Positions 1 through 64,000 of a stretch of 64,000 bases of DNA are shown here, in pieces. A program made the position numbers and the translations under genes. The DNA is taken from the NCBI GenBank assembly GCA_017416065.1, contig JAFQDM010000022.1, forward strand, positions 49,460 through 113,459, read 5' to 3'. Source of the stretch: Ruminococcus sp. Lineage in GTDB: Bacteria > Bacillota > Clostridia > Oscillospirales > Acutalibacteraceae. How positions within the stretch are numbered: position 1 is the stretch's first letter; the number at the start of each line of letters is the position of its first letter. The notes below the pieces were generated by a model, which was given only the letters and a program-made list of their open reading frames with translations, was not told the DNA's origin and did no database searches.

Positions 1-379
1 CAGACATAACCGTACAAACAACGGAAACGTCGTTTCTCATATCCTTGGGGAACAAGGGACGGATGGGTCTGTCAATAACACGGCTGGTAAGGATAGCCTT
101 CTCAGAGGGTCTGCCCTCACGCTTTAAAAAGCTGCCGGGGATCTTGCCTACAGAGTAGAGCTTCTCCTCAAAATCTACGGAAAGAGGGAAGAAATCAATG
201 CCCTCTCTGGGTTTTGCTGCTCCTGTAACAGCAACGTGAACTACTGTCTCGCCGTAGCGAACAAGACATGCACCGTTTGCAAGCTGGGTTGTTTTGCCTG
301 TTTCAACCACAAGGGGTCTGCCTGCAAATTCTGTCTCAAAGGTTCTGAACTTGTCAAAAGTCATAGCTTTGTTTGCCAT
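1..379 (-). CDS. pnp: Polyribonucleotide nucleotidyltransferase (PNPase), N-terminal part, cut by the window edge
   Basis: Translation of the minus strand from the ATG at 379 gives [18 protein letters not shown], followed by typical PNPase first RNase PH domain motifs ([53 protein letters not shown]). About 126 residues are present; the rest lies left of position 1. PNPase degrades RNA phosphorolytically from the 3' end and is part of the RNA turnover machinery. The start is set by an AGGAGG at 389-394. It lies directly downstream of rpsO on the same strand, the classical rpsO-pnp order, separated by about 340 bases that hold a terminator. Confidence 0.95.
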
Positions 380-388
380 AATTAAAAT

Positions 389-415
389 CCTCCTGTAAAA
401 AATATATTTCACAGG
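389..415 (-). promoter_or_regulatory. pnp leader hairpin overlapping the Shine-Dalgarno
   Basis: On the minus strand CCTGTGAAA and TTTTACAGG (392-415) can pair as a 9-bp stem with one G-T pair. The right arm runs into the AGGAGG of pnp (389-394), so the ribosome site would be partly sequestered. In E. coli, PNPase represses its own mRNA through an RNase III-processed leader stem; a similar role here is inference from position only. Confidence 0.4.
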
Positions 416-655
416 GTTTTTCGCTGATTTAGCAATAAAATCAAGAATCCCACAGATTAATAAATTTACACTTCTTTACGTCACGCCTCCTTGCTCTACG
501 CTGCTCTTAAAAAATCTACCCTCTCCTCTGATTTGCTTATGCAGATTTATATGTTATCAAAGCTGCATTATTCAGCAAATCCGAGGTCGCCGTTGATTTT
601 TTAATGCTTCGAGCATCGGCGCCGGATTCTTCATTTTACCGCTAAACTGAAGCGA

Positions 656-685
656 TAAAAACCCTGTAATAAACGGAATACAGGG
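656..685 (-). terminator. rpsO terminator
   Basis: Minus-strand hairpin CCCTGTA / TACAGGG followed by TTTTTAT, just downstream of the rpsO stop codon. Confidence 0.7.
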
Positions 686-721
686 CAAACGGCGTTTTGC
701 CGTCTGCCCCTTTTTGATTGA

Positions 722-985
722 TTATTTACGGATGCCGAGTCTGGCAATGATGGAACGATATCTCTCGATATCTACCTTTGTCAGGTAAGCAAGAAGAGCT
801 CTTCTCTGACCAACCATCTTGAGGAGACCTCTGCGGCTGTGATGATCCTTCTTGTGCTCCTTCAGGTGCTCTGTAAGGTCGTTGATTCTCTTTGTGAGAA
901 GAGCGATCTGAACCTCAGGTGAACCTGTGTCGCCCTCTTTGAGAGCGTACTCGTTGATAATAGCAATCTTTTCTTCTTTAAGCAT
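722..985 (-). CDS. rpsO: 30S ribosomal protein S15
   Basis: The 87-residue product [20 protein letters not shown]... carries the S15 hallmarks [30 protein letters not shown] and the C-terminal [12 protein letters not shown]15 is a primary 16S rRNA binding protein of the 30S platform. An upstream in-frame ATG at 1054 would add 23 residues not found in the family; the ATG at 985 follows a GGTGG ribosome site and gives the normal length. It is followed by a terminator and pnp. Confidence 0.97.
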
Positions 986-1142
986 TGTGTAAACCACCTT
1001 TTTTAATATTACCCTCAGACACAGAGAAAGGACGGTGAATCCGCATTGCGGCATACTCCAAAACCCGTGAAAGGGGCGAAAACAGAAGTATTATAACATA
1101 ATATTTCTGAAATGTAAAGCATTATTAATTCAAAAGTTACTC

Positions 1143-1553
1143 TTATTCATCTGTGAACTTTTGTGCAAATTCTCTCAAGCTTTCTTTTTGCTCGGGAGTA
1201 AGCGTTCTGTACCATATGAGCATACTGCGCTCATCCTTGGCGATGGAATATATCTTCTCATCCTTAAGATCAAGCACCTCTTCCTCCTCAGACAAGACCT
1301 CATCGAAAGGACTGCCGGACACATCCCTGAGAGAAAGCCCCGGCATACGATCCTCATTCGGCAGAAAAACAATGGGATCTACGTTGAATATCTGAGACAG
1401 CTTGCGAATACTCTTAAGGTCAGGCTCTGTGGTGCCCGATTCATAGTATGCATAGGTTGATCTGTCAATATGCAACACGTCTGCAACCTGTCTCTGTGTA
1501 AGCTCACATTGCTTTCTCAAGTATCTGAGCGCTTTTCCTAACTCCTTTGACAT
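1143..1553 (-). CDS. XRE-family (Cro/C1 HTH) transcriptional regulator
   Basis: This 136-residue protein starts at the ATG at 1553 (MSKELGKALRYLRK), preceded by GGGTGG; a longer form from 1577 would begin inside a palindrome and has no ribosome site. Residues about 5-60 are a Cro/C1 helix-turn-helix (LTQRQVADVLHIDRSTYAYYESGT, then IFNVDP). The C-terminal half is acidic (LSEEEEVLDLKDEK) and ends LTPEQKESLREFAQKF, a tail seen in clostridial regulators. It probably binds the inverted repeats just upstream and represses itself. The target regulon is unknown. Confidence 0.85.
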   Translation of the reverse strand: MSKELGKALRYLRKQCELTQRQVADVLHIDRSTYAYYESGTTEPDLKSIRKLSQIFNVDPIVFLPNEDRMPGLSLRDVSGSPFDEVLSEEEEVLDLKDEKIYSIAKDERSMLIWYRTLTPEQKESLREFAQKFTDE

Positions 1554-1570
1554 AATATCCACCCCATAAA

Positions 1571-1647
1571 GGTACATTCTGTACCACGTTATTTATATTA
1601 TGCGAGTGAATTTAATCCACGTCCACTTTTGGTGAATAAGTTTCACC
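1571..1647. promoter_or_regulatory. Two inverted repeats upstream of the XRE gene (candidate operators)
   Basis: 1571-1585 is a perfect inverted repeat, GGTACA-TTC-TGTACC. 1631-1647 is a second one, GGTGAA-TAAGT-TTCACC. Both lie in the short region upstream of the XRE start at 1553, where an autorepressor would bind. No other gene explains them; the assignment is inference. Confidence 0.45.
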
Positions 1648-1696
1648 TCCTCCCGACTCTGCCAATTCGCCCTCAAAAAATATTTAACAACACGTA

Positions 1697-1725
1697 TTGA
1701 AAAATCTGAAATAATAATGTATAAT
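1697..1725 (+). promoter_or_regulatory. Promoter of tRNA-Thr
   Basis: TTGAAA (1697-1702), 17-base spacer, TATAAT (1720-1725), 20 bases before the mature tRNA. Confidence 0.75.
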
Positions 1726-1745
1726 TGCAAATATGCTATTAATAT

Positions 1746-1821
1746 GCTGGTGTAGCTCAGTCGGTAGAGCAGCTGATTCGTAATCAGCAGGTCGCGTGTT
1801 CAAGTCACGTCACCAGCTCCA
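1746..1821 (+). tRNA. tRNA-Thr (anticodon CGT)
   Basis: The cloverleaf is readable: acceptor stem GCTGGTG / CACCAGC, D-arm with TAGCTCAGTCGGTAGAGC, anticodon stem GCTGA / TCAGC enclosing the loop TTCGTAA (anticodon CGT, reading ACG), T-arm containing GTTCAAGTC, discriminator T at 1818 and an encoded CCA (1819-1821). Confidence 0.96.
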
Positions 1822-1823
1822 AC

Positions 1824-1862
1824 AAAAGCCTGATTTTCCATGTGGAGATCAGGCTTTTTGTT
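1824..1862 (+). terminator. tRNA-Thr terminator
   Basis: Stem AAAGCCTGA / TCAGGCTTT followed by a T-rich tract (TTTTTGTTTT). Confidence 0.85.
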
Positions 1863-2022
1863 TTATATGTCTGCAACGGACAACAGCATCCAAGCTTTAC
1901 AGCTTAACTTTTCAACATCTTTACAGGCAGACAAACAGCTCTGCCGCAGTCATTTTTACTTCGCCCGGATACAAACTACCGCATTACTGATAAAATATAA
2001 CACATCCTTTATTATTACGCAA

Positions 2023-2036
2023 GTGCGTACACGCAC
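2023..2036. promoter_or_regulatory. Inverted repeat GTGCGT-AC-ACGCAC upstream of the small XRE gene
   Basis: A perfect 6-bp-arm inverted repeat lies in the -35 area of a possible promoter whose -10 would be TACAAT at 2052-2057. It is 41 bases before the start of the 80-residue HTH gene and is a natural candidate for its own operator. Confidence 0.4.
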
Positions 2037-2076
2037 CAACGTAACTTTGCATACAATATTTTTGAGGTGACTAACT

Positions 2077-2319
2077 ATGAGCGTCAAAGATGTTGTATCC
2101 CAAAGATTCAAGGAATTATGTGATGAAAGAAATATCAAGATCAACGAATTAGCAAACATATCCGGAGTCACACCCTCCACCGCATACAGTATGATGGACA
2201 AAAACAGACGGGATGTATCCATAATTACCATCAAAAAGTTTTGTGACGGATTGGATATAACCTTAGGCGAATTCTTCTCAACTCCTGAGTTTGACAATTT
2301 AGAACAGGAGATCAAATAA
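2077..2319 (+). CDS. Small XRE-family HTH protein
   Basis: 80 residues, essentially one Cro/C1-type helix-turn-helix domain: MSVKDVVSQRFKELCDERN, INELANISGVTPSTAYSMMD as the recognition segment, then ITIKKFCDGLDITLGEFFST. Proteins of this size and ending are common in Firmicutes as stand-alone repressors. The start follows GAGGTGA at a normal distance. It is monocistronic, between the tRNA gene and a bidirectional terminator. Targets are unknown. Confidence 0.85.
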   Translation: MSVKDVVSQRFKELCDERNIKINELANISGVTPSTAYSMMDKNRRDVSIITIKKFCDGLDITLGEFFSTPEFDNLEQEIK

Positions 2320-2351
2320 GCACCATATTATTATTTACATTTTGGCATCAA

Positions 2352-2396
2352 AAAACACCGCAGTTCGGTCTTCGTGAACCTACTGCGGTGTTTTGT
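2352..2396. terminator. Bidirectional terminator
   Basis: AAAACACCGCAG / CTGCGGTGTTTT stem with A- and T-runs on either side, between the convergent XRE (+) and zinc-ribbon (-) genes. Confidence 0.85.
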
Positions 2397-2424
2397 TATC
2401 TGTGAATTATCAGATATTATTAAA

Positions 2425-3321
2425 TTATTCGCCGATGGCCTTCCACTTGCCGTCGTACTTGACTACTGCGATCTCCTGAGATTCAGTATCCGTGGATTTT
2501 GAACCCTTGATGGTAAGCTCCACTTCCACGGTATAACCGGCAGAGATCTTGTCAGCGTCAATTCCCTCAAACATAGAGGGGTAATCGTAGCCCTGGTCTT
2601 CTGCTATGTATTCCTTAAGCTCTGTGATGGATTCGTAAGACATCTCCTCTGAGCCCACAACCCTTGCGGAAATCTTGTAGGTTCCGTATTCGTCCTGAAG
2701 ATAGGTTATGGCGTCCTCCTTCATAGCGGCAAACAACTGATTGATATCCGTGACCTTCTCACCAAACTGCTCAGAAAAGACCTCAAAGAACTCTTCTCTT
2801 GTCATCTCGTATTCCTCGCAGGAGTAATCCACCATTTTGTCGTATGCTTCCACATAATCGCACAGGCAGTATTTGGAGGCTTCGATCAGGTCAGCCTCTG
2901 CCTGGGCAAGGCCGTAGTTCATTGCAACGTCCTCGTAGCTTGCGCCAAAGAGCTTGGGTACTACAACAACTCCTGCAATCACGAGAGCTGCCATAACCAC
3001 AATTGCAATTATAGTTACAAGGAGCTTCTTGCTCTTTTTGGCAGGAGCCTGAACGCTTTCTGCGTATTCCTGAGCTGTAAAGTCAAAATCCGTTGCATTC
3101 TGCTCCTGTGAATCAAGGATATTTTCCTCACAAGTTATCTCAACGTCTTCTGCAGACGACTCCTGTGTAAAAACATCGGCTTCACATACAGCTTCTGCCG
3201 CAGTCTCCTGAGCCGGTGCTGCAGTCTCCTCGCAAGCTGCATCAGGCTCTGCCTGAGCGCCGCACCGGGGACACACAGCCGTTATGTCGTCCAATTCAAT
3301 TCCGCAATTTTTACAGAACAT
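2425..3321 (-). CDS. Zinc-ribbon, single-pass membrane protein
   Basis: 298 residues from the ATG at 3321 (MFCKNCGIELDD), which follows GGGAGG; an upstream in-frame ATG at 3384 is rejected. The N-terminus is a double CxxC zinc ribbon (CKNCG...CPRCG), followed by an acidic Ala/Glu-rich segment (residues about 25-95), one membrane span (LLVTIIAIVVMAALVIAGVVVV) after a KKSKK stretch, and an extracytoplasmic domain of about 165 residues ending in VKYDGKWKAIGE. The layout suggests a small cytoplasmic sensor or assembly domain and an outer domain of NTF2-like appearance. Function not recognised. It lies in a run of three zinc-ribbon genes. Confidence 0.75.
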   Translation of the reverse strand: MFCKNCGIELDDITAVCPRCGAQAEPDAACEETAAPAQETAAEAVCEADVFTQESSAEDVEITCEENILDSQEQNATDFDFTAQEYAESVQAPAKKSKKLLVTIIAIVVMAALVIAGVVVVPKLFGASYEDVAMNYGLAQAEADLIEASKYCLCDYVEAYDKMVDYSCEEYEMTREEFFEVFSEQFGEKVTDINQLFAAMKEDAITYLQDEYGTYKISARVVGSEEMSYESITELKEYIAEDQGYDYPSMFEGIDADKISAGYTVEVELTIKGSKSTDTESQEIAVVKYDGKWKAIGE

Positions 3322-3449
3322 TTCATTTCCTCCCTTAAAAACAAAAATCAAAAAGAAAATGCCATCACCCTCAACTATCAGCAAAAAGCAATGGCATTTT
3401 AAAGTTTTTACTAAATATCAGCGGGAATTATTTTTAAGCCTTACAAGAA

Positions 3450-4082
3450 TTACTTCTTCAGAAGACTGTCTTTGTTAGCATAAACAATTCTACCCACCAG
3501 GAACAAAGCAACCAGTGCAAAGATAAGATACAGCCAGCCCCAGAAGCTGAAGCCTGCTGTCATCATTCCCTCAGACATCTCTCTTGCCTTGCCGTTGATT
3601 ACAAGCACCATAATAATGTTTGTGATGAAGAATATTGCCTGAGCGCAAAGCATCACAGCCGCATTGATGGGGTTGAGCTCTGTCTTCTGAATAAGAGGCA
3701 AAGCCATAAATACAATTGCGAGCACTGTAATGATAAGGAATATGATGGGAACTGCTACAGGACCCATATCATCTCCAAGTGCCTTGAACATACCTGCGTT
3801 CTCTGCATAAGACATTCCGAATGCAGAAGCCTTTGCGCGAACAATGGGAAGCAGGAACAGAAGAACTGCCAGGACCTGTGCTGCAAGAGCCACGATCCAA
3901 TTGAGCTTTGCATCAGCAGTACCCTTAATGATTGCCATAGGGTCTATCTTGCCGATACCTGCTGCAGGAGTCTGTGCATAATTCTCCACAGGAGCAACGT
4001 CCTCCGATTTAGCTCCGCAATTAGCGCAGAACATCATATCGTCTTCCATCATTGTGCCGCATTTACTACAAAATTTTGCCAT
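3450..4082 (-). CDS. Zinc-ribbon, multi-pass membrane protein
   Basis: 210 residues. The N-terminal double CxxC ribbon (CSKCGTMMEDDMMFCANCG) is followed by a short linker and four predicted hydrophobic segments: near LNWIVALAAQVLAVLLFLLP, VAVPIIFLIITVLAIVFMAL, NAAVMLCAQAIFFITNIIMV and FWGWLYLIFALVALFLVGRI. The start follows GGAGG at normal spacing. Such zinc-ribbon membrane proteins are frequent in Clostridia, usually with no assigned role. Probably co-transcribed with the flanking zinc-ribbon genes. Confidence 0.75.
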   Translation of the reverse strand: MAKFCSKCGTMMEDDMMFCANCGAKSEDVAPVENYAQTPAAGIGKIDPMAIIKGTADAKLNWIVALAAQVLAVLLFLLPIVRAKASAFGMSYAENAGMFKALGDDMGPVAVPIIFLIITVLAIVFMALPLIQKTELNPINAAVMLCAQAIFFITNIIMVLVINGKAREMSEGMMTAGFSFWGWLYLIFALVALFLVGRIVYANKDSLLKK

Positions 4083-4148
4083 TTTTTAGCCCTCCATTTT
4101 TATTACTTTATATTAACTGTGATGATACAGCAAATATACAAATGCTTT

Positions 4149-4862
4149 TTATACACCCTGCTTGTTTCCGCAATAGATGCAGAACTTGGAGCCGGGATGA
4201 AGCTGCTTTCCGCAATTTGTGCAGATTCCGTCCGCAGAAGGCACAGGCGCTACAGGAGCAGGTGCGGGTGCTACGGGTGCAGGTGCTACGGGTGCAGGCG
4301 CAGGTGCTACAGGTGCAGGTGCAGGAGCCACGGGAGCTGTTTTTGTGCCGCATTTTGTGCAAAAAGCAGAGCCTGGTGCCAATTGTGCACCGCATGCCGT
4401 GCACACATAGGTCTGAGGTACGGGCGCAGGTGCCGCTGCAGGGGCAGCTGCCTCAACTCTTGTTCCGCAAGCAGTGCAGAAAGCCGAGCCCGGTGCCAAG
4501 GTAGTACCGCATTTGCCGCATACGTTACCTGCAGGCTGAGGAGCAACCACTCTGGTGCCGCATCCCGTGCAGAACACATCTGTTTTAGACAGATCGCGTC
4601 CGCAGTTGGGGCAAGGGAAAATACCCTTAATTCTCTTGATCTGCTGGTTGTAGCCATCAACTCTTGTGCCTATCTCCTTAAGCTCGGAAACCTGAGCTTC
4701 AAAGCGAGGCTCACAATCATCCTTATGAAGCTCAAAATATGCTTTGCCGATCTCCATATACAACGAATTCATTCGCTGGTTTTCATCTGAAATCAGGCTG
4801 TTGATCTTTGAGATCTTGCTGGAATCTGAAATATTCTTGCTTAATTCATCAAAAAAAGCCAC
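4149..4862 (-). CDS. Protein with four zinc ribbons and an Ala/Pro repeat linker
   Basis: 237 residues if it starts at the GTG at 4862 (VAFFDELSKNISDSSK), which follows AGGAGG with 7 bases between; an in-frame ATG at 4880 overlaps that ribosome site and is less likely. Residues about 1-95 are helical and coiled-coil-like (ISDENQRMNSLYMEIGKAYFELH, VSELKEIGTRVDGYNQQIKRIKG). Four double-CxxC ribbons follow: CPNCG..CTGCG, CGKCG..CTACG, CTACG..CTKCG and CTNCG..CIYCG. The third and fourth are separated by APAPVAP-type repeats of about 40 residues. No catalytic motif is visible. It is first in a three-gene run with its own promoter. Confidence 0.8.
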   Translation of the reverse strand: MAFFDELSKNISDSSKISKINSLISDENQRMNSLYMEIGKAYFELHKDDCEPRFEAQVSELKEIGTRVDGYNQQIKRIKGIFPCPNCGRDLSKTDVFCTGCGTRVVAPQPAGNVCGKCGTTLAPGSAFCTACGTRVEAAAPAAAPAPVPQTYVCTACGAQLAPGSAFCTKCGTKTAPVAPAPAPVAPAPAPVAPAPVAPAPAPVAPVPSADGICTNCGKQLHPGSKFCIYCGNKQGV

Positions 4863-4943
4863 AAATCTTCCTCCTGTCATAAACGTAAATAGCGTTAATA
4901 ATTGCACCTTGGGATTTAAAAAGCACAATTTTTTACATACCAT

Positions 4944-4972
4944 ATTATACTATATCCCATTTCTTTAGTCAA
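4944..4972 (-). promoter_or_regulatory. Promoter of the zinc-ribbon gene run
   Basis: Minus strand TTGACT (4967-4972), 17-base spacer, TATAAT (4944-4949), about 80 bases upstream of the GTG at 4862. Confidence 0.7.
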
Positions 4973-5080
4973 CAAAAAACATATAAGTACACATAATTGC
5001 TAAAATTGACTTTTTCCTCAGCAAATCAGCAGAATATTCTGTAAAACTCAAAATCACATTCAAAATTTTTACACGGGGTC

Positions 5081-5109
5081 TTGACAAACTGTATACCGTT
5101 CGGTATAAT
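5081..5109 (+). promoter_or_regulatory. tetR promoter with overlapping operator
   Basis: TTGACA (5081-5086), 17-base spacer and TATAAT (5104-5109) form a consensus promoter. A perfect 16-bp palindrome, TATACCGTTCGGTATA (5092-5107), fills the spacer and overlaps the -10 box, so a bound repressor would block polymerase. A near copy lies at 5735-5750. Confidence 0.8.
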
Positions 5110-5131
5110 GCAAGAAACAGGAGGTGATATT

Positions 5132-5716
5132 ATGACGGAACAAACAAACAATAAAGAAAGAATTCTGCAGTGTGCCTTAAAGCTTTTTTCAAAGAAAGGC
5201 TACGACGGCACCTCCACAATGGACATCGTCAACACCGCACAGGTCACAAAGCCCACCATGTATCATTACTTTGGCTCCAAAGAAGGGCTCCTGAGTGAAA
5301 TTCTGGAGCAAAACTACACTGCACTTTCGGCAAAGCTCAAAGAGGCCGCCAATCTGCCTCAGGACATCTCCCTCACCTTCTACAGAATTGCAAGGGTATA
5401 TTTTGACGGCGCACGGGAAAACCTGGACTTTTTCCGCTTCAGAATGGGACTTATGCTGCGCACGGGAGAGGACGCCGCATACCTTTGCGCAAGAAAATAT
5501 ATTGAAGAGGAATATGCCATTATCAAGGATTTTTTTGATAACGCCACCAAACAGGCAGGAAACCTCGCAGGCAAAGAGAGCCTGTGCACCATCACTCTCA
5601 TAGGCGTACTCAATGCCGCCGTCAGTGCATACCTTTATTTGGAAGATGAAGCTATGCTCAGCGACGAAACCATCTACAAATTAAGGCAACAATTCCTCCA
5701 CGGAATTTACTCATAA
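5132..5716 (+). CDS. TetR/AcrR-family repressor
   Basis: 194 residues from the ATG at 5132 (MTEQTNNKERILQ), preceded by GGAGG; the open frame extends upstream to 5081, but that part contains the promoter. The N-terminal TetR DNA-binding domain is clear (ILQCALKLFSKKGYDGTSTMDIVNTAQVTKPTMYHYFGSKEGLL). The C-terminal ligand domain is helical and of normal length. It is autoregulated through the palindrome in its promoter and very probably controls the GH13 gene that starts 48 bases downstream, which has the same operator. The inducer is unknown. Confidence 0.92.
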   Translation: MTEQTNNKERILQCALKLFSKKGYDGTSTMDIVNTAQVTKPTMYHYFGSKEGLLSEILEQNYTALSAKLKEAANLPQDISLTFYRIARVYFDGARENLDFFRFRMGLMLRTGEDAAYLCARKYIEEEYAIIKDFFDNATKQAGNLAGKESLCTITLIGVLNAAVSAYLYLEDEAMLSDETIYKLRQQFLHGIYS

Positions 5717-5734
5717 AGCATAAACATCAAGTTA

Positions 5735-5750
5735 TATACCATTCGGTACA
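5735..5750 (+). promoter_or_regulatory. Second TetR operator, upstream of the GH13 gene
   Basis: TATACCATTCGGTACA matches 14 of 16 positions of the palindrome at 5092-5107. It lies between the tetR stop and the GH13 ribosome site (AAGGAG), so the repressor probably also acts at the amylase gene. Confidence 0.65.
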
Positions 5751-5764
5751 AAAAAGGAGACACT

Positions 5765-7057
5765 ATGAATCATTTCGACCCCAGAGAATGTATTTTTTAT
5801 CAGATCTACCCCATCGGATTCTGCGGAGCTCCCCGCAAAAACACAGGCGAGCCCACGGTTAATCGTATAGAAAAAATAGAAAAATGGATCCCGCATATGA
5901 AGTCTTTGGGCATCAACGCTCTGTACCTGGGACCCATATTTGAATCCGGTTGCCATGGGTACGACACCCACGACTTCCGCCTTATCGACTCAAGGCTCGG
6001 CACTAACGACGACTTCAAAAAAGTATGCAGAGCACTAAAGGAGGCAAACATCAGCCTGATTCTTGACGGAGTCTTTAACCATGTAGGCAGAGGCTTCTTT
6101 GCCGTGCAGGATGTGCTCAAAAACAGAGAGAGCTCCCCCTACTGCAGTTGGATCTCAGGCCTGCGCTTTGACCAGAACAACAGCTACGGGGACGGCCTTC
6201 ACTACGATTCCTGGGCAGGACACGAGCTGCTTGTGAAGCTCAACCTGAAAAATCCCGACGTAAAGGAGTACCTTCTGAGTGCCGTTGATATGTGGATAGA
6301 CGAGTTTGGCGCCGAGGGTCTGCGCCTTGATGCGGCAGACTGCATAGATCACGATTTCTTCCGCGAGCTCAGAAGGCGCACCAAAGCTAAGAATCCCGAC
6401 TTCTGGCTTATGGGAGAGATCACCAATTCCAGCGACTACCGAGTGTGGATGAACTCAGAAATGCTGGATTCCGTTACCAACTACGAATGCTACAAAGGCT
6501 TTTACTCCAGCATCAACTCAAAGAATATGTTTGAGATAGCTCACGGAATAGCCCGTCAGTTCGGCCCCTGGGGACTGTACAAGGATAACATCCTCTACAA
6601 CTTCCTTGACAATCACGACGTTAACCGCATTGTGAATATGCTCAGCTCCAAGGATAACCTAAAAAACCTCTACACCCTTATGTACACTATGCCGGGTACT
6701 CCCAGCATATACTACGGAAGCGAGTGGGGGATCGAAGGAAAAAAAGACAGAGGCAACGACAACCCCCTGCGCCCCGAGATCGACACAGAAAATCCAAACA
6801 TCACAGACAAAGAGCTGTTTGAGCATCTGCAAAAGCTTGCAGATGTCCGCCTTTCCTCCCATGCACTCAAATACGGCAAATACGAGGAGGTACAGATTCA
6901 GAACGAGGCATACGCCTTTGCAAGAAAGAGCGAAATGGAAACAAAGCTCATCTTCATAAATATTGCAAACAGCGAGAAAATTATGCACGCTGATTATCAG
7001 GGCAAGCACTTTGAGGTAAAGCTGCCCCCATTCTCCTCACAGATACTTGATTACTGA
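5765..7057 (+). CDS. GH13 alpha-amylase family glycoside hydrolase (cytoplasmic)
   Basis: 430 residues without a signal peptide, so it acts on imported or stored alpha-glucans or maltodextrins. GH13 conserved regions are present: DGVFNHVG (region I), GLRLDAAD with nucleophile Asp189, LMGEI with acid/base Glu218, and FLDNHD with Asp285. The N-terminus (ECIFYQIYPIGFCGAP, INALYLGPIFES) resembles cyclomaltodextrinase/neopullulanase-type enzymes, and a short C-terminal beta domain follows the barrel. It lies directly after tetR, with a copy of the TetR operator before it. A strong terminator follows. Exact substrate cannot be told from sequence alone. Confidence 0.9.
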   Translation: MNHFDPRECIFYQIYPIGFCGAPRKNTGEPTVNRIEKIEKWIPHMKSLGINALYLGPIFESGCHGYDTHDFRLIDSRLGTNDDFKKVCRALKEANISLILDGVFNHVGRGFFAVQDVLKNRESSPYCSWISGLRFDQNNSYGDGLHYDSWAGHELLVKLNLKNPDVKEYLLSAVDMWIDEFGAEGLRLDAADCIDHDFFRELRRRTKAKNPDFWLMGEITNSSDYRVWMNSEMLDSVTNYECYKGFYSSINSKNMFEIAHGIARQFGPWGLYKDNILYNFLDNHDVNRIVNMLSSKDNLKNLYTLMYTMPGTPSIYYGSEWGIEGKKDRGNDNPLRPEIDTENPNITDKELFEHLQKLADVRLSSHALKYGKYEEVQIQNEAYAFARKSEMETKLIFINIANSEKIMHADYQGKHFEVKLPPFSSQILDY

Positions 7058-7079
7058 TAAAAAGACAACAGGATATGCC

Positions 7080-7114
7080 AAAGACCTGTCGGAGAGCTCC
7101 GACAGGTCTTTTTA
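7080..7114. terminator. Terminator after the GH13 gene
   Basis: AAAGACCTGTCGGA / TCCGACAGGTCTTT stem with a T-run on the plus strand; it also lies at the 3' end of the convergent ABC gene. Confidence 0.85.
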
Positions 7115-7127
7115 TGTTCGCTTAAAC

Positions 7128-8543
7128 TTATTTGATTATTATTTCCCGATTGGCAAAGCGCTGTGCTTCGTCGCTGTCGTGGGTAACAATGGCAACTGCT
7201 CTGCCTTTGAGGTGTTCAAACACCCTGCGTGCAGTCTCTTGCCTGAGCTCCTCGTCAAGACCCGTGAAGGGTTCATCAAGAAACACCACGTCTCCCCTGC
7301 CTGCAAGAGTTCTTGCAATGGCAAGGCGGCGCTTCATACCTCCGCTGAGCTCCTCCGGATACATATTCTCCGTACCCTGCAAGGATACAAGGGACAAAAG
7401 CATCTGTGCATCTGCACAAGGGTTCACAAAAAGTATATTCTCCTTCACCGTCAGCCAGGGCAACAGCCTGTCCTCCTGAAACAGAAAGCTTACTCCGCCC
7501 TGCAGATTCACCCGACCTCTGTCCGCCTTGGTAAGTCCTGCTAAAATCATAAGCAGAGTCGTCTTGCCTGTGCCCGAAGCACCCCTCACCGCCACAACGT
7601 CTGAAGGGGAAATCTCCACGTCCACATTCTGAAGCACCGGGTTTTCTCCGTATGCCTTGCTGATGCCTTCGCCAACAACATATCCTCTGTGCTCAAGGCT
7701 TTCAGCTTTTGGTTTTTCGCATTCCTTTACTCTTACCGGCAGGTGGAGAGTCGACTTTTTAAGCGCCCATACCACAACACGCTCAAAGATTATGCTGAGT
7801 ATGACCACTACAACAGTCCAGGCAAATTTACCCTCGGAATCGAGGTACACCTTGGCGTTGTTGAGCTGTTGTCCGACAGAGCCCTGAGTAGAGCCCAATA
7901 TCTCTGCGGCAATACCAGACTTCCACGCAAGGCCTAAGGCCGTGGAAGCTCCTGCTATAAAGAACGGATACACTGAAGGAACGTAGATGTGCAGAAGCCT
8001 TGAGAATGCACCCACAGAAAAGCTTCTGGACATTTCCAGCAGCTTTTTGTCTGTATTCTTAATCCCTTCAAAGGTATTCCCCCAGATTATGGGAAACACC
8101 ATAAGTCCTACAATAAACAAGGGCACCTGCTGATTTGTAACCCACACGATAATGATGACCGTCAAAGATGCAACGGGGGTTGCCCTTGCAATGCTGATCA
8201 CGGGCTTGAGCAAAGCATATAGCAGCTTTGACATATAGGTTGCAACGGCAAGTATAAGCCCTATGAAAACTCCGCACAAATAGCCTGCAAGTATCCTCAG
8301 CACAGTGGAGCCGGTTATGCTCCAGAAATCTGAGCTGCTCACAAGCTCCAGCACTCTTCTCCCCGTGCCCAGAGGCGATGGAATAATAATATCCAGCCCC
8401 ACGTTGGTATACACCAATTGCCACAAAAGCACCCAAAAGGCAAAAACCCCCATGGTAATGAGGGTTTTCCTTATAATATTTTTAATTGTAAGTTTTTCTT
8501 TTTTCTCTTTAGTCTTCAACGTAGTTGTAGTAGAAGTTGTCAT
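7128..8543 (-). CDS. Fused ABC transporter permease-ATPase (nitrate/sulfonate/taurine type)
   Basis: 471 residues. Residues about 25-270 form a BPD-type permease with about six membrane spans and the EAA-like loop (EMSRSFSVGAFSRLLHIYVPSV), related to SsuC/TauC permeases. Residues about 285-471 are an ABC ATPase: Walker A GASGTGKTT, Q-loop FLFQEDRLLPW, signature LSGGMKRRLAIA, Walker B VVFLDEPF and the switch His in IVTHDSDEA. These are normally two polypeptides. The start overlaps the end of the binding-protein gene by 35 bases and has GGAGG 11 bases upstream, suggesting translational coupling. Substrate not determinable. Confidence 0.9.
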   Translation of the reverse strand: MTTSTTTTLKTKEKKEKLTIKNIIRKTLITMGVFAFWVLLWQLVYTNVGLDIIIPSPLGTGRRVLELVSSSDFWSITGSTVLRILAGYLCGVFIGLILAVATYMSKLLYALLKPVISIARATPVASLTVIIIVWVTNQQVPLFIVGLMVFPIIWGNTFEGIKNTDKKLLEMSRSFSVGAFSRLLHIYVPSVYPFFIAGASTALGLAWKSGIAAEILGSTQGSVGQQLNNAKVYLDSEGKFAWTVVVVILSIIFERVVVWALKKSTLHLPVRVKECEKPKAESLEHRGYVVGEGISKAYGENPVLQNVDVEISPSDVVAVRGASGTGKTTLLMILAGLTKADRGRVNLQGGVSFLFQEDRLLPWLTVKENILFVNPCADAQMLLSLVSLQGTENMYPEELSGGMKRRLAIARTLAGRGDVVFLDEPFTGLDEELRQETARRVFEHLKGRAVAIVTHDSDEAQRFANREIIIK

Positions 8544-9564
8544 CAGGCAATGTACCTCCTACGGATGCAGGCTTTGCATCATAAAGCACCTGAAGATTTT
8601 CCTTAACAAGAGCCTTCATATCATCATTTACAATGAATGTGATATAGCTTGTGGGAATAGCCTTCTTAGCAATGGGTGCTTTGGGAATGATTCCTGCATC
8701 AACGATCATCTGTGCCGCTTCGTCAGAAGCTGTATTTATAAATTCAACGGAATCTGCATAGTCGTCAAGGAATTCGTTGATTCCCCATGCGTTTGTGGTT
8801 ATAGCTTCATTGCGAGCAATTACGCAACCCTGCACAAGCTTTGTGCCGTACTTTGTCTCCCACTCCTTTGTCAGGTCAAGAGCTACAGTAAGCTCTGCGT
8901 TCTGAGCAGTTGAAGAGGTTACGTTAGGCTCGGGCAGAAGTGCTACGTCTGCCTGGCCGGATACGATAAGGGATGCAACGTCGCTGTGCTCGGACTTATA
9001 CTCAACAAATACATCCTCACCTACTGTGAGACCTGAGTCTGCAAGAAGCTTGTTGAGAATAAACTCAGGGGTTGCACCCTGACCTGCAGAAACGATGGTC
9101 TTTCCTCTTAAGTCCTCAATGGAATTAACCTCTGTGCCGTTTGTTACGATGTAGGTAACTCCAAGAGTGTTAACAGCTAAGATCTTAACTCCGCCGTTTG
9201 TTCTGCTGTAGAGTACGGATGCAAGGTTAACGGGACAAGCGGCAATATCTGCATCACCGTTAATGATAGCTGCCGTGATCTCATCAGGAGCAGAAACAAC
9301 AGTAAAGTTGTACTCAGAGTCATCATCATTACCCTCTGTGATCATCTCTGCCATACCCATACCTGTGGGTCCCTTGAGTGTGTAAACATTCAAAGGCTCA
9401 ACGCCTCTGGGAGGAGCTGTAGGAGCCTCAGTTGCTTCAGTTGCCTCTGTGGGAGCAACGGTTGTCGTCTGTGTGTTTTCCTCTCCTTTGCCTGCGCATG
9501 CTGCAAGAGACATCATCATTACAAGTGCAAGCACAAGAGAAAGAATTGAAAGTGTTCTTTTCAT
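8509..9564 (-). CDS. ABC transporter substrate-binding lipoprotein (SsuA/THI5-like)
   Basis: 351 residues with a lipoprotein signal (MKRTLSILSLVLALVMMMSLAAC, lipobox LAAC) and a Thr/Pro/Glu-rich linker (residues about 30-52). The rest is a periplasmic-binding-like fold of the nitrate/sulfonate/thiamine-precursor group (INGDADIAACPVNLASVLYSR, LRGKTIVSAGQGATPEFILNKLL, LIVSGQADVALLPEPNVTS). The start follows AGGAGG. It is first in the operon, with a consensus promoter at 9592-9620, and is followed by the fused permease-ATPase. It delivers an unidentified small anion or base to the transporter. Confidence 0.9.
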   Translation of the reverse strand: MKRTLSILSLVLALVMMMSLAACAGKGEENTQTTTVAPTEATEATEAPTAPPRGVEPLNVYTLKGPTGMGMAEMITEGNDDDSEYNFTVVSAPDEITAAIINGDADIAACPVNLASVLYSRTNGGVKILAVNTLGVTYIVTNGTEVNSIEDLRGKTIVSAGQGATPEFILNKLLADSGLTVGEDVFVEYKSEHSDVASLIVSGQADVALLPEPNVTSSTAQNAELTVALDLTKEWETKYGTKLVQGCVIARNEAITTNAWGINEFLDDYADSVEFINTASDEAAQMIVDAGIIPKAPIAKKAIPTSYITFIVNDDMKALVKENLQVLYDAKPASVGGTLPDDNFYYNYVED

Positions 9565-9591
9565 AATTATATACCTCCTATTGATTTTTCA

Positions 9592-9620
9592 TATATATTA
9601 TAATATAATTTACTTGTCAA
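9592..9620 (-). promoter_or_regulatory. Promoter of the ABC uptake operon
   Basis: Minus strand TTGACA (9615-9620), 17-base spacer, TATATA (9592-9597). Confidence 0.7.
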
Positions 9621-9624
9621 ATTC

Positions 9625-9638
9625 GTTGCCACAGCAAC
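9625..9638. promoter_or_regulatory. Inverted repeat GTTGC-CACA-GCAAC, candidate Crp/Fnr site
   Basis: A perfect 5-bp-arm inverted repeat lies immediately upstream of the -35 box of the ABC operon and 27 bases before the Crp/Fnr start codon. Position fits an activator site for the divergent operon or autoregulation. Confidence 0.4.
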
Positions 9639-9664
9639 CAAGCAATAATCCTTCGGGTGACATT

Positions 9665-10354
9665 ATGAAAAAATACTATTCTATTATGAAATCAAGTCTG
9701 CCTTTTAAAGATTTTGGCACAGATGAACTTGAATACGTTGTAAAAAAACTCAACCTCTCCCTCAGCAGTTTTCCAAAGGGAGCTGTAATCTTCAGTCAGG
9801 GCGACACCGTAACCCATGCAGGGGTGATACTTGAAGGCTCGGTCATTGCAGAAAGCGTTTCCTACTCAGGCGAGCGAAGAATAATCCAGACTCATTCAGA
9901 AGGGGCGCTCTTCGGCGACGTGCTTATGTCTTCACAAAGTCAGCCCACCCCCGTGAGCGTAATTGCAAGAGAGGACTCCTCGGTAGTATTTCTGAGCTTT
10001 GAATCCATAGCGGAGAATGCCTGTGACCCCCTGTGCCGCAGGGTGCTCACCAATATGCTCCACGGCATTGCAGACAAATTCTGGGAGCTCAACCGCAAGA
10101 TAGCCTACCTCTCCTGCAGAGCTCTGCGTGGAAGAATCGCCATGTTCCTGCTTGATATGCAAAAAAAGCACCAAAGCTCCACCTTTCACCTGCCCTACAG
10201 CAGAGAAGAGCTTGCCTCTGTGCTTGGGGTAAACCGCACCGCCCTCTCCAGAGAGCTGAGCAGAATGCAGCAAGAGGAGATCCTCAGTTTTTACAAAAGC
10301 TCTTTCAAAATAACTAACGCAGAAAAGCTCAGAAACTGCATCGGAGGCAATTGA
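9665..10354 (+). CDS. Crp/Fnr-family transcriptional regulator
   Basis: 229 residues from the ATG at 9665 (MKKYYSIMKSSLPF); the ribosome site is weak (GGGTGA). The N-terminal half is a cyclic-nucleotide-binding-type beta barrel (FPKGAVIFSQGDTVTHAGVILEGSVIAESV, GALFGDVLMSS). The C-terminal winged helix has the Crp signature (SREELASVLGVNRTALSRELSRM, then GILSF-like EEILSFYKS). No Fnr-type N-terminal cysteine cluster is seen, so it is not an Fe-S oxygen sensor. It is divergent from the ABC uptake operon and translationally close to the phosphoesterase gene. Confidence 0.9.
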   Translation: MKKYYSIMKSSLPFKDFGTDELEYVVKKLNLSLSSFPKGAVIFSQGDTVTHAGVILEGSVIAESVSYSGERRIIQTHSEGALFGDVLMSSQSQPTPVSVIAREDSSVVFLSFESIAENACDPLCRRVLTNMLHGIADKFWELNRKIAYLSCRALRGRIAMFLLDMQKKHQSSTFHLPYSREELASVLGVNRTALSRELSRMQQEEILSFYKSSFKITNAEKLRNCIGGN

Positions 10355-10355
10355 T

Positions 10356-11225
10356 ATGAAGAATCCGTGGTATAAAAGAAAGGCATCCCTGCTTCTGCTG
10401 ATGTTTACTGTTACAGCAATCGCCTTCATCATTGGCGGAATGATCTGCAATAAAGACTTAAGACTCAGCAAATATACCGTTACCTCACAGGATCTGCCCC
10501 ACAGCTTCCAAGGGTTCAGAATTGCACAGGTTTCTGACCTGCACAACCGCACCCTGGGTAAAGATAACAAAAAGCTGCTGAGTATGCTGAGGGAATGCAA
10601 GCCCGATATAATAGTTATGACGGGAGATATCATAGACAGCCGCACCCCTAAGGTCAGCATTGCAACAGACTTTGCTCAGGAGGCGGCAAAGATAGCTCCC
10701 TGCTACTACGTGCCGGGCAACCACGAGGCACGGGTCCCCGAGGATTTTGAAGCGCTCCTTGCAGGTCTTGGGTCAGCAGGAATAAAGGTCCTGCGCAACG
10801 AGAGCACAAAGCTCGAGAAGGACGGGGAATACATTACCCTGCTGGGCGCAGATGACCCGTGGTTTGCAAACGGCAATACCAGTCGGTATGACACACAATA
10901 TATGAGAGATACACTTGACAGCATTGCTCTCGGAAACGAAGATGAATTCACCCTCTTGCTGTCTCACAGACCCGAGCTCTTTGAGGCTTATGCACAGCAC
11001 CACATTGACCTTACTCTCTCAGGTCACGTTCACGGCGGACAGATCCGTCTGCCCTTTGTGGGAGGTCTGTACGGTCCCAACCAAGGACTCCTTCCAACCT
11101 ACGACAAAGGCCTGTATACAAAGGATAACTCCAATATGATAGTAAGCAGCGGCGTGGGAAACTCCCTGTTCCCTCTGAGGATATTCAACCCTCCCGAGGT
11201 GGTACTGGTTGAACTGCAGAAATAA
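10356..11225 (+). CDS. Membrane-anchored metallophosphoesterase (YkuE/LpxG-like)
   Basis: 289 residues. An N-terminal membrane anchor (LLLLMFTVTAIAFIIGGMI) is followed by a calcineurin-like phosphoesterase domain with the canonical metal-binding motifs: QVSDLHN, MTGDIIDS, VPGNHE, LSHRPE and GHVHGGQ. The family includes lipid pyrophosphatases and cell-wall-associated phosphodiesterases. It starts 2 bases after the Crp/Fnr stop with its GGAGG inside the upstream gene, so the two are co-translated. Substrate unknown. Confidence 0.9.
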   Translation: MKNPWYKRKASLLLLMFTVTAIAFIIGGMICNKDLRLSKYTVTSQDLPHSFQGFRIAQVSDLHNRTLGKDNKKLLSMLRECKPDIIVMTGDIIDSRTPKVSIATDFAQEAAKIAPCYYVPGNHEARVPEDFEALLAGLGSAGIKVLRNESTKLEKDGEYITLLGADDPWFANGNTSRYDTQYMRDTLDSIALGNEDEFTLLLSHRPELFEAYAQHHIDLTLSGHVHGGQIRLPFVGGLYGPNQGLLPTYDKGLYTKDNSNMIVSSGVGNSLFPLRIFNPPEVVLVELQK

Positions 11226-11243
11226 AAAGCTTATAAGCATAGC

Positions 11244-11279
11244 AAAGCCCCTCCTTGTGCAAGGAGGGGTTTTATTTTA
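11244..11279. terminator. Bidirectional terminator
   Basis: AAAGCCCCTCCTT / AAGGAGGGGTTTT stem-loop between the convergent phosphoesterase and trpS genes; the trpS stop lies at its edge. Confidence 0.85.
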
Positions 11280-12296
11280 TCTGTGTATAAATCCGATCTT
11301 TTTCATTGCCTTGTCAAGGGTGCGCTGTGCAAAGCGGTCTGCAACCTGTGCGGCGGCACGGTAGCTTTCTTCAAGATAAGCTTTGTCCGCAATTAGCTTT
11401 TCGTACTTTTCTCTGATGGGTCTGAGCTCCTCAACAACAGCCTCGCCGACTGTCATCTTAAAGTCGCCGTAGCCCTTGCCCTCAAACTCAGCGGTGATCT
11501 CGTCTGCAGATTTACCCGTTACTGCAGAGTAGATACCTATAAGGTTGTTGACCCCGTCTTTGCCCTCGCCAATGCAGACCTTTGCCTCGCTGTCGGTTAC
11601 GGCGCGCTTGAACTTACGCATAATAGTGTCTGCATCATCAAGAAGAGATACACAAGCGTTCACGTTCTCATCAGACTTGCTCATCTTTCTTGTGGGATCC
11701 TGCAGGCTCATAACACGGGCGCCGTTTGTGGGAATGAATCCCTCCGGCACGGTGAACACCCCTGAGTATCTGCCGTTGAATCTCTCTGCAATGTCACGGG
11801 CAAGCTCCAGATGCTGCTTCTGGTCTGCACCAACGGGCACCAGGTCTGCCTGATAAAGGAGAATATCCGCCGCCATAAGGGTGGGGTATGTAAAAAGTCC
11901 TGCGTTTATATTATCCGCATGCTTTGCAGATTTATCCTTGAACTGCGTCATTCTGGAAAGCTCGCCAAACTGAGTATAGCAGTTGAGGATCCATGCCATC
12001 TGTGCGTGTGCAGGCACGTGGCTCTGAATAAAGAACACACTTTTCTCTGCGTCAATGCCGCAGGCAAGAATGGAGGCGTAAGCCTCAAGCACATTCTTCC
12101 TCATTGCGGCAGGCTCCTGACGCACGGTGATGGTGTGCAGGTCTGCCAGGGTGTAGATGCAGTTTTTGTCCTCTTCGTTCTGCATAATGACCCAATTTCT
12201 CAGCGCTCCCAGGTAATTTCCCAGGGTAATTGCACCTGAGGGCTGAATAGCACTGTATACTATCTTCTTTTTCTCTGTATTAACTGTCTGTTCCAT
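11277..12296 (-). CDS. trpS: Tryptophanyl-tRNA synthetase
   Basis: 339 residues, the normal length for bacterial TrpRS. Class I synthetase motifs are present: the HIGH-equivalent in IQPSGAITLGNYLGAL and the KMSKS loop in RKMSKSDENV. Other family blocks are YTLADLHTIT, QSHVPAHAQMAWIL, YPTLMAADILLYQADLVPVGADQKQHLELARDIA. It charges tRNA-Trp in the cytoplasm. The start follows AAGGAG. It is downstream of an aminotransferase gene on the same strand (31-base gap), so they may share a transcript. No T-box leader was recognised upstream. Confidence 0.97.
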   Translation of the reverse strand: MEQTVNTEKKKIVYSAIQPSGAITLGNYLGALRNWVIMQNEEDKNCIYTLADLHTITVRQEPAAMRKNVLEAYASILACGIDAEKSVFFIQSHVPAHAQMAWILNCYTQFGELSRMTQFKDKSAKHADNINAGLFTYPTLMAADILLYQADLVPVGADQKQHLELARDIAERFNGRYSGVFTVPEGFIPTNGARVMSLQDPTRKMSKSDENVNACVSLLDDADTIMRKFKRAVTDSEAKVCIGEGKDGVNNLIGIYSAVTGKSADEITAEFEGKGYGDFKMTVGEAVVEELRPIREKYEKLIADKAYLEESYRAAAQVADRFAQRTLDKAMKKIGFIHR

Positions 12297-12327
12297 AGTC
12301 TGTAATCTCCTTAGAGTATCTTATGTA

Positions 12328-13512
12328 TTAAAGAGTTTCTGCAAGCTGTCCCAATATCTCAATTCCCTTTTTGAGCTGTTCGTCTGTGGGAGTAGAGAAG
12401 TTGATTCTGAAATCGTGGGAAACCTGATTTTCGTCTGTGAGGAATGCCGTGCCGGGCACAACGCAAACCTTTGCCTTTACTGCATCCATACAGAACTTCT
12501 GCATATCCACATGCTCGGGAAGTGTGCACCAGATAAAAAGTCCTCCGTCTATCTCGCCAAAGGTGATCTTACCCTTCAGGTTTGCACGCAGAAGCTCCAT
12601 GGTGTACTCTGCCTTTTTGGAATACAGCTTTCTTAAATACTCAAGATGACCCTTAAAGTCATATTTTGTCATAAACTCGTGACACAGCACCTGTGACCAC
12701 ATATTTGTGTGAACGTCACTGCCCTGCTTGCAAACCACCATCTTCTGAGTGACCTCCTGAGGAGCCACAAACCAACCCACGCGCATACCGGGAGAGATAA
12801 CCTTGGAGAAGGAGCCTGCGTATACCACGATGCCGTCCTCGTCCATAGATTTGATGGTGGGCAGAGTTTCTCCTCTGTAACGAAGCTCTCCGTAGGGATT
12901 ATCCTCCAGAATAAGCACATTGTACTTCTTTGCAAGCTCGTAAAGCTTGCGGCGCTTCTCAAGGCTCATTGTGATGCCTGAGGGATTCTGGAAGGTGGGG
13001 ATAGTGTAAATAAATCTGATTTTGTTATGAGTGCTGAGAGTTTTCTCCAGCTCCTCCATATTCATTCCGTCTGCCTCCATGGGAACTCCCAGAAGCTTTG
13101 CACCATAGCTGCGGAAGGTGTTGAGCGAGCCGATAAACGAAGGAGCCTCACAAACTATTTCGTCCCCCTCATTCACAAGGGACTTGGTCATAAGGTCCAT
13201 AACCTGCTGTGCACCTGAGGTCACAATAAGCTCGTCAAACTCTCTGCCTATGCCGTAATCTTCCTTCATATGCTTCTTGAGCGATTCTCTTAAGGGAAGA
13301 TAGCCCTCTGTAAGTCCGTACTGAAGTGCCAGCACAGGATTCTCTCTCATAAGTCTTTCGGAAATCTCCGCAAGCTCCTTTGCAGGGAAAGCATCGGGTG
13401 CAGGGTTGCCTGCAGAGAGAGAGACCACCTCGGGGTCTGCGGCATACTTAAAGATCTCTCTGATTGCAGAGGGCTTAAGTCCGCAGATTCTATTTGCAAA
13501 TGAATAATCCAT
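12328..13512 (-). CDS. PLP-dependent aminotransferase, class I/II (2-aminoadipate/aromatic type)
   Basis: 394 residues from the ATG at 13512 (MDYSFANRICGLKPSAIREI); the frame extends 16 residues upstream without support. Fold type I aminotransferase features include VSLSAGNPAPDAFP, TSGAQQVMDL, IYTIPTFQNPSG, LILEDNPYGELRY and the PLP-lysine segment YAGSFSKVISPGMRVGW. The N-terminal ISREIFK-like start and fold match the LysN/aromatic aminotransferase group. It transfers amino groups between amino acids and 2-oxo acids; the donor is not identifiable. It is upstream of trpS on the same strand. Confidence 0.9.
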   Translation of the reverse strand: MDYSFANRICGLKPSAIREIFKYAADPEVVSLSAGNPAPDAFPAKELAEISERLMRENPVLALQYGLTEGYLPLRESLKKHMKEDYGIGREFDELIVTSGAQQVMDLMTKSLVNEGDEIVCEAPSFIGSLNTFRSYGAKLLGVPMEADGMNMEELEKTLSTHNKIRFIYTIPTFQNPSGITMSLEKRRKLYELAKKYNVLILEDNPYGELRYRGETLPTIKSMDEDGIVVYAGSFSKVISPGMRVGWFVAPQEVTQKMVVCKQGSDVHTNMWSQVLCHEFMTKYDFKGHLEYLRKLYSKKAEYTMELLRANLKGKITFGEIDGGLFIWCTLPEHVDMQKFCMDAVKAKVCVVPGTAFLTDENQVSHDFRINFSTPTDEQLKKGIEILGQLAETL

Positions 13513-13761
13513 AAAATCACGCTTTCTATAAAATTTGGCTATACATCTGTATTTTACCACACAATATGCTTTTGTGCAATAAATTTGGCTTCTTTTCTTA
13601 TATTCTGTAACATTACTTAAATATTTAAAGCTGAAAAAATTACAATAAACCGCAGTTTTATCACAATTTCTTTACTTTTATTGCCTTTTGACTTATATGT
13701 ATATTATACTTTACTATGTAAAATTATTTCTGCCTAAATCTTAAATCGGAGGCGACAAAAC
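13513..13761. other. Divergent AT-rich intergenic region
   Basis: About 250 bases between the aminotransferase and the DHHW gene. Very AT-rich, with TTGACT near 13697 followed by TATAT/TATACT elements suggesting a plus-strand promoter, but no spacing is clearly better than the others. No ORF or RNA recognised. Confidence 0.4.
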
Positions 13762-15072
13762 GTGAAACGAAAAAAGGATGAGTACTTCATAGGTATGGTA
13801 GACAGCTTCGCTGCAAGCCAAAGATACTCACGAAACAGAAAGAAAAACAAAAGGAAGCTGCTTCTCAAGCGCGGCCTCATAATTGCCCTTTGTTGCGCAG
13901 CAGTTGCGGCAATTGCGGCACTTGTATGGTTCTGCATTGTTCCTGCGGTGGGCTCGCTGTTCGCAGGCTCGACCGCTGACGAAGCAACCCCCGACAGCGC
14001 ACCTGCAGCAGTTGAGGAGGTAACCACTACTCCCGTGCAGGAAACAACAGAGCCTGTCACCACAGAGCCTGCCACAACCGTTCCGCCTACAACGGCACCG
14101 CCTGAGACCACGGCGCCCACAGAAGCTCCTGCTGATACAGAGGAGTTTATTGCTCCCGTAATCAAGGACGACGGAAAAGACGGCACCCTGTACTCCTCTA
14201 CCCTGTATCTGTACAAAAAAGCAGGCTACAACCTATTTGGAAGCACAAACAAGGTTGCAAAGAACTACGCAAAGGCTGTAAACGATATTGCAAAAACTCT
14301 TGATAAAAAAGTCAAGGTCTACAATATGGTGGTTCCCAACCACACGGAGTTCGGTCTGCCCACACGAATCGCAAAGGATATCGGCTGTACCTCTCAGGCT
14401 GACAACATCAAGACCATCAACGAAAACCTGAGCAGCAAAATTCAGCCCATCAACTGCTACAACGCACTCTCAACCCATAACGACGAGTACATATACTACA
14501 ACACGGATCACCATTGGACAAGTCTGGGCGCTTACTACGCATACACGGCATTCTGTGAGCAGACAGACAAAACTCCCATTGATATCAAAGACCTTAAGAA
14601 AAACTCCATAGGAGGCTTCACGGGTTCTTTCTACACCCTTTCAGGCTCAGGAGATCTGTACTCAAATGCAGACACAGTAGAGTACTATGACCTGCCTGTT
14701 AAAACATCTGCAAAGATGCGTGAGAGAATGAACTCCTCCACCATCAACTGCGATGTTTACTATCCTGCCTCCACCTCAGGCACCCTGACCTACGGTGTGT
14801 TCTGCTGGGGCGACACAGCACAGTTTGTCATCAACACCTCTGCTGACACAGGCAAGAAGATCGCTGTTGTAAAGGATTCCTACGGCAACGCCTTTGCACC
14901 CTTCCTCACAGCTCACTACGACGAGGTGCACCTGCTGGATTACAGATATTACAGCGGCAAGCTGAACGATTATCTGAAGTCTAACGGTATTGACGAGGTG
15001 CTTATCCTCAACAACACCATGTCTGCCAACAGCACATCTCAGGTTGCAACGATGAAAAGCTCTCTGAGCTAA
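13762..15072 (+). CDS. DHHW-family surface protein (SGNH/AlgX-like) with membrane anchor
   Basis: 436 residues. Start is a GTG at 13762, 9 bases after GGAGG. A Lys/Arg-rich cytoplasmic N-terminus (about 36 residues) precedes one membrane span (LIIALCCAAVAAIAALVWFC), then a Thr/Pro/Glu linker (residues about 70-130) and a catalytic-type domain. That domain has the family signature TDHHWTSLGAYYAY and VVKDSYGNAFAPFLTAHYDEVHLLDYRYY, as in AlgX/AlgJ-like proteins that take part in O-acetylation of polysaccharides. A second, unlinked DHHW gene with its MBOAT partner lies nearby at 15869-18421 on the opposite strand. Confidence 0.85.
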   Translation: MKRKKDEYFIGMVDSFAASQRYSRNRKKNKRKLLLKRGLIIALCCAAVAAIAALVWFCIVPAVGSLFAGSTADEATPDSAPAAVEEVTTTPVQETTEPVTTEPATTVPPTTAPPETTAPTEAPADTEEFIAPVIKDDGKDGTLYSSTLYLYKKAGYNLFGSTNKVAKNYAKAVNDIAKTLDKKVKVYNMVVPNHTEFGLPTRIAKDIGCTSQADNIKTINENLSSKIQPINCYNALSTHNDEYIYYNTDHHWTSLGAYYAYTAFCEQTDKTPIDIKDLKKNSIGGFTGSFYTLSGSGDLYSNADTVEYYDLPVKTSAKMRERMNSSTINCDVYYPASTSGTLTYGVFCWGDTAQFVINTSADTGKKIAVVKDSYGNAFAPFLTAHYDEVHLLDYRYYSGKLNDYLKSNGIDEVLILNNTMSANSTSQVATMKSSLS

Positions 15073-15109
15073 GATTCTGAACGTTAGAATTTAGCAAGGA
15101 GGGTCAGAT

Positions 15110-15808
15110 ATGATTTCAACAGAAGTTAACGTTACCGTGTACGGCGCAATTTCCGACAACCTGATGTCAGGCTATATTACGGGCAAGGGAATTCAGAATC
15201 AGAATGCATACATAGTAACAAGAAAAGGTACGCAGGAGAATTTTGTGGGAATAGTTACCGCTGTGGCTCAATTTACCGACGGCACACAGCGACCTGTAGT
15301 TGCCATGAAAAACGAGATAATGTACGAGCCGGAGATCCGCGAGAAGCTTTCTGCTTTGCGGCATATGGAGCTGGAAAAGATCAGTTGCCTGTATGAAAAA
15401 TCCTGCGGCGCGGTTATTCTCTACAAAGACGCAAAAACAAACGAATACAGCATTCTGCTGGTAAAAAATCACAACGGCAGATTTTACAGCTTTCCGAAGG
15501 GCCACGTAGAGCTCCGGGAAAACGAAAAGCAAACTGCCATACGTGAGGTCAAGGAAGAGACTGATCTGGACGTAGAGATTCTTGACGGATTCCGTGAGGT
15601 AAGCGACTACTGCCCCTTTGGCAAGATCCGCAAGAGGGTCGTGTTCTTTCTGGCTGTTGCCAAAAGCAACCGCATAAAGATTCAGGAAAGCGAGATCGAC
15701 AGCTACAACTGGGTGCCCTTGAAGGAAGCTGAAAAGGGCTGCACCTACGACAACGACCGCAGGATCATTCACAAGGTACGCAGATACCTTTCAGAGCACA
15801 AAATATAA
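15110..15808 (+). CDS. Nudix hydrolase with N-terminal inorganic-pyrophosphatase-like domain
   Basis: 232 residues; AAGGAGG gives the start. Residues about 95-232 form a Nudix domain with the Nudix box GHVELRENEKQTAIREVKEE, fitting GX5EX7REUXEE. The preceding about 95 residues resemble, in layout, family I soluble inorganic pyrophosphatases (VNVTVYG.., QNAYIVTRKGTQENFVGIVTAV, PVVAMKNEIMYEPEIREKLSALRHMELEKI), but the acidic metal ligands expected near the AYI motif are Gln/Asn here. The product presumably hydrolyses a nucleoside diphosphate derivative; the substrate is unknown. Followed by a terminator. Confidence 0.8.
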   Translation: MISTEVNVTVYGAISDNLMSGYITGKGIQNQNAYIVTRKGTQENFVGIVTAVAQFTDGTQRPVVAMKNEIMYEPEIREKLSALRHMELEKISCLYEKSCGAVILYKDAKTNEYSILLVKNHNGRFYSFPKGHVELRENEKQTAIREVKEETDLDVEILDGFREVSDYCPFGKIRKRVVFFLAVAKSNRIKIQESEIDSYNWVPLKEAEKGCTYDNDRRIIHKVRRYLSEHKI

Positions 15809-15822
15809 TATCCCATATAAGC

Positions 15823-15858
15823 AAAAACACTTCCGAGCAAATTCGGAAGTGTTTCTTT
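15823..15858. terminator. Bidirectional terminator
   Basis: AAACACTTCCGA / TCGGAAGTGTTT stem followed by CTTTGTTT on the plus strand, with an A-run on the other side; it separates the convergent Nudix and DHHW genes. Confidence 0.8.
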
Positions 15859-15868
15859 GTTTATATAA

Positions 15869-17017
15869 TTACTGCAAAAAGGCAAGGTTTGAATCTGTGC
15901 AGAAATTGTTCATACCGTAAAGGAAGAGGATATCGTCTGCTTTCTCAGAAACAGCAAGCTCTGACACGGAATTCTTATAGTACCGCAGATCCACCATTAT
16001 AACCTTGCTGTAATTTTCAGCAAGGAAGGGCGCCGCACAATGAGCAAAGCTGTCCTTTATTATCAGCAGAGTACCGTCACCTTCTGCATTTTGATTTTCT
16101 ATGGTCACAAGCGCGTGGTTTCCGTCAAGGAACACAGGGTACATATCGTCCTCACTCAGATGACTGTCAAAGTACATACTTGCGTACTCCTCGGACTTTG
16201 CCCCCTCGGTGATCGTCACCCTTACGTTATCGGATACCTGTTTATCCTCCCATATTTCAATGGTATCGGGCTTTGCAAGGAAATACCCAGAGGAGGAGTA
16301 TGTGGTTCCGAAAAAGTCCGGATACTCCGTCTTTTCAAAGGCATCCTCTGCCTTTGCCTCAAGTCCCATAGCCTCACAGTAGAGCCTATAGGCTGTGTAG
16401 GCTCCAAAGCTTGTCCAGTGATGGTCGGTTTTGTAGTAGAGTTGCTCCTCGCCTGCCACCAGCTTCTCAAAGCTTTGGCGCAGGTCAACAAAGCCTACGT
16501 TGTCTGCTTTATTCCCAAGAATGTAGTCATACACGTCCTTGTCGGGATAAGGCGCGTGCACCTTTGGGAGCTTATCCGAAAGCATCTGACCTGCAGAGGG
16601 CACCACCATAAGCGTGACCTCATCAAAGGAAGCGGCAAAAAGATTTATAAGCTGAAGATTTTTGTCTGCACGGTTTGTGTCAGCAGGCTTTGTGATGATA
16701 TACCCATCGCGACAAAAGTAATATCCGTTAGAGGCTGTGGCTCCGATTCCCAGATTCCAGTATGCATTTATACCCACGAACAAGCTCCTCAGAGGAAAAT
16801 GATCTGCAATATATCCAACCTTTTCTCCTCCCTCAAGGGAATTCGTCAGGTTTCCGCTGAAGAAATTCTCAAAGCTGAACTCGGGAGTTTCTGCAAGGTA
16901 ACGCTTTTCCGAGGAGCTGTATTCCTTTTTGGGAAGGGCAAAGAACAAAACAGAAAGGGTCAGGGTAAAGGCAAGGAACATTGCAACAATGGCAATTTGT
17001 GCTTTTTTACTGTTCAT
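15869..17017 (-). CDS. DHHW-family protein (AlgJ/AlgX-like O-acetylation partner)
   Basis: 382 residues. An N-terminal signal anchor (IAIVAMFLAFTLTLSVLFFALP) is followed by an extracytoplasmic domain with the DHHW motif TDHHWTSFGAYTAY, an upstream loop GYYFCRDGYIITKPAD typical of the family, and the C-terminal IIKDSFAHCAAPFLAENYSKVIMVDLRYY block. Such proteins receive or transfer acyl groups from an MBOAT partner onto cell-surface glycans. The gene starts 12 bases after the MBOAT stop, so the two form an operon. Acyl donor and target glycan are not determinable. Confidence 0.88.
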   Translation of the reverse strand: MNSKKAQIAIVAMFLAFTLTLSVLFFALPKKEYSSSEKRYLAETPEFSFENFFSGNLTNSLEGGEKVGYIADHFPLRSLFVGINAYWNLGIGATASNGYYFCRDGYIITKPADTNRADKNLQLINLFAASFDEVTLMVVPSAGQMLSDKLPKVHAPYPDKDVYDYILGNKADNVGFVDLRQSFEKLVAGEEQLYYKTDHHWTSFGAYTAYRLYCEAMGLEAKAEDAFEKTEYPDFFGTTYSSSGYFLAKPDTIEIWEDKQVSDNVRVTITEGAKSEEYASMYFDSHLSEDDMYPVFLDGNHALVTIENQNAEGDGTLLIIKDSFAHCAAPFLAENYSKVIMVDLRYYKNSVSELAVSEKADDILFLYGMNNFCTDSNLAFLQ

Positions 17018-17029
17018 ACATTTACCCCC

Positions 17030-18421
17030 TTAAAATCTGAAATATATAAAAGGATTATAGCTGTCGCTTACAAGGGATGCCGTGCAGAGCACCATTACGG
17101 ACACACAAAAAACACCAAGCAGCAAAGGATAGTACTTTTTGCAGTACAGCTTGCGGTGCAGAATCTTCAGCACGGGTGTGCTGAGCACGGCACCTGCCAG
17201 CGTTACGGGCAGATAGCTCAGAAGCACACAGGCACTATGAGCAGAGTAAGCTCCGTCTGAAGCTGAGAACAAGCCGCAGATATACTGCCACAGCACTCCA
17301 ACATCCGTAAAGTTAAAGATCGCCCAACCTATCATAATAAAAAACAGCGCATAGACGTGGGAAACAAAGGAGGGAAGCTTTGCAAGGATCTTTGAGAGGA
17401 AAAGCTTCTCCAGCACCAGAAGCACAAAGAAATATAGTCCCCAGATAAGGAAGTTATACGCAGCACCGTGCCAGAGTCCCGTTGCCGCCCACACTACGAA
17501 CAGATTGAATATCTGCCTGCCAAAGCCTTTTCTGTTGCCTCCAAGAGGAATGTAAAGATAATCTCTGAACCAGGTGGAAAGAGAAATATGCCATCTTCTC
17601 CAGAATTCGGTGATGGACTTTGAGATGTAAGGGTAGTTGAAGTTCTCCATAAACTCAAAGCCTATCATTCTGCCCAGACCTCTTGCCATATCGCTGTAGC
17701 CCGAGAAATCAAAATATATCTGGAAGGTAAGCGCCAGAAGTCCGCCCCAACGGGCAAGCACACCCTGGGCGCCTTCGCCCCCAAGATTCTGCCACATTGC
17801 AGCAAATTGGTTTGCAAGGAGCACCTTCTTTGCAAGTCCGCAAAGGAAAAGCACCACGCCGCTTGCAAACTTTTCCACTGTTTCCCGCCTTTTCGTCATC
17901 TGATCCTCAACGTCCTTGTAGCGGACGATGGGGCCTGCAATAAGCTGAGGAAAAAGTGTAACGTAGGTACCCAGTATCAGGGGACTTTTCTGTACCCTTG
18001 TGTCTTCTTTGTACACATCAATGGTATAGGACATAGCCTGGAAGGTGTAGAAGCTGATGCCTATAGGCAAAGACGGCGCCTCAAAGGCAATGTTCACAAA
18101 GGGCAGAAGGTTGAGTGTCTCCACGATCATTCCCGAGTATTTAAAGAACACAAGAAGACCCAGATTAACAACTACAGACAACACAAGCCACAGCCTTTGC
18201 CGGTTTCTGTTGCCTTTGGCTCTGTCTATAAGCAAGCCTGCAGCATAGTTCACAAGAATGGTGAACAGCATAAGCAGTACCAGCACAGGCTCTCCCCATC
18301 CGTAGAAAAACAGGCTCACTACAAAAAGTGCAACGTTACGCATCTTTTTAGGAACTGCATAGTATATCAGCAGAACACAGGGCAAATAGAAAAACCAGAA
18401 CGTAAGGCTTGAAAAAACCAA
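17030..18421 (-). CDS. MBOAT-family O-acyltransferase (AlgI-like)
   Basis: 463 residues, about 10-12 membrane spans. MBOAT landmarks: SSLTFWFFYLP at the N-terminus, IGISFYTFQAMSYTIDVYK, LFPQLIAGPIVRY, FWRRWHISLSTWFRDYLYIPLGG, and the catalytic-His region VVWAATGLWHGAAYNFLIWGLYF. The likely start is the TTG at 18421, 7 bases after GGAGGGAGG, giving the usual MVFSSLTF beginning; an in-frame TTG at 18439 overlaps the ribosome site. It moves acyl groups across the membrane for the DHHW protein encoded directly downstream. Confidence 0.93.
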   Translation of the reverse strand: MVFSSLTFWFFYLPCVLLIYYAVPKKMRNVALFVVSLFFYGWGEPVLVLLMLFTILVNYAAGLLIDRAKGNRNRQRLWLVLSVVVNLGLLVFFKYSGMIVETLNLLPFVNIAFEAPSLPIGISFYTFQAMSYTIDVYKEDTRVQKSPLILGTYVTLFPQLIAGPIVRYKDVEDQMTKRRETVEKFASGVVLFLCGLAKKVLLANQFAAMWQNLGGEGAQGVLARWGGLLALTFQIYFDFSGYSDMARGLGRMIGFEFMENFNYPYISKSITEFWRRWHISLSTWFRDYLYIPLGGNRKGFGRQIFNLFVVWAATGLWHGAAYNFLIWGLYFFVLLVLEKLFLSKILAKLPSFVSHVYALFFIMIGWAIFNFTDVGVLWQYICGLFSASDGAYSAHSACVLLSYLPVTLAGAVLSTPVLKILHRKLYCKKYYPLLLGVFCVSVMVLCTASLVSDSYNPFIYFRF

Positions 18422-18500
18422 AGCACTTCCTCCCTCCAAAAAAGCTTCTAATCAAACTCGCAGTAACACAAACAGCGCTACTACCTCATTATATACTATT

Positions 18501-18529
18501 ATAATATATTAAAGCCAATAAATAGTCAA
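18501..18529 (-). promoter_or_regulatory. Promoter of the MBOAT-DHHW operon
   Basis: Minus strand TTGACT (18524-18529), 17-base spacer, TATTAT (18501-18506). Confidence 0.6.
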
Positions 18530-18570
18530 TTTACAGTTTTGTAGGAGATTCCCCGTAGTTCTGACATTAT

Positions 18571-18599
18571 TTGACACATTATCCTAATTTGTTTATAAT
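18571..18599 (+). promoter_or_regulatory. Promoter of the AGCS symporter gene
   Basis: TTGACA (18571-18576), 17-base spacer, TATAAT (18594-18599): full consensus. Confidence 0.85.
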
Positions 18600-18634
18600 A
18601 AACCTATAAATAAAAGTAAGGTGAAGCAAAGCAG

Positions 18635-20071
18635 ATGTTTGACAAAATCATTAACCTATTAAACACAAATTTAAGCTATGCACTTATTGTGGTGCTGATT
18701 CTCGGCGGATTGTACTTTACCATCCGCACCAGATTCGTGCAGTTCAGGCTGTTCGGCGAGCAGATACGCGCCGTTACGGAAAAGCCAAAGGGCAAAAACT
18801 CCGTTTCCTCCTTTCAGGCGCTGATGGTATCCACCGCGTCGCGTGTGGGCACGGGTAACATCATTGGTGTTTCCACCGCTTTGTGTCTGGGAGGATTCGG
18901 GTCTGTTTTCTGGATGTGGCTCATTGCCATAATCGGTGCATCCTCTGCATTTATAGAAAGCACCCTGGCTCAGATATACAAAAAGCGAGGCAAGGACGGC
19001 TGCTACGGCGGTCCCGCTTACTACATACAAACTGCACTCAAAAAGAGATGGCTTGCGGTCATCTTCTCCGTACTGCTGATCCTCACCTACGGAGCAGGCT
19101 TCAATATGCTTGCCTCATACAATCTGCAGTCTACCTTCTCCGCTTACGATTTTTACAATACTACCTGCACCGTTTCAGGGGACGGATTCTCTTTTTCCTT
19201 CAACATTATGCCCTGGATCATCGGCGGTATAACCGCACTGCTGGTAGGCTTCTGTCTTTTTGGCGGAGGAAAAAGGATCATCAAAACAACAAGCCTTATT
19301 GTGCCTGTGATGGGTATGGCATACATTCTGGTTGCACTTGTGATCACTGTAATGAATCTCCCCTCTCTCCCCTCGATCTTCCGCACCATCTTTACAGAGG
19401 CTTTTGACTTCAAGGCTATATTCGGCGGATTTTCAGGCTCCTGCCTGATGTTCGGCATCAAGCGCGGACTTTTCTCTAACGAGGCAGGTGTGGGCTCTGC
19501 GCCCAATGCTTCCTCCTCTGCTGTTGTAAGCCACCCTGTTAAGCAGGGACTTGTGCAGATTCTTTCCGTATTCATCGACACTATTCTGGTGTGCACAGCC
19601 TCAGCTTTTATGTGTATGAGCTCAGGCGTTACCCCCACAAAGGAAATCTCGGGTGCAGTTTACGTTCAGCAGTCCTTGCAGAAGACTCTGGGAGATTTCG
19701 GTCCCATATTCATCACGGTTGCAATGACTCTCTTTGCCTTCACCACACTCATCGGAAATCTGTTCTATGTAGATAAATCATTCGACCACATTCTGGGCAG
19801 AGAACCCTCCAAAAAGTTCAAAACAGTATACCGCCTGATTGCATCTGCTCTTATCCTTATAGGTGCTGTGCTTGAGGCCAACACCCTTTGGAGCATTTCA
19901 GACATTCTTATGGCGTGTATGACTCTTATCAATATGCCGGTTATAGCGATCCTCGGCAAGTATGCCATCAGAGCTCTTAAAGACTACGAATCACAGCGTA
20001 AGAAGGGCAAGGACCCGGTGTTCAAAGCCACCAGCGTGGGTATTGCTGAGAAAAACGATTACTGGAATTAA
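18635..20071 (+). CDS. Sodium:alanine/glycine symporter (AGCS family)
   Basis: 478 residues, about 11 membrane spans. AGCS landmarks are clear: GLYFTIRTRFVQFRLF near the N-terminus, FQALMVSTASRVGTGNIIGVSTAL, WMWLIAIIGASSAFIESTLAQIYK, YGGPAYYIQ, and the late signature GIKRGLFSNEAGVGSAPNASS. It imports small neutral amino acids with Na+ (or H+). It has its own consensus promoter and terminator, so it is monocistronic. The exact substrate (Ala, Gly, Gln) cannot be read from sequence. Confidence 0.93.
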   Translation: MFDKIINLLNTNLSYALIVVLILGGLYFTIRTRFVQFRLFGEQIRAVTEKPKGKNSVSSFQALMVSTASRVGTGNIIGVSTALCLGGFGSVFWMWLIAIIGASSAFIESTLAQIYKKRGKDGCYGGPAYYIQTALKKRWLAVIFSVLLILTYGAGFNMLASYNLQSTFSAYDFYNTTCTVSGDGFSFSFNIMPWIIGGITALLVGFCLFGGGKRIIKTTSLIVPVMGMAYILVALVITVMNLPSLPSIFRTIFTEAFDFKAIFGGFSGSCLMFGIKRGLFSNEAGVGSAPNASSSAVVSHPVKQGLVQILSVFIDTILVCTASAFMCMSSGVTPTKEISGAVYVQQSLQKTLGDFGPIFITVAMTLFAFTTLIGNLFYVDKSFDHILGREPSKKFKTVYRLIASALILIGAVLEANTLWSISDILMACMTLINMPVIAILGKYAIRALKDYESQRKKGKDPVFKATSVGIAEKNDYWN

Positions 20072-20120
20072 TTTTTGCATCTCTTGCAAGCAGGCCTTGC
20101 ATACAACAAGTCAATATACA

Positions 20121-20163
20121 AAAGCATCCCCCAAACGAATTTCGTTTGGGGGATATCTTTTTT
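20121..20163. terminator. Bidirectional terminator
   Basis: ATCCCCCAAACGAA / TTCGTTTGGGGGAT perfect stem with TCTTTTTT following, after the symporter gene. Confidence 0.85.
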
Positions 20164-20206
20164 CAGGAAGCTTCCTGTTTAAATCATATTGTACTTACGG
20201 GCAAGA

Positions 20207-23200
20207 TCACTTTTTGCCTGTGATCTGCTTGGAATACTTGGTGCGCAGAACTCCCTGCTCGTCTCTGTACTGAACGAAGGAGCATGCTATCCATGCATCC
20301 CCTGCCTGAACATAAGGAAGTGTTACGGAATGGAATCCTGATGAAGTCTGATATTTCTTAGCGGGTACAAACTGAATAACGTCAGAATCGATGGTACCCG
20401 TTACAAAGTTTGACTTGATGTAATCCTCTTCTTTTACAAGGAGGAGACCTGCGTTAACAAACGTGTAGCCTGTTTCCTCAGGAACTTCCCAAGAGAACAC
20501 AACCGTGTTGCTGTCTGCTGTAGAGGTCGTATCCATACCAACACTTGTTGCAACGTCGTGCTGTACCGCGTTGTCCTTTACAACAAGTCCAAAGATAGAC
20601 TTATCTGCAACGGCTGAATTTGCAGTAAACACATACTCGTCTGTTCCGTTGGAGAAGGTTATCTTCTGCACGTTCTCAGGAATGAGCATTGAATACAGAT
20701 CGTTGCCGTTCTCGTCTTCCTCTGTAACCGTAGCCTCTACCTCGTAGGTGCCGTTTGCATCCGTATAGGTAACAAGCACCTTATCCCAGTTGCGGTCGTT
20801 CACAAAGTAAACGGTGTTCATATTCTCAATGGTGCCTGTGCCATCCCAACCGGGCTTGAGAACAAACATATTCTTCTCATCTGTGGGTGCTACTGTCATA
20901 TCGGGAGTCTGATTCCATCTATTATCCCAGCTCAGATCCTCTGATGCGGGATTCATTCTGGTAAATGTAAATCCTGAATACTTAACAGGGAGCTGTACTG
21001 TGTATACATTACCGTTTACATGAGTAAGCTTTGCCCAGATGTTCTCGTCCTTATTGTTAGTATTCCATGCGTAAACCGCAAACCAGGCGCCATCAGACTT
21101 CCAGTCCTCTGATGCGTACAGATAGAGTGTATTGTACTGGATCTCAGTTTCGGGATCGTCTTCGTTTCCGCCACCGCTTGTATTCACTCTGGAATCATCA
21201 ATATTTACGGCATTACCGTCATTCCAGGTCATACTGTACTGGCGACCGTCAACAAACTCCGTAATATCGGGTGTCTGGTCAACTGCACCGCTGCCGTCGT
21301 TCTTGATTCCGCTGATGATCATACCTGTTATGCCTGTGGGTACATCGTAGGAATAGACGTCATAAGTTCCGTTGTTCTCAAAGAAGTTCATGGGAACACC
21401 GCGCCAGCCGGGTGCTCCGTCTACACCCCAGTAGTAGATGTAGATCTCTGTCCACAGCCAGTTGTTCTCAAAGTAGACCTTGAAGGTATCTGCGGCTTCG
21501 GACTGAGCCTCGGGCTCTTCTGCCTTTGTGCCTACAATGTCCACTCCGAAGGTGGTTGTGGAAATATAGTGAGCTGTTATTACCGCATCTCTGTAGGGAT
21601 AGAACTTATACTCTTCCTCGTAGCTGAGAACTGTTCCGTCCTCGTCTGCCCAGTAAGCAAACATCTTGCCTGTGGGAGCCTTGTCAGCCTTGATGGTAGT
21701 TCCCTTGTAGCCAACGTACTTACCATCGTACTCTCCCTCTGAGTAAGTAACTGTGCCGCCCTTTACAGTAATGTCAAAGTATACATCGTTAACGTTCCAC
21801 TGGGTTACAACCGTTACGTCCTTGCCTTCGCTGAGTCTGGACTTGATCTCCTCCTCAGAGAGGCTCCAGCCTGCAAATGCATAGCCGGGGTGAGCAACTC
21901 CCTCAGGGAACACGATGGTATCTGATGCAGAATAGTACTGAATGTCTACGACCTGATTCGTCTTGTCGTTTCTGAAGGTAACCGTACCCTTACCCTGAAG
22001 GTCTGTATCAAACAATGCCACCAATACCTCGTTACCGGAAGTATAGAAGGTGTATGTGAGAGCTGTGGTGAGCATATTACCACTCTTTGCATCCATCCAG
22101 CCGATGAAGTTGTTGCCGTTGGTGGTTTCTGCAGAAACAGTAACCTTAACGCCAAACTCCATAGAGGGGTTAACGTACTCAGTACCCATGGGCTTTAAGT
22201 CGTTCTCGCCAAAGCTCATATTGAAGTTTGTACCGCCGGATACCTTAACCTCAAGGTAACCGATCTTACCTGCCGTTGTGGCAGATGAGGAGTAGGTTGC
22301 CGTTACGACTGTATCTGCTGTGATGTTGGAGAAGTCAGTATCCCAGCCTGAGAAGGTGTAGTCGTACCATACGTCAGAGGCTCTTGTGGGATCTGCAGGG
22401 GCTACAGCCGCCGTATTATCCCTTACCTGCTGAGTATCCAGCACCTTGCCGTCATAATTCTTGAAGGTAACCGTGTAGCTTGTGCGGTAAGCCTGGTCGC
22501 TTACTGCTGTTGAAGCAGGAAGCACGCAAGCATTTGCGTAGCTGCCGCTTGTTGTTGCAACATATCCGGGGAAGAAGCCCAGAGTATCACGCAGGGTCTC
22601 GTAGTTTGCAAAGGTCAGGTTGTTATGGATTCCCCACTTCCACTGCTTAACTGCACTTGACCACATACGCTCCATAAGGCTGTAGTAGTTGCTTGCTGTG
22701 CCGGATACACCTGTTTTATCGTATACACCGTTCCACATCTCTACCTCTGTGTTAAGAGCTGCGTAATCGTTCCATACCATAAAGTATCCACCTGCAAGCT
22801 GGTCATCCCATATGGTGTACTTGGTTGCATTATATGCAGACATCAGCGTGGGATTCCACTCGTTGTATATATGGTCTTCCTGGTTTCTGTAGAAGGACCA
22901 CCATGTATTATTTGGATCTCTTGCGTCTCTGCCCTTGTTTGCAGTTCCTACTGAAGAAGCATCAGCTATACGCAGAACATAGTACGTCCAGTAGTTCATA
23001 CCGTTGTACATTTTTCTGTTCTGATTATAGAAGTTGCTTGCAGGCTGAACTGCACCGTCTGCCGTCCAGTAAACGATCTCGATATTGGAAGCCAGTGCGG
23101 GCAGGGTCGTGCCTGAGGGGAGCTGATTAATATAGGTGGATCTGTCAAGGAAGTCGTTATACATTCTGACAGTATATCCTTCATTATTCAGCAGTGTGTT

Positions 23201-26200
23201 CAGATTATTGACGTAGGTGTAGAAGGTTGCATAGTTCCATGTGTCGGTTGTAGTGAGTCCAACCTCGTCACCGCCAATATTGAACTTGGTGGAGCCTGCA
23301 TACTGTGTGAAGAAGTCTGCAATATCCTTATAAAGAGCGAAGCAGAACTTCTGGATCGTATCATTACCGAGATTCAGGCAAGCCCATCTGCTGTCAGAGG
23401 TGCTTGTTGTACGGTAATTGAGGTAAGTAGGCAGGGTGTATGTTGTTCCGTTGTAATTAAAGCTGTTTGTCAGACCCTTAGCGGAATAGTTATTGTAGTG
23501 ATTCCAGGTGAGCCAGTCAACGTGAGCAGGTGTGTCAAAGGAAGGAATGATCTCGATGTTGTACTGCTTTGCAACGTTGAAGATCTCAATAAGCTCTGCC
23601 GCTGTCAGGTACTTGCCTGCATCGGGGTCTGTCTTATAAGGATCCTTTACCCAGTACTGGGTTCTGCTGCCAACCACCCAGGAGAAGTCGTTGCCGTTGG
23701 CACTTGTGAAGTACTCAGGATCCCAGAAGTCTGCACGGAAGCCGCCGTCTTCTGAGAAGTGGAGCTCAAGTGCATTGTATCCCATCCAGGACATTTCCTT
23801 AATGTAGTTGTTGATCCAATCCTTTGTCAGATACTTTCTTGCTACGTCAAGGTGAACTGTACGCTCAAGGGTATCGGGCATATCTCTGAGGGTAAAGCCT
23901 TCGATTGCATTTGACTTTGCATTGCGGAAGTGCTTCTGAAGAGTATTAAGTCCGTAAAGCAGACCGTTGTCGTCTGCTGCGTAGACCTTTGCTCTGTCTG
24001 TAACCTCAAGCTTGAATTCCTCTGCGCCGTATCCTGATGCGTTAGCATAGATGAGAATATCTCCCTGAGATGCGTACTTCTCAAGTCCCCATACAACCTC
24101 CATGGGCTTATCTGAGGGGAGCTTATCTGCTGCAAACTGGCTCTGAACAAGCTGTGCAGTCTCGATAACTTCTGCAGAAGGCTTGGTCTCTGTTGCGGTC
24201 ACAATGAATATCTTGCTGTTCTCTGTGAGTACAAAGTCAGAAGAGCTGTCTGCAGTAAAGCTGTCGTAAAGCACACCCAGTGCACTTGTGTCCACGCCCG
24301 CAGGAGCTGAGCCGTTGCCTGCGCTGAACATCATCACCTGAGCCTGCATCTGCTCTGCAAGCTGGAGGAAGGGTGTAAACTTACCGTTTTCAATAGTGTT
24401 GCCGTTGTTGTCTATGATGGTGTTATTGATCTCGTCCACGTAAGTGATCACGGGTACGTCGGGCACCTCTGAGGTGTTCAGAGTGTTGAGCTCCAGACCC
24501 TTGAGCTTGATGGTCGTGAACGAAGCCATACCCGTAACATCTGAGTCTGCAACTCTGAGGACAACCTGATATCTGTTGTTGTCTTTATCATAGGGACACT
24601 CTGTGTAGGGGATGGTGTAGTACTGCTCTGTGGAGGCAGTGAGGGTTGTGAGGGGCTTCCACACAAGCTCACCGTCAACCATAGCGCCGTACTGGATCTC
24701 TGCATTTAACAAGCCTGTTTCCTTAGAGCCGGTAAATGCGCCGTAGTCAAGGCCGCGCATTGCAATCTGCATATTGTGAACTGCTAATTCGTCATCTTCT
24801 GTCACATAGAATGCAACTGCTGACTTTTCCTCATCTGTGGACTCTATCATATAAAGCTCGTTGTTGGGACCTGCAAGCAGGTAATCAGCAACACTGTTTA
24901 CCGTGTTGTTGGTCCAGCTCTTGCCACGGTCTGTGGGAACAACGTTGTTGCGGTTTTCGATCCATGTGTTGGTACCGCCGGAAACGGAGAGACCGTCAAC
25001 GTCATCGTACTTGATTGCAAAGGCCTGACGCTCTGCAACAAGGTTTCTGATCTCAGTAAAGGATGCTCCGTTTTCTGTGTCAAGATATGCGTCGTCTCTG
25101 CCGGGTGTGGGAACCTCTGTGCCGTAGACCTCGATCTCGTTAATAAGAGCCAGAGTTCCCTTTGCGCCGCCGATTGCAAACTTGATGTACTTAGCATTCA
25201 CCGGTGCTGAGCTAATATCCAGAGTTGCCCAGTAGGGAGCTGTCTGGGTAGTATCGGGATTAATGGTCTGCAGGTAAGTGAAGGTGCTTCCGTCTACGGA
25301 ATAGTATACATTAATATACTCAAAGGTGCCTATACCTGCTGAGTTTGATCCCTTATAGTGGTGAAGCCTTATGGTGTTGATTGCAGCTTCACATTCAAGA
25401 TTCAGAGTAAATACTGCTCTGTTATTGTTATTGGGATTAATGTTACCTGTGTTTGCGTCACCGGTATTCTTAAATCCGAACCACTCGGAATCAACGAGTG
25501 TGGTTTCGTGCTTGCCGTCTGTAAGGTTTGCCGTGTAGGGGGATTCGGGATAGCTTACGGCATCGTGCTTCTGACCCAGGGCAAGGTTTTTGCCATCGCT
25601 GTCGCTGTTGTTGAGAGGCTGATAAATACGAACGCCGTCAACGCAGATGCAAGCCTTCTTTGTGGGAGGTCTGTGCTCTCCGTCCCACTGGCTCCAGTCA
25701 TAAACGGGTACGCCGTTGATGGATACTGTATATTTGCCGTAGGCAAGACCTGAGAAGCGGATGAGAGGTACGGATTCAATGGACTCCGTGCCCTTGTCGT
25801 CGCCGTCCTTATCAAATTCTGTGATAACTATCTTTTCGCCTACAACGTTGCCGTTTTCATCCTTAACCACCACTCTCATGGAGGCAGATTCTGTTGCGTG
25901 AGTATGGCCTATGATTTCAAAGCCTGTGCCTGTAAATTCAAAGCTTGCGAATTCTTTGTTATCCTTAACCTCAAGCTTTGTCAGGGAGTTACCTGTGATC
26001 TCGTCGTTTTCGCTGCCCTGGTATACCTCGTCCTGACCGTACTGCTGGTTCTGGTCAATGTTCTGAGTGAGGCTGCCGGAGCCTTCGCCGTAGTGAGTAA
26101 AGACGTTCGTTGTGTCTGAGCTGTACTTAATGCCTGCAAAGTCATCCTCGTAGTAAACCACGTTTGCAGGAAGCACGGTAACCTTCTTGAACATCTGAAC

Positions 26201-29200
26201 TTCCTTGCCGATGTTGATGGGTGAACCGAGAGGAGTTGCCTTGTTCTGTGTAACGTCGCCCTCGTCGTCATCGTCAACCTTGTTCTCGTGCACGGTCAAA
26301 GCCAGCCACATACTGTATCTGGTGTCCATAAAGTCTGTGGGAGTGAAGGTAAAGCCTTCCTTCTCTGCATTCTCACCGTAAACGATGTCTGTCTTGTAGG
26401 GCATACCTATTCTGAAGGTGTTGTGACCGTTGTCCTGTTTATCGTTGTAAATGGCAACGTGGTTTTCTATACCCATATAGAACTCGGTTATATCGTCGGT
26501 CTGATTGTTACCATCGTTGATAACAAACTTATTGTAGCCTGCAGGAATAGTAAAGCTGTAGGTGCCGTCTTCGTTTTTCTCTGCTTTATTTCCGTTCCAT
26601 GTGGTTCCCTGATCCTTGCCGTTCTGGTCTGTATACCAATAATGAACGTATACGTCGCCCCAGGAGCTGGGTGCCTCTATGTGCAGCTCTGTCTCTGTAA
26701 GAGGTCTTGCATTTTTGTAGGTGTAATACTCAATTTTGTTTGTTGTGCCGAGAATCAGCTTAAGATCCTGAGTCTGCTCGCCTGCATTGTTGTTTACGAT
26801 ATATTTCGTTGCGCCGCTGGGTGCATCGATTCTGTAAACACCGTTTGAAACCTTTGTGGCTTCTTCTCCGGGCCATGCCGTTCCGACTGCCTGACCTGCA
26901 TCGTTAAAGAAGTAAACGTGTGCCTTGGTCCAGCTTGTGGGAACCGTTGCCTCAACTACGGTTTCGCCCTCGCCTGATTTAACGTTAACGTCAAACCAAG
27001 TCTCTACACCGGGAGTTATGGTCAGGTTGTGGGTCTGCTTTGCCATTGCCTGCTGACCGTCGTTGATGATTACGTTGGTAACATCAGCAGGGATTCCATC
27101 GATGTGATACAGTCCGTCTTCGCCCTTGGTCATGGCAAGTCCGGGCCAGTTGACACCTGTGGAGCTTCCGTTACTGTTCCAATAATAGATAGCCGCGCCT
27201 GTCCAGTCCTCGGGCACACTTGCATGCATAGAAACAGTTTCGTTTGAACGGGATGAGGTTGCACCGTAGTAAGAAACGCCTGTTTCCTCGTTGGTGCTCA
27301 GAATAGTGTCGTTTACCTCAAGCCAGGTTTCTGAGCCTGCATAAACCACCTGGTCAATGGTCTGCTTATCCTTATCTCCGTTATTAATGATGATGTTTGT
27401 AATATCTCCGGGGATCGCAAAGGTGTATTCTCCGTTCTCGTCTACCTCTACAACCTGGGTTCCGGGCCATACTGTAAGTCCGTTATCAAAAGCATCCCAG
27501 CAGTAGTAGTAAACGTCGCCCCAACCCTCGGGTACGGTTACGTGCACAATTCCGTCGGCCGTCTTGTATTCAACGGTTGCAAACAGCTTGCCTGCATCGT
27601 TGAGCTCACCGGGAATCTCTACCCAAACGTCCTGTCCTGTGTTCAGATGCAGGTCCACGGTCTGAATTCTTTCTTCCGTTGAGTCTGCATTTCCTTTGCT
27701 CACAATGATATGAGGAACGTTTCCGGGAATTGCCATCTCAAAGTTACCGTGGCTGGTCTGGGTCATCTTCTGACCGGGCCATGCGTTATTTCTGCCGTCG
27801 TCATACCAATAGTAAAGGTATATATCCTGCCAGGCAACGGGACAATCCACGTGAACCGTTACCGTACCTGATTCAGTAAGAGTGTACATCTGAGAGAACT
27901 CGTCGTAGTTGATCTTCTTACCCTCTTCAGGAATGGAAATATTTATGTTATAATAGCCGTCTTCGGTCTGGATCTTGTTATTCTGCGACAGATCCTGAGC
28001 CTCAAAGTCGATTCTGTTGAAGTCCGTACCCCGATCTGTAACGTTCAGGTAAGAAGGCTGCTTGCTTGTAGCACCCATAAGCAGTGCCTGGGTTCCACTC
28101 ATTGAGCCGTAAAGCTCGTCATTCTTAAAGAGCTCGCCCTTTACGTCAAGGTTCTCCGTTGACAGGCCGTAATCCAGAACATACTCGCTGTCCTCTACGT
28201 CAGCAACGATAATAAGCACTCGAACTATAGCGTAATCGCCAAGATTCATCGTCTTGACCTCGCCTGTGGTGTCGTACATATACATAAGGATAAAGAACTC
28301 GTAGATTCCCGTCTCGGGATAGCAGGTCTTGTATCCGTAGGTGCCGTCTGCGGCTCCGTATCCAAGCTCTACGTAGTCGTAATAGTCTGCGGGGACCTCG
28401 TTACCCATTCTGTCGCACAGCTTTGTGCCGAACTTGCTTATGTCGCCGCTTACCTTGTTGAAGAAGGCAAGGTAATCGTGGAGCATACTGCTCTCGTTAC
28501 CTGCCTCAGCAGAGGCATCGTCAAGCACTCTCTGCTTGGAGATATACAGGTCGTGGTCTGCCCACTGGTAGTAGGAAGGAATTGCAGTTACGTACACTCT
28601 GTGACGTGCTTCTGACTTCAAAGGTACGTTTGAGGGGTCGCTGGTATCAACTCTCTGAGTTGCGGAAACCTTAACCGTATTGTCAAACATTCCTGCATCT
28701 TCCTGATCCTTGGTCATTGTATAGTATATGCCCTTAAAGGTTACGTCTGCATCAACCCAAAGACCTGAGCCCTTCTGGGTCAGCTCCTCGTCAACGGTTT
28801 CATTGTCCGTCTTATCGCTCTGCAGGGTTGTAAGGAAGTTTTTAAGTGCCTGGTTATCTTCAAATTGAATTTCAAGTCCATCGTAGTAAATGTGGGTACC
28901 CGACCCGTCATCTACTTTTTTGTAGGAATCTCCGTCTTTAACGTAGTTACCGCCTGTGCCAACGTTTTCGTAGCCGGTAACGATAGCCGTCAGATCCTCT
29001 GCGTCAAGCCGTCCTCCGTGAGCATCCGTTACGTAGAAGCCGTTGATGTCGTCAAGTTCCGTGTCGTTTCCGTCACCCTTTACGTAAAGTCCGTCGGTAT
29101 ATGTAAGGTAAACTCCGATATCCTCATCCTCAAAGGTAAGGTTATAAAGCTTTGTGTTACCTGCGTTTGTAAGCTTGAAGTTGTACTCGATGGGATCGTC

Positions 29201-31753
29201 AGCATCAACGATTCCGCCGTACTCGATCTTCTTGCCGCCCTGGTATGCTGTCTTCTCTACACGCAGAGCAGGGTCGGTGATGTGCATGTTTGTAACAATA
29301 CGCATATTTGCGCCGTAGCCGTGACGCTCCATGTAGTAGAAGTCAAAGCTTGCAACCTCTCCGTCCTCAAGGTCAAGTGCGGTTGCACGGGCAACCTCTG
29401 CATCTGTGTAGTCAGAGGGGTTCTTGAGCACCTCGCGTGCCCAGTAAACGTAATCATTAACGTTAAATGCGCAGTTGGAGATGGAGTGACCGCCGCCCAG
29501 GTCAAGCACCAGCTGACCGTTGATGTACAGGTAAACGTCGTCGTCTCCTTCGAACTCAAAGAACAGCTCGTCTTCCTCGTGGAATACAAACTCACCGTTG
29601 GAAGCAAGAACGTAGTTGTAGTTTCTGTTTTTGTACGTACCGTACTCTGTGTCGTAGCTGCGCTTGCCGTCTTCTGCAAAATAATAAGAGTCAGTATCGC
29701 CTGCATACACACCCGTTGCATTTGTTACAGGCAGGAAAGGATAACGGGTAGTGGTGCTACTAGAACTATAGTAATAGAGGTCCTTTTCGTTTACGGTATT
29801 AAGCAAAATGGTTTTGGTTTCTTTGTCGTACTCAACCGCAGACTGGGTCTGAGCCTTGTACTGGTCCTGTGTTATTTTTTCGCTTTCAAGGTCTGCAAGA
29901 GATGCACCGTTGGAGAAGCCTCCGTCAAACACATATGCGTTTGTGCCGTTGTCAAGCTTTGCGCTGGAAAGCTGCAGATAGCGGTAGTCCGTCTGCTCCT
30001 GGTTGTAGGAATTGGCAACAAATATGTTGTTGAGCAGATAGTAAGCCGCGTCTATACAGGTATCAATATTTGGAGCAACCGTCATAAATGCACCCTTGAG
30101 CTTGTCTGCTTTTTCAAGGGTTTCGGCATAGGTACCCATCTTGGGTGCAGCTGCCTTGGTATTGCCGGTAAAGTATATATCCAGACAGTTTCTGAGTCCC
30201 TGAGCCAGGTCGTTTGCTACCTTATTGCCGTTTGCATCCTCTGAGTAGCCGAACTGATCCCAGTTCTTAACACCTGCAACGTAGTTGTAGTTGTTGTATC
30301 CGTTTGAAGCCTTTTGGGGGATTACCAGAGTTTTGCTGAGAACGTCTGCAAGATACTCAACAGTTTCCTGACGGTACTGGGGTGTGCCGTCTGCACCAAG
30401 CTGTCCTTCAAGAAGACCTGCGGTCCAAACTCCCTTGGTACCCTTTGTAAGCAGATTATAGCCGTCAAACTCCATCTCAGACATATCAAAGCTTGTAGCA
30501 CCAGGGTACTTTGTCTGATATGCCGTGGAGCTCATATACGTCTTCGGCATCATATAATATATGTAGTTTGAGTTGCCGATCTCGCTGCCCGTACCGTTGT
30601 ATCTGCCTGTGGTGGAATCCTTGCCGTTCAGTCGCTTTGAGTTGTAGGTAGAGGCAGAGGAATAGTACTCAGGCAAGCGGTAGCCGATGCTGTGAGTATA
30701 ATATCCTGCGTAATTTCCGCCGTTTGTAGAAGTCAGAGCATTACCGCCGCCTATGTTCCAAGCCGCACCGTTGGAGGGATGAAGCATACCGAAGGCATCG
30801 TTGCAGATACCGTTCCAGTATGTGCCGCTTACATATTCACCCGGCTCTTTGATAAATTCAAGACAGTTTTCGCCGAACTTCTGTGCTTCGGCCTTTGTGC
30901 TGAAATACGCAATATGAGAAAGGTCAAAGTAGTCACTATCTGAATCTATTCCCAGTCTGATGTAAACAGACTTGATACCGTCTGACCCCATACCCGACCA
31001 GTTTCCGGAACCTGTATTCTCGTATATGTCAATAACCGCGCACTTCCATGTGCTGGAATTACCCACGATTGATCCGTTTACATCTAAAACATTATCGTTT
31101 TTGCTAAGCTGCCTCCAACTACCACCACCGGTAGTTGTAGACGTATTAAAGCCGATTATATTAACACCGTTTGCATTGCTAAGTCCGCTTGCACGATAAA
31201 CAATAGCTATATAACGAACAGAATCTCTTGCTTGCGTACTGCTGAAGTTGGTGATCATACAGTTTTTGTAGCCTGTATCGTAGCTACCATCCCAGGTAAT
31301 ACGCATATACTGAGGACTTGTATAATCAACTGCCGCCTTTTTGGTCTTTACATATGTATAGTCCTCACCATCGTATGCAGTATTTACACTGTCAACGTAT
31401 GTGTAGTCTGCTGTAAAGTCATGACCCAACGCAATAGTAGGCATAGGTTTACCCAGCACGTACTGTCCTGCGTAGTCCTCAGACGTACCCTTATTGGAAG
31501 AATAAAGAATTGAAGAGTCGTTCTGTGCAAACTCAAACAGCATACCGTCTGCAAGATAATCGTATATCTTGATAGGCCAGTTGATGATGCCGTTTTCGTT
31601 CAGGGTGCTCTCGTCAATGCCTGTTGTGCCTGCCGCGTCACCCGTAGCAATGTCAAGCTTTGCCGCTAAGGTGCTCAGAGGAAGCAGCGAAGCAACCATA
31701 ACGAACACCAGCACAAAGGCAATAACTCTTCTGCCGAATTTTGATTTTTTCAT
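20207..31753 (-). CDS. Giant secreted multidomain GH20 protein with fibro-slime, CBM26-like and discoidin modules
   Basis: 3848 residues. Signal peptide MKKSKFGRRVIAFVLVFVMV through STLAA. Approximate modules: unknown N-terminal region 35-680; fibro-slime/PA14-like domain 690-825 (DDVYLYINGQLVLDLGGGHS); five tandem CBM26-like starch-binding modules 1295-1767, each with a WPG/WNG motif and a VIINNG-type strand; a beta domain 1865-2040; an F5/8-type (discoidin/CBM32) domain 2053-2213; GH20 accessory plus catalytic domain 2480-3055 with HLDVARKYLTKDW and the catalytic Asp-Glu pair in NIGGDEVG near residue 2828; InlB/Flg_new-type beta repeats 3090-3400; three more CBM26-like modules 3420-3726; final beta domain. 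GH20 enzymes remove beta-N-acetylhexosamine. No dockerin or LPXTG anchor is seen. It is monocistronic. Confidence 0.88.
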   Translation of the reverse strand: MKKSKFGRRVIAFVLVFVMVASLLPLSTLAAKLDIATGDAAGTTGIDESTLNENGIINWPIKIYDYLADGMLFEFAQNDSSILYSSNKGTSEDYAGQYVLGKPMPTIALGHDFTADYTYVDSVNTAYDGEDYTYVKTKKAAVDYTSPQYMRITWDGSYDTGYKNCMITNFSSTQARDSVRYIAIVYRASGLSNANGVNIIGFNTSTTTGGGSWRQLSKNDNVLDVNGSIVGNSSTWKCAVIDIYENTGSGNWSGMGSDGIKSVYIRLGIDSDSDYFDLSHIAYFSTKAEAQKFGENCLEFIKEPGEYVSGTYWNGICNDAFGMLHPSNGAAWNIGGGNALTSTNGGNYAGYYTHSIGYRLPEYYSSASTYNSKRLNGKDSTTGRYNGTGSEIGNSNYIYYMMPKTYMSSTAYQTKYPGATSFDMSEMEFDGYNLLTKGTKGVWTAGLLEGQLGADGTPQYRQETVEYLADVLSKTLVIPQKASNGYNNYNYVAGVKNWDQFGYSEDANGNKVANDLAQGLRNCLDIYFTGNTKAAAPKMGTYAETLEKADKLKGAFMTVAPNIDTCIDAAYYLLNNIFVANSYNQEQTDYRYLQLSSAKLDNGTNAYVFDGGFSNGASLADLESEKITQDQYKAQTQSAVEYDKETKTILLNTVNEKDLYYYSSSSTTTRYPFLPVTNATGVYAGDTDSYYFAEDGKRSYDTEYGTYKNRNYNYVLASNGEFVFHEEDELFFEFEGDDDVYLYINGQLVLDLGGGHSISNCAFNVNDYVYWAREVLKNPSDYTDAEVARATALDLEDGEVASFDFYYMERHGYGANMRIVTNMHITDPALRVEKTAYQGGKKIEYGGIVDADDPIEYNFKLTNAGNTKLYNLTFEDEDIGVYLTYTDGLYVKGDGNDTELDDINGFYVTDAHGGRLDAEDLTAIVTGYENVGTGGNYVKDGDSYKKVDDGSGTHIYYDGLEIQFEDNQALKNFLTTLQSDKTDNETVDEELTQKGSGLWVDADVTFKGIYYTMTKDQEDAGMFDNTVKVSATQRVDTSDPSNVPLKSEARHRVYVTAIPSYYQWADHDLYISKQRVLDDASAEAGNESSMLHDYLAFFNKVSGDISKFGTKLCDRMGNEVPADYYDYVELGYGAADGTYGYKTCYPETGIYEFFILMYMYDTTGEVKTMNLGDYAIVRVLIIVADVEDSEYVLDYGLSTENLDVKGELFKNDELYGSMSGTQALLMGATSKQPSYLNVTDRGTDFNRIDFEAQDLSQNNKIQTEDGYYNINISIPEEGKKINYDEFSQMYTLTESGTVTVHVDCPVAWQDIYLYYWYDDGRNNAWPGQKMTQTSHGNFEMAIPGNVPHIIVSKGNADSTEERIQTVDLHLNTGQDVWVEIPGELNDAGKLFATVEYKTADGIVHVTVPEGWGDVYYYCWDAFDNGLTVWPGTQVVEVDENGEYTFAIPGDITNIIINNGDKDKQTIDQVVYAGSETWLEVNDTILSTNEETGVSYYGATSSRSNETVSMHASVPEDWTGAAIYYWNSNGSSTGVNWPGLAMTKGEDGLYHIDGIPADVTNVIINDGQQAMAKQTHNLTITPGVETWFDVNVKSGEGETVVEATVPTSWTKAHVYFFNDAGQAVGTAWPGEEATKVSNGVYRIDAPSGATKYIVNNNAGEQTQDLKLILGTTNKIEYYTYKNARPLTETELHIEAPSSWGDVYVHYWYTDQNGKDQGTTWNGNKAEKNEDGTYSFTIPAGYNKFVINDGNNQTDDITEFYMGIENHVAIYNDKQDNGHNTFRIGMPYKTDIVYGENAEKEGFTFTPTDFMDTRYSMWLALTVHENKVDDDDEGDVTQNKATPLGSPINIGKEVQMFKKVTVLPANVVYYEDDFAGIKYSSDTTNVFTHYGEGSGSLTQNIDQNQQYGQDEVYQGSENDEITGNSLTKLEVKDNKEFASFEFTGTGFEIIGHTHATESASMRVVVKDENGNVVGEKIVITEFDKDGDDKGTESIESVPLIRFSGLAYGKYTVSINGVPVYDWSQWDGEHRPPTKKACICVDGVRIYQPLNNSDSDGKNLALGQKHDAVSYPESPYTANLTDGKHETTLVDSEWFGFKNTGDANTGNINPNNNNRAVFTLNLECEAAINTIRLHHYKGSNSAGIGTFEYINVYYSVDGSTFTYLQTINPDTTQTAPYWATLDISSAPVNAKYIKFAIGGAKGTLALINEIEVYGTEVPTPGRDDAYLDTENGASFTEIRNLVAERQAFAIKYDDVDGLSVSGGTNTWIENRNNVVPTDRGKSWTNNTVNSVADYLLAGPNNELYMIESTDEEKSAVAFYVTEDDELAVHNMQIAMRGLDYGAFTGSKETGLLNAEIQYGAMVDGELVWKPLTTLTASTEQYYTIPYTECPYDKDNNRYQVVLRVADSDVTGMASFTTIKLKGLELNTLNTSEVPDVPVITYVDEINNTIIDNNGNTIENGKFTPFLQLAEQMQAQVMMFSAGNGSAPAGVDTSALGVLYDSFTADSSSDFVLTENSKIFIVTATETKPSAEVIETAQLVQSQFAADKLPSDKPMEVVWGLEKYASQGDILIYANASGYGAEEFKLEVTDRAKVYAADDNGLLYGLNTLQKHFRNAKSNAIEGFTLRDMPDTLERTVHLDVARKYLTKDWINNYIKEMSWMGYNALELHFSEDGGFRADFWDPEYFTSANGNDFSWVVGSRTQYWVKDPYKTDPDAGKYLTAAELIEIFNVAKQYNIEIIPSFDTPAHVDWLTWNHYNNYSAKGLTNSFNYNGTTYTLPTYLNYRTTSTSDSRWACLNLGNDTIQKFCFALYKDIADFFTQYAGSTKFNIGGDEVGLTTTDTWNYATFYTYVNNLNTLLNNEGYTVRMYNDFLDRSTYINQLPSGTTLPALASNIEIVYWTADGAVQPASNFYNQNRKMYNGMNYWTYYVLRIADASSVGTANKGRDARDPNNTWWSFYRNQEDHIYNEWNPTLMSAYNATKYTIWDDQLAGGYFMVWNDYAALNTEVEMWNGVYDKTGVSGTASNYYSLMERMWSSAVKQWKWGIHNNLTFANYETLRDTLGFFPGYVATTSGSYANACVLPASTAVSDQAYRTSYTVTFKNYDGKVLDTQQVRDNTAAVAPADPTRASDVWYDYTFSGWDTDFSNITADTVVTATYSSSATTAGKIGYLEVKVSGGTNFNMSFGENDLKPMGTEYVNPSMEFGVKVTVSAETTNGNNFIGWMDAKSGNMLTTALTYTFYTSGNEVLVALFDTDLQGKGTVTFRNDKTNQVVDIQYYSASDTIVFPEGVAHPGYAFAGWSLSEEEIKSRLSEGKDVTVVTQWNVNDVYFDITVKGGTVTYSEGEYDGKYVGYKGTTIKADKAPTGKMFAYWADEDGTVLSYEEEYKFYPYRDAVITAHYISTTTFGVDIVGTKAEEPEAQSEAADTFKVYFENNWLWTEIYIYYWGVDGAPGWRGVPMNFFENNGTYDVYSYDVPTGITGMIISGIKNDGSGAVDQTPDITEFVDGRQYSMTWNDGNAVNIDDSRVNTSGGGNEDDPETEIQYNTLYLYASEDWKSDGAWFAVYAWNTNNKDENIWAKLTHVNGNVYTVQLPVKYSGFTFTRMNPASEDLSWDNRWNQTPDMTVAPTDEKNMFVLKPGWDGTGTIENMNTVYFVNDRNWDKVLVTYTDANGTYEVEATVTEEDENGNDLYSMLIPENVQKITFSNGTDEYVFTANSAVADKSIFGLVVKDNAVQHDVATSVGMDTTSTADSNTVVFSWEVPEETGYTFVNAGLLLVKEEDYIKSNFVTGTIDSDVIQFVPAKKYQTSSGFHSVTLPYVQAGDAWIACSFVQYRDEQGVLRTKYSKQITGKK

Positions 31754-31856
31754 GATATTTTCTCCTTTCGTGGGGACTTTCTCTTGTCTTACAACTCAAA
31801 AGAAAGAGAAAAATATATGTGAATACAGTATAAAAGTATACTATAGAATTTCCTAA

Positions 31857-32086
31857 GGCTCCTTTGGGGGAGCTGTCACCGCAGGTGAATGAGGGAGTGT
31901 GGCTCCTCCTTTGGGGGAGCTGTCACCGCAGGTGAATGAGGGAGTATGGCTCCTCCTTTGGGGGAGCTGTCACCGAAGGTGACTGAGGGAGTATGGCTCC
32001 TCCTTTGGGGGAGCTGTCACCGAAGGTGACTGAGGGAGTGTGGCTCCTCCTTTGGGGGAGCTGTCACCGTAGGTGACTGAGGGAGT
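31857..32086. repeat. Five tandem copies of a 47-bp repeat
   Basis: Copies begin at 31857 (44 bp, three bases short), 31901, 31948, 31995 and 32042, with exact 47-base spacing. Each unit contains two potential hairpins: GCTCC...GGAGC around a T/G-run, and GTCACC-N3-GGTGA(C). Variation is concentrated in the hairpin loop (gc/ga/gt) and a following A/C. The last copy supplies the 3' end and stop codon of the DUF559 ORF, so array and gene appear to be one element. Confidence 0.9.
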
Positions 32087-32432
32087 CCCTCACAATAAAA
32101 TCTATATAGTCGCACACACCGCGAAAATTCTCATCTATCTGCCGATTCGTAAACCTGATAACCTTTAAATCATAACCTTTAAGTATTTTTGTACGAAATT
32201 CGTCTTTGCCGATTGCATCTTCTGTGTAGTGCTGCGAACCATCTATTTCTATAACAAGCTTGGCTTTATGACAATAAAAATCCGCAATAAAATTATCTAT
32301 AGCTTTTTGTCTTTGAAACCTGATCTCATATTTTGACAGAAAGTCGTACCACAGATGCTTTTCCTGACGGGTCGCATTCTTACGCAGATTCTGCGCAAGT
32401 TTAATGTTTCTTCCGTTATATTGCAGTGGCAT
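32064..32432 (-). CDS. DUF559-type endonuclease-like protein (Vsr-related fold)
   Basis: 122 residues; the start follows GGAGT. The family pattern RKNATRQEKHLWYDFL.., QKAIDNFIADFYC, LVIEIDGSQHY and KVIRFTNRQID marks a DUF559 domain of the PD-(D/E)XK nuclease superfamily; likely active-site residues are Asp51, Glu62 and Asp64, with His68 following. It is a stand-alone domain with no methylase nearby. The stop lies inside the fifth 47-bp repeat, and the upstream flank (32433-32486) carries further inverted repeats, so it looks like the only gene of a small mobile or repeat-associated element. Confidence 0.8.
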   Translation of the reverse strand: MPLQYNGRNIKLAQNLRKNATRQEKHLWYDFLSKYEIRFQRQKAIDNFIADFYCHKAKLVIEIDGSQHYTEDAIGKDEFRTKILKGYDLKVIRFTNRQIDENFRGVCDYIDFIVRDSLSHLR

Positions 32433-32486
32433 ATTTTACTCCTTCCGTCACGGCTTTCGCCGTGCCACCTCCCTCAAGAGGGAGGC
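32433..32486. repeat. Nested hairpins at the other edge of the DUF559 element
   Basis: ACGGC-TTTC-GCCGT (about 32451-32464) and CCTCCCTC-AA-GAGGGAGG (about 32468-32485) lie back to back between the DUF559 start and the lipoprotein stop codon. The GAGGGAGG arm echoes the TGAGGGAG of the 47-bp repeats, so the element ends in related sequences on both sides. Confidence 0.7.
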
Positions 32487-33200
32487 TCAAGACTCCTCCC
32501 GGAAGCTGTACCTGACAATCTTTGAAGTTTCGGAAAAATGTCCCGAAGCTTTTTCGAGCTCTTCTCCGGGTGCCAGGGTATCAAAGCTTATCATATAAGT
32601 GATTCCTCCCAGAAACGCTCCATCGTCCGCCGTGTTTTTATAGTAAACACACACGTCATTCAGCGTCTGTTCAGAAATATTGGTTACCGTCAGAACGTTA
32701 TCCTTGCTCTCAGTCTTCAGCTTATCCGTTGCAAGCACCGCATCCTCCTTAAAGGCGCTGGTGCAATCTTCAAACTCAAAGGAGCTTTTGCCGTCAGGCT
32801 TAAACTTGCCTGCTTCCATAACCCAGCACCTTTGCCCTGCAGGAAGACCCGTCACAAGGAAGGTAGCTGTTTCATCGCCGTATTTATACTTAACCGTTGC
32901 TCTGTCAAGAAAAGCCTCGGACCGATTCTCCACAAGAATTGCCGCTACATCTTCAACCTTTTCATTCTTGCCGTCTTCTACATAAGCTCCGCTGAAGGTA
33001 TTGAACTCCAGGCAGTAAAGATCCGCAGAGGATGCCTTTGGGGCTTCGATTACAGTTTCCGGGTCGGTTGTTGCCGTCGAACCTTCTGCTCCCGTGCCGC
33101 CTTGAGCACAGCCTGCAAGGTTTAGAGACATTACAAACGTCAATGCCAGAGCGCAGAATGCTCCGAACCTTTTTCTGTATAAGCCCTTTTCTTTGCTCAA
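32487..33200 (-). CDS. Secreted lipoprotein of unknown function
   Basis: 237 residues starting at a TTG (33200), 9 bases after GGAGG. Signal peptide with lipobox LAGC (residues about 29-31 before the Cys), then a Gly/Thr-rich linker and a beta-rich domain (AILVENRSEAFLDRATVKYKYGDETATFLVTGLPAGQRCWVMEAGKF is replaced here by its key pieces ENRSE, KYGDE and LPAGQ) that resembles surface proteins with FxLYD-like extracellular domains (ISEQTLNDVCVYYKN, GGITYMISFDTLAPGEE). Function unknown. Its stop codon abuts the repeat element, and it is divergent from the RiPP-like cluster, so a link with that cluster is possible but unproven. Confidence 0.75.
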   Translation of the reverse strand: MSKEKGLYRKRFGAFCALALTFVMSLNLAGCAQGGTGAEGSTATTDPETVIEAPKASSADLYCLEFNTFSGAYVEDGKNEKVEDVAAILVENRSEAFLDRATVKYKYGDETATFLVTGLPAGQRCWVMEAGKFKPDGKSSFEFEDCTSAFKEDAVLATDKLKTESKDNVLTVTNISEQTLNDVCVYYKNTADDGAFLGGITYMISFDTLAPGEELEKASGHFSETSKIVRYSFREES

Positions 33201-33385
33201 TGTCTTTCACCTCCGACAGATACACTTTGTTTGAACGAAAAATCCATTATGTTTATATACATTAATATGCGACATCTATACATCATAAATTATACCACTG
33301 CACTCACCCTCAGTCAACAACAATATAATCAAAAATAGTAACAATAAATGTGACAATATTGTGATATTTTTCTTCAAAAAAGCAC

Positions 33386-33414
33386 TTGCTTTTTAAAAAA
33401 ACCGCGTTTATAAT
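33386..33414 (+). promoter_or_regulatory. Proposed promoter of the RiPP-like operon
   Basis: TTGCTT (33386-33391), 17-base spacer, TATAAT (33409-33414). The -10 box is perfect, the -35 weak. Confidence 0.55.
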
Positions 33415-33437
33415 ATAAGTTGATTATATATAGGCTT

Positions 33438-33488
33438 GATTTGTCCAAGAATACCTTGGCGCAGAAATTGCTTTTAAAGGCGCAAATC
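33438..33488 (+). promoter_or_regulatory. Possible structured leader of the RiPP-like operon
   Basis: GATTTG (33438-33443) can pair with CAAATC (33483-33488), enclosing a CCAAG/CTTGG hairpin (33445-33459). It ends 20 bases before the PqqD-like start codon. It does not match a riboswitch I know. Confidence 0.3.
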
Positions 33489-33508
33489 ATATTTTCAGGA
33501 GGGCAATT

Positions 33509-33778
33509 ATGCATATTGTACCCGGCTTTATTCTCCGCGAGGTCGCAGGGGAAATCATAGCCATTCCCTCCGGAGAGGCTGCAGCCTCTCTCAGCGGTCT
33601 TGTTGCGCTCAACTCAAGCGGCAAGCTTCTCTTTGATCTGCTGCAAAGTGAGCAAACAGAACAAAGCCTCACACAAGCTATGCTGGAGGCTTACGATATT
33701 GACTGCGCCACGGCACAGGCAGATGTGCAGGAATTCCTTGAGGTTTTCCGCAAAAGCGGAATCCTTGTTGAAGACTGA
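33509..33778 (+). CDS. PqqD-like RiPP recognition element protein
   Basis: 89 residues, the normal size of stand-alone PqqD proteins. The sequence follows the family plan: FILREVAGEIIAIPSGEAAA (beta strands), LVALNSSGKLLFDLLQ (the NxxGxxIWxLL-like block) and the helical ADVQEFLEVFRKSGILVED end. PqqD-type proteins bind the leader peptide of a ribosomal peptide and present it to a modifying enzyme, typically a radical SAM protein. The start follows AGGAGG. It is first of four genes in a tight plus-strand operon. Confidence 0.9.
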   Translation: MHIVPGFILREVAGEIIAIPSGEAAASLSGLVALNSSGKLLFDLLQSEQTEQSLTQAMLEAYDIDCATAQADVQEFLEVFRKSGILVED

Positions 33779-33811
33779 ACACAAATCTTTCAGGAAGGTA
33801 GGTTGAACGAT

Positions 33812-34072
33812 ATGAAAATGAAATATGAAAAGCCAATGGCTGCCGTAGAATTTTATAAGCTCAGCCAGTCCATCGCTTCCTGCATCATAAAGATCAACTA
33901 TCTCAGCAACAGTTGCGTTATTCGTGACAGCGACACACCGGAAGAAATGCGAAGCGTAGCCTTCGACTATCCAAACTACTTCAGCACCGATTGTGCCACC
34001 GTATGTACAAATAACCCCGATTACGACGGACTTTGCTTCCATACGCAGACTAACGCTACCTTTGTTTCTTAA
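33812..34072 (+). CDS. Candidate RiPP precursor peptide (Cys-containing)
   Basis: 86 residues from the ATG at 33812; an in-frame TTG at 33803 is possible, but the GGTAGG site fits the ATG better. The N-terminus MKMKYEKPMAAVEFYKLSQS has the look of a leader (a KYEKP..xVEF motif is common in small clostridial peptides). The C-terminal part holds five Cys (24, 35, 61, 65, 75), many Asn/Thr/Ser/Asp and paired aromatics (DYPNYF, PDYDGLCFH), ending TNATFVS. No signal peptide or enzyme domain. It sits between a PqqD-like gene and the maturation genes, exactly where a substrate peptide is expected. Leader/core boundary and modification are unknown. Confidence 0.7.
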   Translation: MKMKYEKPMAAVEFYKLSQSIASCIIKINYLSNSCVIRDSDTPEEMRSVAFDYPNYFSTDCATVCTNNPDYDGLCFHTQTNATFVS

Positions 34073-34078
34073 TTTTAG

Positions 34079-34945
34079 ATGAACGACACGTTTTCCTTTT
34101 GCATTAATTTTTCAGGGATAACTCTTAGGTTTACCCTGCCCGAAAAAATCATAATTCCCGATTATTTTACAGACCTTCTGTGCGAGGATACCGATGCACC
34201 CACTGCGGAGTATCGAATAGAGCTGCTCAGCTCTCCCCTCTGCCCGGAAGGTTGTGCTGTTTTTGAGAGAAATGATTTCAGCATCTATCCCTTTGAGGAG
34301 GGTATGCTGAGAATCTACACACCCCTTACTGCCCCTGACGGCTGTCAGGTTGCCTGCCTTATGCGAAAAAGCGGCAAAAATGTGCTCTACTACCCTGCCT
34401 GCAGGTGGGAGAAGTATAAAACGGATTGGCACTGCACTCATCTGCTTTGCGGCGAGCTTTTGCTGCGCTTTCAGGACGCTTTATTACTCCACAGCTCCGT
34501 TGTAAGCATAAACGGAAAAGCCGTGCTGTTTTGCGGAGAATCAGGAGCAGGAAAATCTACCCAGGCAAGCCTTTGGAAGGAGCACCTCGGCGCAGAAGTG
34601 CTCAACGGCGACAGATGCGTTATCAAGGAGGATGCAGGGGCCTTCTATGGAGGTGGCTCACCCTGGTGCGGCACCTCAGAAATCTACAGCCCCAAAAGCT
34701 TCCCTATTGCAGGCATAATCCTGATGAAAAAATCCCAGGCAAACACCATTCAGCCCTTGGGTGCAAAGGCCTTCCCCCGAATTTTTTCTCAACTGACGCT
34801 CAACACCTGGGACAAGGATTTTGTGGACTTTGCCTCCTCTAAGCTTGTTCATTTATTAAATTCTGTCCCTGTTTTTGAACTTAACTGCCGACCTGACAAA
34901 GAGGCGGCACACCTTGCATACAACACCCTCTTCACAAAGGAGTGA
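34079..34945 (+). CDS. HPr-kinase-like P-loop protein
   Basis: 288 residues. Walker A GESGAGKST (residues 153-161) is preceded by LLLHSSVVSINGKAVLFC, the arrangement of HPr kinase/phosphorylase C-terminal domains and their RiPP-cluster relatives, followed by LNGDRCVIKED and GGGSPWCG. About 140 N-terminal residues replace the usual HPrK N-domain. In some lasso peptide clusters such kinases phosphorylate the precursor; a similar act on the 33812 peptide is inference. It starts 6 bases after the precursor stop with no visible ribosome site, so it is probably translationally coupled. Confidence 0.8.
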   Translation: MNDTFSFCINFSGITLRFTLPEKIIIPDYFTDLLCEDTDAPTAEYRIELLSSPLCPEGCAVFERNDFSIYPFEEGMLRIYTPLTAPDGCQVACLMRKSGKNVLYYPACRWEKYKTDWHCTHLLCGELLLRFQDALLLHSSVVSINGKAVLFCGESGAGKSTQASLWKEHLGAEVLNGDRCVIKEDAGAFYGGGSPWCGTSEIYSPKSFPIAGIILMKKSQANTIQPLGAKAFPRIFSQLTLNTWDKDFVDFASSKLVHLLNSVPVFELNCRPDKEAAHLAYNTLFTKE

Positions 34946-34950
34946 TTCCT

Positions 34951-36057
34951 ATGGCCCCCACCTCTTCTGCAAATATCCGCAGGCACATTTCTCAGAAATG
35001 CGCCGGAATAGGCATCCCCTCAAGCGGCATATTTGAGCTGACCCCCAGGTGCAACCTGAACTGCAAAATGTGTTATGTCCGATTGACTCCACAGCAGATG
35101 GCCCCCATAGGCAAAGAGCTCTCCGCAGAAAAGTGGTTGTCCCTTGCAAAAGAAGCAAGGGACGCAGGTATGGTATTCCTGCTGATAACAGGGGGCGAGC
35201 CCACTCTGAGGAACGACTTTGCACAGATCTATGAAGGTCTTGCAAGGATGGGACTTTCTATTTCCATCAACACAAACGGTACCCTGATAACCCCCGAGAT
35301 CAAAGCGCTGTGGAAGAAGCTTCCCCCCTCTCAGGTGAACATCACACTCTACGGCACCTGCGCAGAGGATTATCAGTCTTTATGCGGCAACGGCGCCGCT
35401 TTTGATGCTGTAAGCAATGCTATTGGCTGGCTTTTGGAAAACAACATTCTCGTGCACCTCAACGCCACCATAGACCCTGCATCCTACAAAAAATGGCAGG
35501 CTCTGGAGGACTATGCAAAGAACAGGGGGCTGGAGCTCAGAATGCAAAGCTACTGCTTCCCTCCCCTGCGCCGCACACAATGCACCGCCTGCAGCGAATT
35601 TGCACGAATCTCTCCACAAAAAGCGGGCAGATTGGTGGCTGACGAGATCCTTTACAGAGAGGGTGCAGATGCAGTAAGGCTCCGTGCCGAAAGCCTGGGA
35701 TCACCCTTGCAAAAAAGCTGCGACCTGGATCTGGGAGAACCTATGCAATGCCTTGCGGGACGTTCTCAGTTCTGGATCACCTGGAATGGAAATATGACCC
35801 CCTGCGGAACGCTTCCAAAGCCCGAAACCCATCCCTTGGAAGACGGCTTCAACTGCGCCTGGGACAAAATGCGCGCCGCAATAAACTCCATCAGACTTTG
35901 TCCCGATTGTTCAAAATGCGACATCGCAAGTTCTTGTATGAACTGTGCCGCAGTAGTTTTTGACGAGACGGGATCCTTTGACGGAAAACCTGAATATATG
36001 TGCGAGCTCAACAAGGCGTACCGCGCCCGAATAACCGAGCTTGCAGAAAAGCTCTGA
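34951..36057 (+). CDS. Radical SAM/SPASM peptide maturase
   Basis: 368 residues from the ATG at 34951 after GGAG; a GTG three codons earlier is less likely. Radical SAM motif CNLNCKMC (Cys34, 38, 41) binds the SAM-cleaving 4Fe-4S cluster; TGGEPTLR is the SAM-binding GGE motif. The C-terminal SPASM-type region has many Cys: QSYCFPPLRRTQCTAC, QCLAGRSQFWITWNGNMTPCG, and CPDCSKCDIASSCMNC, enough for auxiliary clusters. SPASM enzymes make thioether, C-C or C-O bonds in peptides. It is last in the operon and ends in a strong terminator; the neighbouring Cys-rich peptide is the likely substrate. Confidence 0.92.
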   Translation: MAPTSSANIRRHISQKCAGIGIPSSGIFELTPRCNLNCKMCYVRLTPQQMAPIGKELSAEKWLSLAKEARDAGMVFLLITGGEPTLRNDFAQIYEGLARMGLSISINTNGTLITPEIKALWKKLPPSQVNITLYGTCAEDYQSLCGNGAAFDAVSNAIGWLLENNILVHLNATIDPASYKKWQALEDYAKNRGLELRMQSYCFPPLRRTQCTACSEFARISPQKAGRLVADEILYREGADAVRLRAESLGSPLQKSCDLDLGEPMQCLAGRSQFWITWNGNMTPCGTLPKPETHPLEDGFNCAWDKMRAAINSIRLCPDCSKCDIASSCMNCAAVVFDETGSFDGKPEYMCELNKAYRARITELAEKL

Positions 36058-36071
36058 CAACATAATAACGC

Positions 36072-36114
36072 AAAAGAGGTTGAACCCGTACTGATGGGTT
36101 CAACCTCTTTTTAA
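36072..36114. terminator. Bidirectional terminator
   Basis: AAAAGAGGTTGAACCC / GGGTTCAACCTCTTTT perfect stem with T-run, between the convergent radical SAM and ABC genes. Confidence 0.9.
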
Positions 36115-36142
36115 TATTTATTCACTTATATTTATTCACTTG

Positions 36143-37846
36143 TCAGCCCTGAGATTTATCAATCACCACTGCCTGTCCGCCATCGCCTATCTCAAATATC
36201 ATATCGCAATACTCAAGCATAGACCTGCGATGAGTGATGATAAAGCAGGTCTTGTCTCTGTTTTCCGTAAGCCTTTTGAATATCCGCTTCTCAGTAGCCT
36301 CGTCCAAGGCAGAAGTTGCCTCGTCCAGAATAAGCACGGGTCTGTCTCTCAGAAGTGCTCTGGTAATGGCTATTCTTTGTGCCTGCCCCTCCGAAAGGCC
36401 TCCTGACTTCTCGCTTACTACGGTATCAAGCCCGTCTTCGAACCTGTGCACAAAACGTGCTGCATCTGCCATTTCAAGGGCTTTCCACATCTGCTCCTCA
36501 GTGGCGTTTTCATTGCCCGTGAGCAAATTAGACCTTATGGTGCCCGAGCTCAAAGTATTGCCCTGAGGCACATAAGAGATAAACCGCCTTGAAGCAGGAC
36601 TTATCTTCTCTTCTTTTTCTCCCTCCAGAAGATACACGGCATCTCCCGAATCAGGCTCCACCAAAGATAAAAGCAAACGGATAAACGTGGTCTTGCCTGC
36701 ACCTGAGCTGCCCACGATGCCAACCCTTCTGCCGGGTCTCACCGACAGACAAATACCGCCCAGCACCGGTTCCTTCTCGTATGTAAAAGACACATCCCTT
36801 ACGCAAAGCCCTACCTTCTTTGGTATTCCGGGCACTTCCGTGTACTCCTCAGTATCTCCTTCCGTCAGCTCTCTTACTCTCTTTGCCGCCACAACAGCAG
36901 AGAACATAAGGGGGATGATTCCGCCGATACTCCTTATCGTGCCCTGCAGAATGGAAACCAAAGACAAGAACAAGGTCATTGTTCCGTATGTGTAGCCGTC
37001 CTTAGGGTTTGCAAGTCTGTATGCACACCAGCTGAACGCCACCACGTATCCCATATTATATATAAGCTTCATCACCACGTGCATCACCGCACCCAGCCGT
37101 GAGCTTTTCATAACAAGTGCAAGCCTCTGCTTTCTGAACGCTTTGAGGCGCTTATTGTTGGCATCCTCAAGCTGAAACGCCTTGGTCACGGGAAGATTGG
37201 AGAAAGTCTCCTGAAAGAAGGAATAATACTCCGACTCACTCTCTCTGAGTTTCTTCTGGTATTTTACAAATTTCCTCCTGAATACCGCACCTGCAACAAC
37301 TCCCAAGGGACCAACCACAAGCCCGATAAACGCCATATACGGGTCATAGTAAAGTAAAATCCCCAGCACAATAACAAATTCCACAGCCGCCACAACAAGG
37401 GAGGGCACAATGGAAATAATGGATGACGCTACCGTTCCCACGTCCCCGGTAAGCCTTGAGAGCATATCTCCCGAGTGATATTTGCTGATCTTCTGCCACT
37501 TACTGCGCTGAACCTTGTCAAACATCTGCGCTCTGATTCCAAAGGCAAACTTTTCTCCCACATAGCTGCTGAAAAGAGAGGAGAAAAAAGAAATCACAAT
37601 GGTGATCAAGGTGGTGCCCACCATAGCAACGATGTATTGCCAGAAGACCCTCTGCCCAAAGCCTACTGCCGCATCAACCACGTATTTTCCTATAACGGAA
37701 GAAAGCAGAGTGATCAGCATGGAGATCATATTGATAAGTAAAAATCCCCACGTAAATCTGCGAAAGCCCTTCCCCTGCACAGAAAGCCATTTGATGTTTT
37801 CCTTATTATTCTTCCATTCGCTCCGAAGATTAAACTTTTTCTTCAT
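36143..37846 (-). CDS. ABC exporter (fused membrane and ATPase domains)
   Basis: 567 residues in the ABCB-type half-transporter layout: six-helix transmembrane domain (residues about 25-320), then an ATPase with Walker A GSSGAGKTT, Q-loop SYVPQGNTL, signature LSEGQAQRIAITRAL, Walker B PVLILDEATSALD and H-loop IITHR. There is no N-terminal C39 peptidase domain, so it would need a separate leader peptidase for peptide export. The signature has LSEGQ rather than LSGGQ. It is convergent with the RiPP-like operon, and its product is a plausible exporter of the modified peptide. Confidence 0.88.
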   Translation of the reverse strand: MKKKFNLRSEWKNNKENIKWLSVQGKGFRRFTWGFLLINMISMLITLLSSVIGKYVVDAAVGFGQRVFWQYIVAMVGTTLITIVISFFSSLFSSYVGEKFAFGIRAQMFDKVQRSKWQKISKYHSGDMLSRLTGDVGTVASSIISIVPSLVVAAVEFVIVLGILLYYDPYMAFIGLVVGPLGVVAGAVFRRKFVKYQKKLRESESEYYSFFQETFSNLPVTKAFQLEDANNKRLKAFRKQRLALVMKSSRLGAVMHVVMKLIYNMGYVVAFSWCAYRLANPKDGYTYGTMTLFLSLVSILQGTIRSIGGIIPLMFSAVVAAKRVRELTEGDTEEYTEVPGIPKKVGLCVRDVSFTYEKEPVLGGICLSVRPGRRVGIVGSSGAGKTTFIRLLLSLVEPDSGDAVYLLEGEKEEKISPASRRFISYVPQGNTLSSGTIRSNLLTGNENATEEQMWKALEMADAARFVHRFEDGLDTVVSEKSGGLSEGQAQRIAITRALLRDRPVLILDEATSALDEATEKRIFKRLTENRDKTCFIITHRRSMLEYCDMIFEIGDGGQAVVIDKSQG

Positions 37847-38139
37847 TATCCTATCCTCGTAAAAACCGGTATCAAATTCTCAGAATAAATCTTTTCTCAC
37901 ATAATTGTATTGCAAATACGCAGTGTTTGTCAACAAAAAACATATCCGAAGGGCAGGATTTTGCATGTTTCTCCTCGCACCTGCACCGTTTAAGATCAAC
38001 AAGGCAAAAAAACTCCACTTGTTCAATTAAATAGAGCAAATTTTTTCTTGCCTTAGCATTATTTATATGCTATGATTTGATTAAGACGGATTGCAGTATT
38101 TGTCTGCAATTCACCTTAAAAAGAAAAGGAGATGACACC
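37847..38139. other. Intergenic region before the CotH gene
   Basis: About 290 bases, AT-rich, divergent. It holds the plus-strand promoter at 38048-38076. An apparent N-terminal extension of the CotH frame (from 38077) has no ribosome site. Nothing else is recognised. Confidence 0.4.
38048..38076 (+). promoter_or_regulatory. Promoter of the CotH-dockerin gene
   Basis: TTGCCT (38048-38053), 17-base spacer, TATGAT (38071-38076). Confidence 0.6.
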
Positions 38140-41100
38140 ATGAAAAAATTCATTTCTCTTTTAATGGTGCTGTGCGTGCTGTTAACGGCATTCCCCTTCT
38201 GCACAGCAGCAGCAGAAAAAGAAACTCAGACCCCAAACCAGAATGCTTATCCATCCTTTGAAACCGAGGCTTGGGAAGCACTTTATGCCCATGCCATTCC
38301 CGGCTCAGACAGCACGGATGCCTGGCAAAAATGGATGAAGGACTACGCCGGCATTTATGCCGAAGAGGGAGTACGCTACTTCTTCCTGCCCAAATCCTCC
38401 GACGATGGGGTTATTGAGCTCTACAACGGCTACAACGAAGATGCTCTTGTGGGAGATACTCTCATCAAAAACCACACAAGCGCATTTGTTGAGTACACAG
38501 AAGGTGAGACGATCTCCGTAACCGTCGGCACAGACAGAAGCTACAAATTCAAAGTTTACAAGAGTGATGCCGAGGCATCTCTTTATGTTAACGATACAAC
38601 AAACTCCTACGAGGATGCAGAGGGAGTTGTGCAGGAAACCGACCTGTGGAGCTTCCTTATTCAGAACAAAGAAAACTCCTGCTCTACCGCCACCTACTCC
38701 ATTGTAAGCGGCTCAGGAGTTGAAGACGGCGACCTGAAGAAGATCAAGGGCAGAGGCAACACAAACTGGAAGGAAAGCGACAAAAAGCCCTTTAATATCA
38801 ACTTCAACGAAATTACAACCATCGGCCACACCACAAGCAAGAAGTTCTCTCTGGTTGCAAATCCCAAGGATTCCACTCTGCTGAGAAATACAATTATGTA
38901 CAACTTAGCTCATGACGTCGGCAATCCCTACGCCCCCGACCAGAGCTTTATAGACTTCTTTGTAAACGGTGTATACCGCGGCTCGTACATCGCCTGCCAG
39001 AAAATAGATCTGGGCAAAAACGCCGTGGTTTCCTTAAAGGATGAATCCGAAGACATAGAAACAGATTTCAACTTCCTTGTTGAGGTTGACGTGTGGAACT
39101 ACAAAAACGATACTTACTTCAAATCCGGAAAGGGATACCACGTTGTACTCAAGACCCCCGATCTGGAGGATTTTGAAACAAACAGCGAAGCCTACACAGT
39201 CAGATACAACTACATCAAAAACACGTATCAGAAGCTGGAGGACGCTCTCTACAGCGGAACCCTTGCAGATATAGAGGCCATCTGCGACCTGGAGAGCCTT
39301 GCTTCCCAGTACCTGCTTCAGGAGCTGGGCAAAAACTGCGACGGCGGCTACACCAGCACGTTCTTCACCTACAATGCGGCAGAAAAGAAATTCTATGCTT
39401 CCCCCATTTGGGACTGCGACTCTCACTTAGGTGCAGTTGATGTTCTGCGTGAGGGCTGCACAACCTCCACCAGCGACCATACAGGCTGGACAACACGCCT
39501 TGCAAAATATAACGGAACAGTTAACCCCTTGGGCAGATCCTTCTACGTTAAGGGCACCTCATCAAAAGGCGAGACCTTCCAGGATATCTGCAACAGACTT
39601 TGGACGGATTCCTTCCTGCCTAAGATAGACGTGCTCCTTGGCAAGGCAGAGCCTGCAGAAGGCGACAAGGGTATGAGCATAGACAGCTACGCAGAATCCA
39701 TCGAAAAAACCACCTTTATCAACTACCTTATGTGGGATTTTATGTGGCTTTGTCAGGACAAAAACCACAGCCTTGAGGATACCTTCACAGACGACGTTGC
39801 AGGCGAACTGGATTATATGAAGACCTGGCTTGCAAAGAGAACGGAATGGATAACAAACGCCTTTGAAAACGGCGTCACCGACCCTGCTCCTCAGGCAGAC
39901 AGAGTTGTATACTTCACCACAGACCTGGATTGGACAGACGTACACTACTACTATTGGGGCAACAGCATTCCCATGCGCTGGCCCGGCGAAGAAGCTGAAG
40001 CAGTAGGCACCACGGAATACGGCAAAACTATCTACAAGGCAACCATTTCAGATGACGGCATCACAAAGATCATCTTCAACAACGGCAAAGAAGGTGCCCA
40101 GACCGTATCAATCATCATCGAAAACACACCCAAAATTTACTTCACAACAGACGTCTCCGAAAGAATAAACGAGGCAGGCCAGCCCTTCTACAATGTGGAC
40201 TCCACCCCCTACAAGAGCGACGAGCCTGCTCCCACAAAGCCCACGGAAGGATCCTCTGCAACAGATGCAACAGAGCCTTCTTCAGTTGCTCCCACAGAGC
40301 CTTCTTCGGCAATCCCCACCGAACCTTCCTCAGCAGCTCCCACAGAGCCCTCCTCTGTAATACCCTCAGAGCCCGCTACAGCTCCCACTCTCCCCCTCAA
40401 CACCATCTCTGCCTTTGTCTTTGACTCCACAGGCAAAACCGCAGGGGAAAAGCTGGAGGAATACGGCACAAAAGAGGGCTACGCCGCCACCTTGGGCAAC
40501 GGCACCCTGGTTGCAAGCGTAAACTCAGACGGATATAGAGCGTTGGAGTGGTCCGAGGCTGAGTACGGAGAAAACGAAGCGATAGTGCCCATCCTTTCTG
40601 CAGGCAACAAGAACCCCTGGGGTGAGTTCCCTTATGTACAGATGACACTCAGCACCAAGGGTTACAAAGATATAAGCATCTCCCTCACAAGCGCAGGCTC
40701 AAAGAAAGCACCCGCCTCCTGGCAGCTTGCTTACAGCACGGACGGAAAACTCTTTACAATTATTGAAGGAGCTTCCTTCACCATTGCACTTGAAGACAGA
40801 AAGAGCCTCATCAATTACTTTGACAATCTGCAGCTTCCTTCAAATACAGCGGACAAGGATACTCTTATTCTCAGACTTGCCCCCACATCCACAACCACAG
40901 TAAACGGCGGAACAACTGCAGATGACCCCACAGGCGGAGAGCTTGTTCTGAACAATATCATCATCACCGGTGAGCCCATTTCTTCACAACCTCTCCCCTT
41001 ACTTGGAGATGCAGACATGAACGGTTCAGTCAATGTAAAGGACGCAACCGCAATCCAGAAGCACATTGCTGACCTTATCACCCTCAGCGATACAGCTCTT

Positions 41101-41193
41101 GAAGTATGCGATACAAATCACGATTCAAGACTAACCGTGTCAGACGCTACCACAATCCAGAAATTCGTAGCAGGACTCATCAGCAAGTTCTGA
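38140..41193 (+). CDS. Secreted CotH-kinase-family protein with CBM26-like module and type I dockerin
   Basis: 1017 residues from the ATG at 38140 after AAAGGAG. Signal peptide MKKFISLLMVLCVLLTAFPF to AAA. Residues about 150-560 are a CotH-like domain (KGRGNTNWK, RNTIMYNLAHDVG, FLVEVDVW, ASPIWDCDSHLG); CotH proteins are atypical kinases that phosphorylate other secreted proteins. Then a CBM26-like module (588-677, WPGEEAEAV), a PTEPSSA-repeat linker (692-750), a beta domain (754-947) and a C-terminal dockerin (956-1017) with two calcium loops (DADMNGSVNVKD, DTNHDSRLTVSD). The dockerin suggests attachment to a cohesin scaffold. A terminator follows. Confidence 0.88.
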   Translation: MKKFISLLMVLCVLLTAFPFCTAAAEKETQTPNQNAYPSFETEAWEALYAHAIPGSDSTDAWQKWMKDYAGIYAEEGVRYFFLPKSSDDGVIELYNGYNEDALVGDTLIKNHTSAFVEYTEGETISVTVGTDRSYKFKVYKSDAEASLYVNDTTNSYEDAEGVVQETDLWSFLIQNKENSCSTATYSIVSGSGVEDGDLKKIKGRGNTNWKESDKKPFNINFNEITTIGHTTSKKFSLVANPKDSTLLRNTIMYNLAHDVGNPYAPDQSFIDFFVNGVYRGSYIACQKIDLGKNAVVSLKDESEDIETDFNFLVEVDVWNYKNDTYFKSGKGYHVVLKTPDLEDFETNSEAYTVRYNYIKNTYQKLEDALYSGTLADIEAICDLESLASQYLLQELGKNCDGGYTSTFFTYNAAEKKFYASPIWDCDSHLGAVDVLREGCTTSTSDHTGWTTRLAKYNGTVNPLGRSFYVKGTSSKGETFQDICNRLWTDSFLPKIDVLLGKAEPAEGDKGMSIDSYAESIEKTTFINYLMWDFMWLCQDKNHSLEDTFTDDVAGELDYMKTWLAKRTEWITNAFENGVTDPAPQADRVVYFTTDLDWTDVHYYYWGNSIPMRWPGEEAEAVGTTEYGKTIYKATISDDGITKIIFNNGKEGAQTVSIIIENTPKIYFTTDVSERINEAGQPFYNVDSTPYKSDEPAPTKPTEGSSATDATEPSSVAPTEPSSAIPTEPSSAAPTEPSSVIPSEPATAPTLPLNTISAFVFDSTGKTAGEKLEEYGTKEGYAATLGNGTLVASVNSDGYRALEWSEAEYGENEAIVPILSAGNKNPWGEFPYVQMTLSTKGYKDISISLTSAGSKKAPASWQLAYSTDGKLFTIIEGASFTIALEDRKSLINYFDNLQLPSNTADKDTLILRLAPTSTTTVNGGTTADDPTGGELVLNNIIITGEPISSQPLPLLGDADMNGSVNVKDATAIQKHIADLITLSDTALEVCDTNHDSRLTVSDATTIQKFVAGLISKF

Positions 41194-41220
41194 TTTCTGA
41201 ATCAAAAACCTTTCCATATT

Positions 41221-41256
41221 TTACCCGAGTACGTGCCTGTGCTCGGGTAATTTTTT
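41221..41256 (+). terminator. Terminator of the CotH gene
   Basis: TTACCCGAG / CTCGGGTAA stem followed by TTTTTT. Confidence 0.85.
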
Positions 41257-41403
41257 GCATTCTCCTATAAAAACACACCTTCGCACATCTTTTTATACAT
41301 CTTTTTGTAAAATAATACTTTTATATACAATAAACTTATGATATAATATATTAGTTATAATGGGTTCAGAATATCTATATCTTACGAAGGGTGGTTTTAA
41401 ATA

Positions 41404-42615
41404 ATGAAAACTTTGTTTCTCAGTATTTTATCCTCCGCCCTTACGGATTCCCCCCTTCCGTGCCCAACGCTCAGCACAGAGGAGCTGAGCAATATTCTCA
41501 GGCTCTCAGAGCTCCACAGAGTACTGCCGCTTGTTTACGACAAGCTACACTCCTGCGGCCTCAGGCTGCCCTCGGGCACACCCGTGCACTCACAGGTCAG
41601 ATTGCTTGTATCTCAGCAGACACTGCGCACCCTGTCCTTTGCAGAGGTTTACCGTGCGCTCACACAGCAGGGTCTGTATCCCGTTGTGGTCAAGGGTATC
41701 ATTTGCAGAAGCCTTTACCAAAAGCCCGACCTGCGCATTTCCTCTGACGAAGACCTGCTTGTTTCCCCGGAGGAATACAGTCTATGCCGCAAACTGCTGG
41801 AGGATATGGGTTTTTCTCTCACAAAAGAGGCGGACCCCCTGCATTATCAGCATTCATTCGTAAGAAGCGACGGACTTCACATTGAGGTTCATACCTCTCT
41901 TTTTGATTCCCGCGACTCATTCTTTGACAAATGGAACAATGAGTTTGATGCATGGAAGGACAAAACCATTACCGTTTCAGCAGAAGGAACAGAACTTCTG
42001 ACTCTAAACCCCACAGACCATCTGCTGTATCTCATATTGCACGCACTCAAGCACTTTATCCACAGCGGTGTAGGCATCAGACAGGTGTGCGATATTGCGA
42101 TGCTTGCAAACCGATACGCAAAGGAAACAGACTGGCACCGCTTTGCCGAAAGGTGCAAAGCTCTTAACGCACTCAGATTTGCAATGGGCATATTTGCAGT
42201 AGCCAAAAACCATCTGAATCTCAGCTTGGAGGTATGCAATGCGCTATCCCGCTTTGCACCCTTCCCTTCAAATGAAAGTGATCTTCTTGAAGACATTCTT
42301 TCCGCAGGGGTCTTTGGCAGCGCCACTATGTCCAGGCTTCACAGCGGCATCATAACCTTCAGCGAAGCAAAGAATAAAAACAAGGGAATTTGCAGGCGGA
42401 TCTTCCCTCCTGCAAAAAGCCTCAGCAGTAACTACACTTACGCTAAAAAACACCCCTTGCTTTTACCTGTTGCCTGGGGACACAGACTGCTGCGCTACGG
42501 CAAAGAGATTCAAAGCACAGAGAACAACAGTCCCTTTGAGGCTGTTCAGATAGGAAAACAACGGCTGAAGCTTCTTAAAGAATACGGACTTACCGACTTT
42601 AGCTTATCATATTAA
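41404..42615 (+). CDS. Nucleotidyltransferase-family protein (NTP_transf_5 type)
   Basis: 403 residues; GGGTGG lies upstream. The family core is seen in VVVKGIICRSLYQKPDLRISSDEDLLV and in the following FSLTKEADPLHYQHSFVRSDGLHIEVHTSLF block, i.e. the polymerase-beta-like fold with acidic metal ligands (S-DED). Proteins of this family occur in clusters with HPrK-like and PqqD-like genes, including lasso peptide clusters, and in polysaccharide loci. The reaction has not been clearly defined. Here it leads a six-gene operon with BY-kinases and stands about 3.5 kb from the RiPP-like cluster, so a functional link to that cluster is possible but unproven. Confidence 0.78.
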   Translation: MKTLFLSILSSALTDSPLPCPTLSTEELSNILRLSELHRVLPLVYDKLHSCGLRLPSGTPVHSQVRLLVSQQTLRTLSFAEVYRALTQQGLYPVVVKGIICRSLYQKPDLRISSDEDLLVSPEEYSLCRKLLEDMGFSLTKEADPLHYQHSFVRSDGLHIEVHTSLFDSRDSFFDKWNNEFDAWKDKTITVSAEGTELLTLNPTDHLLYLILHALKHFIHSGVGIRQVCDIAMLANRYAKETDWHRFAERCKALNALRFAMGIFAVAKNHLNLSLEVCNALSRFAPFPSNESDLLEDILSAGVFGSATMSRLHSGIITFSEAKNKNKGICRRIFPPAKSLSSNYTYAKKHPLLLPVAWGHRLLRYGKEIQSTENNSPFEAVQIGKQRLKLLKEYGLTDFSLSY

Positions 42616-42640
42616 TTCAAAATCAAAACGAGGTATGCAT

Positions 42641-43435
42641 ATGAAGAAAAATATTTTTTGCATAATATTGCTTGTATTTTCTATTGCCTCTCTTATCTTC
42701 TTTTTAAAGAGAGAGGAAAAAATAAACGACACCGTTGCCCCTGTGCTTACCTGCGAAAGCGACACCATAAACGCAAGCGTTTCCATTACGGAGGAGGAGC
42801 TTCTGAAGGGGGTAACTGCATTCGATAATCGTGACGGCGACGTGAGCCACACCATAGTTGTGCAGAGCATATCAAACTTTATCAAAGACAACGAGCGAAT
42901 AGTCACCTATGCCGCCATAGACAGTCATATGAACGTTGGCAGAATCGAACGCACCCTTGTGTACACAGACTACAAGGCGCCCACCTTCTCTCTCAGCAAG
43001 CCTTTAAGCTACGTGGTTGGCTCCAGAGTAAACGTTCTTGCCAACATCCGCGCAAAAAGCGTCCTTGACGGAGACATTACAGAAAAGATCCGCTACGGTC
43101 TTGACACCATCATCGACAACCTGACTCCCGGTGTATACCCCGTGGAATTCCGAGTAACCGACAGTTGCGGCAAAACCTCCTACCTGAACACGGAAATAGA
43201 GATCTACGACAACTCCTACTCCGGAATCGACGTTTCCCTCAGCAAATACGTAGTCTACGTTAAGAAGAACTCGGACTTTGATCCGGAAAAATACTATAAA
43301 GGCTCAAACATAGAGGGCGAGCTCTCAATTGTAAATAACGTAAACACCAAAAAAGAAGGCACGTATACCGTGGAATACTTTGTTAACGGTATAAACGCCA
43401 GTGGAAAAAGCAAGCTCCTCGTAGTTGTTCAATGA
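42641..43435 (+). CDS. Membrane-anchored Ig-like (DUF5011-type) protein
   Basis: 264 residues from the ATG at 42641 after GAGGT. A short N-terminal anchor (IFCIILLVFSIASLIFFL) is followed by two or three bacterial Ig-like repeats: DTVAPVLTC..., FDNRDGDVSHTIVV, YTDYKAPTFSLSKPLSYVVGS, LDGDITEKIRYG and VEFRVTDSCGKTSYL, then YFVNGINASGKSKLLVVV. The DUF5011/HYR-like 'DGD' and 'VTD' motifs are diagnostic. It probably projects outside the membrane. It lies in the BY-kinase operon; function unknown. Confidence 0.75.
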   Translation: MKKNIFCIILLVFSIASLIFFLKREEKINDTVAPVLTCESDTINASVSITEEELLKGVTAFDNRDGDVSHTIVVQSISNFIKDNERIVTYAAIDSHMNVGRIERTLVYTDYKAPTFSLSKPLSYVVGSRVNVLANIRAKSVLDGDITEKIRYGLDTIIDNLTPGVYPVEFRVTDSCGKTSYLNTEIEIYDNSYSGIDVSLSKYVVYVKKNSDFDPEKYYKGSNIEGELSIVNNVNTKKEGTYTVEYFVNGINASGKSKLLVVVQ

Positions 43436-43457
43436 GGCTCAAAGAAAGGTTTTACTT

Positions 43458-45005
43458 ATGGAAAACAATAACAAACCAAAATATCTTGATATTGCTTACG
43501 TAGTACTCAGAGATATTCTGAAAAATTGGATAGCAATTGTATGCATAGCTTTGTCTGCGGCTATCTTTGCCTATATATCCGCCGCACTCTGCTATGTTCC
43601 CAGGTTTACCTCCCGATGCACTATGATAGTTTCTGCCAAGGTGAACAACACGGGTGTTTACACAGATACTACAGAAACGGAAAAGCTCACAGACACCATC
43701 AAGGCTGTGCTCACCAGCACCGTGCTCAAAAAGAAAACCGCTGAGCACGTGGGAATGGACTCCTTTGACGGAACCATTAACGTCAACGTTATTCCCACAA
43801 CCAATCTTCTGGAGATTTCTGTCAACAGCCCCAATCCCCACACCTCATTTACTCTGCTGAAGACCCTCCTTGAGATATATCCGGAAATGTCCACAGACAT
43901 TCTGGGAGATATCGTTATGGAGATATTTGAGGAGCCTTCCTTCCCGTCTTCCCCCTCCAACCCCTTCAAATTCAACAGAAACATTTCCCTGAGCGTGCTT
44001 ATTTCTTCAATTGCCATCATCCTCTTTGCGGCCCTTTACTCTTATCTGCTGGATACCGTCAAGGATGAATATGATGCAACAGAAAAGCTGGACACCAAGC
44101 TTCTGGGAATCACCTACCACGAAACCACATATAAAAACCTGAAGGCCCGCCTTCTCAGAAGAAAGAAGCGCTTGCTCATAGGCGCACCCTCCGTCAGCTT
44201 CGGCTTTAACGAAACCATCAAGAAGATCCGCACCAACATAGGATATTACAGGGAGAATCACGGCGGAAAAATACTCCTTGTTACCTCTTATGCACAAGGA
44301 GAGGGCAAGTCAACCATTGCGGCAAACCTTGCGCAGGCTTCAGCACAAAGGCACCAGAAGGTACTGCTTATCTCCGGCTCGCCTTCCACCTCAGCCCTGC
44401 TTGATCTTTTCAACGTCACCCTGCCCGAAGAATTCCTGAACAAAAAGAAATCCGTACTTGAAGACTACATTTACACTCACAAAAACGGAAAGCTTGACAT
44501 TCTCATAAACACATATGACCATATGTACACCACAAATTTTTCGGATTTTATCACACAGAACGAATTTGCCTCCTTTATTGAGGAAGCCAAAGATAAATAC
44601 GACCTTGTAGTCATAGACGGCCCCTCTGCACAAAGCAGCGCAGACACAGAAGTGTTTGCACGCCTTGCAGATTTCTCCGTGCTTGTGGTCAAGCAGCACT
44701 GCTCAAAAACCCCCTTGCTCAACGACACCATTGACACCCTCAATAAGTACAACAACGGCCTTGCAGGCTTCATCTTCAACAACGTTCACTCCTCCGCAAC
44801 CGTCATCAACATAGGCTATGGCTACGGCTACGGACACAAGATAGACTACGGCTACGGAAGATATGGAAAATACGGAAGATACGGCAGCTACGGAAGATAC
44901 GGAAAATACAGCAAATACGGCAAGTACGGAAATTACGGAAACTACGGAAGATACGGCGCCTACTATCAGCACGGCAGATTTGAAGCAAAGAGGAATAAGC
45001 AATGA
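43458..45005 (+). CDS. Wzz/BY-kinase with Tyr/Gly-rich tail and degenerate Walker A'
   Basis: 515 residues. Chain-length-determinant (Wzz) part at about 1-210 with two membrane spans (WIAIVCIALSAAIFAYI; SVLISSIAIILFAALYSYLL). Kinase domain: Walker A AQGEGKST (about residue 280), Walker B LVVIDGP (about 385). The Walker A' block is VLLISGSPSTS instead of the usual LIDxDLR, so the Asp of A' is missing. The C-terminus (about 451-507) is a Tyr-Gly repeat with 18 Tyr in steps of three (RYG/KYG/NYG), the kind of tail BY-kinases autophosphorylate. It overlaps the next gene by 4 bases (ATGA). Confidence 0.88.
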   Translation: MENNNKPKYLDIAYVVLRDILKNWIAIVCIALSAAIFAYISAALCYVPRFTSRCTMIVSAKVNNTGVYTDTTETEKLTDTIKAVLTSTVLKKKTAEHVGMDSFDGTINVNVIPTTNLLEISVNSPNPHTSFTLLKTLLEIYPEMSTDILGDIVMEIFEEPSFPSSPSNPFKFNRNISLSVLISSIAIILFAALYSYLLDTVKDEYDATEKLDTKLLGITYHETTYKNLKARLLRRKKRLLIGAPSVSFGFNETIKKIRTNIGYYRENHGGKILLVTSYAQGEGKSTIAANLAQASAQRHQKVLLISGSPSTSALLDLFNVTLPEEFLNKKKSVLEDYIYTHKNGKLDILINTYDHMYTTNFSDFITQNEFASFIEEAKDKYDLVVIDGPSAQSSADTEVFARLADFSVLVVKQHCSKTPLLNDTIDTLNKYNNGLAGFIFNNVHSSATVINIGYGYGYGHKIDYGYGRYGKYGRYGSYGRYGKYSKYGKYGNYGNYGRYGAYYQHGRFEAKRNKQ

Positions 45006-46387
45006 ATAAAAACAACATTGATATCGACAAAGAAAGACCCGAAAGCGTAGACACCCTGGACCAGCTGGTTATCCTTATTGATTTTCTGAAAATACTCCCA
45101 AGGCTCTGGGTATGGTTTCTGATCCTTGTTATTCTGGGCGGAAGCATCTCCTACTACAAGGCAAGCTCAGAATACTATCCTGTTTACAAGGCATCCTCTA
45201 CGTTTACCATCACCATCAAAAGAGAACAAAGTATTATGGGCAGTGTAGCTTTCTACGATAATGCTGCCGCAGAGCAAATGGCAAAGACCTTCCCCTATAT
45301 TCTCACAAGCTCCCTGCTTCACCGCAAGGTTGCAGCTCATATGGAAAGTCCCGTAACAAGCTCTATAGACGTACACGTAACCCCCAACACCAACCTTCTG
45401 ACCCTTACCGTCACAGACAAAGACCCTCAGAAGGCTTACGATACCCTCAACGCAGTTATCCTGAACTATCCCGATGTTTCTGAGCCTATAGTGGGTAAGG
45501 TTACCATGAAGGTGCTGGATGAATCCGGTCTGCCTACCTCTCCCGCTAACCCCAAGGTATTCATAAAGGATACCCTGATCGGAGCAGGAATCGGCTTTGC
45601 GCTGGGTCTTGTGTGGGCTATACTCGTTTTCCTTACAAACAGAACTATCCAGAAAGAAAGCGACATCAAGAAAAAGCTTGGAATAAAATGCCTTGGCATC
45701 ATTCCAAGAATAGCAAAGAAGAAGCGCTCTAAAGAGGTTTCCAGATATTTTGTCCTCACAGACCCCAAGGCAAAGGACTTCCTTCAGGAATCCTTCCGTA
45801 TGGTCAGAAACAAGGTGGAATACCACGCTCATAAATATAAGCACAAGACCATTCTTGTCACCAGTGCCGCCGCAGGTGAAGGCAAGAGCTTTTTTGCCGC
45901 AAACCTGGCGCTCTCACTTGTAACAACAGGCAAGAAGGTCGTTCTCATCGACTGCGACCTGAGGCATCCTACAGGCAGGCTCATCTTCCAGATGGAGCAA
46001 AGCACCGGTCTCGGAGAATATCTTAAGGGCGAAACCGATCTGGAGACCTATCTGCAAAACGCAAAAGCTCAGAACATACACGAGTTTCCGAACTTCTTGT
46101 TCCTCCCGGGCGGCGCTCCTGTTCCCGACGGATCCCACTTGCTTTCAAGCACCCGAATGCAGAATCTCATTGAATGCGTAAAAGCAAAGACTGACTATGT
46201 AATCCTTGACTGTGCTCCCGCCGGTCTGCTCACAGACCCTGCCGTGCTTGCAAAATATGCAGAATCTGCTCTGCTTGTTATCAGAAAGGACTTTGCCCGT
46301 GTTGACTTTATCAGCGAGGCATTGGCTCACCTTTCCGAAAGCAACATTCATATCATCGGCGGTGTTCTCAACGATGTGCAGGTGTAA
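45002..46387 (+). CDS. Wzz/BY-kinase paralogue with intact Walker motifs but no Tyr tail
   Basis: 461 residues. Wzz-type N-terminal domain with two membrane spans (about 40-65 and 190-215), then a tyrosine-kinase domain with Walker A AAGEGKSFFAANLAL (about 290), Walker A' VVLIDCDLRHP (about 315-322) and Walker B YVILDCAP (about 402). It ends IIGGVLNDVQV with no tyrosine cluster, so it cannot make the normal C-terminal phosphotyrosine tail. Overlapping start with the upstream paralogue (TGA/ATG) implies stoichiometric synthesis. It likely provides the active kinase module of a paired system. Confidence 0.9.
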   Translation: MNKNNIDIDKERPESVDTLDQLVILIDFLKILPRLWVWFLILVILGGSISYYKASSEYYPVYKASSTFTITIKREQSIMGSVAFYDNAAAEQMAKTFPYILTSSLLHRKVAAHMESPVTSSIDVHVTPNTNLLTLTVTDKDPQKAYDTLNAVILNYPDVSEPIVGKVTMKVLDESGLPTSPANPKVFIKDTLIGAGIGFALGLVWAILVFLTNRTIQKESDIKKKLGIKCLGIIPRIAKKKRSKEVSRYFVLTDPKAKDFLQESFRMVRNKVEYHAHKYKHKTILVTSAAAGEGKSFFAANLALSLVTTGKKVVLIDCDLRHPTGRLIFQMEQSTGLGEYLKGETDLETYLQNAKAQNIHEFPNFLFLPGGAPVPDGSHLLSSTRMQNLIECVKAKTDYVILDCAPAGLLTDPAVLAKYAESALLVIRKDFARVDFISEALAHLSESNIHIIGGVLNDVQV

Positions 46388-46390
46388 GCC

Positions 46391-46852
46391 GTGAAGACTA
46401 TAGATACAAAGGCTTTTCTTGACACTCTCTGCGAGCTTGCCGAAAAAGGCGAGACCGTATGCACCGTTGTGTCCGGCGGAAGTATGCTCCCCTTCCTTTC
46501 AGGAGGCAGGGATCACGTATTTCTGCAAAAGCCTGTAAGCAGGCTTAAAAAAGGCGACATCGTTCTGTTCACACGGAAAAACGGGGATTACGTTCTCCAC
46601 CGTATAAAGAGCGCAGACTCCAAGGGATACTACCTTTTGGGAGACAGGCAGACTACCCCCGAGGGCCCCGTGGATGAAAGCCGCATCCGCTGTGTTGCCG
46701 TTAAGGTCAGGCGCAAAGGGAAAATACTTAGTCCGAACAGTTTCTGCTGGAAATTTTTCAGTATCGTCTGGATCCGCACGGTATTCCTCAGACCTGCCAT
46801 ATTTGCTATGATCGGAATTTTTCACAAGAATAACAGAAAGCCCAAGAGTTAG
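46391..46852 (+). CDS. S26-family (Ser-His, SipW/ER-type) signal-peptidase-like protein
   Basis: 153 residues from a GTG at 46391, 3 bases after the preceding stop. Box with the catalytic Ser is GGSMLPFLSG (Ser31); a His in DYVLHRI (His70) takes the place of the Lys of bacterial type I peptidases; YYLLGDRQ is the GD box. One hydrophobic segment is near the C-terminus (FSIVWIRTVFLRPAIFAMIG). Similar S24/S26 proteins occur in peptide-modification clusters, where they may remove leaders; here the operon neighbours are BY-kinases and a phosphatase. Substrate unknown. Confidence 0.8.
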   Translation: MKTIDTKAFLDTLCELAEKGETVCTVVSGGSMLPFLSGGRDHVFLQKPVSRLKKGDIVLFTRKNGDYVLHRIKSADSKGYYLLGDRQTTPEGPVDESRIRCVAVKVRRKGKILSPNSFCWKFFSIVWIRTVFLRPAIFAMIGIFHKNNRKPKS

Positions 46853-46863
46853 GAGGCGCCGCT

Positions 46864-47577
46864 ATGATTGATATACATTGCCACATTCTGCCCGGAATGG
46901 ACGATGGTGCCCGTGATGTTTACGACACCATGGAGATGGCGCTGATTGCCGCTAACAGCGGAGTTAAAGCCATTGTTGCCACTCCGCATTGCAACATTCC
47001 CTGGGACAAAAGCAACTACTACAACTCCTTTTACAGAGAATCCCTGCAAAAGGCCCGTGATGCCATTGCCCAGGAGCGCATACCCATAAAAATACTCACG
47101 GGAATGGAGGTCTTTGTGACCTTTGATCTGCCCGAGCTTATAAAAGAAGGCAAGATACTCACCATCAACCACAGCGACTATCTGCTGATTGAGTTCGATT
47201 TCGGCGAGGACCCGGAGTTTGTGGATATTATGGCAGACCGTTTGATGGAGATTGGCATCAAGCCCATCATTGCCCATCCTGAGAGATATGATTTTGTTAA
47301 AGAAGACATTAATTTTGCCAAAAGGCTGGTCAAAAAAGGCTGTATTCTCCAGGCAAACAAGGGAAGCTTTCTTCAGAAATACGGAGAAAGATCAGAGAAG
47401 ATCGCAACAGAGCTTGCAAAGGAGAATCTTCTGGGGGTAGTGGCCAGCGACGCCCACAGCCCGTACAGGCGCACACCTTATCTGCTTGAGGCTCGACGCA
47501 CCATCAAAGACATATGCAACACAGAAGCGCTTTTTGAGATAAATCCACAGAGAATAGTTGTTAATCAACCTCTTTAA
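46864..47577 (+). CDS. PHP-family protein-tyrosine phosphatase (CpsB/YwqE-like)
   Basis: 237 residues, the usual length of CpsB. PHP metal-binding motifs are present: DIHCHILPGMDDGA, VATPH, GMEVFV, HPERYDF and SDAHS. CpsB/YwqE enzymes are manganese-dependent phosphatases that dephosphorylate the tyrosine tail of BY-kinases. It follows the two BY-kinase genes in the same operon and is the obvious counterpart of the tail at 43458-45005. The operon ends with a terminator. Confidence 0.93.
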   Translation: MIDIHCHILPGMDDGARDVYDTMEMALIAANSGVKAIVATPHCNIPWDKSNYYNSFYRESLQKARDAIAQERIPIKILTGMEVFVTFDLPELIKEGKILTINHSDYLLIEFDFGEDPEFVDIMADRLMEIGIKPIIAHPERYDFVKEDINFAKRLVKKGCILQANKGSFLQKYGERSEKIATELAKENLLGVVASDAHSPYRRTPYLLEARRTIKDICNTEALFEINPQRIVVNQPL

Positions 47578-47592
47578 TACACTCTAAAGAAC

Positions 47593-47633
47593 AAGCGGTG
47601 TGAAGTTTTTCTGCTTCGCACCGCTTTTATTTG
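47593..47633 (+). terminator. Terminator of the BY-kinase operon
   Basis: AAGCGGTGtGAAG / CTTCGCACCGCTT stem followed by TTATTTG. Confidence 0.8.
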
Positions 47634-47650
47634 CAAATTTTCTAAAAACA

Positions 47651-47705
47651 TTGACTTTCAGGAATGGTTGGTGTAAAATATCAATAGTTATATAACATAT
47701 GATAT
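47651..47705 (+). promoter_or_regulatory. Promoter and large palindromic operator of the second TetR operon
   Basis: TTGACT (47651-47656), 17-base spacer, TAAAAT (47674-47679). From 47678 to 47705 runs a 28-bp near-perfect palindrome: outer arms ATATCA / TGATAT, inner 10-bp self-complementary core GTTATATAAC, mismatched only in the two 3-base segments between. It starts at the -10 box and covers the transcription start. Confidence 0.75.
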
Positions 47706-47720
47706 TTACGGAGGTGCCTT

Positions 47721-48281
47721 ATGCCGCCCAAAGTCAAAATAACAAAGGAAGATATTATAAATACCGCTTTGAACATTGTACGCAAAAAGGGAGTTCAGGC
47801 TCTTAATGCCCGAGCTGTTGCCTCCGTTTTAGGGTGCTCCACACAGCCTGTGTTCTCCAACTTCAAAACCATGGAGGAGCTCAGCCTTGCGGTAGCAGAC
47901 AAAGCAGATGAACTGTGCACGCAGTTCATAGAGCAAGAGTCTGCAAGCGGAAAATACCCTGTTTACAAAGCAAGCGGTATGGCATATATCCGCTTTGCAA
48001 AGGAAGAAAAAGAGCTGTTCAAGCTGCTCTATATGCGTGATCGCTCAAAGGAGATAATTCCAAAAGACACAAAGCTTGGCAACCAAATGACAGATATAGT
48101 GCAAAGCAACACCGGAATGGATACAGAAGAAGCCAAGCTTTTCCATCTGGAGATGTGGGCATACGTGCACGGAATTGCAGCTATGTTTGCAACAGGGTAC
48201 CTGGACCTTGATTGGGAGCTTGTCAGCCGAATGCTTACAGATGCCTATCAGGGACTTAGAAAACAGTTTGAAGCGGAGTGA
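47721..48281 (+). CDS. TetR-family regulator of an ABC export operon
   Basis: 186 residues. The N-terminal DNA-binding domain (ITKEDIINTALNIVRKKGVQALNARAVASVLGCSTQPVFSNFKTMEEL) and a helical ligand domain of TetR_C type (KEEKELFKLLYMRDR, EMWAYVHGIAAMFATG) are clear. GGAGGTG precedes the start. It is first of three genes with the downstream ABC ATPase and permease, and the palindrome just upstream is probably its operator. Such regulators usually respond to a compound exported by the transporter. Confidence 0.92.
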   Translation: MPPKVKITKEDIINTALNIVRKKGVQALNARAVASVLGCSTQPVFSNFKTMEELSLAVADKADELCTQFIEQESASGKYPVYKASGMAYIRFAKEEKELFKLLYMRDRSKEIIPKDTKLGNQMTDIVQSNTGMDTEEAKLFHLEMWAYVHGIAAMFATGYLDLDWELVSRMLTDAYQGLRKQFEAE

Positions 48282-48285
48282 TACC

Positions 48286-49014
48286 ATGGAAGCCATCAGA
48301 ATAGAAAATCTCACAAAAAAATACAAGGATGTTGTTGCAGTAGACAGCCTCAACCTCTCTATAAACGAAGGTGAGCTTTTCTCCCTTTTGGGTGTGAACG
48401 GAGCAGGCAAAACCACCACCATAAAAATGCTGTCCTGCCTGACCGCCCCCACAGAGGGCGATGCTTACCTAAAGGGCAGGAGCATTCGCAAGGATACAGC
48501 TTCTGTCAAATCTCTCATTGCCGTTTCTCCTCAGGAGACTGCAGTTGCTCCGGGGCTGACCTCAAAGGAAAACCTTCAACTGATGTGCGGCGTTCACGGC
48601 TTTTCAAAGGAGAAACAAAGAGCAAAGATCAAGGAGCTCACAGAGCTTCTGGAGCTCGGGGAAATACTTCAAAAAAAGGCAGGAAAGCTCTCAGGCGGAT
48701 GGCAACGCAGGCTCAGCATCGCAATGGCGCTCATCAGCGAGCCGCAGATCCTGTTCCTTGACGAGCCCACTCTGGGACTTGACGTAATCGCCAGAAGCGA
48801 CCTGTGGGACATCATCCGTTCCCTCAAGGGTAAGGTCACCATAATCCTGACCACACACTATATGGAAGAAGCCGAGGCGCTTTCCGACCGCGTGGGCATT
48901 ATGAAAAACGGCAGGCTCCTTTTGTGCGGCACACCAAAGGAAATCAAAGAAACAGCACAAACAGACAGCTTTGAGCAAGCGTTCATAAATATCGTTAAGG
49001 GGGCAGCAAAATGA
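48286..49014 (+). CDS. ABC-2 type transporter ATP-binding subunit
   Basis: 242 residues from the ATG at 48286 (MEAIRIENLTKKYK), 4 bases after the TetR stop. Walker A GVNGAGKTT, Q-loop VSPQETAV, signature LSGGWQRRLSIAMAL, Walker B QILFLDEPTLG and H-loop TTHYMEEAE. This DrrA/NatA-like architecture serves drug or lipid exporters. It overlaps the permease gene by 4 bases (ATGA). Export substrate unknown. Confidence 0.93.
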   Translation: MEAIRIENLTKKYKDVVAVDSLNLSINEGELFSLLGVNGAGKTTTIKMLSCLTAPTEGDAYLKGRSIRKDTASVKSLIAVSPQETAVAPGLTSKENLQLMCGVHGFSKEKQRAKIKELTELLELGEILQKKAGKLSGGWQRRLSIAMALISEPQILFLDEPTLGLDVIARSDLWDIIRSLKGKVTIILTTHYMEEAEALSDRVGIMKNGRLLLCGTPKEIKETAQTDSFEQAFINIVKGAAK

Positions 49015-49742
49015 GAATGCTAACGTTTGCAGGCAGAAACACAAAAGAAATATTGCGGGACCCTTTAACTCTGTTCTTTGGACTCGGGTTTCCCCTTGTT
49101 CTGATTCTACTGCTCAGCGCCATACAGGCAAGCATCCCCGTAAAGCTGTTTGAGATACAGCATCTTGCTCCGGGAATTACGGTGTTCGGCCTGGCATTTA
49201 TGACCTTATTCTCTGCAAATATCATCTCAAAAGACAGGGGCAGCTCCTTGCTTCAGCGTTTGTACACCACTCCCCTGACTCCCACAGACTTCATTCTGGG
49301 CTACACCTTGCCCATTATCCCCATCTCAGTTGCTCAATCCATCATCTGCTATGTTACCGCAATTGCTCTCGGACTGAGCGTTACGGTGAATATTCTGTAT
49401 GCAATCCTGTTTATTATTCCCGTTTCCGTCCTTTACATTGCTTTGGGACTTCTTTGCGGCAGCAGTCTTAACGACAAACAGGTGGGCGGCATTTGCGGCG
49501 CTCTGCTCACAAATCTCTCTGCCTGGTTATCCGGCATCTGGTTTGACCTGGAGCTTGTGGGCGGTGCCTTCAAAAAAATTGCTTACGCTCTGCCATTTGT
49601 GCACGCGGTTGATTTGGAACGCGCTGTACTTGCAGGGAATTTTGCGGATATTTTCCCACATTTATGGTGGGTACTGGGGTATTCTGCCGCACTTCTTATC
49701 GCCGCAATACTTCTCTTTCTGCGCCAAATGAAAAAACAATAA
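49011..49742 (+). CDS. ABC-2 type transporter permease
   Basis: 243 residues with about six membrane spans (for example LTLFFGLGFPLVLILLLSAI, FGLAFMTLFSANIIS, VAQSIICYVTAIALGLSVTVNILYAILFIIPVSVLYIALG in pieces, ALLTNLSAWLSGIWF). The motif SSLLQRLYTTPLTPTDFILGY is characteristic of the DrrB/NodJ-type permease family. It completes the transporter encoded with the 48286 ATPase under TetR control. Confidence 0.9.
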   Translation: MRMLTFAGRNTKEILRDPLTLFFGLGFPLVLILLLSAIQASIPVKLFEIQHLAPGITVFGLAFMTLFSANIISKDRGSSLLQRLYTTPLTPTDFILGYTLPIIPISVAQSIICYVTAIALGLSVTVNILYAILFIIPVSVLYIALGLLCGSSLNDKQVGGICGALLTNLSAWLSGIWFDLELVGGAFKKIAYALPFVHAVDLERAVLAGNFADIFPHLWWVLGYSAALLIAAILLFLRQMKKQ

Positions 49743-49760
49743 ATTTCTGCTGAGATCTAA

Positions 49761-49799
49761 GCGGGGTGCTCTTCTTTAAAGGGGCACCCCGTTTTCTTT
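49761..49799. terminator. Terminator of the TetR-ABC operon
   Basis: GCGGGGTGC / GCACCCCG stem followed by TTTTCTTT; the M23 gene stop lies at its right edge. Confidence 0.8.
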
Positions 49800-50772
49800 A
49801 CTCTTCGGGAGCAATCTGATTCTCTCCATAAAACTCTTTTGTCCGGGCTACCCTTGTAACCTTGCTTTTGTGGCTGTCAAGGAGCTTTGTAATGGCGTAT
49901 AGGTCCACCCATATCTCGTTACTGCTCTCTTTTTGGCTTTCATCAAAAATAAGCTCCAGCCCTAAGTGAAGGTGATTTGTCTCTATTCCGTTTACGTTCT
50001 CTTCTTTAGAGTATCCTGTTCGTCCCACATAGCCGATGACCTGACCGGCCTTGACCTCTGCCCCCTCCTGCAGATCTGCGTGGTAGGGGCGGTTTTGCCG
50101 AAGATGGGCATAGTAATAATACCTCAGCTTATCATGGGAGCGAATCCCAACCCTCCAGCCTCCGTACTCATTCCACCCCATAGCCTCAACCGTCCCATCC
50201 TCTATAGCCACCACAGGAGTACCAACAGACGCCATCATATCATGCCCCAGGTGCTGTCTTTTGTATCCATAGGAGCGATCCGCCCCAAAATCGTCATAGT
50301 GAGAATAGGCAAAGCCTGCCGCTATGGGCGAATAGACCGCAAGCCCGTACTGCACGCTTTCTTTTATATTGCCCTCAGCGTCCTTTTCCTGCACCGTATA
50401 TTCACTCAAAAAGCCCCCAAGCACTGCTGTATACACCTGCTTATAATAATCGTAGTATTTCAGCTCTTTGCCAATTTCTTCTGCCGCTTCGCCCTCAGAA
50501 AGTCTTTTTTCGTATTCTCTCAGGTGAGCCGTTCTGTATTTTGAAAAATCTCCGCCGTACCTTGCTCCCAAAAAGCTCAGCAGATCTATCCAGCTTATGT
50601 GAGCATCACTCCCATAGCTTTCTATGTCTGCCTCCAGAGCATCACAAAGAGCCTTATAGGTCACGTTAAACTCTGCATATTTAATGTAGCCATCCTCTGC
50701 CTTTGCACCCAAGGGCAACATAGCAAGTATCCCCATCACAAGAGTCAGCGCAAGCACCAGTATTCTCTTCAC
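49798..50772 (-). CDS. Secreted M23 (LytM-type) peptidase
   Basis: 324 residues if it starts at the GTG at 50772, 7 bases after GGGAGG; an in-frame ATG at 50778 sits too close to that site. Signal peptide LVLALTLVMGILAMLPLGAKA. The C-terminal M23 domain has the zinc-binding pattern HLGHDMMA (H and D), and HLHLGLEL for the second His pair, with VVAIEDGTVEAMGWNEYGGWRVGIRS between. The upstream 150 residues are helical with no known domain. M23 enzymes cleave peptidoglycan cross-links; some act in sporulation or division. The gene stands alone. Confidence 0.88.
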   Translation of the reverse strand: MKRILVLALTLVMGILAMLPLGAKAEDGYIKYAEFNVTYKALCDALEADIESYGSDAHISWIDLLSFLGARYGGDFSKYRTAHLREYEKRLSEGEAAEEIGKELKYYDYYKQVYTAVLGGFLSEYTVQEKDAEGNIKESVQYGLAVYSPIAAGFAYSHYDDFGADRSYGYKRQHLGHDMMASVGTPVVAIEDGTVEAMGWNEYGGWRVGIRSHDKLRYYYYAHLRQNRPYHADLQEGAEVKAGQVIGYVGRTGYSKEENVNGIETNHLHLGLELIFDESQKESSNEIWVDLYAITKLLDSHKSKVTRVARTKEFYGENQIAPEE

Positions 50773-50833
50773 ATACATTCCTCCCAAAAAGAATATATGA
50801 AAGCCTTTCCGTATTAATTACGGACAAACAGAA

Positions 50834-50861
50834 GCTCCGTCGGCAAAGTCACCGACGGAGC
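50834..50861 (-). terminator. Hairpin downstream of nth (possible terminator)
   Basis: Perfect 10-bp stem GCTCCGTCGG / CCGACGGAGC right after the nth stop; only a weak T-tract follows on the minus strand. Confidence 0.45.
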
Positions 50862-50866
50862 ACACT

Positions 50867-51493
50867 TCATATATTCTTTTTGCAAAATTCCTGCATACAG
50901 CAGTTTTCGCACTGTGGCTTTGGAGCCTTGCAAACTGCTCTGCCGTGGAGCACCAGCCTGTGACAAAAGTCGTTGGACTCCTCCGAAGGCAAAAGCTCCT
51001 TAAGGATCTTCTCTATCTTCTCCTGAGCTTTCTCTGAATGCAGTCCCAGCCTGCGGGTTATGCGGATGCAATGGGTGTCAACCACAACTGCAGGCTTCCC
51101 GTAGATATCCCCCACAATCAGGTTTGCGGTCTTTCTCCCCACACCCTGCAAGGTTACGAGCTCCTCTATGGTATCGGGCACCCTTCCGCCGAAATCAGAG
51201 ATTATCTTCTTTGATATCTCCACCAGATCCTCTGATTTTGTGCGGTAGAATCCGCAGCTGTGTATAAGCTCTGCGATCTCCTTTGTATCTGCCTGAGCCA
51301 TACTCTTTGCATCAGGGAAGCGCTCAAAAAGCGCAGGGGTGACCATATTCACCCTTGCATCCGTACATTGCGCCGCAAGTCTTGTTGCCACAAGAAGCTG
51401 AAAGGGATCATCGTACTCAAGGGAGCATATTGCCTCCGGATATTCTTTTTTTAAGGCCTCCACAGCCAGAAGTGCTATATCTTTTTTTCTCAT
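50867..51493 (-). CDS. nth: Endonuclease III (DNA glycosylase/AP lyase)
   Basis: 208 residues. HhH motif LQGVGRKTANLIVGD with the catalytic Lys, catalytic Asp in VVVDTHCIRITRRLGL, and the C-terminal 4Fe-4S cluster CKAPKPQCENCCMQEFC (spacing C-X6-C-X2-C-X5-C). It removes oxidised pyrimidines in base excision repair. The start follows AGGAG. Length and motifs are standard for bacterial Nth. Confidence 0.96.
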   Translation of the reverse strand: MRKKDIALLAVEALKKEYPEAICSLEYDDPFQLLVATRLAAQCTDARVNMVTPALFERFPDAKSMAQADTKEIAELIHSCGFYRTKSEDLVEISKKIISDFGGRVPDTIEELVTLQGVGRKTANLIVGDIYGKPAVVVDTHCIRITRRLGLHSEKAQEKIEKILKELLPSEESNDFCHRLVLHGRAVCKAPKPQCENCCMQEFCKKNI

Positions 51494-51651
51494 TATTCTT
51501 CTCCTTTCGGTGTATAAAGGTACGAGTTATCTCATTTTCAATGCTAAGCCGTATCTGCGTAAGTCTTCTTTTTAATTAATTTATAAAACTCCTTTATTTT
51601 CGGCAAACCTTATGATATAATCAACACATATGCAAAATTGGAGGAAACCTT

Positions 51652-52380
51652 ATGTTCCAAAACTATATATTTGATCTTTACGGCACATTGATAGACATTC
51701 GTACAAACGAGGAATCCCCGGAGCTTTGGAAGAAGATATCCGTTTTCTACGGATACAGGGGAGCCGTCTATTCTCCAAAGGAGCTTATGCTGAAATATAA
51801 GGAATTCTGCAAGGAAGAAAAAGAAGCGCTCAAAGCCGCCCACCCCGAACAGAAGTATGTTGACATAGATCTTACCAAGGTGTTCTGCAGACTTTATGCG
51901 TTCAAAAACGTCGAAGCATCACCCGAGCTCTGCTCTCTTACGGCAAACGTGTTTCGCTGCTACTCAACAAAGCTCATCCGATTATACGATGGGGTTCTGG
52001 AGTTTCTGGAAGCATTAAAGAAAAAGGGCAAGAAGACCTTCCTGCTTTCCAACGCACAACACGACTTTACCGTACCCGAGATCCGTATGCTTGGACTTGA
52101 AAAGTACTTTGACGACATCATCATCAGCTCAGACGTTGAGTGCAGAAAGCCTGACCCTCATATGTACCGGATCCTTTTCAGCCGCCACGGCTTAAAGAAA
52201 GAAGAAAGCATTATGATCGGCAACGACTTTCAGACAGATATAGAGAGTGCCTTCAACTTTGGAATCAAAAGCCTCTACATTCACCAGAAAATCTCCCCTC
52301 CCATCACAGGGGAGCTAAAATGCAACTGGTCCGTAATGGACGGAAAATTCAGGAAAATTATGCCGATCATTCTCAAATAA
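51652..52380 (+). CDS. HAD-superfamily hydrolase
   Basis: 242 residues. HAD motif I FDLYGTLID with the nucleophilic Asp, motif II TFLLSNAQ, motif III KPDPHMY and motif IV IGNDFQTDIESA. The long insertion (about residues 20-110) is a helical cap of the beta-phosphoglucomutase/phosphatase subgroup. Substrate is a small phosphorylated compound, not identifiable. TTGGAGG precedes the start. Terminator follows. Confidence 0.9.
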   Translation: MFQNYIFDLYGTLIDIRTNEESPELWKKISVFYGYRGAVYSPKELMLKYKEFCKEEKEALKAAHPEQKYVDIDLTKVFCRLYAFKNVEASPELCSLTANVFRCYSTKLIRLYDGVLEFLEALKKKGKKTFLLSNAQHDFTVPEIRMLGLEKYFDDIIISSDVECRKPDPHMYRILFSRHGLKKEESIMIGNDFQTDIESAFNFGIKSLYIHQKISPPITGELKCNWSVMDGKFRKIMPIILK

Positions 52381-52394
52381 CCACAGCTTTACCC

Positions 52395-52426
52395 GCCGCA
52401 ACCGCCTTAGGTTGCGGTTTTATTTT
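52395..52426 (+). terminator. Terminator of the HAD gene
   Basis: CCGCAACC / GGTTGCGG stem followed by TTTTATTTTG. Confidence 0.85.
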
Positions 52427-52692
52427 GCTTACACATTATATGTTATCATAAACAACTTCACTTTTCAACCTGCAGGCCCAAAAGCACCCATACCTCAGCA
52501 ACCCCCCATAAACAGTAAGGATTCTACTATCGGTAGAGTTTCGTTCTGCACGGTATAGACGGTAGAAAAAGGTAGAGAGTGCCACACGCCACAATTCGGT
52601 TGATTATTCCCTGTTCTGTTTATATAATTAAAGCGTAATTTGCAAATTTTCTCAGAATAACAATATCAAACTTAAAACGGAGGAATTTTAAT
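52427..52692. other. Intergenic region before the DegV gene
   Basis: About 265 bases. A short TCTAC-TATCG-GTAGA hairpin is followed by several GGTAGA repeats, then the degV promoter at 52600-52628. No ORF supported. Confidence 0.45.
52600..52628 (+). promoter_or_regulatory. Promoter of the DegV gene
   Basis: TTGATT (52600-52605), 17-base spacer, TATAAT (52623-52628). Confidence 0.7.
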
Positions 52693-53583
52693 ATGGCTTA
52701 CGATTACATTCTCAGTTGCTGCTCATACACAGATCTTTCAGCAAAGGAAATGAAGGACCTTGATATAAAGTATATCTGCACGCCTTACATGGTAGACGGC
52801 AAAACATATATTGACGACCTTGGAGAAACAACCTCATACAAGGACTTCTACCAATCAATGAAGGACGGCGCCGTAACCAACACCTATCAGCTTAATCAGA
52901 ACGATTTTGCAGACTACTTCCGTGAGCTCCTTAAAACCGGACAGGACATAATCCACGTCAGCCTCTCATCGGGTCTTTCAGGTGTGTCAAACTCCGCAAG
53001 ACTTGCCATAGAAGCAATGAAAGCAGAGTTTCCTGAGCGCACGATCTACCTTGTAGACTCCCTTGCAGCGGCGGCAGGCCTGGGACTTCTTATGTATACA
53101 GCATCAAACCTCCGAGCTCAGGGAATGGGCATTGAGGAGCTGTACCACTGGCTGGAGGACAACAAGCTCAAACTTCATCACTGGTTCTTCACCACAGACC
53201 TTACTTACCTTGTAAGAGGCGGAAGAGTCTCCAAAACCAGCGGCTTCATCGGCGGTGTGCTGAACATCTGCCCGCTTATGAACGTAAGCAACACCGGAAA
53301 GCTTATTCCCCGCGCAAAAATTCGCGGCAAAAAGAAAGTTATTACCGAAATGGTAGAGCGCATGAAAGAGCACGCACGGGACGGACTTGCATACAACGGC
53401 AAGTGCTTTATGTGCAACTCCATGTGCGAGGATGACGCAAAAGAGGTTGCCGCACTTGTAGAGGAAGCCTTCCCCAATCTTGACGGCAAGGTTCAGATCT
53501 ACACCATAGGCACCACCATCGGCAGCCACACAGGCCCCGGAACGGTTGCCCTCTTCTTCTGGGGAGACGAAAGAGTAGACTGA
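52693..53583 (+). CDS. DegV-family fatty-acid-binding protein
   Basis: 296 residues, normal family length. Landmarks: LDIKYICTPYMVDGKTYIDD, TNTYQLNQNDFADYF, HVSLSSGLSGVSNSARLA, IYLVDSLAAAAGLGLL, TDLTYLVRGGRVS and the C-terminal IGTTIGSHTGPGTVALFFWGD. DegV/FakB proteins bind a fatty acid and present it to the kinase FakA for entry into phospholipid synthesis. No fakA is seen here. GGAGG precedes the start; terminator follows. Confidence 0.93.
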   Translation: MAYDYILSCCSYTDLSAKEMKDLDIKYICTPYMVDGKTYIDDLGETTSYKDFYQSMKDGAVTNTYQLNQNDFADYFRELLKTGQDIIHVSLSSGLSGVSNSARLAIEAMKAEFPERTIYLVDSLAAAAGLGLLMYTASNLRAQGMGIEELYHWLEDNKLKLHHWFFTTDLTYLVRGGRVSKTSGFIGGVLNICPLMNVSNTGKLIPRAKIRGKKKVITEMVERMKEHARDGLAYNGKCFMCNSMCEDDAKEVAALVEEAFPNLDGKVQIYTIGTTIGSHTGPGTVALFFWGDERVD

Positions 53584-53620
53584 TCTCAAACAAAAATTAC
53601 TGTTTAATCATTTTCTTTTA

Positions 53621-53659
53621 AAAAGCCAACAGCAATTTATGCTGTTGGCTTTTTGTTTT
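53621..53659 (+). terminator. Terminator of the DegV gene
   Basis: AAAGCCAACAGCA / TGCTGTTGGCTTT stem followed by TTTGTTTTG. Confidence 0.85.
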
Positions 53660-54147
53660 GCCTGCATATTCCGCAAAAACACGTATGAATATGCAAAATA
53701 AAGCACAAAAATATTTATTTCAAAAATTTTCTGCAATCCCGTTGACAGACATCATATTACAATTTGTAAAGAATTACCTTACAAAATCCCTTAAAAGAAA
53801 ATAACACGACTTTTTAAAACTTATTGCAAAAATAGAAAAAAACATAATTTTCAGATAGAATCAAGGATTTATTCCTTAGTTGTTCACATTTTCCACAGAG
53901 TTTTCCACATAAATGATGATAAATACGAATAATACACTCAGTATAGTTCTTTCAAAGGATTTTTAATGATTTTGTTAGAGAATTATAAATCGCGCTTATT
54001 CTTTCTTTTTCTTCATTATTCGAAAAATACTCTTTTATTGCAGAAAAAACAGCGTATGCTCTTGTATACAAGCAAAATTTTTCGTCAAAAATAAATTTGC
54101 AATATTTATGCTACACATATTAAAGCAAAGGGCGTGCTGACAAAGAT
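53660..54147. other. AT-rich gene-free region
   Basis: About 490 bases with no supported ORF. It contains TTGACA near 53754, two TTTTCCACA sequences at 53889-53897 and 53901-53909 (one mismatch from the DnaA box TTATCCACA), and generally low GC. Nothing further is recognised. Confidence 0.5.
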
Positions 54148-54414
54148 ATGATCAAAGGAATCAACAAACAGGTAATTGAGATCAACAACACGGGGAATCC
54201 ATACTATGAAAAAGCATGGCTGATCGTAAAGCCGGAATATACCTGTCTGCACATGAACATTCTTGAAAGAGAGGCACAAAAGCTTCTCAAAGACACAGAC
54301 AGGCCATCCTGCATGAAAACCAAGCGCAACCTTGCATTCTGGGCGCTGAGGCTCGGTGCCTCAGCCCTGCTCGGCGCCGCCGTTTGCGCACTTGTTCAAT
54401 CAGCTTTCTTATAA
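54148..54414 (+). CDS. Small membrane protein, unknown function
   Basis: 88 residues. An amphipathic N-terminal part (IKGINKQVIEINNTGNPYYEKAWLIVKPEY, hydrophilic with Cys near 33) leads to one membrane span at the C-terminus (LGASALLGAAVCALVQSAFL). The ribosome site is weak (AAGGGC about 19 bases upstream), so the start is less certain. It precedes a multi-spanning membrane protein gene by 66 bases. Not a family I can name. Confidence 0.65.
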   Translation: MIKGINKQVIEINNTGNPYYEKAWLIVKPEYTCLHMNILEREAQKLLKDTDRPSCMKTKRNLAFWALRLGASALLGAAVCALVQSAFL

Positions 54415-54480
54415 CACATTATAGCATGTGTGATATTTCTCCCTGACCATCATATATATAATATTAACGGGAGGGGTATT

Positions 54481-55068
54481 ATGAACGAAAAACTGTACAG
54501 AAGACTTGAAATTGCAGGAGGGGGCGTGGTATTCGCCATAGCAACCTTCCTGCATTTTCTATATGACCTGAGTGGCAAAAGCGTTGTTGGTGCGTTGTTT
54601 GGTTCTGTTAACGAAAGCGTCTGGGAACACCTGAAGATTTTTTCCATTGCATACATAGCCTTTGCGGCAGTTGAGCTTTTATGGGCAAAGCCGCCCTTAA
54701 AAAAATTCGTATGGGCAAAGGCGCTGGGCTTGTACGCTATGTGCATCTCTATTGCGGTATTCTTCTATATATATAACTTCTTCACCGGCAAACCCATTCT
54801 TTTCCTTGATCTTGCATCAGGTATAGTCTTTGCGGTGCTTGCCCACTATCTCTCATACGTTCTGACTCTGAGCAGTTCAAACACGGGCCAGTACTTCTAC
54901 ACGGGTATTATGCTGATCTTTCTTGCCTTCGTAATGATTCTTTGCTTTACCTATTACCCGCCTGATTCAGCTCTTTTCCGCGATCCCGTGACGGGTCTAT
55001 CCGGAGTGCTGCCGGATTCTTTTGACGAGGGAGCCGCAGTTCTTGACACACTCTGCCAAATTCGCTGA
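54481..55068 (+). CDS. Multi-pass membrane protein (DUF6512-like)
   Basis: 195 residues from the ATG at 54481 after GGGAGGGG; the upstream extension of the frame is not supported. About five to six membrane spans (GGGVVFAIATFLHFLYDL, IFSIAYIAFAAVELLW, AKALGLYAMCISIAVFFYIY, LASGIVFAVLAHYLSYVLTL, TGIMLIFLAFVMILCFTYY). The phrase FGSVNESVWEHLK after the first span is typical of a clostridial membrane family I recall as DUF6512. No enzyme motif. Not linked to a known process. Confidence 0.75.
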   Translation: MNEKLYRRLEIAGGGVVFAIATFLHFLYDLSGKSVVGALFGSVNESVWEHLKIFSIAYIAFAAVELLWAKPPLKKFVWAKALGLYAMCISIAVFFYIYNFFTGKPILFLDLASGIVFAVLAHYLSYVLTLSSSNTGQYFYTGIMLIFLAFVMILCFTYYPPDSALFRDPVTGLSGVLPDSFDEGAAVLDTLCQIR

Positions 55069-55211
55069 TTTATTAAGCAAAACAAAAAATAACTACTTAA
55101 ATTTTGTAAATTCCTATTCTCAAAAACGACCTTTTGTGATAATATATAATATGTATAAGTATATTTATCCGTCTTGCTTGATGCAGGCAGATATAAAAGG
55201 AAGAGTTTATT

Positions 55212-55985
55212 ATGGCAGAGTTCAAAAACGAAAGAAACATAAACGATACAGAGAATAAAGGCGACGTTATATTCGGCAGAAATCCCGTCAGCGAGGCCAT
55301 TCGCTCAGGCAGACCAATTGACTCCATCCTTGTAGCCAAAGGAGCAAAAACAGGAGCCATAGTCGGCATTCTGGCAAAGGCACGGGACAAAAAAATCAGA
55401 ATTAAAGAGGTCGACCCCAAAAAGCTCGATTATATGTGCGCAGGAGGCACCCATCAAGGAATTGCCGCTGTTGCCGCTGTTTGTGAATACAAGGAGCTTG
55501 AAGACATCCTGAACCTTGCAAAAGAAAGGGAAGAAGACCCATTCATTCTGATCCTTGACGAAATTGAGGACCCTCACAACTTAGGAGCCATCATCAGAAC
55601 CGCAGAGTGTGCAGGCGCCCACGGAGTTATTATCCCCAACCGCCGAAGCGCAGGACTCAGCTACACTGTGGGCAAGACTGCCGCAGGGGCTGTTGAATAT
55701 GTTCCCGTTGTGCGTGTGCCCAACATCCCCGCAGTAATAGATACCCTTAAAGACAACGGTCTGTGGGTATTCGGCGCAGATATGAACGGAGAGGACTACC
55801 GCAAGTGTGATTTCAAGGGGCCCGTTGCCCTTGTTATCGGTAACGAAGGCAAGGGAATCGGCAGACTTGTCCGCGAGAAATGTGACGTTATAGTTTCCTT
55901 GCCCATGAAAGGCAAAATAAACTCCCTTAATGCATCCGTTGCCGCAGGTATACTGATGTACAAGGTAGCCGACTCCAGACCCTGA
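55212..55985 (+). CDS. rlmB: 23S rRNA 2'-O-methyltransferase, SpoU/TrmH family (RlmB-like)
   Basis: 257 residues. An N-terminal substrate-binding domain (VIFGRNPVSEAIRSGRPIDSI, THQGIAA) and a SPOUT methyltransferase domain with the three motifs LDEIEDPHNLGAIIRTAECAGAHG in pieces, VALVIGNEGKGIGRLVREKCD, and VSLPMKGKINSLNASVAAGILMY, which form the trefoil-knot SAM site. E. coli RlmB methylates G2251 of 23S rRNA; the exact base here is inferred from family similarity. Confidence 0.88.
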   Translation: MAEFKNERNINDTENKGDVIFGRNPVSEAIRSGRPIDSILVAKGAKTGAIVGILAKARDKKIRIKEVDPKKLDYMCAGGTHQGIAAVAAVCEYKELEDILNLAKEREEDPFILILDEIEDPHNLGAIIRTAECAGAHGVIIPNRRSAGLSYTVGKTAAGAVEYVPVVRVPNIPAVIDTLKDNGLWVFGADMNGEDYRKCDFKGPVALVIGNEGKGIGRLVREKCDVIVSLPMKGKINSLNASVAAGILMYKVADSRP

Positions 55986-56030
55986 CAAACCCATATTCAG
56001 ATACACAGACATCCAAGGAAGTGAAATGCT

Positions 56031-58619
56031 ATGAGCAAAAAGAATAAAAATAAAAAATCGATCCAAACGCCTCCTGCACAAACCTCAGACCGCACCATAG
56101 ATTCCATTATTGAAGAGACCCGTTTTCTCAGCGAGCAGGAAAAAATGGAGAAGGAAGCAGCAAAGCTCTCCGGCGGACCGAAAATGGAGGAAATATACAG
56201 CAACAAAAGCAAGGAGGTAAGGCTTACAAGCCAAAGCCCCCTTGATGTTGTCAGCGATGAAGACGAGCCCCTGCAGGAAGAAGTCCCTGAAGCCCCTGCG
56301 CCCGACCCCAAAGGCTCTGAAAAAGAAGAGGAAGAAGCAGAGCAAATAGATGTAAAGCTTTCCCCGGAATATGACGAGGACACCACTATTTCCGAGGATG
56401 TTATTGAAAACGTAGACAGCTTTAACGTCCGTTCCATACATATGAAGGACGTAGACGGAATAGACATTGACCTTGACGAAGCAGAGCCTGAAGCAGATGC
56501 GGATTCTTCTGATGCGTCCTCCTCTGAAGAAAGCAAAAAAGCAGACGAAGGACTCAGTAGCTTTGAACGACTTTTCGGCAAGCCCAAGCCTGTTGGTGCA
56601 GTGCAGACCGTTGTTTCCAAGGTACCTGTTTATCAACACGAAAGCAAGGTGGACAAGGTCCACGTCCGTGCAGGCAAATTCTCCTCAGTTGTAGAGACGG
56701 AATACAAAAAGTACATAGCTTCTCCCAATCCCGTGATCTCTCAGAATCTTAAGCCTGAGCCAGACAATGCATCAGAGGAAGAATCCGAGAAAACCACCCC
56801 AAAGAAGATCGCCTCAGGAGTTGCGGGCAAGGTTGTGGGCTTCTTCTCCTCTCACGAAGATGACGACAACGAGGATTTTAAAGAAAAAACTATTCAGATC
56901 GAGGATTACCGCAGTCAGCAGGATGCAAAGTCCATTATGCAGGAGGTCAACTCCAACATTCGCAAAATGTTCGTAAACAGCATCTTTACAGGCGGAATCT
57001 TCATTCTGTCACTTATCCTTACCATTGTAGGCAGAGCGATCACTCACAGCTTCACCTCTGCTTTGGTGCTCTCTCTTCTGAATCTTATCCTTCTGTTTGC
57101 TGCAGGCTGGATATGCAGAGTCACCATAATCAACGGTATCTCACCTCTAAAGAAATTCAAGGGTAACTCCGACACGGGCACCGCCGTTGCCGCAATTGCA
57201 ACTGCTCTGCAGTGTATAACCGCCATGTTCATTCCCACCTCCTTCTTTGGAGGCAATAAATATCTGTATACTTCTATTGCCGTATTGGCACTTGCTCTCA
57301 ATTGCCTTGGCAAGCTGTTTATGGTTCTGAGAGTTAAGGACAACTTCAAGTTTGTTTCCTCCAAAAACACATCTGCCTATTGCGCAAAGATATATACAAA
57401 CGAAGACGTTGCTCAGCAGTTTATGAGCGGCACCACTCACGGAGGCAAGCCCATCATTGCTTATCAGCACAGAACTGACTTTATGAGCGACTTCCTCAGA
57501 CTCTCTTACTCTCCTGACCCAAGCGAGGATATGGCAAGCAAGCTCTCTCCCGTCACCATCCTCTGCTCCCTGTTCGTGGCGGTTATGTACGCCGTTTTCT
57601 CCAAGGATATCTGGGGCGCATTCTCTGCCCTTGCGGTTATGGCTTGCGTTTCTGCTCCAATATGCGACCTGCTTGCAGTTAACCTTCCCATGAGGATCCT
57701 CTGCAAGGACACACTCAGCAAAAATGCTATGATAAGCGGCTACCCTGCTGTACGTCAATTCTGCGACACAAGAGCCGTTATCTGCCGTGCACAGGACCTT
57801 TACCCCATTGACAGCATCACCCTAAACGGAGTAAAAGCCTTCTCTAACCACAAGCTTGAGGAGGGTATGCTTGCGGCCGCCGCAGTTCTTAAAGAAGCAA
57901 ACAACCCCATGGCCTGTGTCTTTGACCACGTGGTTGAAAGCAATAAGGACAAACTGCCCAAGGTAGAAAGCATTCTTTACGAAGACAGACTGGGTCTTGT
58001 GGGCTGGGTAAACGGAGACCGCATCCTCTTTGGAAACCGTTCCCTCCTTGATAAATACGCAATCACACCTCCCTCAGAGGAATTTGAGGAAAAGCAAAAG
58101 AAAGAGGGCAGAATAGTCAACTACCTTGTCCGTTCCAATGAGCTGCTTGCTATGTTTGTAGCAACCTATGATACCACCCTGCGCATTGCCGAGCAGCTTC
58201 AGAAGGCAGAGGCCTCCGGCATCAGCCTCCTTGTTCACACAACTGACTGCAACGTTACGGGAGAAAAGATTGCCGCAGACTTCGGCATCTTTTATCGCAG
58301 CATCAAGGTGCTGCCTACAGGACTTGGAAACGTATGCCAGGAGATCACCTCCGCAAAAGAGGACTCCAGCCGTGCATACCTGGCAACCAGAGGCTCCTTC
58401 CTCTCCTTCCTGCGAGCCGTGTCAGGTTGTGTCCGCCTGAGAAACAACGTATCCATCGCTGTTGTGTTGCAGCTTATCGGCATTATAGTCGGAATGCTTT
58501 TGGTATCCACCATTGCACTTTTTGCGGGAGTTGCCGCGCTTAAGAATATAGAGCTTCTCATTTTTGTTGCCTTCTGGGCAGTAGCATGCATTGCCGCACC
58601 TGCATTTCAGAAGCCGTAA
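56031..58619 (+). CDS. P-type-ATPase-like membrane protein lacking catalytic motifs (pseudo-ATPase)
   Basis: 862 residues. Residues about 1-285 are acidic, Ser/Glu-rich and probably disordered. After that come membrane spans (about 310-360, 385-430, 505-570, 805-860) around a soluble region like the P and N domains of P1-type ATPases: AMISGYPAVRQFCDTRAVICRAQDLYP where DKTGTLT should stand, GWVNGDRILFGNRSLLDKYAI like the N-domain metal-ATPase block, then TTDCNVTGEKIAADFGIFYR like TGDNxxTAxxIAxxxGI, and no GDGxND. The phosphorylated Asp is replaced (Arg in an ungapped alignment). It is likely a non-catalytic homologue; role unknown. Confidence 0.75.
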   Translation: MSKKNKNKKSIQTPPAQTSDRTIDSIIEETRFLSEQEKMEKEAAKLSGGPKMEEIYSNKSKEVRLTSQSPLDVVSDEDEPLQEEVPEAPAPDPKGSEKEEEEAEQIDVKLSPEYDEDTTISEDVIENVDSFNVRSIHMKDVDGIDIDLDEAEPEADADSSDASSSEESKKADEGLSSFERLFGKPKPVGAVQTVVSKVPVYQHESKVDKVHVRAGKFSSVVETEYKKYIASPNPVISQNLKPEPDNASEEESEKTTPKKIASGVAGKVVGFFSSHEDDDNEDFKEKTIQIEDYRSQQDAKSIMQEVNSNIRKMFVNSIFTGGIFILSLILTIVGRAITHSFTSALVLSLLNLILLFAAGWICRVTIINGISPLKKFKGNSDTGTAVAAIATALQCITAMFIPTSFFGGNKYLYTSIAVLALALNCLGKLFMVLRVKDNFKFVSSKNTSAYCAKIYTNEDVAQQFMSGTTHGGKPIIAYQHRTDFMSDFLRLSYSPDPSEDMASKLSPVTILCSLFVAVMYAVFSKDIWGAFSALAVMACVSAPICDLLAVNLPMRILCKDTLSKNAMISGYPAVRQFCDTRAVICRAQDLYPIDSITLNGVKAFSNHKLEEGMLAAAAVLKEANNPMACVFDHVVESNKDKLPKVESILYEDRLGLVGWVNGDRILFGNRSLLDKYAITPPSEEFEEKQKKEGRIVNYLVRSNELLAMFVATYDTTLRIAEQLQKAEASGISLLVHTTDCNVTGEKIAADFGIFYRSIKVLPTGLGNVCQEITSAKEDSSRAYLATRGSFLSFLRAVSGCVRLRNNVSIAVVLQLIGIIVGMLLVSTIALFAGVAALKNIELLIFVAFWAVACIAAPAFQKP

Positions 58620-58665
58620 ATTCATCAAAACCTCAATCAATAAGCAATAACCCCTGTCAGAGTTA

Positions 58666-58694
58666 TTGACAATATAAAATCAAAATGTTATTAT
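58666..58694 (+). promoter_or_regulatory. Promoter of rpe
   Basis: TTGACA (58666-58671), 17-base spacer, TATTAT (58689-58694), just after an AATAAC / GTTATT hairpin. Confidence 0.75.
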
Positions 58695-58736
58695 AAAACT
58701 GTCTATTAGTTTAGATGTATAAGGAGTGATCTTCTG

Positions 58737-59390
58737 ATGCTTATAGCCCCTTCCCTACTCTCCTGCGATTTCTCCCGCTTTGGGGATGAGATTGCAAAAA
58801 TGGACAAAGCAGGTGCGGACTTTATGCACCTGGACGTTATGGACGGACATTTTGTGCCCAACATCACCTTTGGTGCACCTATCATCAAATGGGTCAGGAA
58901 ATATTCCCAAAAGCCCTTTGACGTGCACCTGATGATCTCTGATCCCCTCAGATACATTGATGACTTTGCAGATGCGGGAGCAGATATCATCACATTTCAC
59001 GTAGAATGCGACAGCAACATTCAGGAAACCATAGATAAGATCAAAAGCCGCGGAATAAAGCCGGGACTTGTTATCAAGCCAAACACCCCTGCAGAGGCGG
59101 TCTTCCCCTATCTTAAGGATCTGTATATGGTTTTGGTTATGACCGTTGAGCCTGGCTTTGGCGGTCAGAGCTTTATGGCTGATATGCTGCCCAAAGTGGT
59201 AAAGCTTCGTGAGCAAGCGGATAAGCTGGCCCTTGCAGATTTTCTCATAGAGGCAGACGGCGGCATTGGCGAACAAAACATCAAGCTCCTATCTGATGCA
59301 GGAGTTGATGTCTGCGTTGCAGGCACTTCCGTCTTCAAGGCAGAAGACCCTGCTGAAGCCATCAATGCTATGAAGAAAAAATGTGAGTAA
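58737..59390 (+). CDS. rpe: Ribulose-phosphate 3-epimerase
   Basis: 217 residues, standard length. TIM-barrel epimerase motifs: IAPSLLSCDFSRFG, FMHLDVMDGHFVPNITFG with metal-ligand Asp and His, DVHLMISDP, PGLVIKPNTP, VMTVEPGFGGQSF and EADGGIGEQN, and VAGTSVFKAEDP. Interconverts ribulose-5-P and xylulose-5-P in the pentose phosphate pathway. AAGGAGTG precedes the start. In many Firmicutes rpe follows rsgA/prkC; here it does not. Confidence 0.96.
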   Translation: MLIAPSLLSCDFSRFGDEIAKMDKAGADFMHLDVMDGHFVPNITFGAPIIKWVRKYSQKPFDVHLMISDPLRYIDDFADAGADIITFHVECDSNIQETIDKIKSRGIKPGLVIKPNTPAEAVFPYLKDLYMVLVMTVEPGFGGQSFMADMLPKVVKLREQADKLALADFLIEADGGIGEQNIKLLSDAGVDVCVAGTSVFKAEDPAEAINAMKKKCE

Positions 59391-59466
59391 TATAAGCTCT
59401 TTTGATCTCACACAAAGCAGGTCAACCTGTTTCTATTCAAACTATAATTAAACGGAGGTAAAAATT

Positions 59467-60429
59467 ATGAAAAAGATTCTTTCTTTTGTACTCGTACTTG
59501 TACTTATGCTCTCCTGCCTGGCAGTGACCGGAGTTTCTGCAGCAGAGGACACAACCATCTATTTCCAGGTTCCCGAGGATTGGAACAACTACAAAAACGT
59601 ATTCTGCTACATCTGGGAATACGACGGCGATACACTCATGGGCTGGCAAGTTAAAGCTGGCAAGTGCGAGGACCTGGGAGACAAGCTTTATTCCTACGAC
59701 GTATCCAAGGTTGGCGGCCTTGAAGAAGGCAAGACCTACTGTGTTATCTTCAGTGTCAACACAGGTATTCAGACATATGATATGTTCCTTTCCACAGATT
59801 GCTACGGTGACACAGCATACTGCGACGGAACAAAGTTTGAGAACCCTGCAGACAGCAACAAAACTGCAATCGCAGCATATTGGAAGAATCAGGACAAGAC
59901 CCTTTACGGTCCTGCTATGGGAGTTACATCCATCGGCAACGTTGTAGGCTCATGCCTTGCTCCCGACGAAACAGCTGAGGGCCTCTTCACAAAATTTATA
60001 ACAGGCCCCAACCTTCTGAGTGCACAGGCAAGCTCAGGCAAAGATGATCAGGCTATCATTGACGACCTTGCAAGGGATCTGGGACTTTCTGCAGATACGG
60101 TAGAAGCACTTATTGCACAAGCAGGCGTTGAGCTCAATTGGGACAAGGCAAACTCAGCACCTGCTTCTCCCGACGAAGCAACAAAGGACGAAGACACAGC
60201 TGTAAACCTCTATCTCGGAGATGCAGACCTTTCAGGCGGCACCATCACCGTCAAGGATGCAACCATCATCCAGAAGCACATTGCAGGCTTTGAGGTTGCA
60301 ATCGAGCTTATCTGCGCAGACGTTGATCAGAACGATGCAGTTAACGTCAAGGACGCAACAACGATTCAGAAATTCATTGCAGGACTTCCCGTTGATGCCG
60401 CAATCGGCTTGCTGCTGGGAACTTTATAA
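59467..60429 (+). CDS. Secreted dockerin protein, copy 1
   Basis: 320 residues. Signal peptide MKKILSFVLVLVLMLSCLAV to SAAED. Residues about 29-180 are a CBM26-like beta domain (IYFQVPEDWNNYKNVFCYIW, MGWQVKAGKCEDLG, YCVIFSVNTGIQTYDM). Helical linker 180-245. C-terminal type I dockerin (about 250-320) with loops DADLSGGTITVKD (one residue longer than the usual 12) and DVDQNDAVNVKD. GGAGG gives the start. The dockerin implies binding to a cohesin scaffold or cell-surface anchor. Followed 58 bases later by a paralogue. Confidence 0.88.
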   Translation: MKKILSFVLVLVLMLSCLAVTGVSAAEDTTIYFQVPEDWNNYKNVFCYIWEYDGDTLMGWQVKAGKCEDLGDKLYSYDVSKVGGLEEGKTYCVIFSVNTGIQTYDMFLSTDCYGDTAYCDGTKFENPADSNKTAIAAYWKNQDKTLYGPAMGVTSIGNVVGSCLAPDETAEGLFTKFITGPNLLSAQASSGKDDQAIIDDLARDLGLSADTVEALIAQAGVELNWDKANSAPASPDEATKDEDTAVNLYLGDADLSGGTITVKDATIIQKHIAGFEVAIELICADVDQNDAVNVKDATTIQKFIAGLPVDAAIGLLLGTL

Positions 60430-60487
60430 TAGCTATCTGTATTCTGCAGAATAAAAATCAGCCTCTATGCAAAAGGAGAAAATTGTT

Positions 60488-62011
60488 ATGAAAAAGATTC
60501 TTTCTTTTGTACTCGTACTTGTACTTATGCTCTCCTGCCTGGCCGTAACCGGAATTTCTGCCGCAGAGGATTTTATCCCTTCCAATGACCCTATTATCTA
60601 CTTTGAGGTTCCCGACAACTGGGCAGACTACTCAAAAATCTACTGTCACATCTGGGAGTACAACGGAGAGCCCCTTGCAGGTTGGCAAACAAAGAAAACC
60701 GTGTGCACCGAAACAGAAACAAAAGGCACATATTCCTTTGACATTTCAAAGGTAGGAATCCTGCAGGATGACACTATGTATGCCGTGATCTTCAGTTCAG
60801 ACAAAGGCTCACAGACCTACGACTGCCTTATGGACAAAAACTGCTTTGGTGATACCCTCTACTGCGACGGACTCCTCATGGAAAACCCCTCTGACAGCTC
60901 AAAGAACTGTCAGGCTGCATTCTGGAAGCATCAGGACAGACTCCACTATGGTCCCATCCTTCAGATAACTTCCATTGGCAATGTTACCGGCACGGCACTT
61001 CCTCCCGGCACAACAGTCGAGGATGTGGTAATCAACTTCGTAACCGGTGGCAATCTTGAAAACGCATTAGAGTATGCCTTTATGACAGAGGAAGAGATTT
61101 TTGCAGGAATCGCAGACGCACTCAGACTTTCCCATACAGAGCTTGTTGCAATCCTTGATTCTATCGGTTACATAATAGGAGGTACAGCTACCCCTGACGA
61201 ATCAACAAAGGACGAAGACACAGCTGTAAACCTCTATCTCGGAGATGCAGACCTTTCAGGCGGCACCATCACCGCCAAGGATGCAACCATCATACAGAAG
61301 CATATTGCAGGCTTTGAGGTTGCCATCGAGCTTATCTGCGCAGACGTTGATCAGAACGACACAGTTAACGTCAAGGACGCAACAACGATTCAGAAATTCA
61401 TCGCAGGACTGCCCGTAGATGCACCGATCGGTCTGCTCCTCGGGGAGCTTCCTGACAAAGAATCAGGTCTTGACTCAAGAATATTTGGCACTTGGGAAGG
61501 TACCGTTGATGCCGCACACATCATCAATACGCTTCTCCCAATGTTCTCAGAAGATCCCCTTGTTTTAGAGCATATAAACATCGAGTCATGTCCCGTTAAG
61601 CAGATCTACACCTTTAAAGATGATGGAACTTACTCCATTACTGTAAATGAGGCAGCACTTGCAGAAACAATTGCCACAGTCAAGGTTGAACTCAAAGGGG
61701 ATATAGAGCACTTCCTCATAGCCTATGCAAATGAAAATGCCATTTCTATGACCCCTGAACAGATGATCCAAGCATACGGCTTCGAGAGTATTGAGGCTTT
61801 TATAGAGGAAACGATCCCTGCTGACATGATATCAGAGAATACCGCACCTCAAGAAGGAACCTACAATACCGTAGGCAATATGTTGATCACACAAGAATTT
61901 TTAAACACACACGAAACATACACCATAGAAGGAGATACTCTTACAATTGACATTGGCGCAGAAAACCTCTTCCCCGAAATGTACCCCATAATTCTCACAA
62001 AGGTCAAGTAA
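60488..62011 (+). CDS. Secreted dockerin protein, copy 2, with C-terminal extra domain
   Basis: 507 residues from the ATG at 60488 after AAAGGAG. The signal peptide is nearly identical to copy 1, also at the DNA level. A divergent CBM26-like domain (30-180: IYFEVPDNWADYSKIYCHIW) is followed by a dockerin nearly identical to copy 1 (about 248-322). Unlike copy 1 a further 175 residues follow (SRIFGTWEGTVDAA, YTFKDDGTYSITVNEAAL, GTYNTVGNMLITQE, YTIEGDTLTIDI), resembling a lipocalin-like beta barrel, so the dockerin is internal. Confidence 0.85.
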   Translation: MKKILSFVLVLVLMLSCLAVTGISAAEDFIPSNDPIIYFEVPDNWADYSKIYCHIWEYNGEPLAGWQTKKTVCTETETKGTYSFDISKVGILQDDTMYAVIFSSDKGSQTYDCLMDKNCFGDTLYCDGLLMENPSDSSKNCQAAFWKHQDRLHYGPILQITSIGNVTGTALPPGTTVEDVVINFVTGGNLENALEYAFMTEEEIFAGIADALRLSHTELVAILDSIGYIIGGTATPDESTKDEDTAVNLYLGDADLSGGTITAKDATIIQKHIAGFEVAIELICADVDQNDTVNVKDATTIQKFIAGLPVDAPIGLLLGELPDKESGLDSRIFGTWEGTVDAAHIINTLLPMFSEDPLVLEHINIESCPVKQIYTFKDDGTYSITVNEAALAETIATVKVELKGDIEHFLIAYANENAISMTPEQMIQAYGFESIEAFIEETIPADMISENTAPQEGTYNTVGNMLITQEFLNTHETYTIEGDTLTIDIGAENLFPEMYPIILTKVK

Positions 62012-62030
62012 TTAATAACCATAAAAAGCT

Positions 62031-62069
62031 AAACTCCGCAGAGAATCAAATCTCTGCGGAGTTTTTATT
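62031..62069. terminator. Bidirectional terminator
   Basis: AAACTCCGCAGAG / CTCTGCGGAGTTT stem with TTATTATC after it; the acyltransferase stop lies at its right edge. Confidence 0.85.
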
Positions 62070-63171
62070 ATCTTTTTGATAAAATTTTACTATGAAGCGA
62101 GTCGTATACCTTTAGTAGCGGATTTTCAACAACGTATACCCTTATTAAATCAATTATACTACATACAATAAACACACCTACACAGCAGGCAAGCATATAT
62201 ACAACACTTAAAGAGGAATCTGCGTAATGCTTAACCTTAAGCAGATCCTGCCACAGCCACTGTCTCATAGCATCACTGTTTGAATGAATAAGTAATACTC
62301 CAAAAGTTGTTGCAGAAACGGTGTTTATAAACTTGTTATATCTAAGGTTAATACTTTTAAAGAAGCAGAAAGCCGTCACAGAAAAAGCAACTGCCAATGG
62401 CTTGGGACAATCTGACACAAAGGTATACACCTTTGTGTAGCCTGCAGCTCCCTTAGACACTCCATACATTCCTCCTGCAATACTCAGCAGACAAAGCACA
62501 AACAACAATGCAGCGGCAATTCCGCATGCCTTCTTATTTTCAAGAAACGCAACAGGGTATCTGCGAATATAAGATGCAATAAAATACAATACAACAAACC
62601 ACGTCAGGTAGTTATATCTGACAGTCATCCACGGTAAAGAAACAAACAGCGAATATGCCACCAACAGAAGCACGTTCAACCGAAAATGAATTCTTTTGTC
62701 CATATTATCAACGAGAATATTAAGGAACGGAATCGTCAGATAAAATACGAGAAAACAATCTGTAAATCCATCACTCAAAGAAGTAATAGGAAGAAATGTT
62801 CTCAGAATAGCTCCCCCGGATATTTTCTCGTATCCGCAGGCAAGAAACACCATATAAATTATAATTTTATAAAGCATCACTTCAAGTAAAAGCTTAAAAT
62901 ACTTTCTGAAAGTAATTTTTGATGTACACATAAAGTATCCGGTTATCAATACAAAACAGTTTATCCCTATCTTTCCAAAACCTGCAAGTAAGATCATAAC
63001 ATAGTCACCTACTGAAAAAACAGATTTTGCAAGAATAGTCTCAAAAAGCCCGGAATTAATTACATAATGATGCATTACAACAAAAAACATCACTATAATT
63101 CTGAAAAGTTCCAAATTAGAGCTTCTAATCTTTTTATTTAATGTATTAACCTGAACGATCGAGTCTGCCAT
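62068..63171 (-). CDS. Acyltransferase 3 family membrane protein (OafA/WecH-like)
   Basis: 367 residues, about ten membrane spans. Family start LELFRIIVMFFVVMHHYV with the conserved R...HH, then GKIGINCFVLITGYFM and, late, TTFGVLLIHSNS. Acyltransferase 3 proteins O-acetylate surface glycans or peptidoglycan using acetyl-CoA on the cytoplasmic side. AGGAGG precedes the start. It is a lone gene, next to a GNAT gene on the same strand (42 bases apart). Confidence 0.9.
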   Translation of the reverse strand: MADSIVQVNTLNKKIRSSNLELFRIIVMFFVVMHHYVINSGLFETILAKSVFSVGDYVMILLAGFGKIGINCFVLITGYFMCTSKITFRKYFKLLLEVMLYKIIIYMVFLACGYEKISGGAILRTFLPITSLSDGFTDCFLVFYLTIPFLNILVDNMDKRIHFRLNVLLLVAYSLFVSLPWMTVRYNYLTWFVVLYFIASYIRRYPVAFLENKKACGIAAALLFVLCLLSIAGGMYGVSKGAAGYTKVYTFVSDCPKPLAVAFSVTAFCFFKSINLRYNKFINTVSATTFGVLLIHSNSDAMRQWLWQDLLKVKHYADSSLSVVYMLACCVGVFIVCSIIDLIRVYVVENPLLKVYDSLHSKILSKR

Positions 63172-63213
63172 TAGAAACCACCTCCTGCAATAACTTGATT
63201 ACATATTAGCACA

Positions 63214-63729
63214 TCATACTAAGGTAGCACAAGACTTTATTTTATACTCCATTTCAAGGCAATTCCATTCTTCTCCGTTTATGAAGAATTTGTCCTCACC
63301 ATATTGTCTGAATCCTACAGACTCATAACAGCGCTGAGCCTTGGGGTTATTTTCAAATACACCTAAAGTAATGCGTTCACACTTAAATTTATCCAAAGCG
63401 TATTTAAGTGCAGCCTCAAGCATCTTTTTTCCATATCCCTTACCGCGCAATGAGTTGTCAACAATTATAAAACCAATTCTGACGGTATTAACTGACCCAT
63501 CACTCAACGGACGAAGGATAAAATGACCGACAGCTTTCCCGTCATGGCAAAAAATCAACGGAATTGCTCCGTTGGGTCTGATGCTGTCATAAAAATCATT
63601 AACATCCTCAGGCATTGCAGGATAATTCTCATACTTATCCGCACTCCACTGCCTGAAGGTTTTTTCATCTGTTATCCAGCTCAGGATAATCTCTGCATCC
63701 TGTGGACTATATTCTCTAATACTAAGCAC
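63214..63729 (-). CDS. GNAT-family N-acetyltransferase
   Basis: 171 residues. Start is a GTG at 63729 with AGGTGA 4 bases upstream. GNAT motif A is seen as IGFIIVDNSLRGKGYGKKMLEAAL (acetyl-CoA loop RGKGYG), with motif B in ERITLGVFENNPKAQRCYESVGF. Substrate could be an amino group of an amino acid, peptide or antibiotic; not determinable. It lies upstream of the acyltransferase 3 gene and may be co-transcribed. Confidence 0.88.
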   Translation of the reverse strand: MLSIREYSPQDAEIILSWITDEKTFRQWSADKYENYPAMPEDVNDFYDSIRPNGAIPLIFCHDGKAVGHFILRPLSDGSVNTVRIGFIIVDNSLRGKGYGKKMLEAALKYALDKFKCERITLGVFENNPKAQRCYESVGFRQYGEDKFFINGEEWNCLEMEYKIKSCATLV

Positions 63730-63761
63730 ACTCTCACCTCAGAAATTGCAACTCTATACAA

Positions 63762-63796
63762 TAAAACAAAAGACCCAGAGTGGTTACTCTGAGTCT
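63762..63796 (-). terminator. rRNA operon terminator
   Basis: Minus strand AGACTCAGAGT / ACTCTGGGTCT stem (one G-T pair) followed by TTTGTTTTATT, about 100 bases past the 23S 3' end. Confidence 0.8.
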
Positions 63797-63898
63797 ATGT
63801 AAAAGGGTTATGCACCCTGAAAACTGAATAAAGAATGAAGAGATAAGGAGAAAATTTAGTAAAGACCAAAGACTGACAAATCCTGAGATTGTCGTTTG

Positions 63899-64000
63899 TG
63901 GTCAAGCCCTCGACCTATTAGTATTGCCAAGCTGAACATATCACTATGCTTACACACGCAACCTATCAACCTCGTAGTCTACAAGGGGTCTTACTCGTTA
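63899..64000 (-). rRNA. 23S ribosomal RNA, 3' end (partial)
   Basis: The reverse complement ends in TACTAATAGGTCGAGGGCTTGAC, preceded by GTGTAAGCATAG and AGTAAGACCCCTTG, as in 23S rRNA 3' ends of Firmicutes (helix near the end with TACTAATxGxxCGAGGGCTTGACC split here for brevity). The gene continues beyond position 64000. The exact 3' end is uncertain by a few bases. No 5S gene lies between it and the terminator at 63762. Confidence 0.93.

Follow-up and report, generated by a model that had tools for sequence, protein, structure and literature searches.

Gene content of the locus

The window, that is, the whole 64,000-nucleotide stretch of a Ruminococcus sp. contig that was analyzed, carries four plus-strand genes separated by gaps of 33, 6 and 5 bases, which encode a PqqD protein, a Cys-containing peptide, an HPrK-like kinase and a radical SAM/SPASM enzyme, and a convergent ABC exporter gene (Table 1). 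This arrangement had been proposed in an initial annotation, and all five positions were borne out. The same annotation was right that the exporter, whose top NCBIfam match was MsbA (below cut-off), has no C39 domain in the Pfam scan; a peptidase of the S24/S26 type is nevertheless encoded about 10 kb from the operon. The NTP_transf_5 gene lies about 5 kb away, and these two genes and the exporter gene all fall within 36.1-46.9 kb, outside the operon. A lasso peptide was rejected, because a scan of 14 genes lying between 32 and 48 kb showed no macrolactam cyclase (Asn-synthetase-like) or B2 protease domain.

Table 1. Features of the locus, with positions numbered from the first letter of the window
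Feature	Position	Strand	Remarks
Lipoprotein, 237 aa	32487..33200	-	Divergent from PqqD; no Pfam/NCBIfam match above cut-off
Discrete RRE (PqqD family), 89 aa	33509..33778	+	Pfam PqqD 7.4e-13
Precursor peptide, 86 aa, 5 Cys	33812..34072	+	Alignment A3 of 28 precursors
HPrK-like kinase, 288 aa	34079..34945	+	Remote HPrK likeness; H138, K159, D178
Radical SAM/SPASM enzyme, 368 aa from ATG	34951..36057	+	Pfam Radical_SAM 2.6e-21; Cys pattern
18-pair stem, terminator-like on both strands	36072..36111		Between convergent operon and exporter genes
MsbA-like ABC exporter without C39 domain	36143..37846	-	Pfam, NCBIfam scans
NTP_transf_5 nucleotidyltransferase	41404..42615	+	Pfam 9.2e-51
Capsule-type neighbourhood	42635..47577	+	Ig-like surface protein, two AAA/Wzz-like proteins, S26 gene, CpsB/CapC protein
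S24/S26-type peptidase	46391..46852	+	Pfam Peptidase_S24 4e-5; Ser31, His70, Asp85

The kinase is a remote member of its superfamily. It scored 15.5 bits against Hpr_kinase_C (cut-off, 33.3) and matched HprK_rel_A at 8.7e-5, far below cut-off, while a profile built from 40 chosen relatives matched HprK (1jb1/2qmh) at 4.4e-4. H138, K159 and D178 were identical in 84/84 aligned kinases. At position 179, 80 of these have K or R and none has Asp, so that the His-Lys-Asp-Asp lasso-kinase motif (PMC9266682) is matched for at most three residues. Housekeeping HprK was rejected as an identity for this protein, the strong Hpr_kinase_C match of the genome (241 bits) being another gene on contig C17.

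Although its Pfam SPASM match is weak (0.059), the radical SAM enzyme has the CX3CX2C motif and the cysteines of the SPASM consensus. C34/C38/C41, G280, C285, C320, C323, C329, C332 and C351 were invariant in 40 relatives, and C267 nearly so; alignments A1 and A2 hold 39 relatives that were hand-picked from the loci. The PqqD protein has a Tyr-type pocket (N35, Y62, D72, F76), its residues having been mapped from those in the report on linear polyphosphorylated peptides (LPP; PMC13381572, 2026) by a constant shift, not by structure. The pocket co-varies with the leader type of the precursor: the Asp corresponding to D72 was found in 48/48 YxxP loci versus 1/6 WxxP loci.

The window precursor has a Y5xxP8 leader motif, cysteines at positions 24, 35, 61, 65 and 75, a predicted cleavage site after A22 and a last residue, Ser86, encoded at 34067-34069. 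Y5, C24, C75 and S86 are the invariant columns of alignment A3. In 34 of 39 matches, the leader Tyr/Trp lies 18 residues from the Ala of an 'IA' pair; in five precursors an 'IA' stands at offset 10, which we take to be an earlier chance occurrence. Scanning the 28 precursors against Pfam and NCBIfam gave no match above cut-off for that of the window and scattered weak matches for the others. Profile A3 matched precursors in 25 of 398 same-family genomes; all 25 were among the 53 genomes with a radical SAM enzyme of this type, compared with 0/345 of the others. The hypergeometric probability of this co-occurrence (3e-25) is overstated, because A3 was built from peptides beside such enzymes, many of them in the same genomes. 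That the peptide is a chance open reading frame was rejected, since it belongs to a precursor family.

The lipoprotein gene, absent from the initial annotation, also belongs to the system, its family accompanying such clusters: an HMM of the family found members in 32/102 radical SAM loci, and the window protein matched L174|4736 at 8.7e-25 (blastp). Pfam and NCBIfam scans of 16 lipoproteins gave scattered weak matches, none of them above cut-off for the window protein.

Recurrence of the gene set in related loci

The initial annotation suggested a search for genomes with the same gene order; the gene set was found to recur. The kinase gene was within 6 kb of the radical SAM gene (82 loci) or fused to it (2 loci) in 84/102 related loci, PqqD was present in 74 and a precursor in 63. 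The two fusions have opposite orders, radical SAM-kinase in L071 and kinase-radical SAM in L141. Two rows were dropped before counting (L159, which shares its contig with L076, and L195, where an internal TAG is present and no radical SAM was detected), whereas near-identical radical SAM proteins were kept (L211/L212, 99.7%; L204/L206/L209, 93-95%; L194/L197, 91%).

This linkage and the fusions in both orders make it highly improbable that kinase and radical SAM enzyme have separate targets and lie together through chance or co-regulation. It is true that in 18/102 radical SAM loci a kinase is neither fused nor found within 6 kb, and that the window's own genome has two other HPrK-like genes in stretches without radical SAM. 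Still, the same precursor family adjoins unlinked kinases: in one genus the radical SAM locus lacks the kinase, 4/4 genomes carry one elsewhere, and in two of the four it adjoins a further terminal-Ser precursor. Because HPrK-like genes are common (99/200 family genomes), an unlinked kinase in a genome did not count as proof.

Loci that retain the other genes without the peptide had been named in advance as evidence against the cluster. Among the 84 kinase loci, the leader model recognized a precursor in 59, a relaxed scan added candidates in nine, and four have a second-family precursor farther off in the same genome. In the remaining 12 none was recognized in the examined stretch, which in L066, L190 and L224 is very short or starts inside the kinase gene; the L190 genome has a precursor on another contig.

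As for the accessory genes, within 6 kb an MsbA-like exporter was found in 37/102 loci, an S24/S26-type peptidase in 29/102 and NTP_transf_5 in 22/102. Against the reading preferred below, only 34/84 kinase loci have S26 or NTP_transf_5 within 6 kb, and among the 18 precursor-kinase-radical SAM-PqqD loci neither occurs on the same strand within that distance. In favour of that reading, LPP-type genes together with radical SAM all point one way in seven loci whose precursor has a Ser near the core start (exporter-PqqD-radical SAM-precursor-kinase-S26-NTP_transf_5), and likewise in the terminal-Ser loci L150 and L151 (NTP_transf_5-PqqD-precursor-radical SAM-kinase-exporter-S26).

The C-terminal serine as the likely phosphate site

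After reduction at 60% identity, and with open-ended or opposite-strand rows left out, 46 of 59 precursors found by their leader alone end in Ser, against a background of 4.8% of 1026 large and 9.9% of 7664 small open reading frames (not confirmed genes). Of the 13 others, ten have a Ser at core position 2-3, as in LPP, two are truncated and one is without a local kinase. What is new here is that the C-terminal Ser is the likely phosphate site, as judged from these sequences. Given that LppK phosphorylates core S3 (PMC13381572), and that the window core would begin with Ser23 if cleaved after Ala22, the kinase might instead target a Ser near the core start, the terminal Ser serving recognition, export or stability. 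The ten core-Ser precursors fit such a preference, but precursors with a terminal Ser do not share a conserved Ser at the core start, unlike Ser86, and we regard this alternative as rather unlikely.

The two types of site are largely kept apart in the kinase tree. A supported clade of 50 contained 36 terminal-Ser and no core-Ser loci, and a supported clade of 14 contained 11 core-Ser and two terminal-Ser loci (Fisher 2.7e-9, with relatedness ignored). L079 and L081, both core-Ser, fall outside the two clades, as do six terminal-Ser rows. In the clade of 50, the kinase of the window sits on a long branch, with a best identity of 28% and no closer supported kin there.

Several observations run against the preferred site. 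In five kinase loci (L192, L193, L194, L197 and L198), YQSPD-type peptides end in V, P or I and have no evident core Ser; their kinases form a separate clade of their own. Other non-Ser ends are Thr (L072) and Pro (L080), while the precursors of L142, L172 and L181 end in Ser yet have no local kinase. A terminal Ser could also stem from common descent or serve in recognition by some other protein.

Proposed pathway and known systems

The likely product of the gene set in this gut-type anaerobe is a small secreted peptide that the radical enzyme alters and that carries a phosphate on its last residue. With good probability, it is a cross-linked RiPP that bears its phosphate on the C-terminal Ser, like kinase-type lasso peptides but without the lasso. 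That one peptide receives both changes is partly supported; the genomic support is strong and consists of the recurring cassette, the two fusions, the conserved C-terminal Ser and the co-varying RRE pocket. The gene content and its recurrence, the fusions, the covariation of the pocket and the conserved leader, Cys and terminal Ser are observations; the chemistry throughout, the place of cleavage and what the window's S26, NTP_transf_5 and exporter genes do are inferred as follows. Bound to the YxxP leader, the PqqD protein would hand the precursor to both modifying enzymes. Of these, the radical SAM/SPASM enzyme would alter the Cys-containing core, most likely by a thioether or C-C cross-link, and the kinase would place one or more phosphates on the C-terminal Ser side chain, in the manner of lasso-peptide kinases. 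Cleavage after Ala22, possibly by the S26-type peptidase, would remove the leader, NTP_transf_5 may decorate the phosphate, and the MsbA-like exporter would secrete the product.

Alternatively, the phosphate could serve as a transient leaving group or, as a mark, gate a later step such as leader removal, and would then be absent from the product. This is quite improbable, as no lyase domain was found in the 14 genes scanned and PMC9266682 describes kinase-modified lasso peptides that keep their phosphate. More speculatively, the C-terminal phosphoserine might be an acceptor to which NTP_transf_5 (as PsmN in pseudomycoidin) and the capsule-type genes add a sugar or glycan; the cross-linked peptide would therefore be displayed on a surface polysaccharide or cap it, the lipoprotein being its receiver, and the phosphate anchor of the superfamily would have moved between core ends. 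We consider this unlikely.

The proposed pathway of cross-linking and terminal phosphorylation would combine radical SAM modification with HPrK-type phosphorylation, a pairing of RiPP chemistries for which we found no described pathway in the open-licence literature searched. It predicts an exact residue, Ser86, and a natural contrast group whose site would be at the opposite end of the core.

Sactipeptides and ranthipeptides also have a radical SAM/SPASM enzyme adjoining a Cys-containing precursor, but a discrete RRE and a kinase are present here and the cut-offs of named maturases were not reached. The SynChlorMet cassette (NCBIfam TIGR04249, TIGR04250, TIGR04251), on which no paper was found in the open-licence literature searched, groups ScmC, which is kinase-like, with two proteins of the radical SAM/SPASM type. 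The window proteins resemble its ScmC and radical SAM/SPASM models, and 33/40 kinases matched ScmC at E 0.01 or better, but the window scores stayed far below the ScmC, ScmE and ScmF cut-offs (18.5 vs 125, 64.3 vs 400 and 56.6 vs 400 bits). Lasso peptides of the paeninodin/pseudomycoidin type share the HPrK-like kinase, nucleotidyltransferase, discrete RRE and C-terminal precursor Ser, the last being phosphorylated by PadeK, ThcoK, SyanK and PsmK, according to PMC9266682; they differ in their macrolactam cyclase and B2 domain, and the window system in its radical SAM enzyme.

The LPP core set consists of a kinase, an RRE, NTP_transf_5, an S26-type peptidase and an MsbA-like exporter (PMC13381572). 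The view that the cluster matches no recognized RiPP class therefore needs revision for this part of it, which agrees with the LPP family in the discrete RRE with its Tyr-type pocket, the HprK-like kinase, the YxxP leader and the capsule-locus setting, and for which the S26/SipW-like peptidase, NTP transferase and MsbA-like exporter of LPP have candidate counterparts in the window outside the operon; it stands for the added radical SAM enzyme. The main text of PMC13381572 does not mention radical SAM/SPASM, and 'S-adenosyl' occurs in one reference only. Phosphorylation is the primary modification of LPP, with no other core maturase, and their conserved Ser is at core position 3, whereas the window system has a radical SAM/SPASM enzyme in the operon, a lipoprotein, and its conserved Ser as the last residue. 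It is a counterpart in gut-type Clostridia to the LPP and paeninodin systems of Bacilli and, since capsule genes adjoin it in this window too, it bears on what peptides of these types are for.

The four-gene operon and related loci

The four plus-strand genes described as tightly packed in the initial annotation are indeed separated by gaps of only 33, 6 and 5 bases, so they are likely, judging from the sequence, to share one transcript. The PqqD carrier is certain, and the peptide (ATG at 33812, 86 aa), a member of the precursor family analyzed below, had no match at E 1 in Pfam or NCBIfam. The proposed likeness of the third product to HPr kinase (HPrK) stood, but it was remote by single-sequence models; a 40-sequence kinase profile matched solved HprK structures at 4.4e-4, and H138, K159 and D178 were identical in 84/84 aligned kinases. 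Alignment of 40 radical SAM enzymes showed C34, C38, C41, C285, C320, C323, C329, C332, C351 and G280 to be invariant, and C267 nearly so. Terminator-like sites showed no excess in an overall scan (6 versus a mean of 5.3 in shuffles); the stem between the convergent transcripts is itself strong (Table).

Because the radical SAM gene was absent at E 1e-25 from all five same-genus genomes listed while 53/398 family genomes carried it, the system is patchily distributed; at the order level, 15/394 genomes matched at E 1e-30. Loci were gathered around radical SAM matches from a family search, an order search and GTDB contigs, the first 19 of 74 loci from the latter being used and the weaker 55 left out. 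Removal of L195 (no radical SAM match) and L159 (duplicate of L076) from the 104 stretches, window included, gave 102 loci. A kinase lay no more than 6 kb from the radical SAM gene in 82 of these, PqqD in 74, a precursor in 63, an exporter in 37, an S24/S26-type peptidase (S26) in 29 and NTP_transf_5 in 22. The most frequent same-strand order was precursor-kinase-radical SAM-PqqD (18 loci; 17 terminal-Ser, 1 truncated). Kinase and radical SAM were fused in two more loci, in opposite domain orders; one comes from a metagenome bin (L071) and the other from an assembly of about 230 contigs (L141), and a lost stop codon or an assembly error could have produced such fusions artificially.

Serine position and the kinase

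The model used to search for precursors covered the leader only, at most about 23 residues, and selection was thus blind to the C termini, although the first seeds had come from a full-length search. Ser was the last residue in 46 of the 59 non-redundant precursors, against a background of 4.8% of 1026 ORFs of at least 200 aa and 9.9% of 7664 small ORFs; binomial figures for this excess take no account of relatedness and should not be read as probabilities. The 13 others comprise 10 whose Ser sits at position 2-3 of the core, two that look truncated (L147, L166) and L073, which has no kinase within its stretch; L265, from the same place as L147, holds a second, Ser-terminated fragment in a different frame. 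In an alignment of 28 chosen precursors (A3; mean column identity 27%), the only invariant columns were Y5, C24, C75 and S86. In genome searches, A3 and another precursor model (A4), both of which contain the last residue and partly revisit places already counted, yielded 40 precursor frames at 39 loci; 38 frames were Ser-terminated and the other 2 were the truncated ones. A second, YCKFTSA-like family also ending in Ser (L140, L144, L152, L170, L238-L242) lies several kb from its own radical SAM and kinase genes, or on another contig.

The kinase follows the type of Ser site, with exceptions. When 84 kinases were arranged in a midpoint-drawn tree, one branch of 50 (support 97/89) comprised 36 terminal-Ser, 12 no-precursor and 2 truncated-precursor rows and not a single core-Ser row, and a branch of 14 (100/96) comprised 11 core-Ser rows, 2 terminal-Ser rows and 1 of neither type. 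Outside both were six terminal-Ser rows and the core-Ser rows L079 and L081. The core-Ser label changed 4 times on the tree versus 12.3 when shuffled, and the terminal-Ser label 17 versus 28.3. The core-Ser subclass, whose precursors lack a terminal Ser and have one at position 2-3 of the core, comprises 13 loci (L079, L081, L082, L158, L201, L203-L210), 11 of them in one kinase branch. The window kinase sits on a long branch, and the tree supports no closer kin for it. A counter-pattern is seen in five YQSPD-peptide loci (L192, L193, L194, L197, L198), whose peptides end in V, P or I and whose kinases form a separate branch, and in L072 (ending in Thr) and L080 (Pro). MYQ[SA]PD-type Cys peptides lie beside radical SAM genes in these five loci and, with no kinase within 6 kb, in L196, L199 and L202; no conserved Ser site was seen in the eight.

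Where a local kinase is lacking, the last residue of the candidate peptide is G (L073, L211, L212), L (L083, L202), Y (L196), P (L199), F (L221, opposite strand) or I (L229), whereas it is Ser in L142, L172 and L181. These three come from one genus, in which 4/4 genomes have a kinase elsewhere; in two of them (L230/L269, L247) it adjoins a different terminal-Ser precursor. The contrast between these three loci and the other nine is no more than suggestive. Partial kinase/PqqD/NTP_transf_5/S26/exporter sets at L161 (own genome), L163 and L165 (same genus), without radical SAM or a recognised YxxP peptide, appear to adjoin dockerin-like or repeat proteins and might act on a different substrate.

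Predicted leader recognition and neighbouring genes

In linear polyphosphorylated peptides (LPP), LppB N33, Y60, D70 and F74 belong to the set of residues that surround the Tyr (residue -16) and Pro of the leader, and the pocket differs in WxxP systems (PMC13381572). A constant shift of two maps them to N35, Y62, D72 and F76 of the window PqqD, whose remaining pocket residues differ from those of LppB. Asp is present at position 72 in 48/48 YxxP loci, 1/6 WxxP loci and 17/20 loci without an assigned precursor. Asp72 thus tracks the leader motif, which ties PqqD to the adjoining peptide. The "IA" Ala lies 18 residues from the [Y/W]xxP Tyr or Trp in 34/39 matches.

The initial annotation had overlooked a lipoprotein gene (Table), whose family occurs in 32/102 related radical SAM loci (25 terminal-Ser, 2 truncated-precursor, 5 no-precursor), in several between precursor and kinase, and in 0/13 core-Ser and 0/6 WxxP loci; it perhaps serves as immunity protein or receiver. 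Since the genome has just 2 S26-like and 4 NTP_transf_5-like matches at E 0.001, their presence near the operon by chance is unlikely (roughly a few percent each). They are not constant members, because either is near only 34/84 kinase loci (both near 15). Small nuclease-like ORFs, presumably DUF559-like, recur next to clusters (Table; L151 at 8087, L171 at 6552 and 8408, L173 at 6180).

Table. Features of the window around the operon
Feature	Position	Strand	Remark
GH20 protein	20207-31753	-	3848 aa; six CBM26 stretches
Nuclease-like ORF	32064-32432	-	small
Lipoprotein	32487-33200	-	divergent
Stem	36072-36111		18 pairs
CotH kinase-like protein	38140-41190	+	CBM26, dockerin type I; directly adjoins cluster
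NTP_transf_5	41404-42615		downstream of operon
S24/S26-type peptidase	46391-46852		downstream of operon; Ser31, His70, Asp85
Capsule-type genes			downstream of operon; include CpsB/CapC

Comparison with known phosphorylated peptides

The open-licence main texts searched gave no account of radical SAM with HPrK, or of PqqD with HPr kinase, matching this combination; passages of a 2014 mining paper name an HPr kinase once, in lasso clusters (PMC4289311). The lasso kinases PadeK, ThcoK, SyanK and PsmK modify the C-terminal Ser, and PsmN is required for hexose on the phosphate (PMC9266682). Our analysis supports placing this system within the phosphorylated-RiPP group as a branch that bears radical SAM, and it yields a prediction at the level of a single residue. 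Of the steps in the mode of action, which we infer, the kinase site has the most support, and the radical SAM product and the peptidase have the least. Kinase and PqqD-type recognition element (RRE) are common to this system and LPP; the peptidase, NTP transferase and exporter of LPP also have counterparts in this window, outside the operon (PMC13381572). By contrast, the LPP core set as reported includes no radical SAM enzyme, and LPP carry their phosphosite at core S3 (PMC13381572). Seven loci, all core-Ser (L082, L204, L205, L206, L207, L209, L210), with the order exporter-PqqD-radical SAM-precursor-kinase-S26-NTP, and two, both terminal-Ser, with NTP-PqqD-precursor-radical SAM-kinase-exporter-S26, correspond to the LPP set with radical SAM added.
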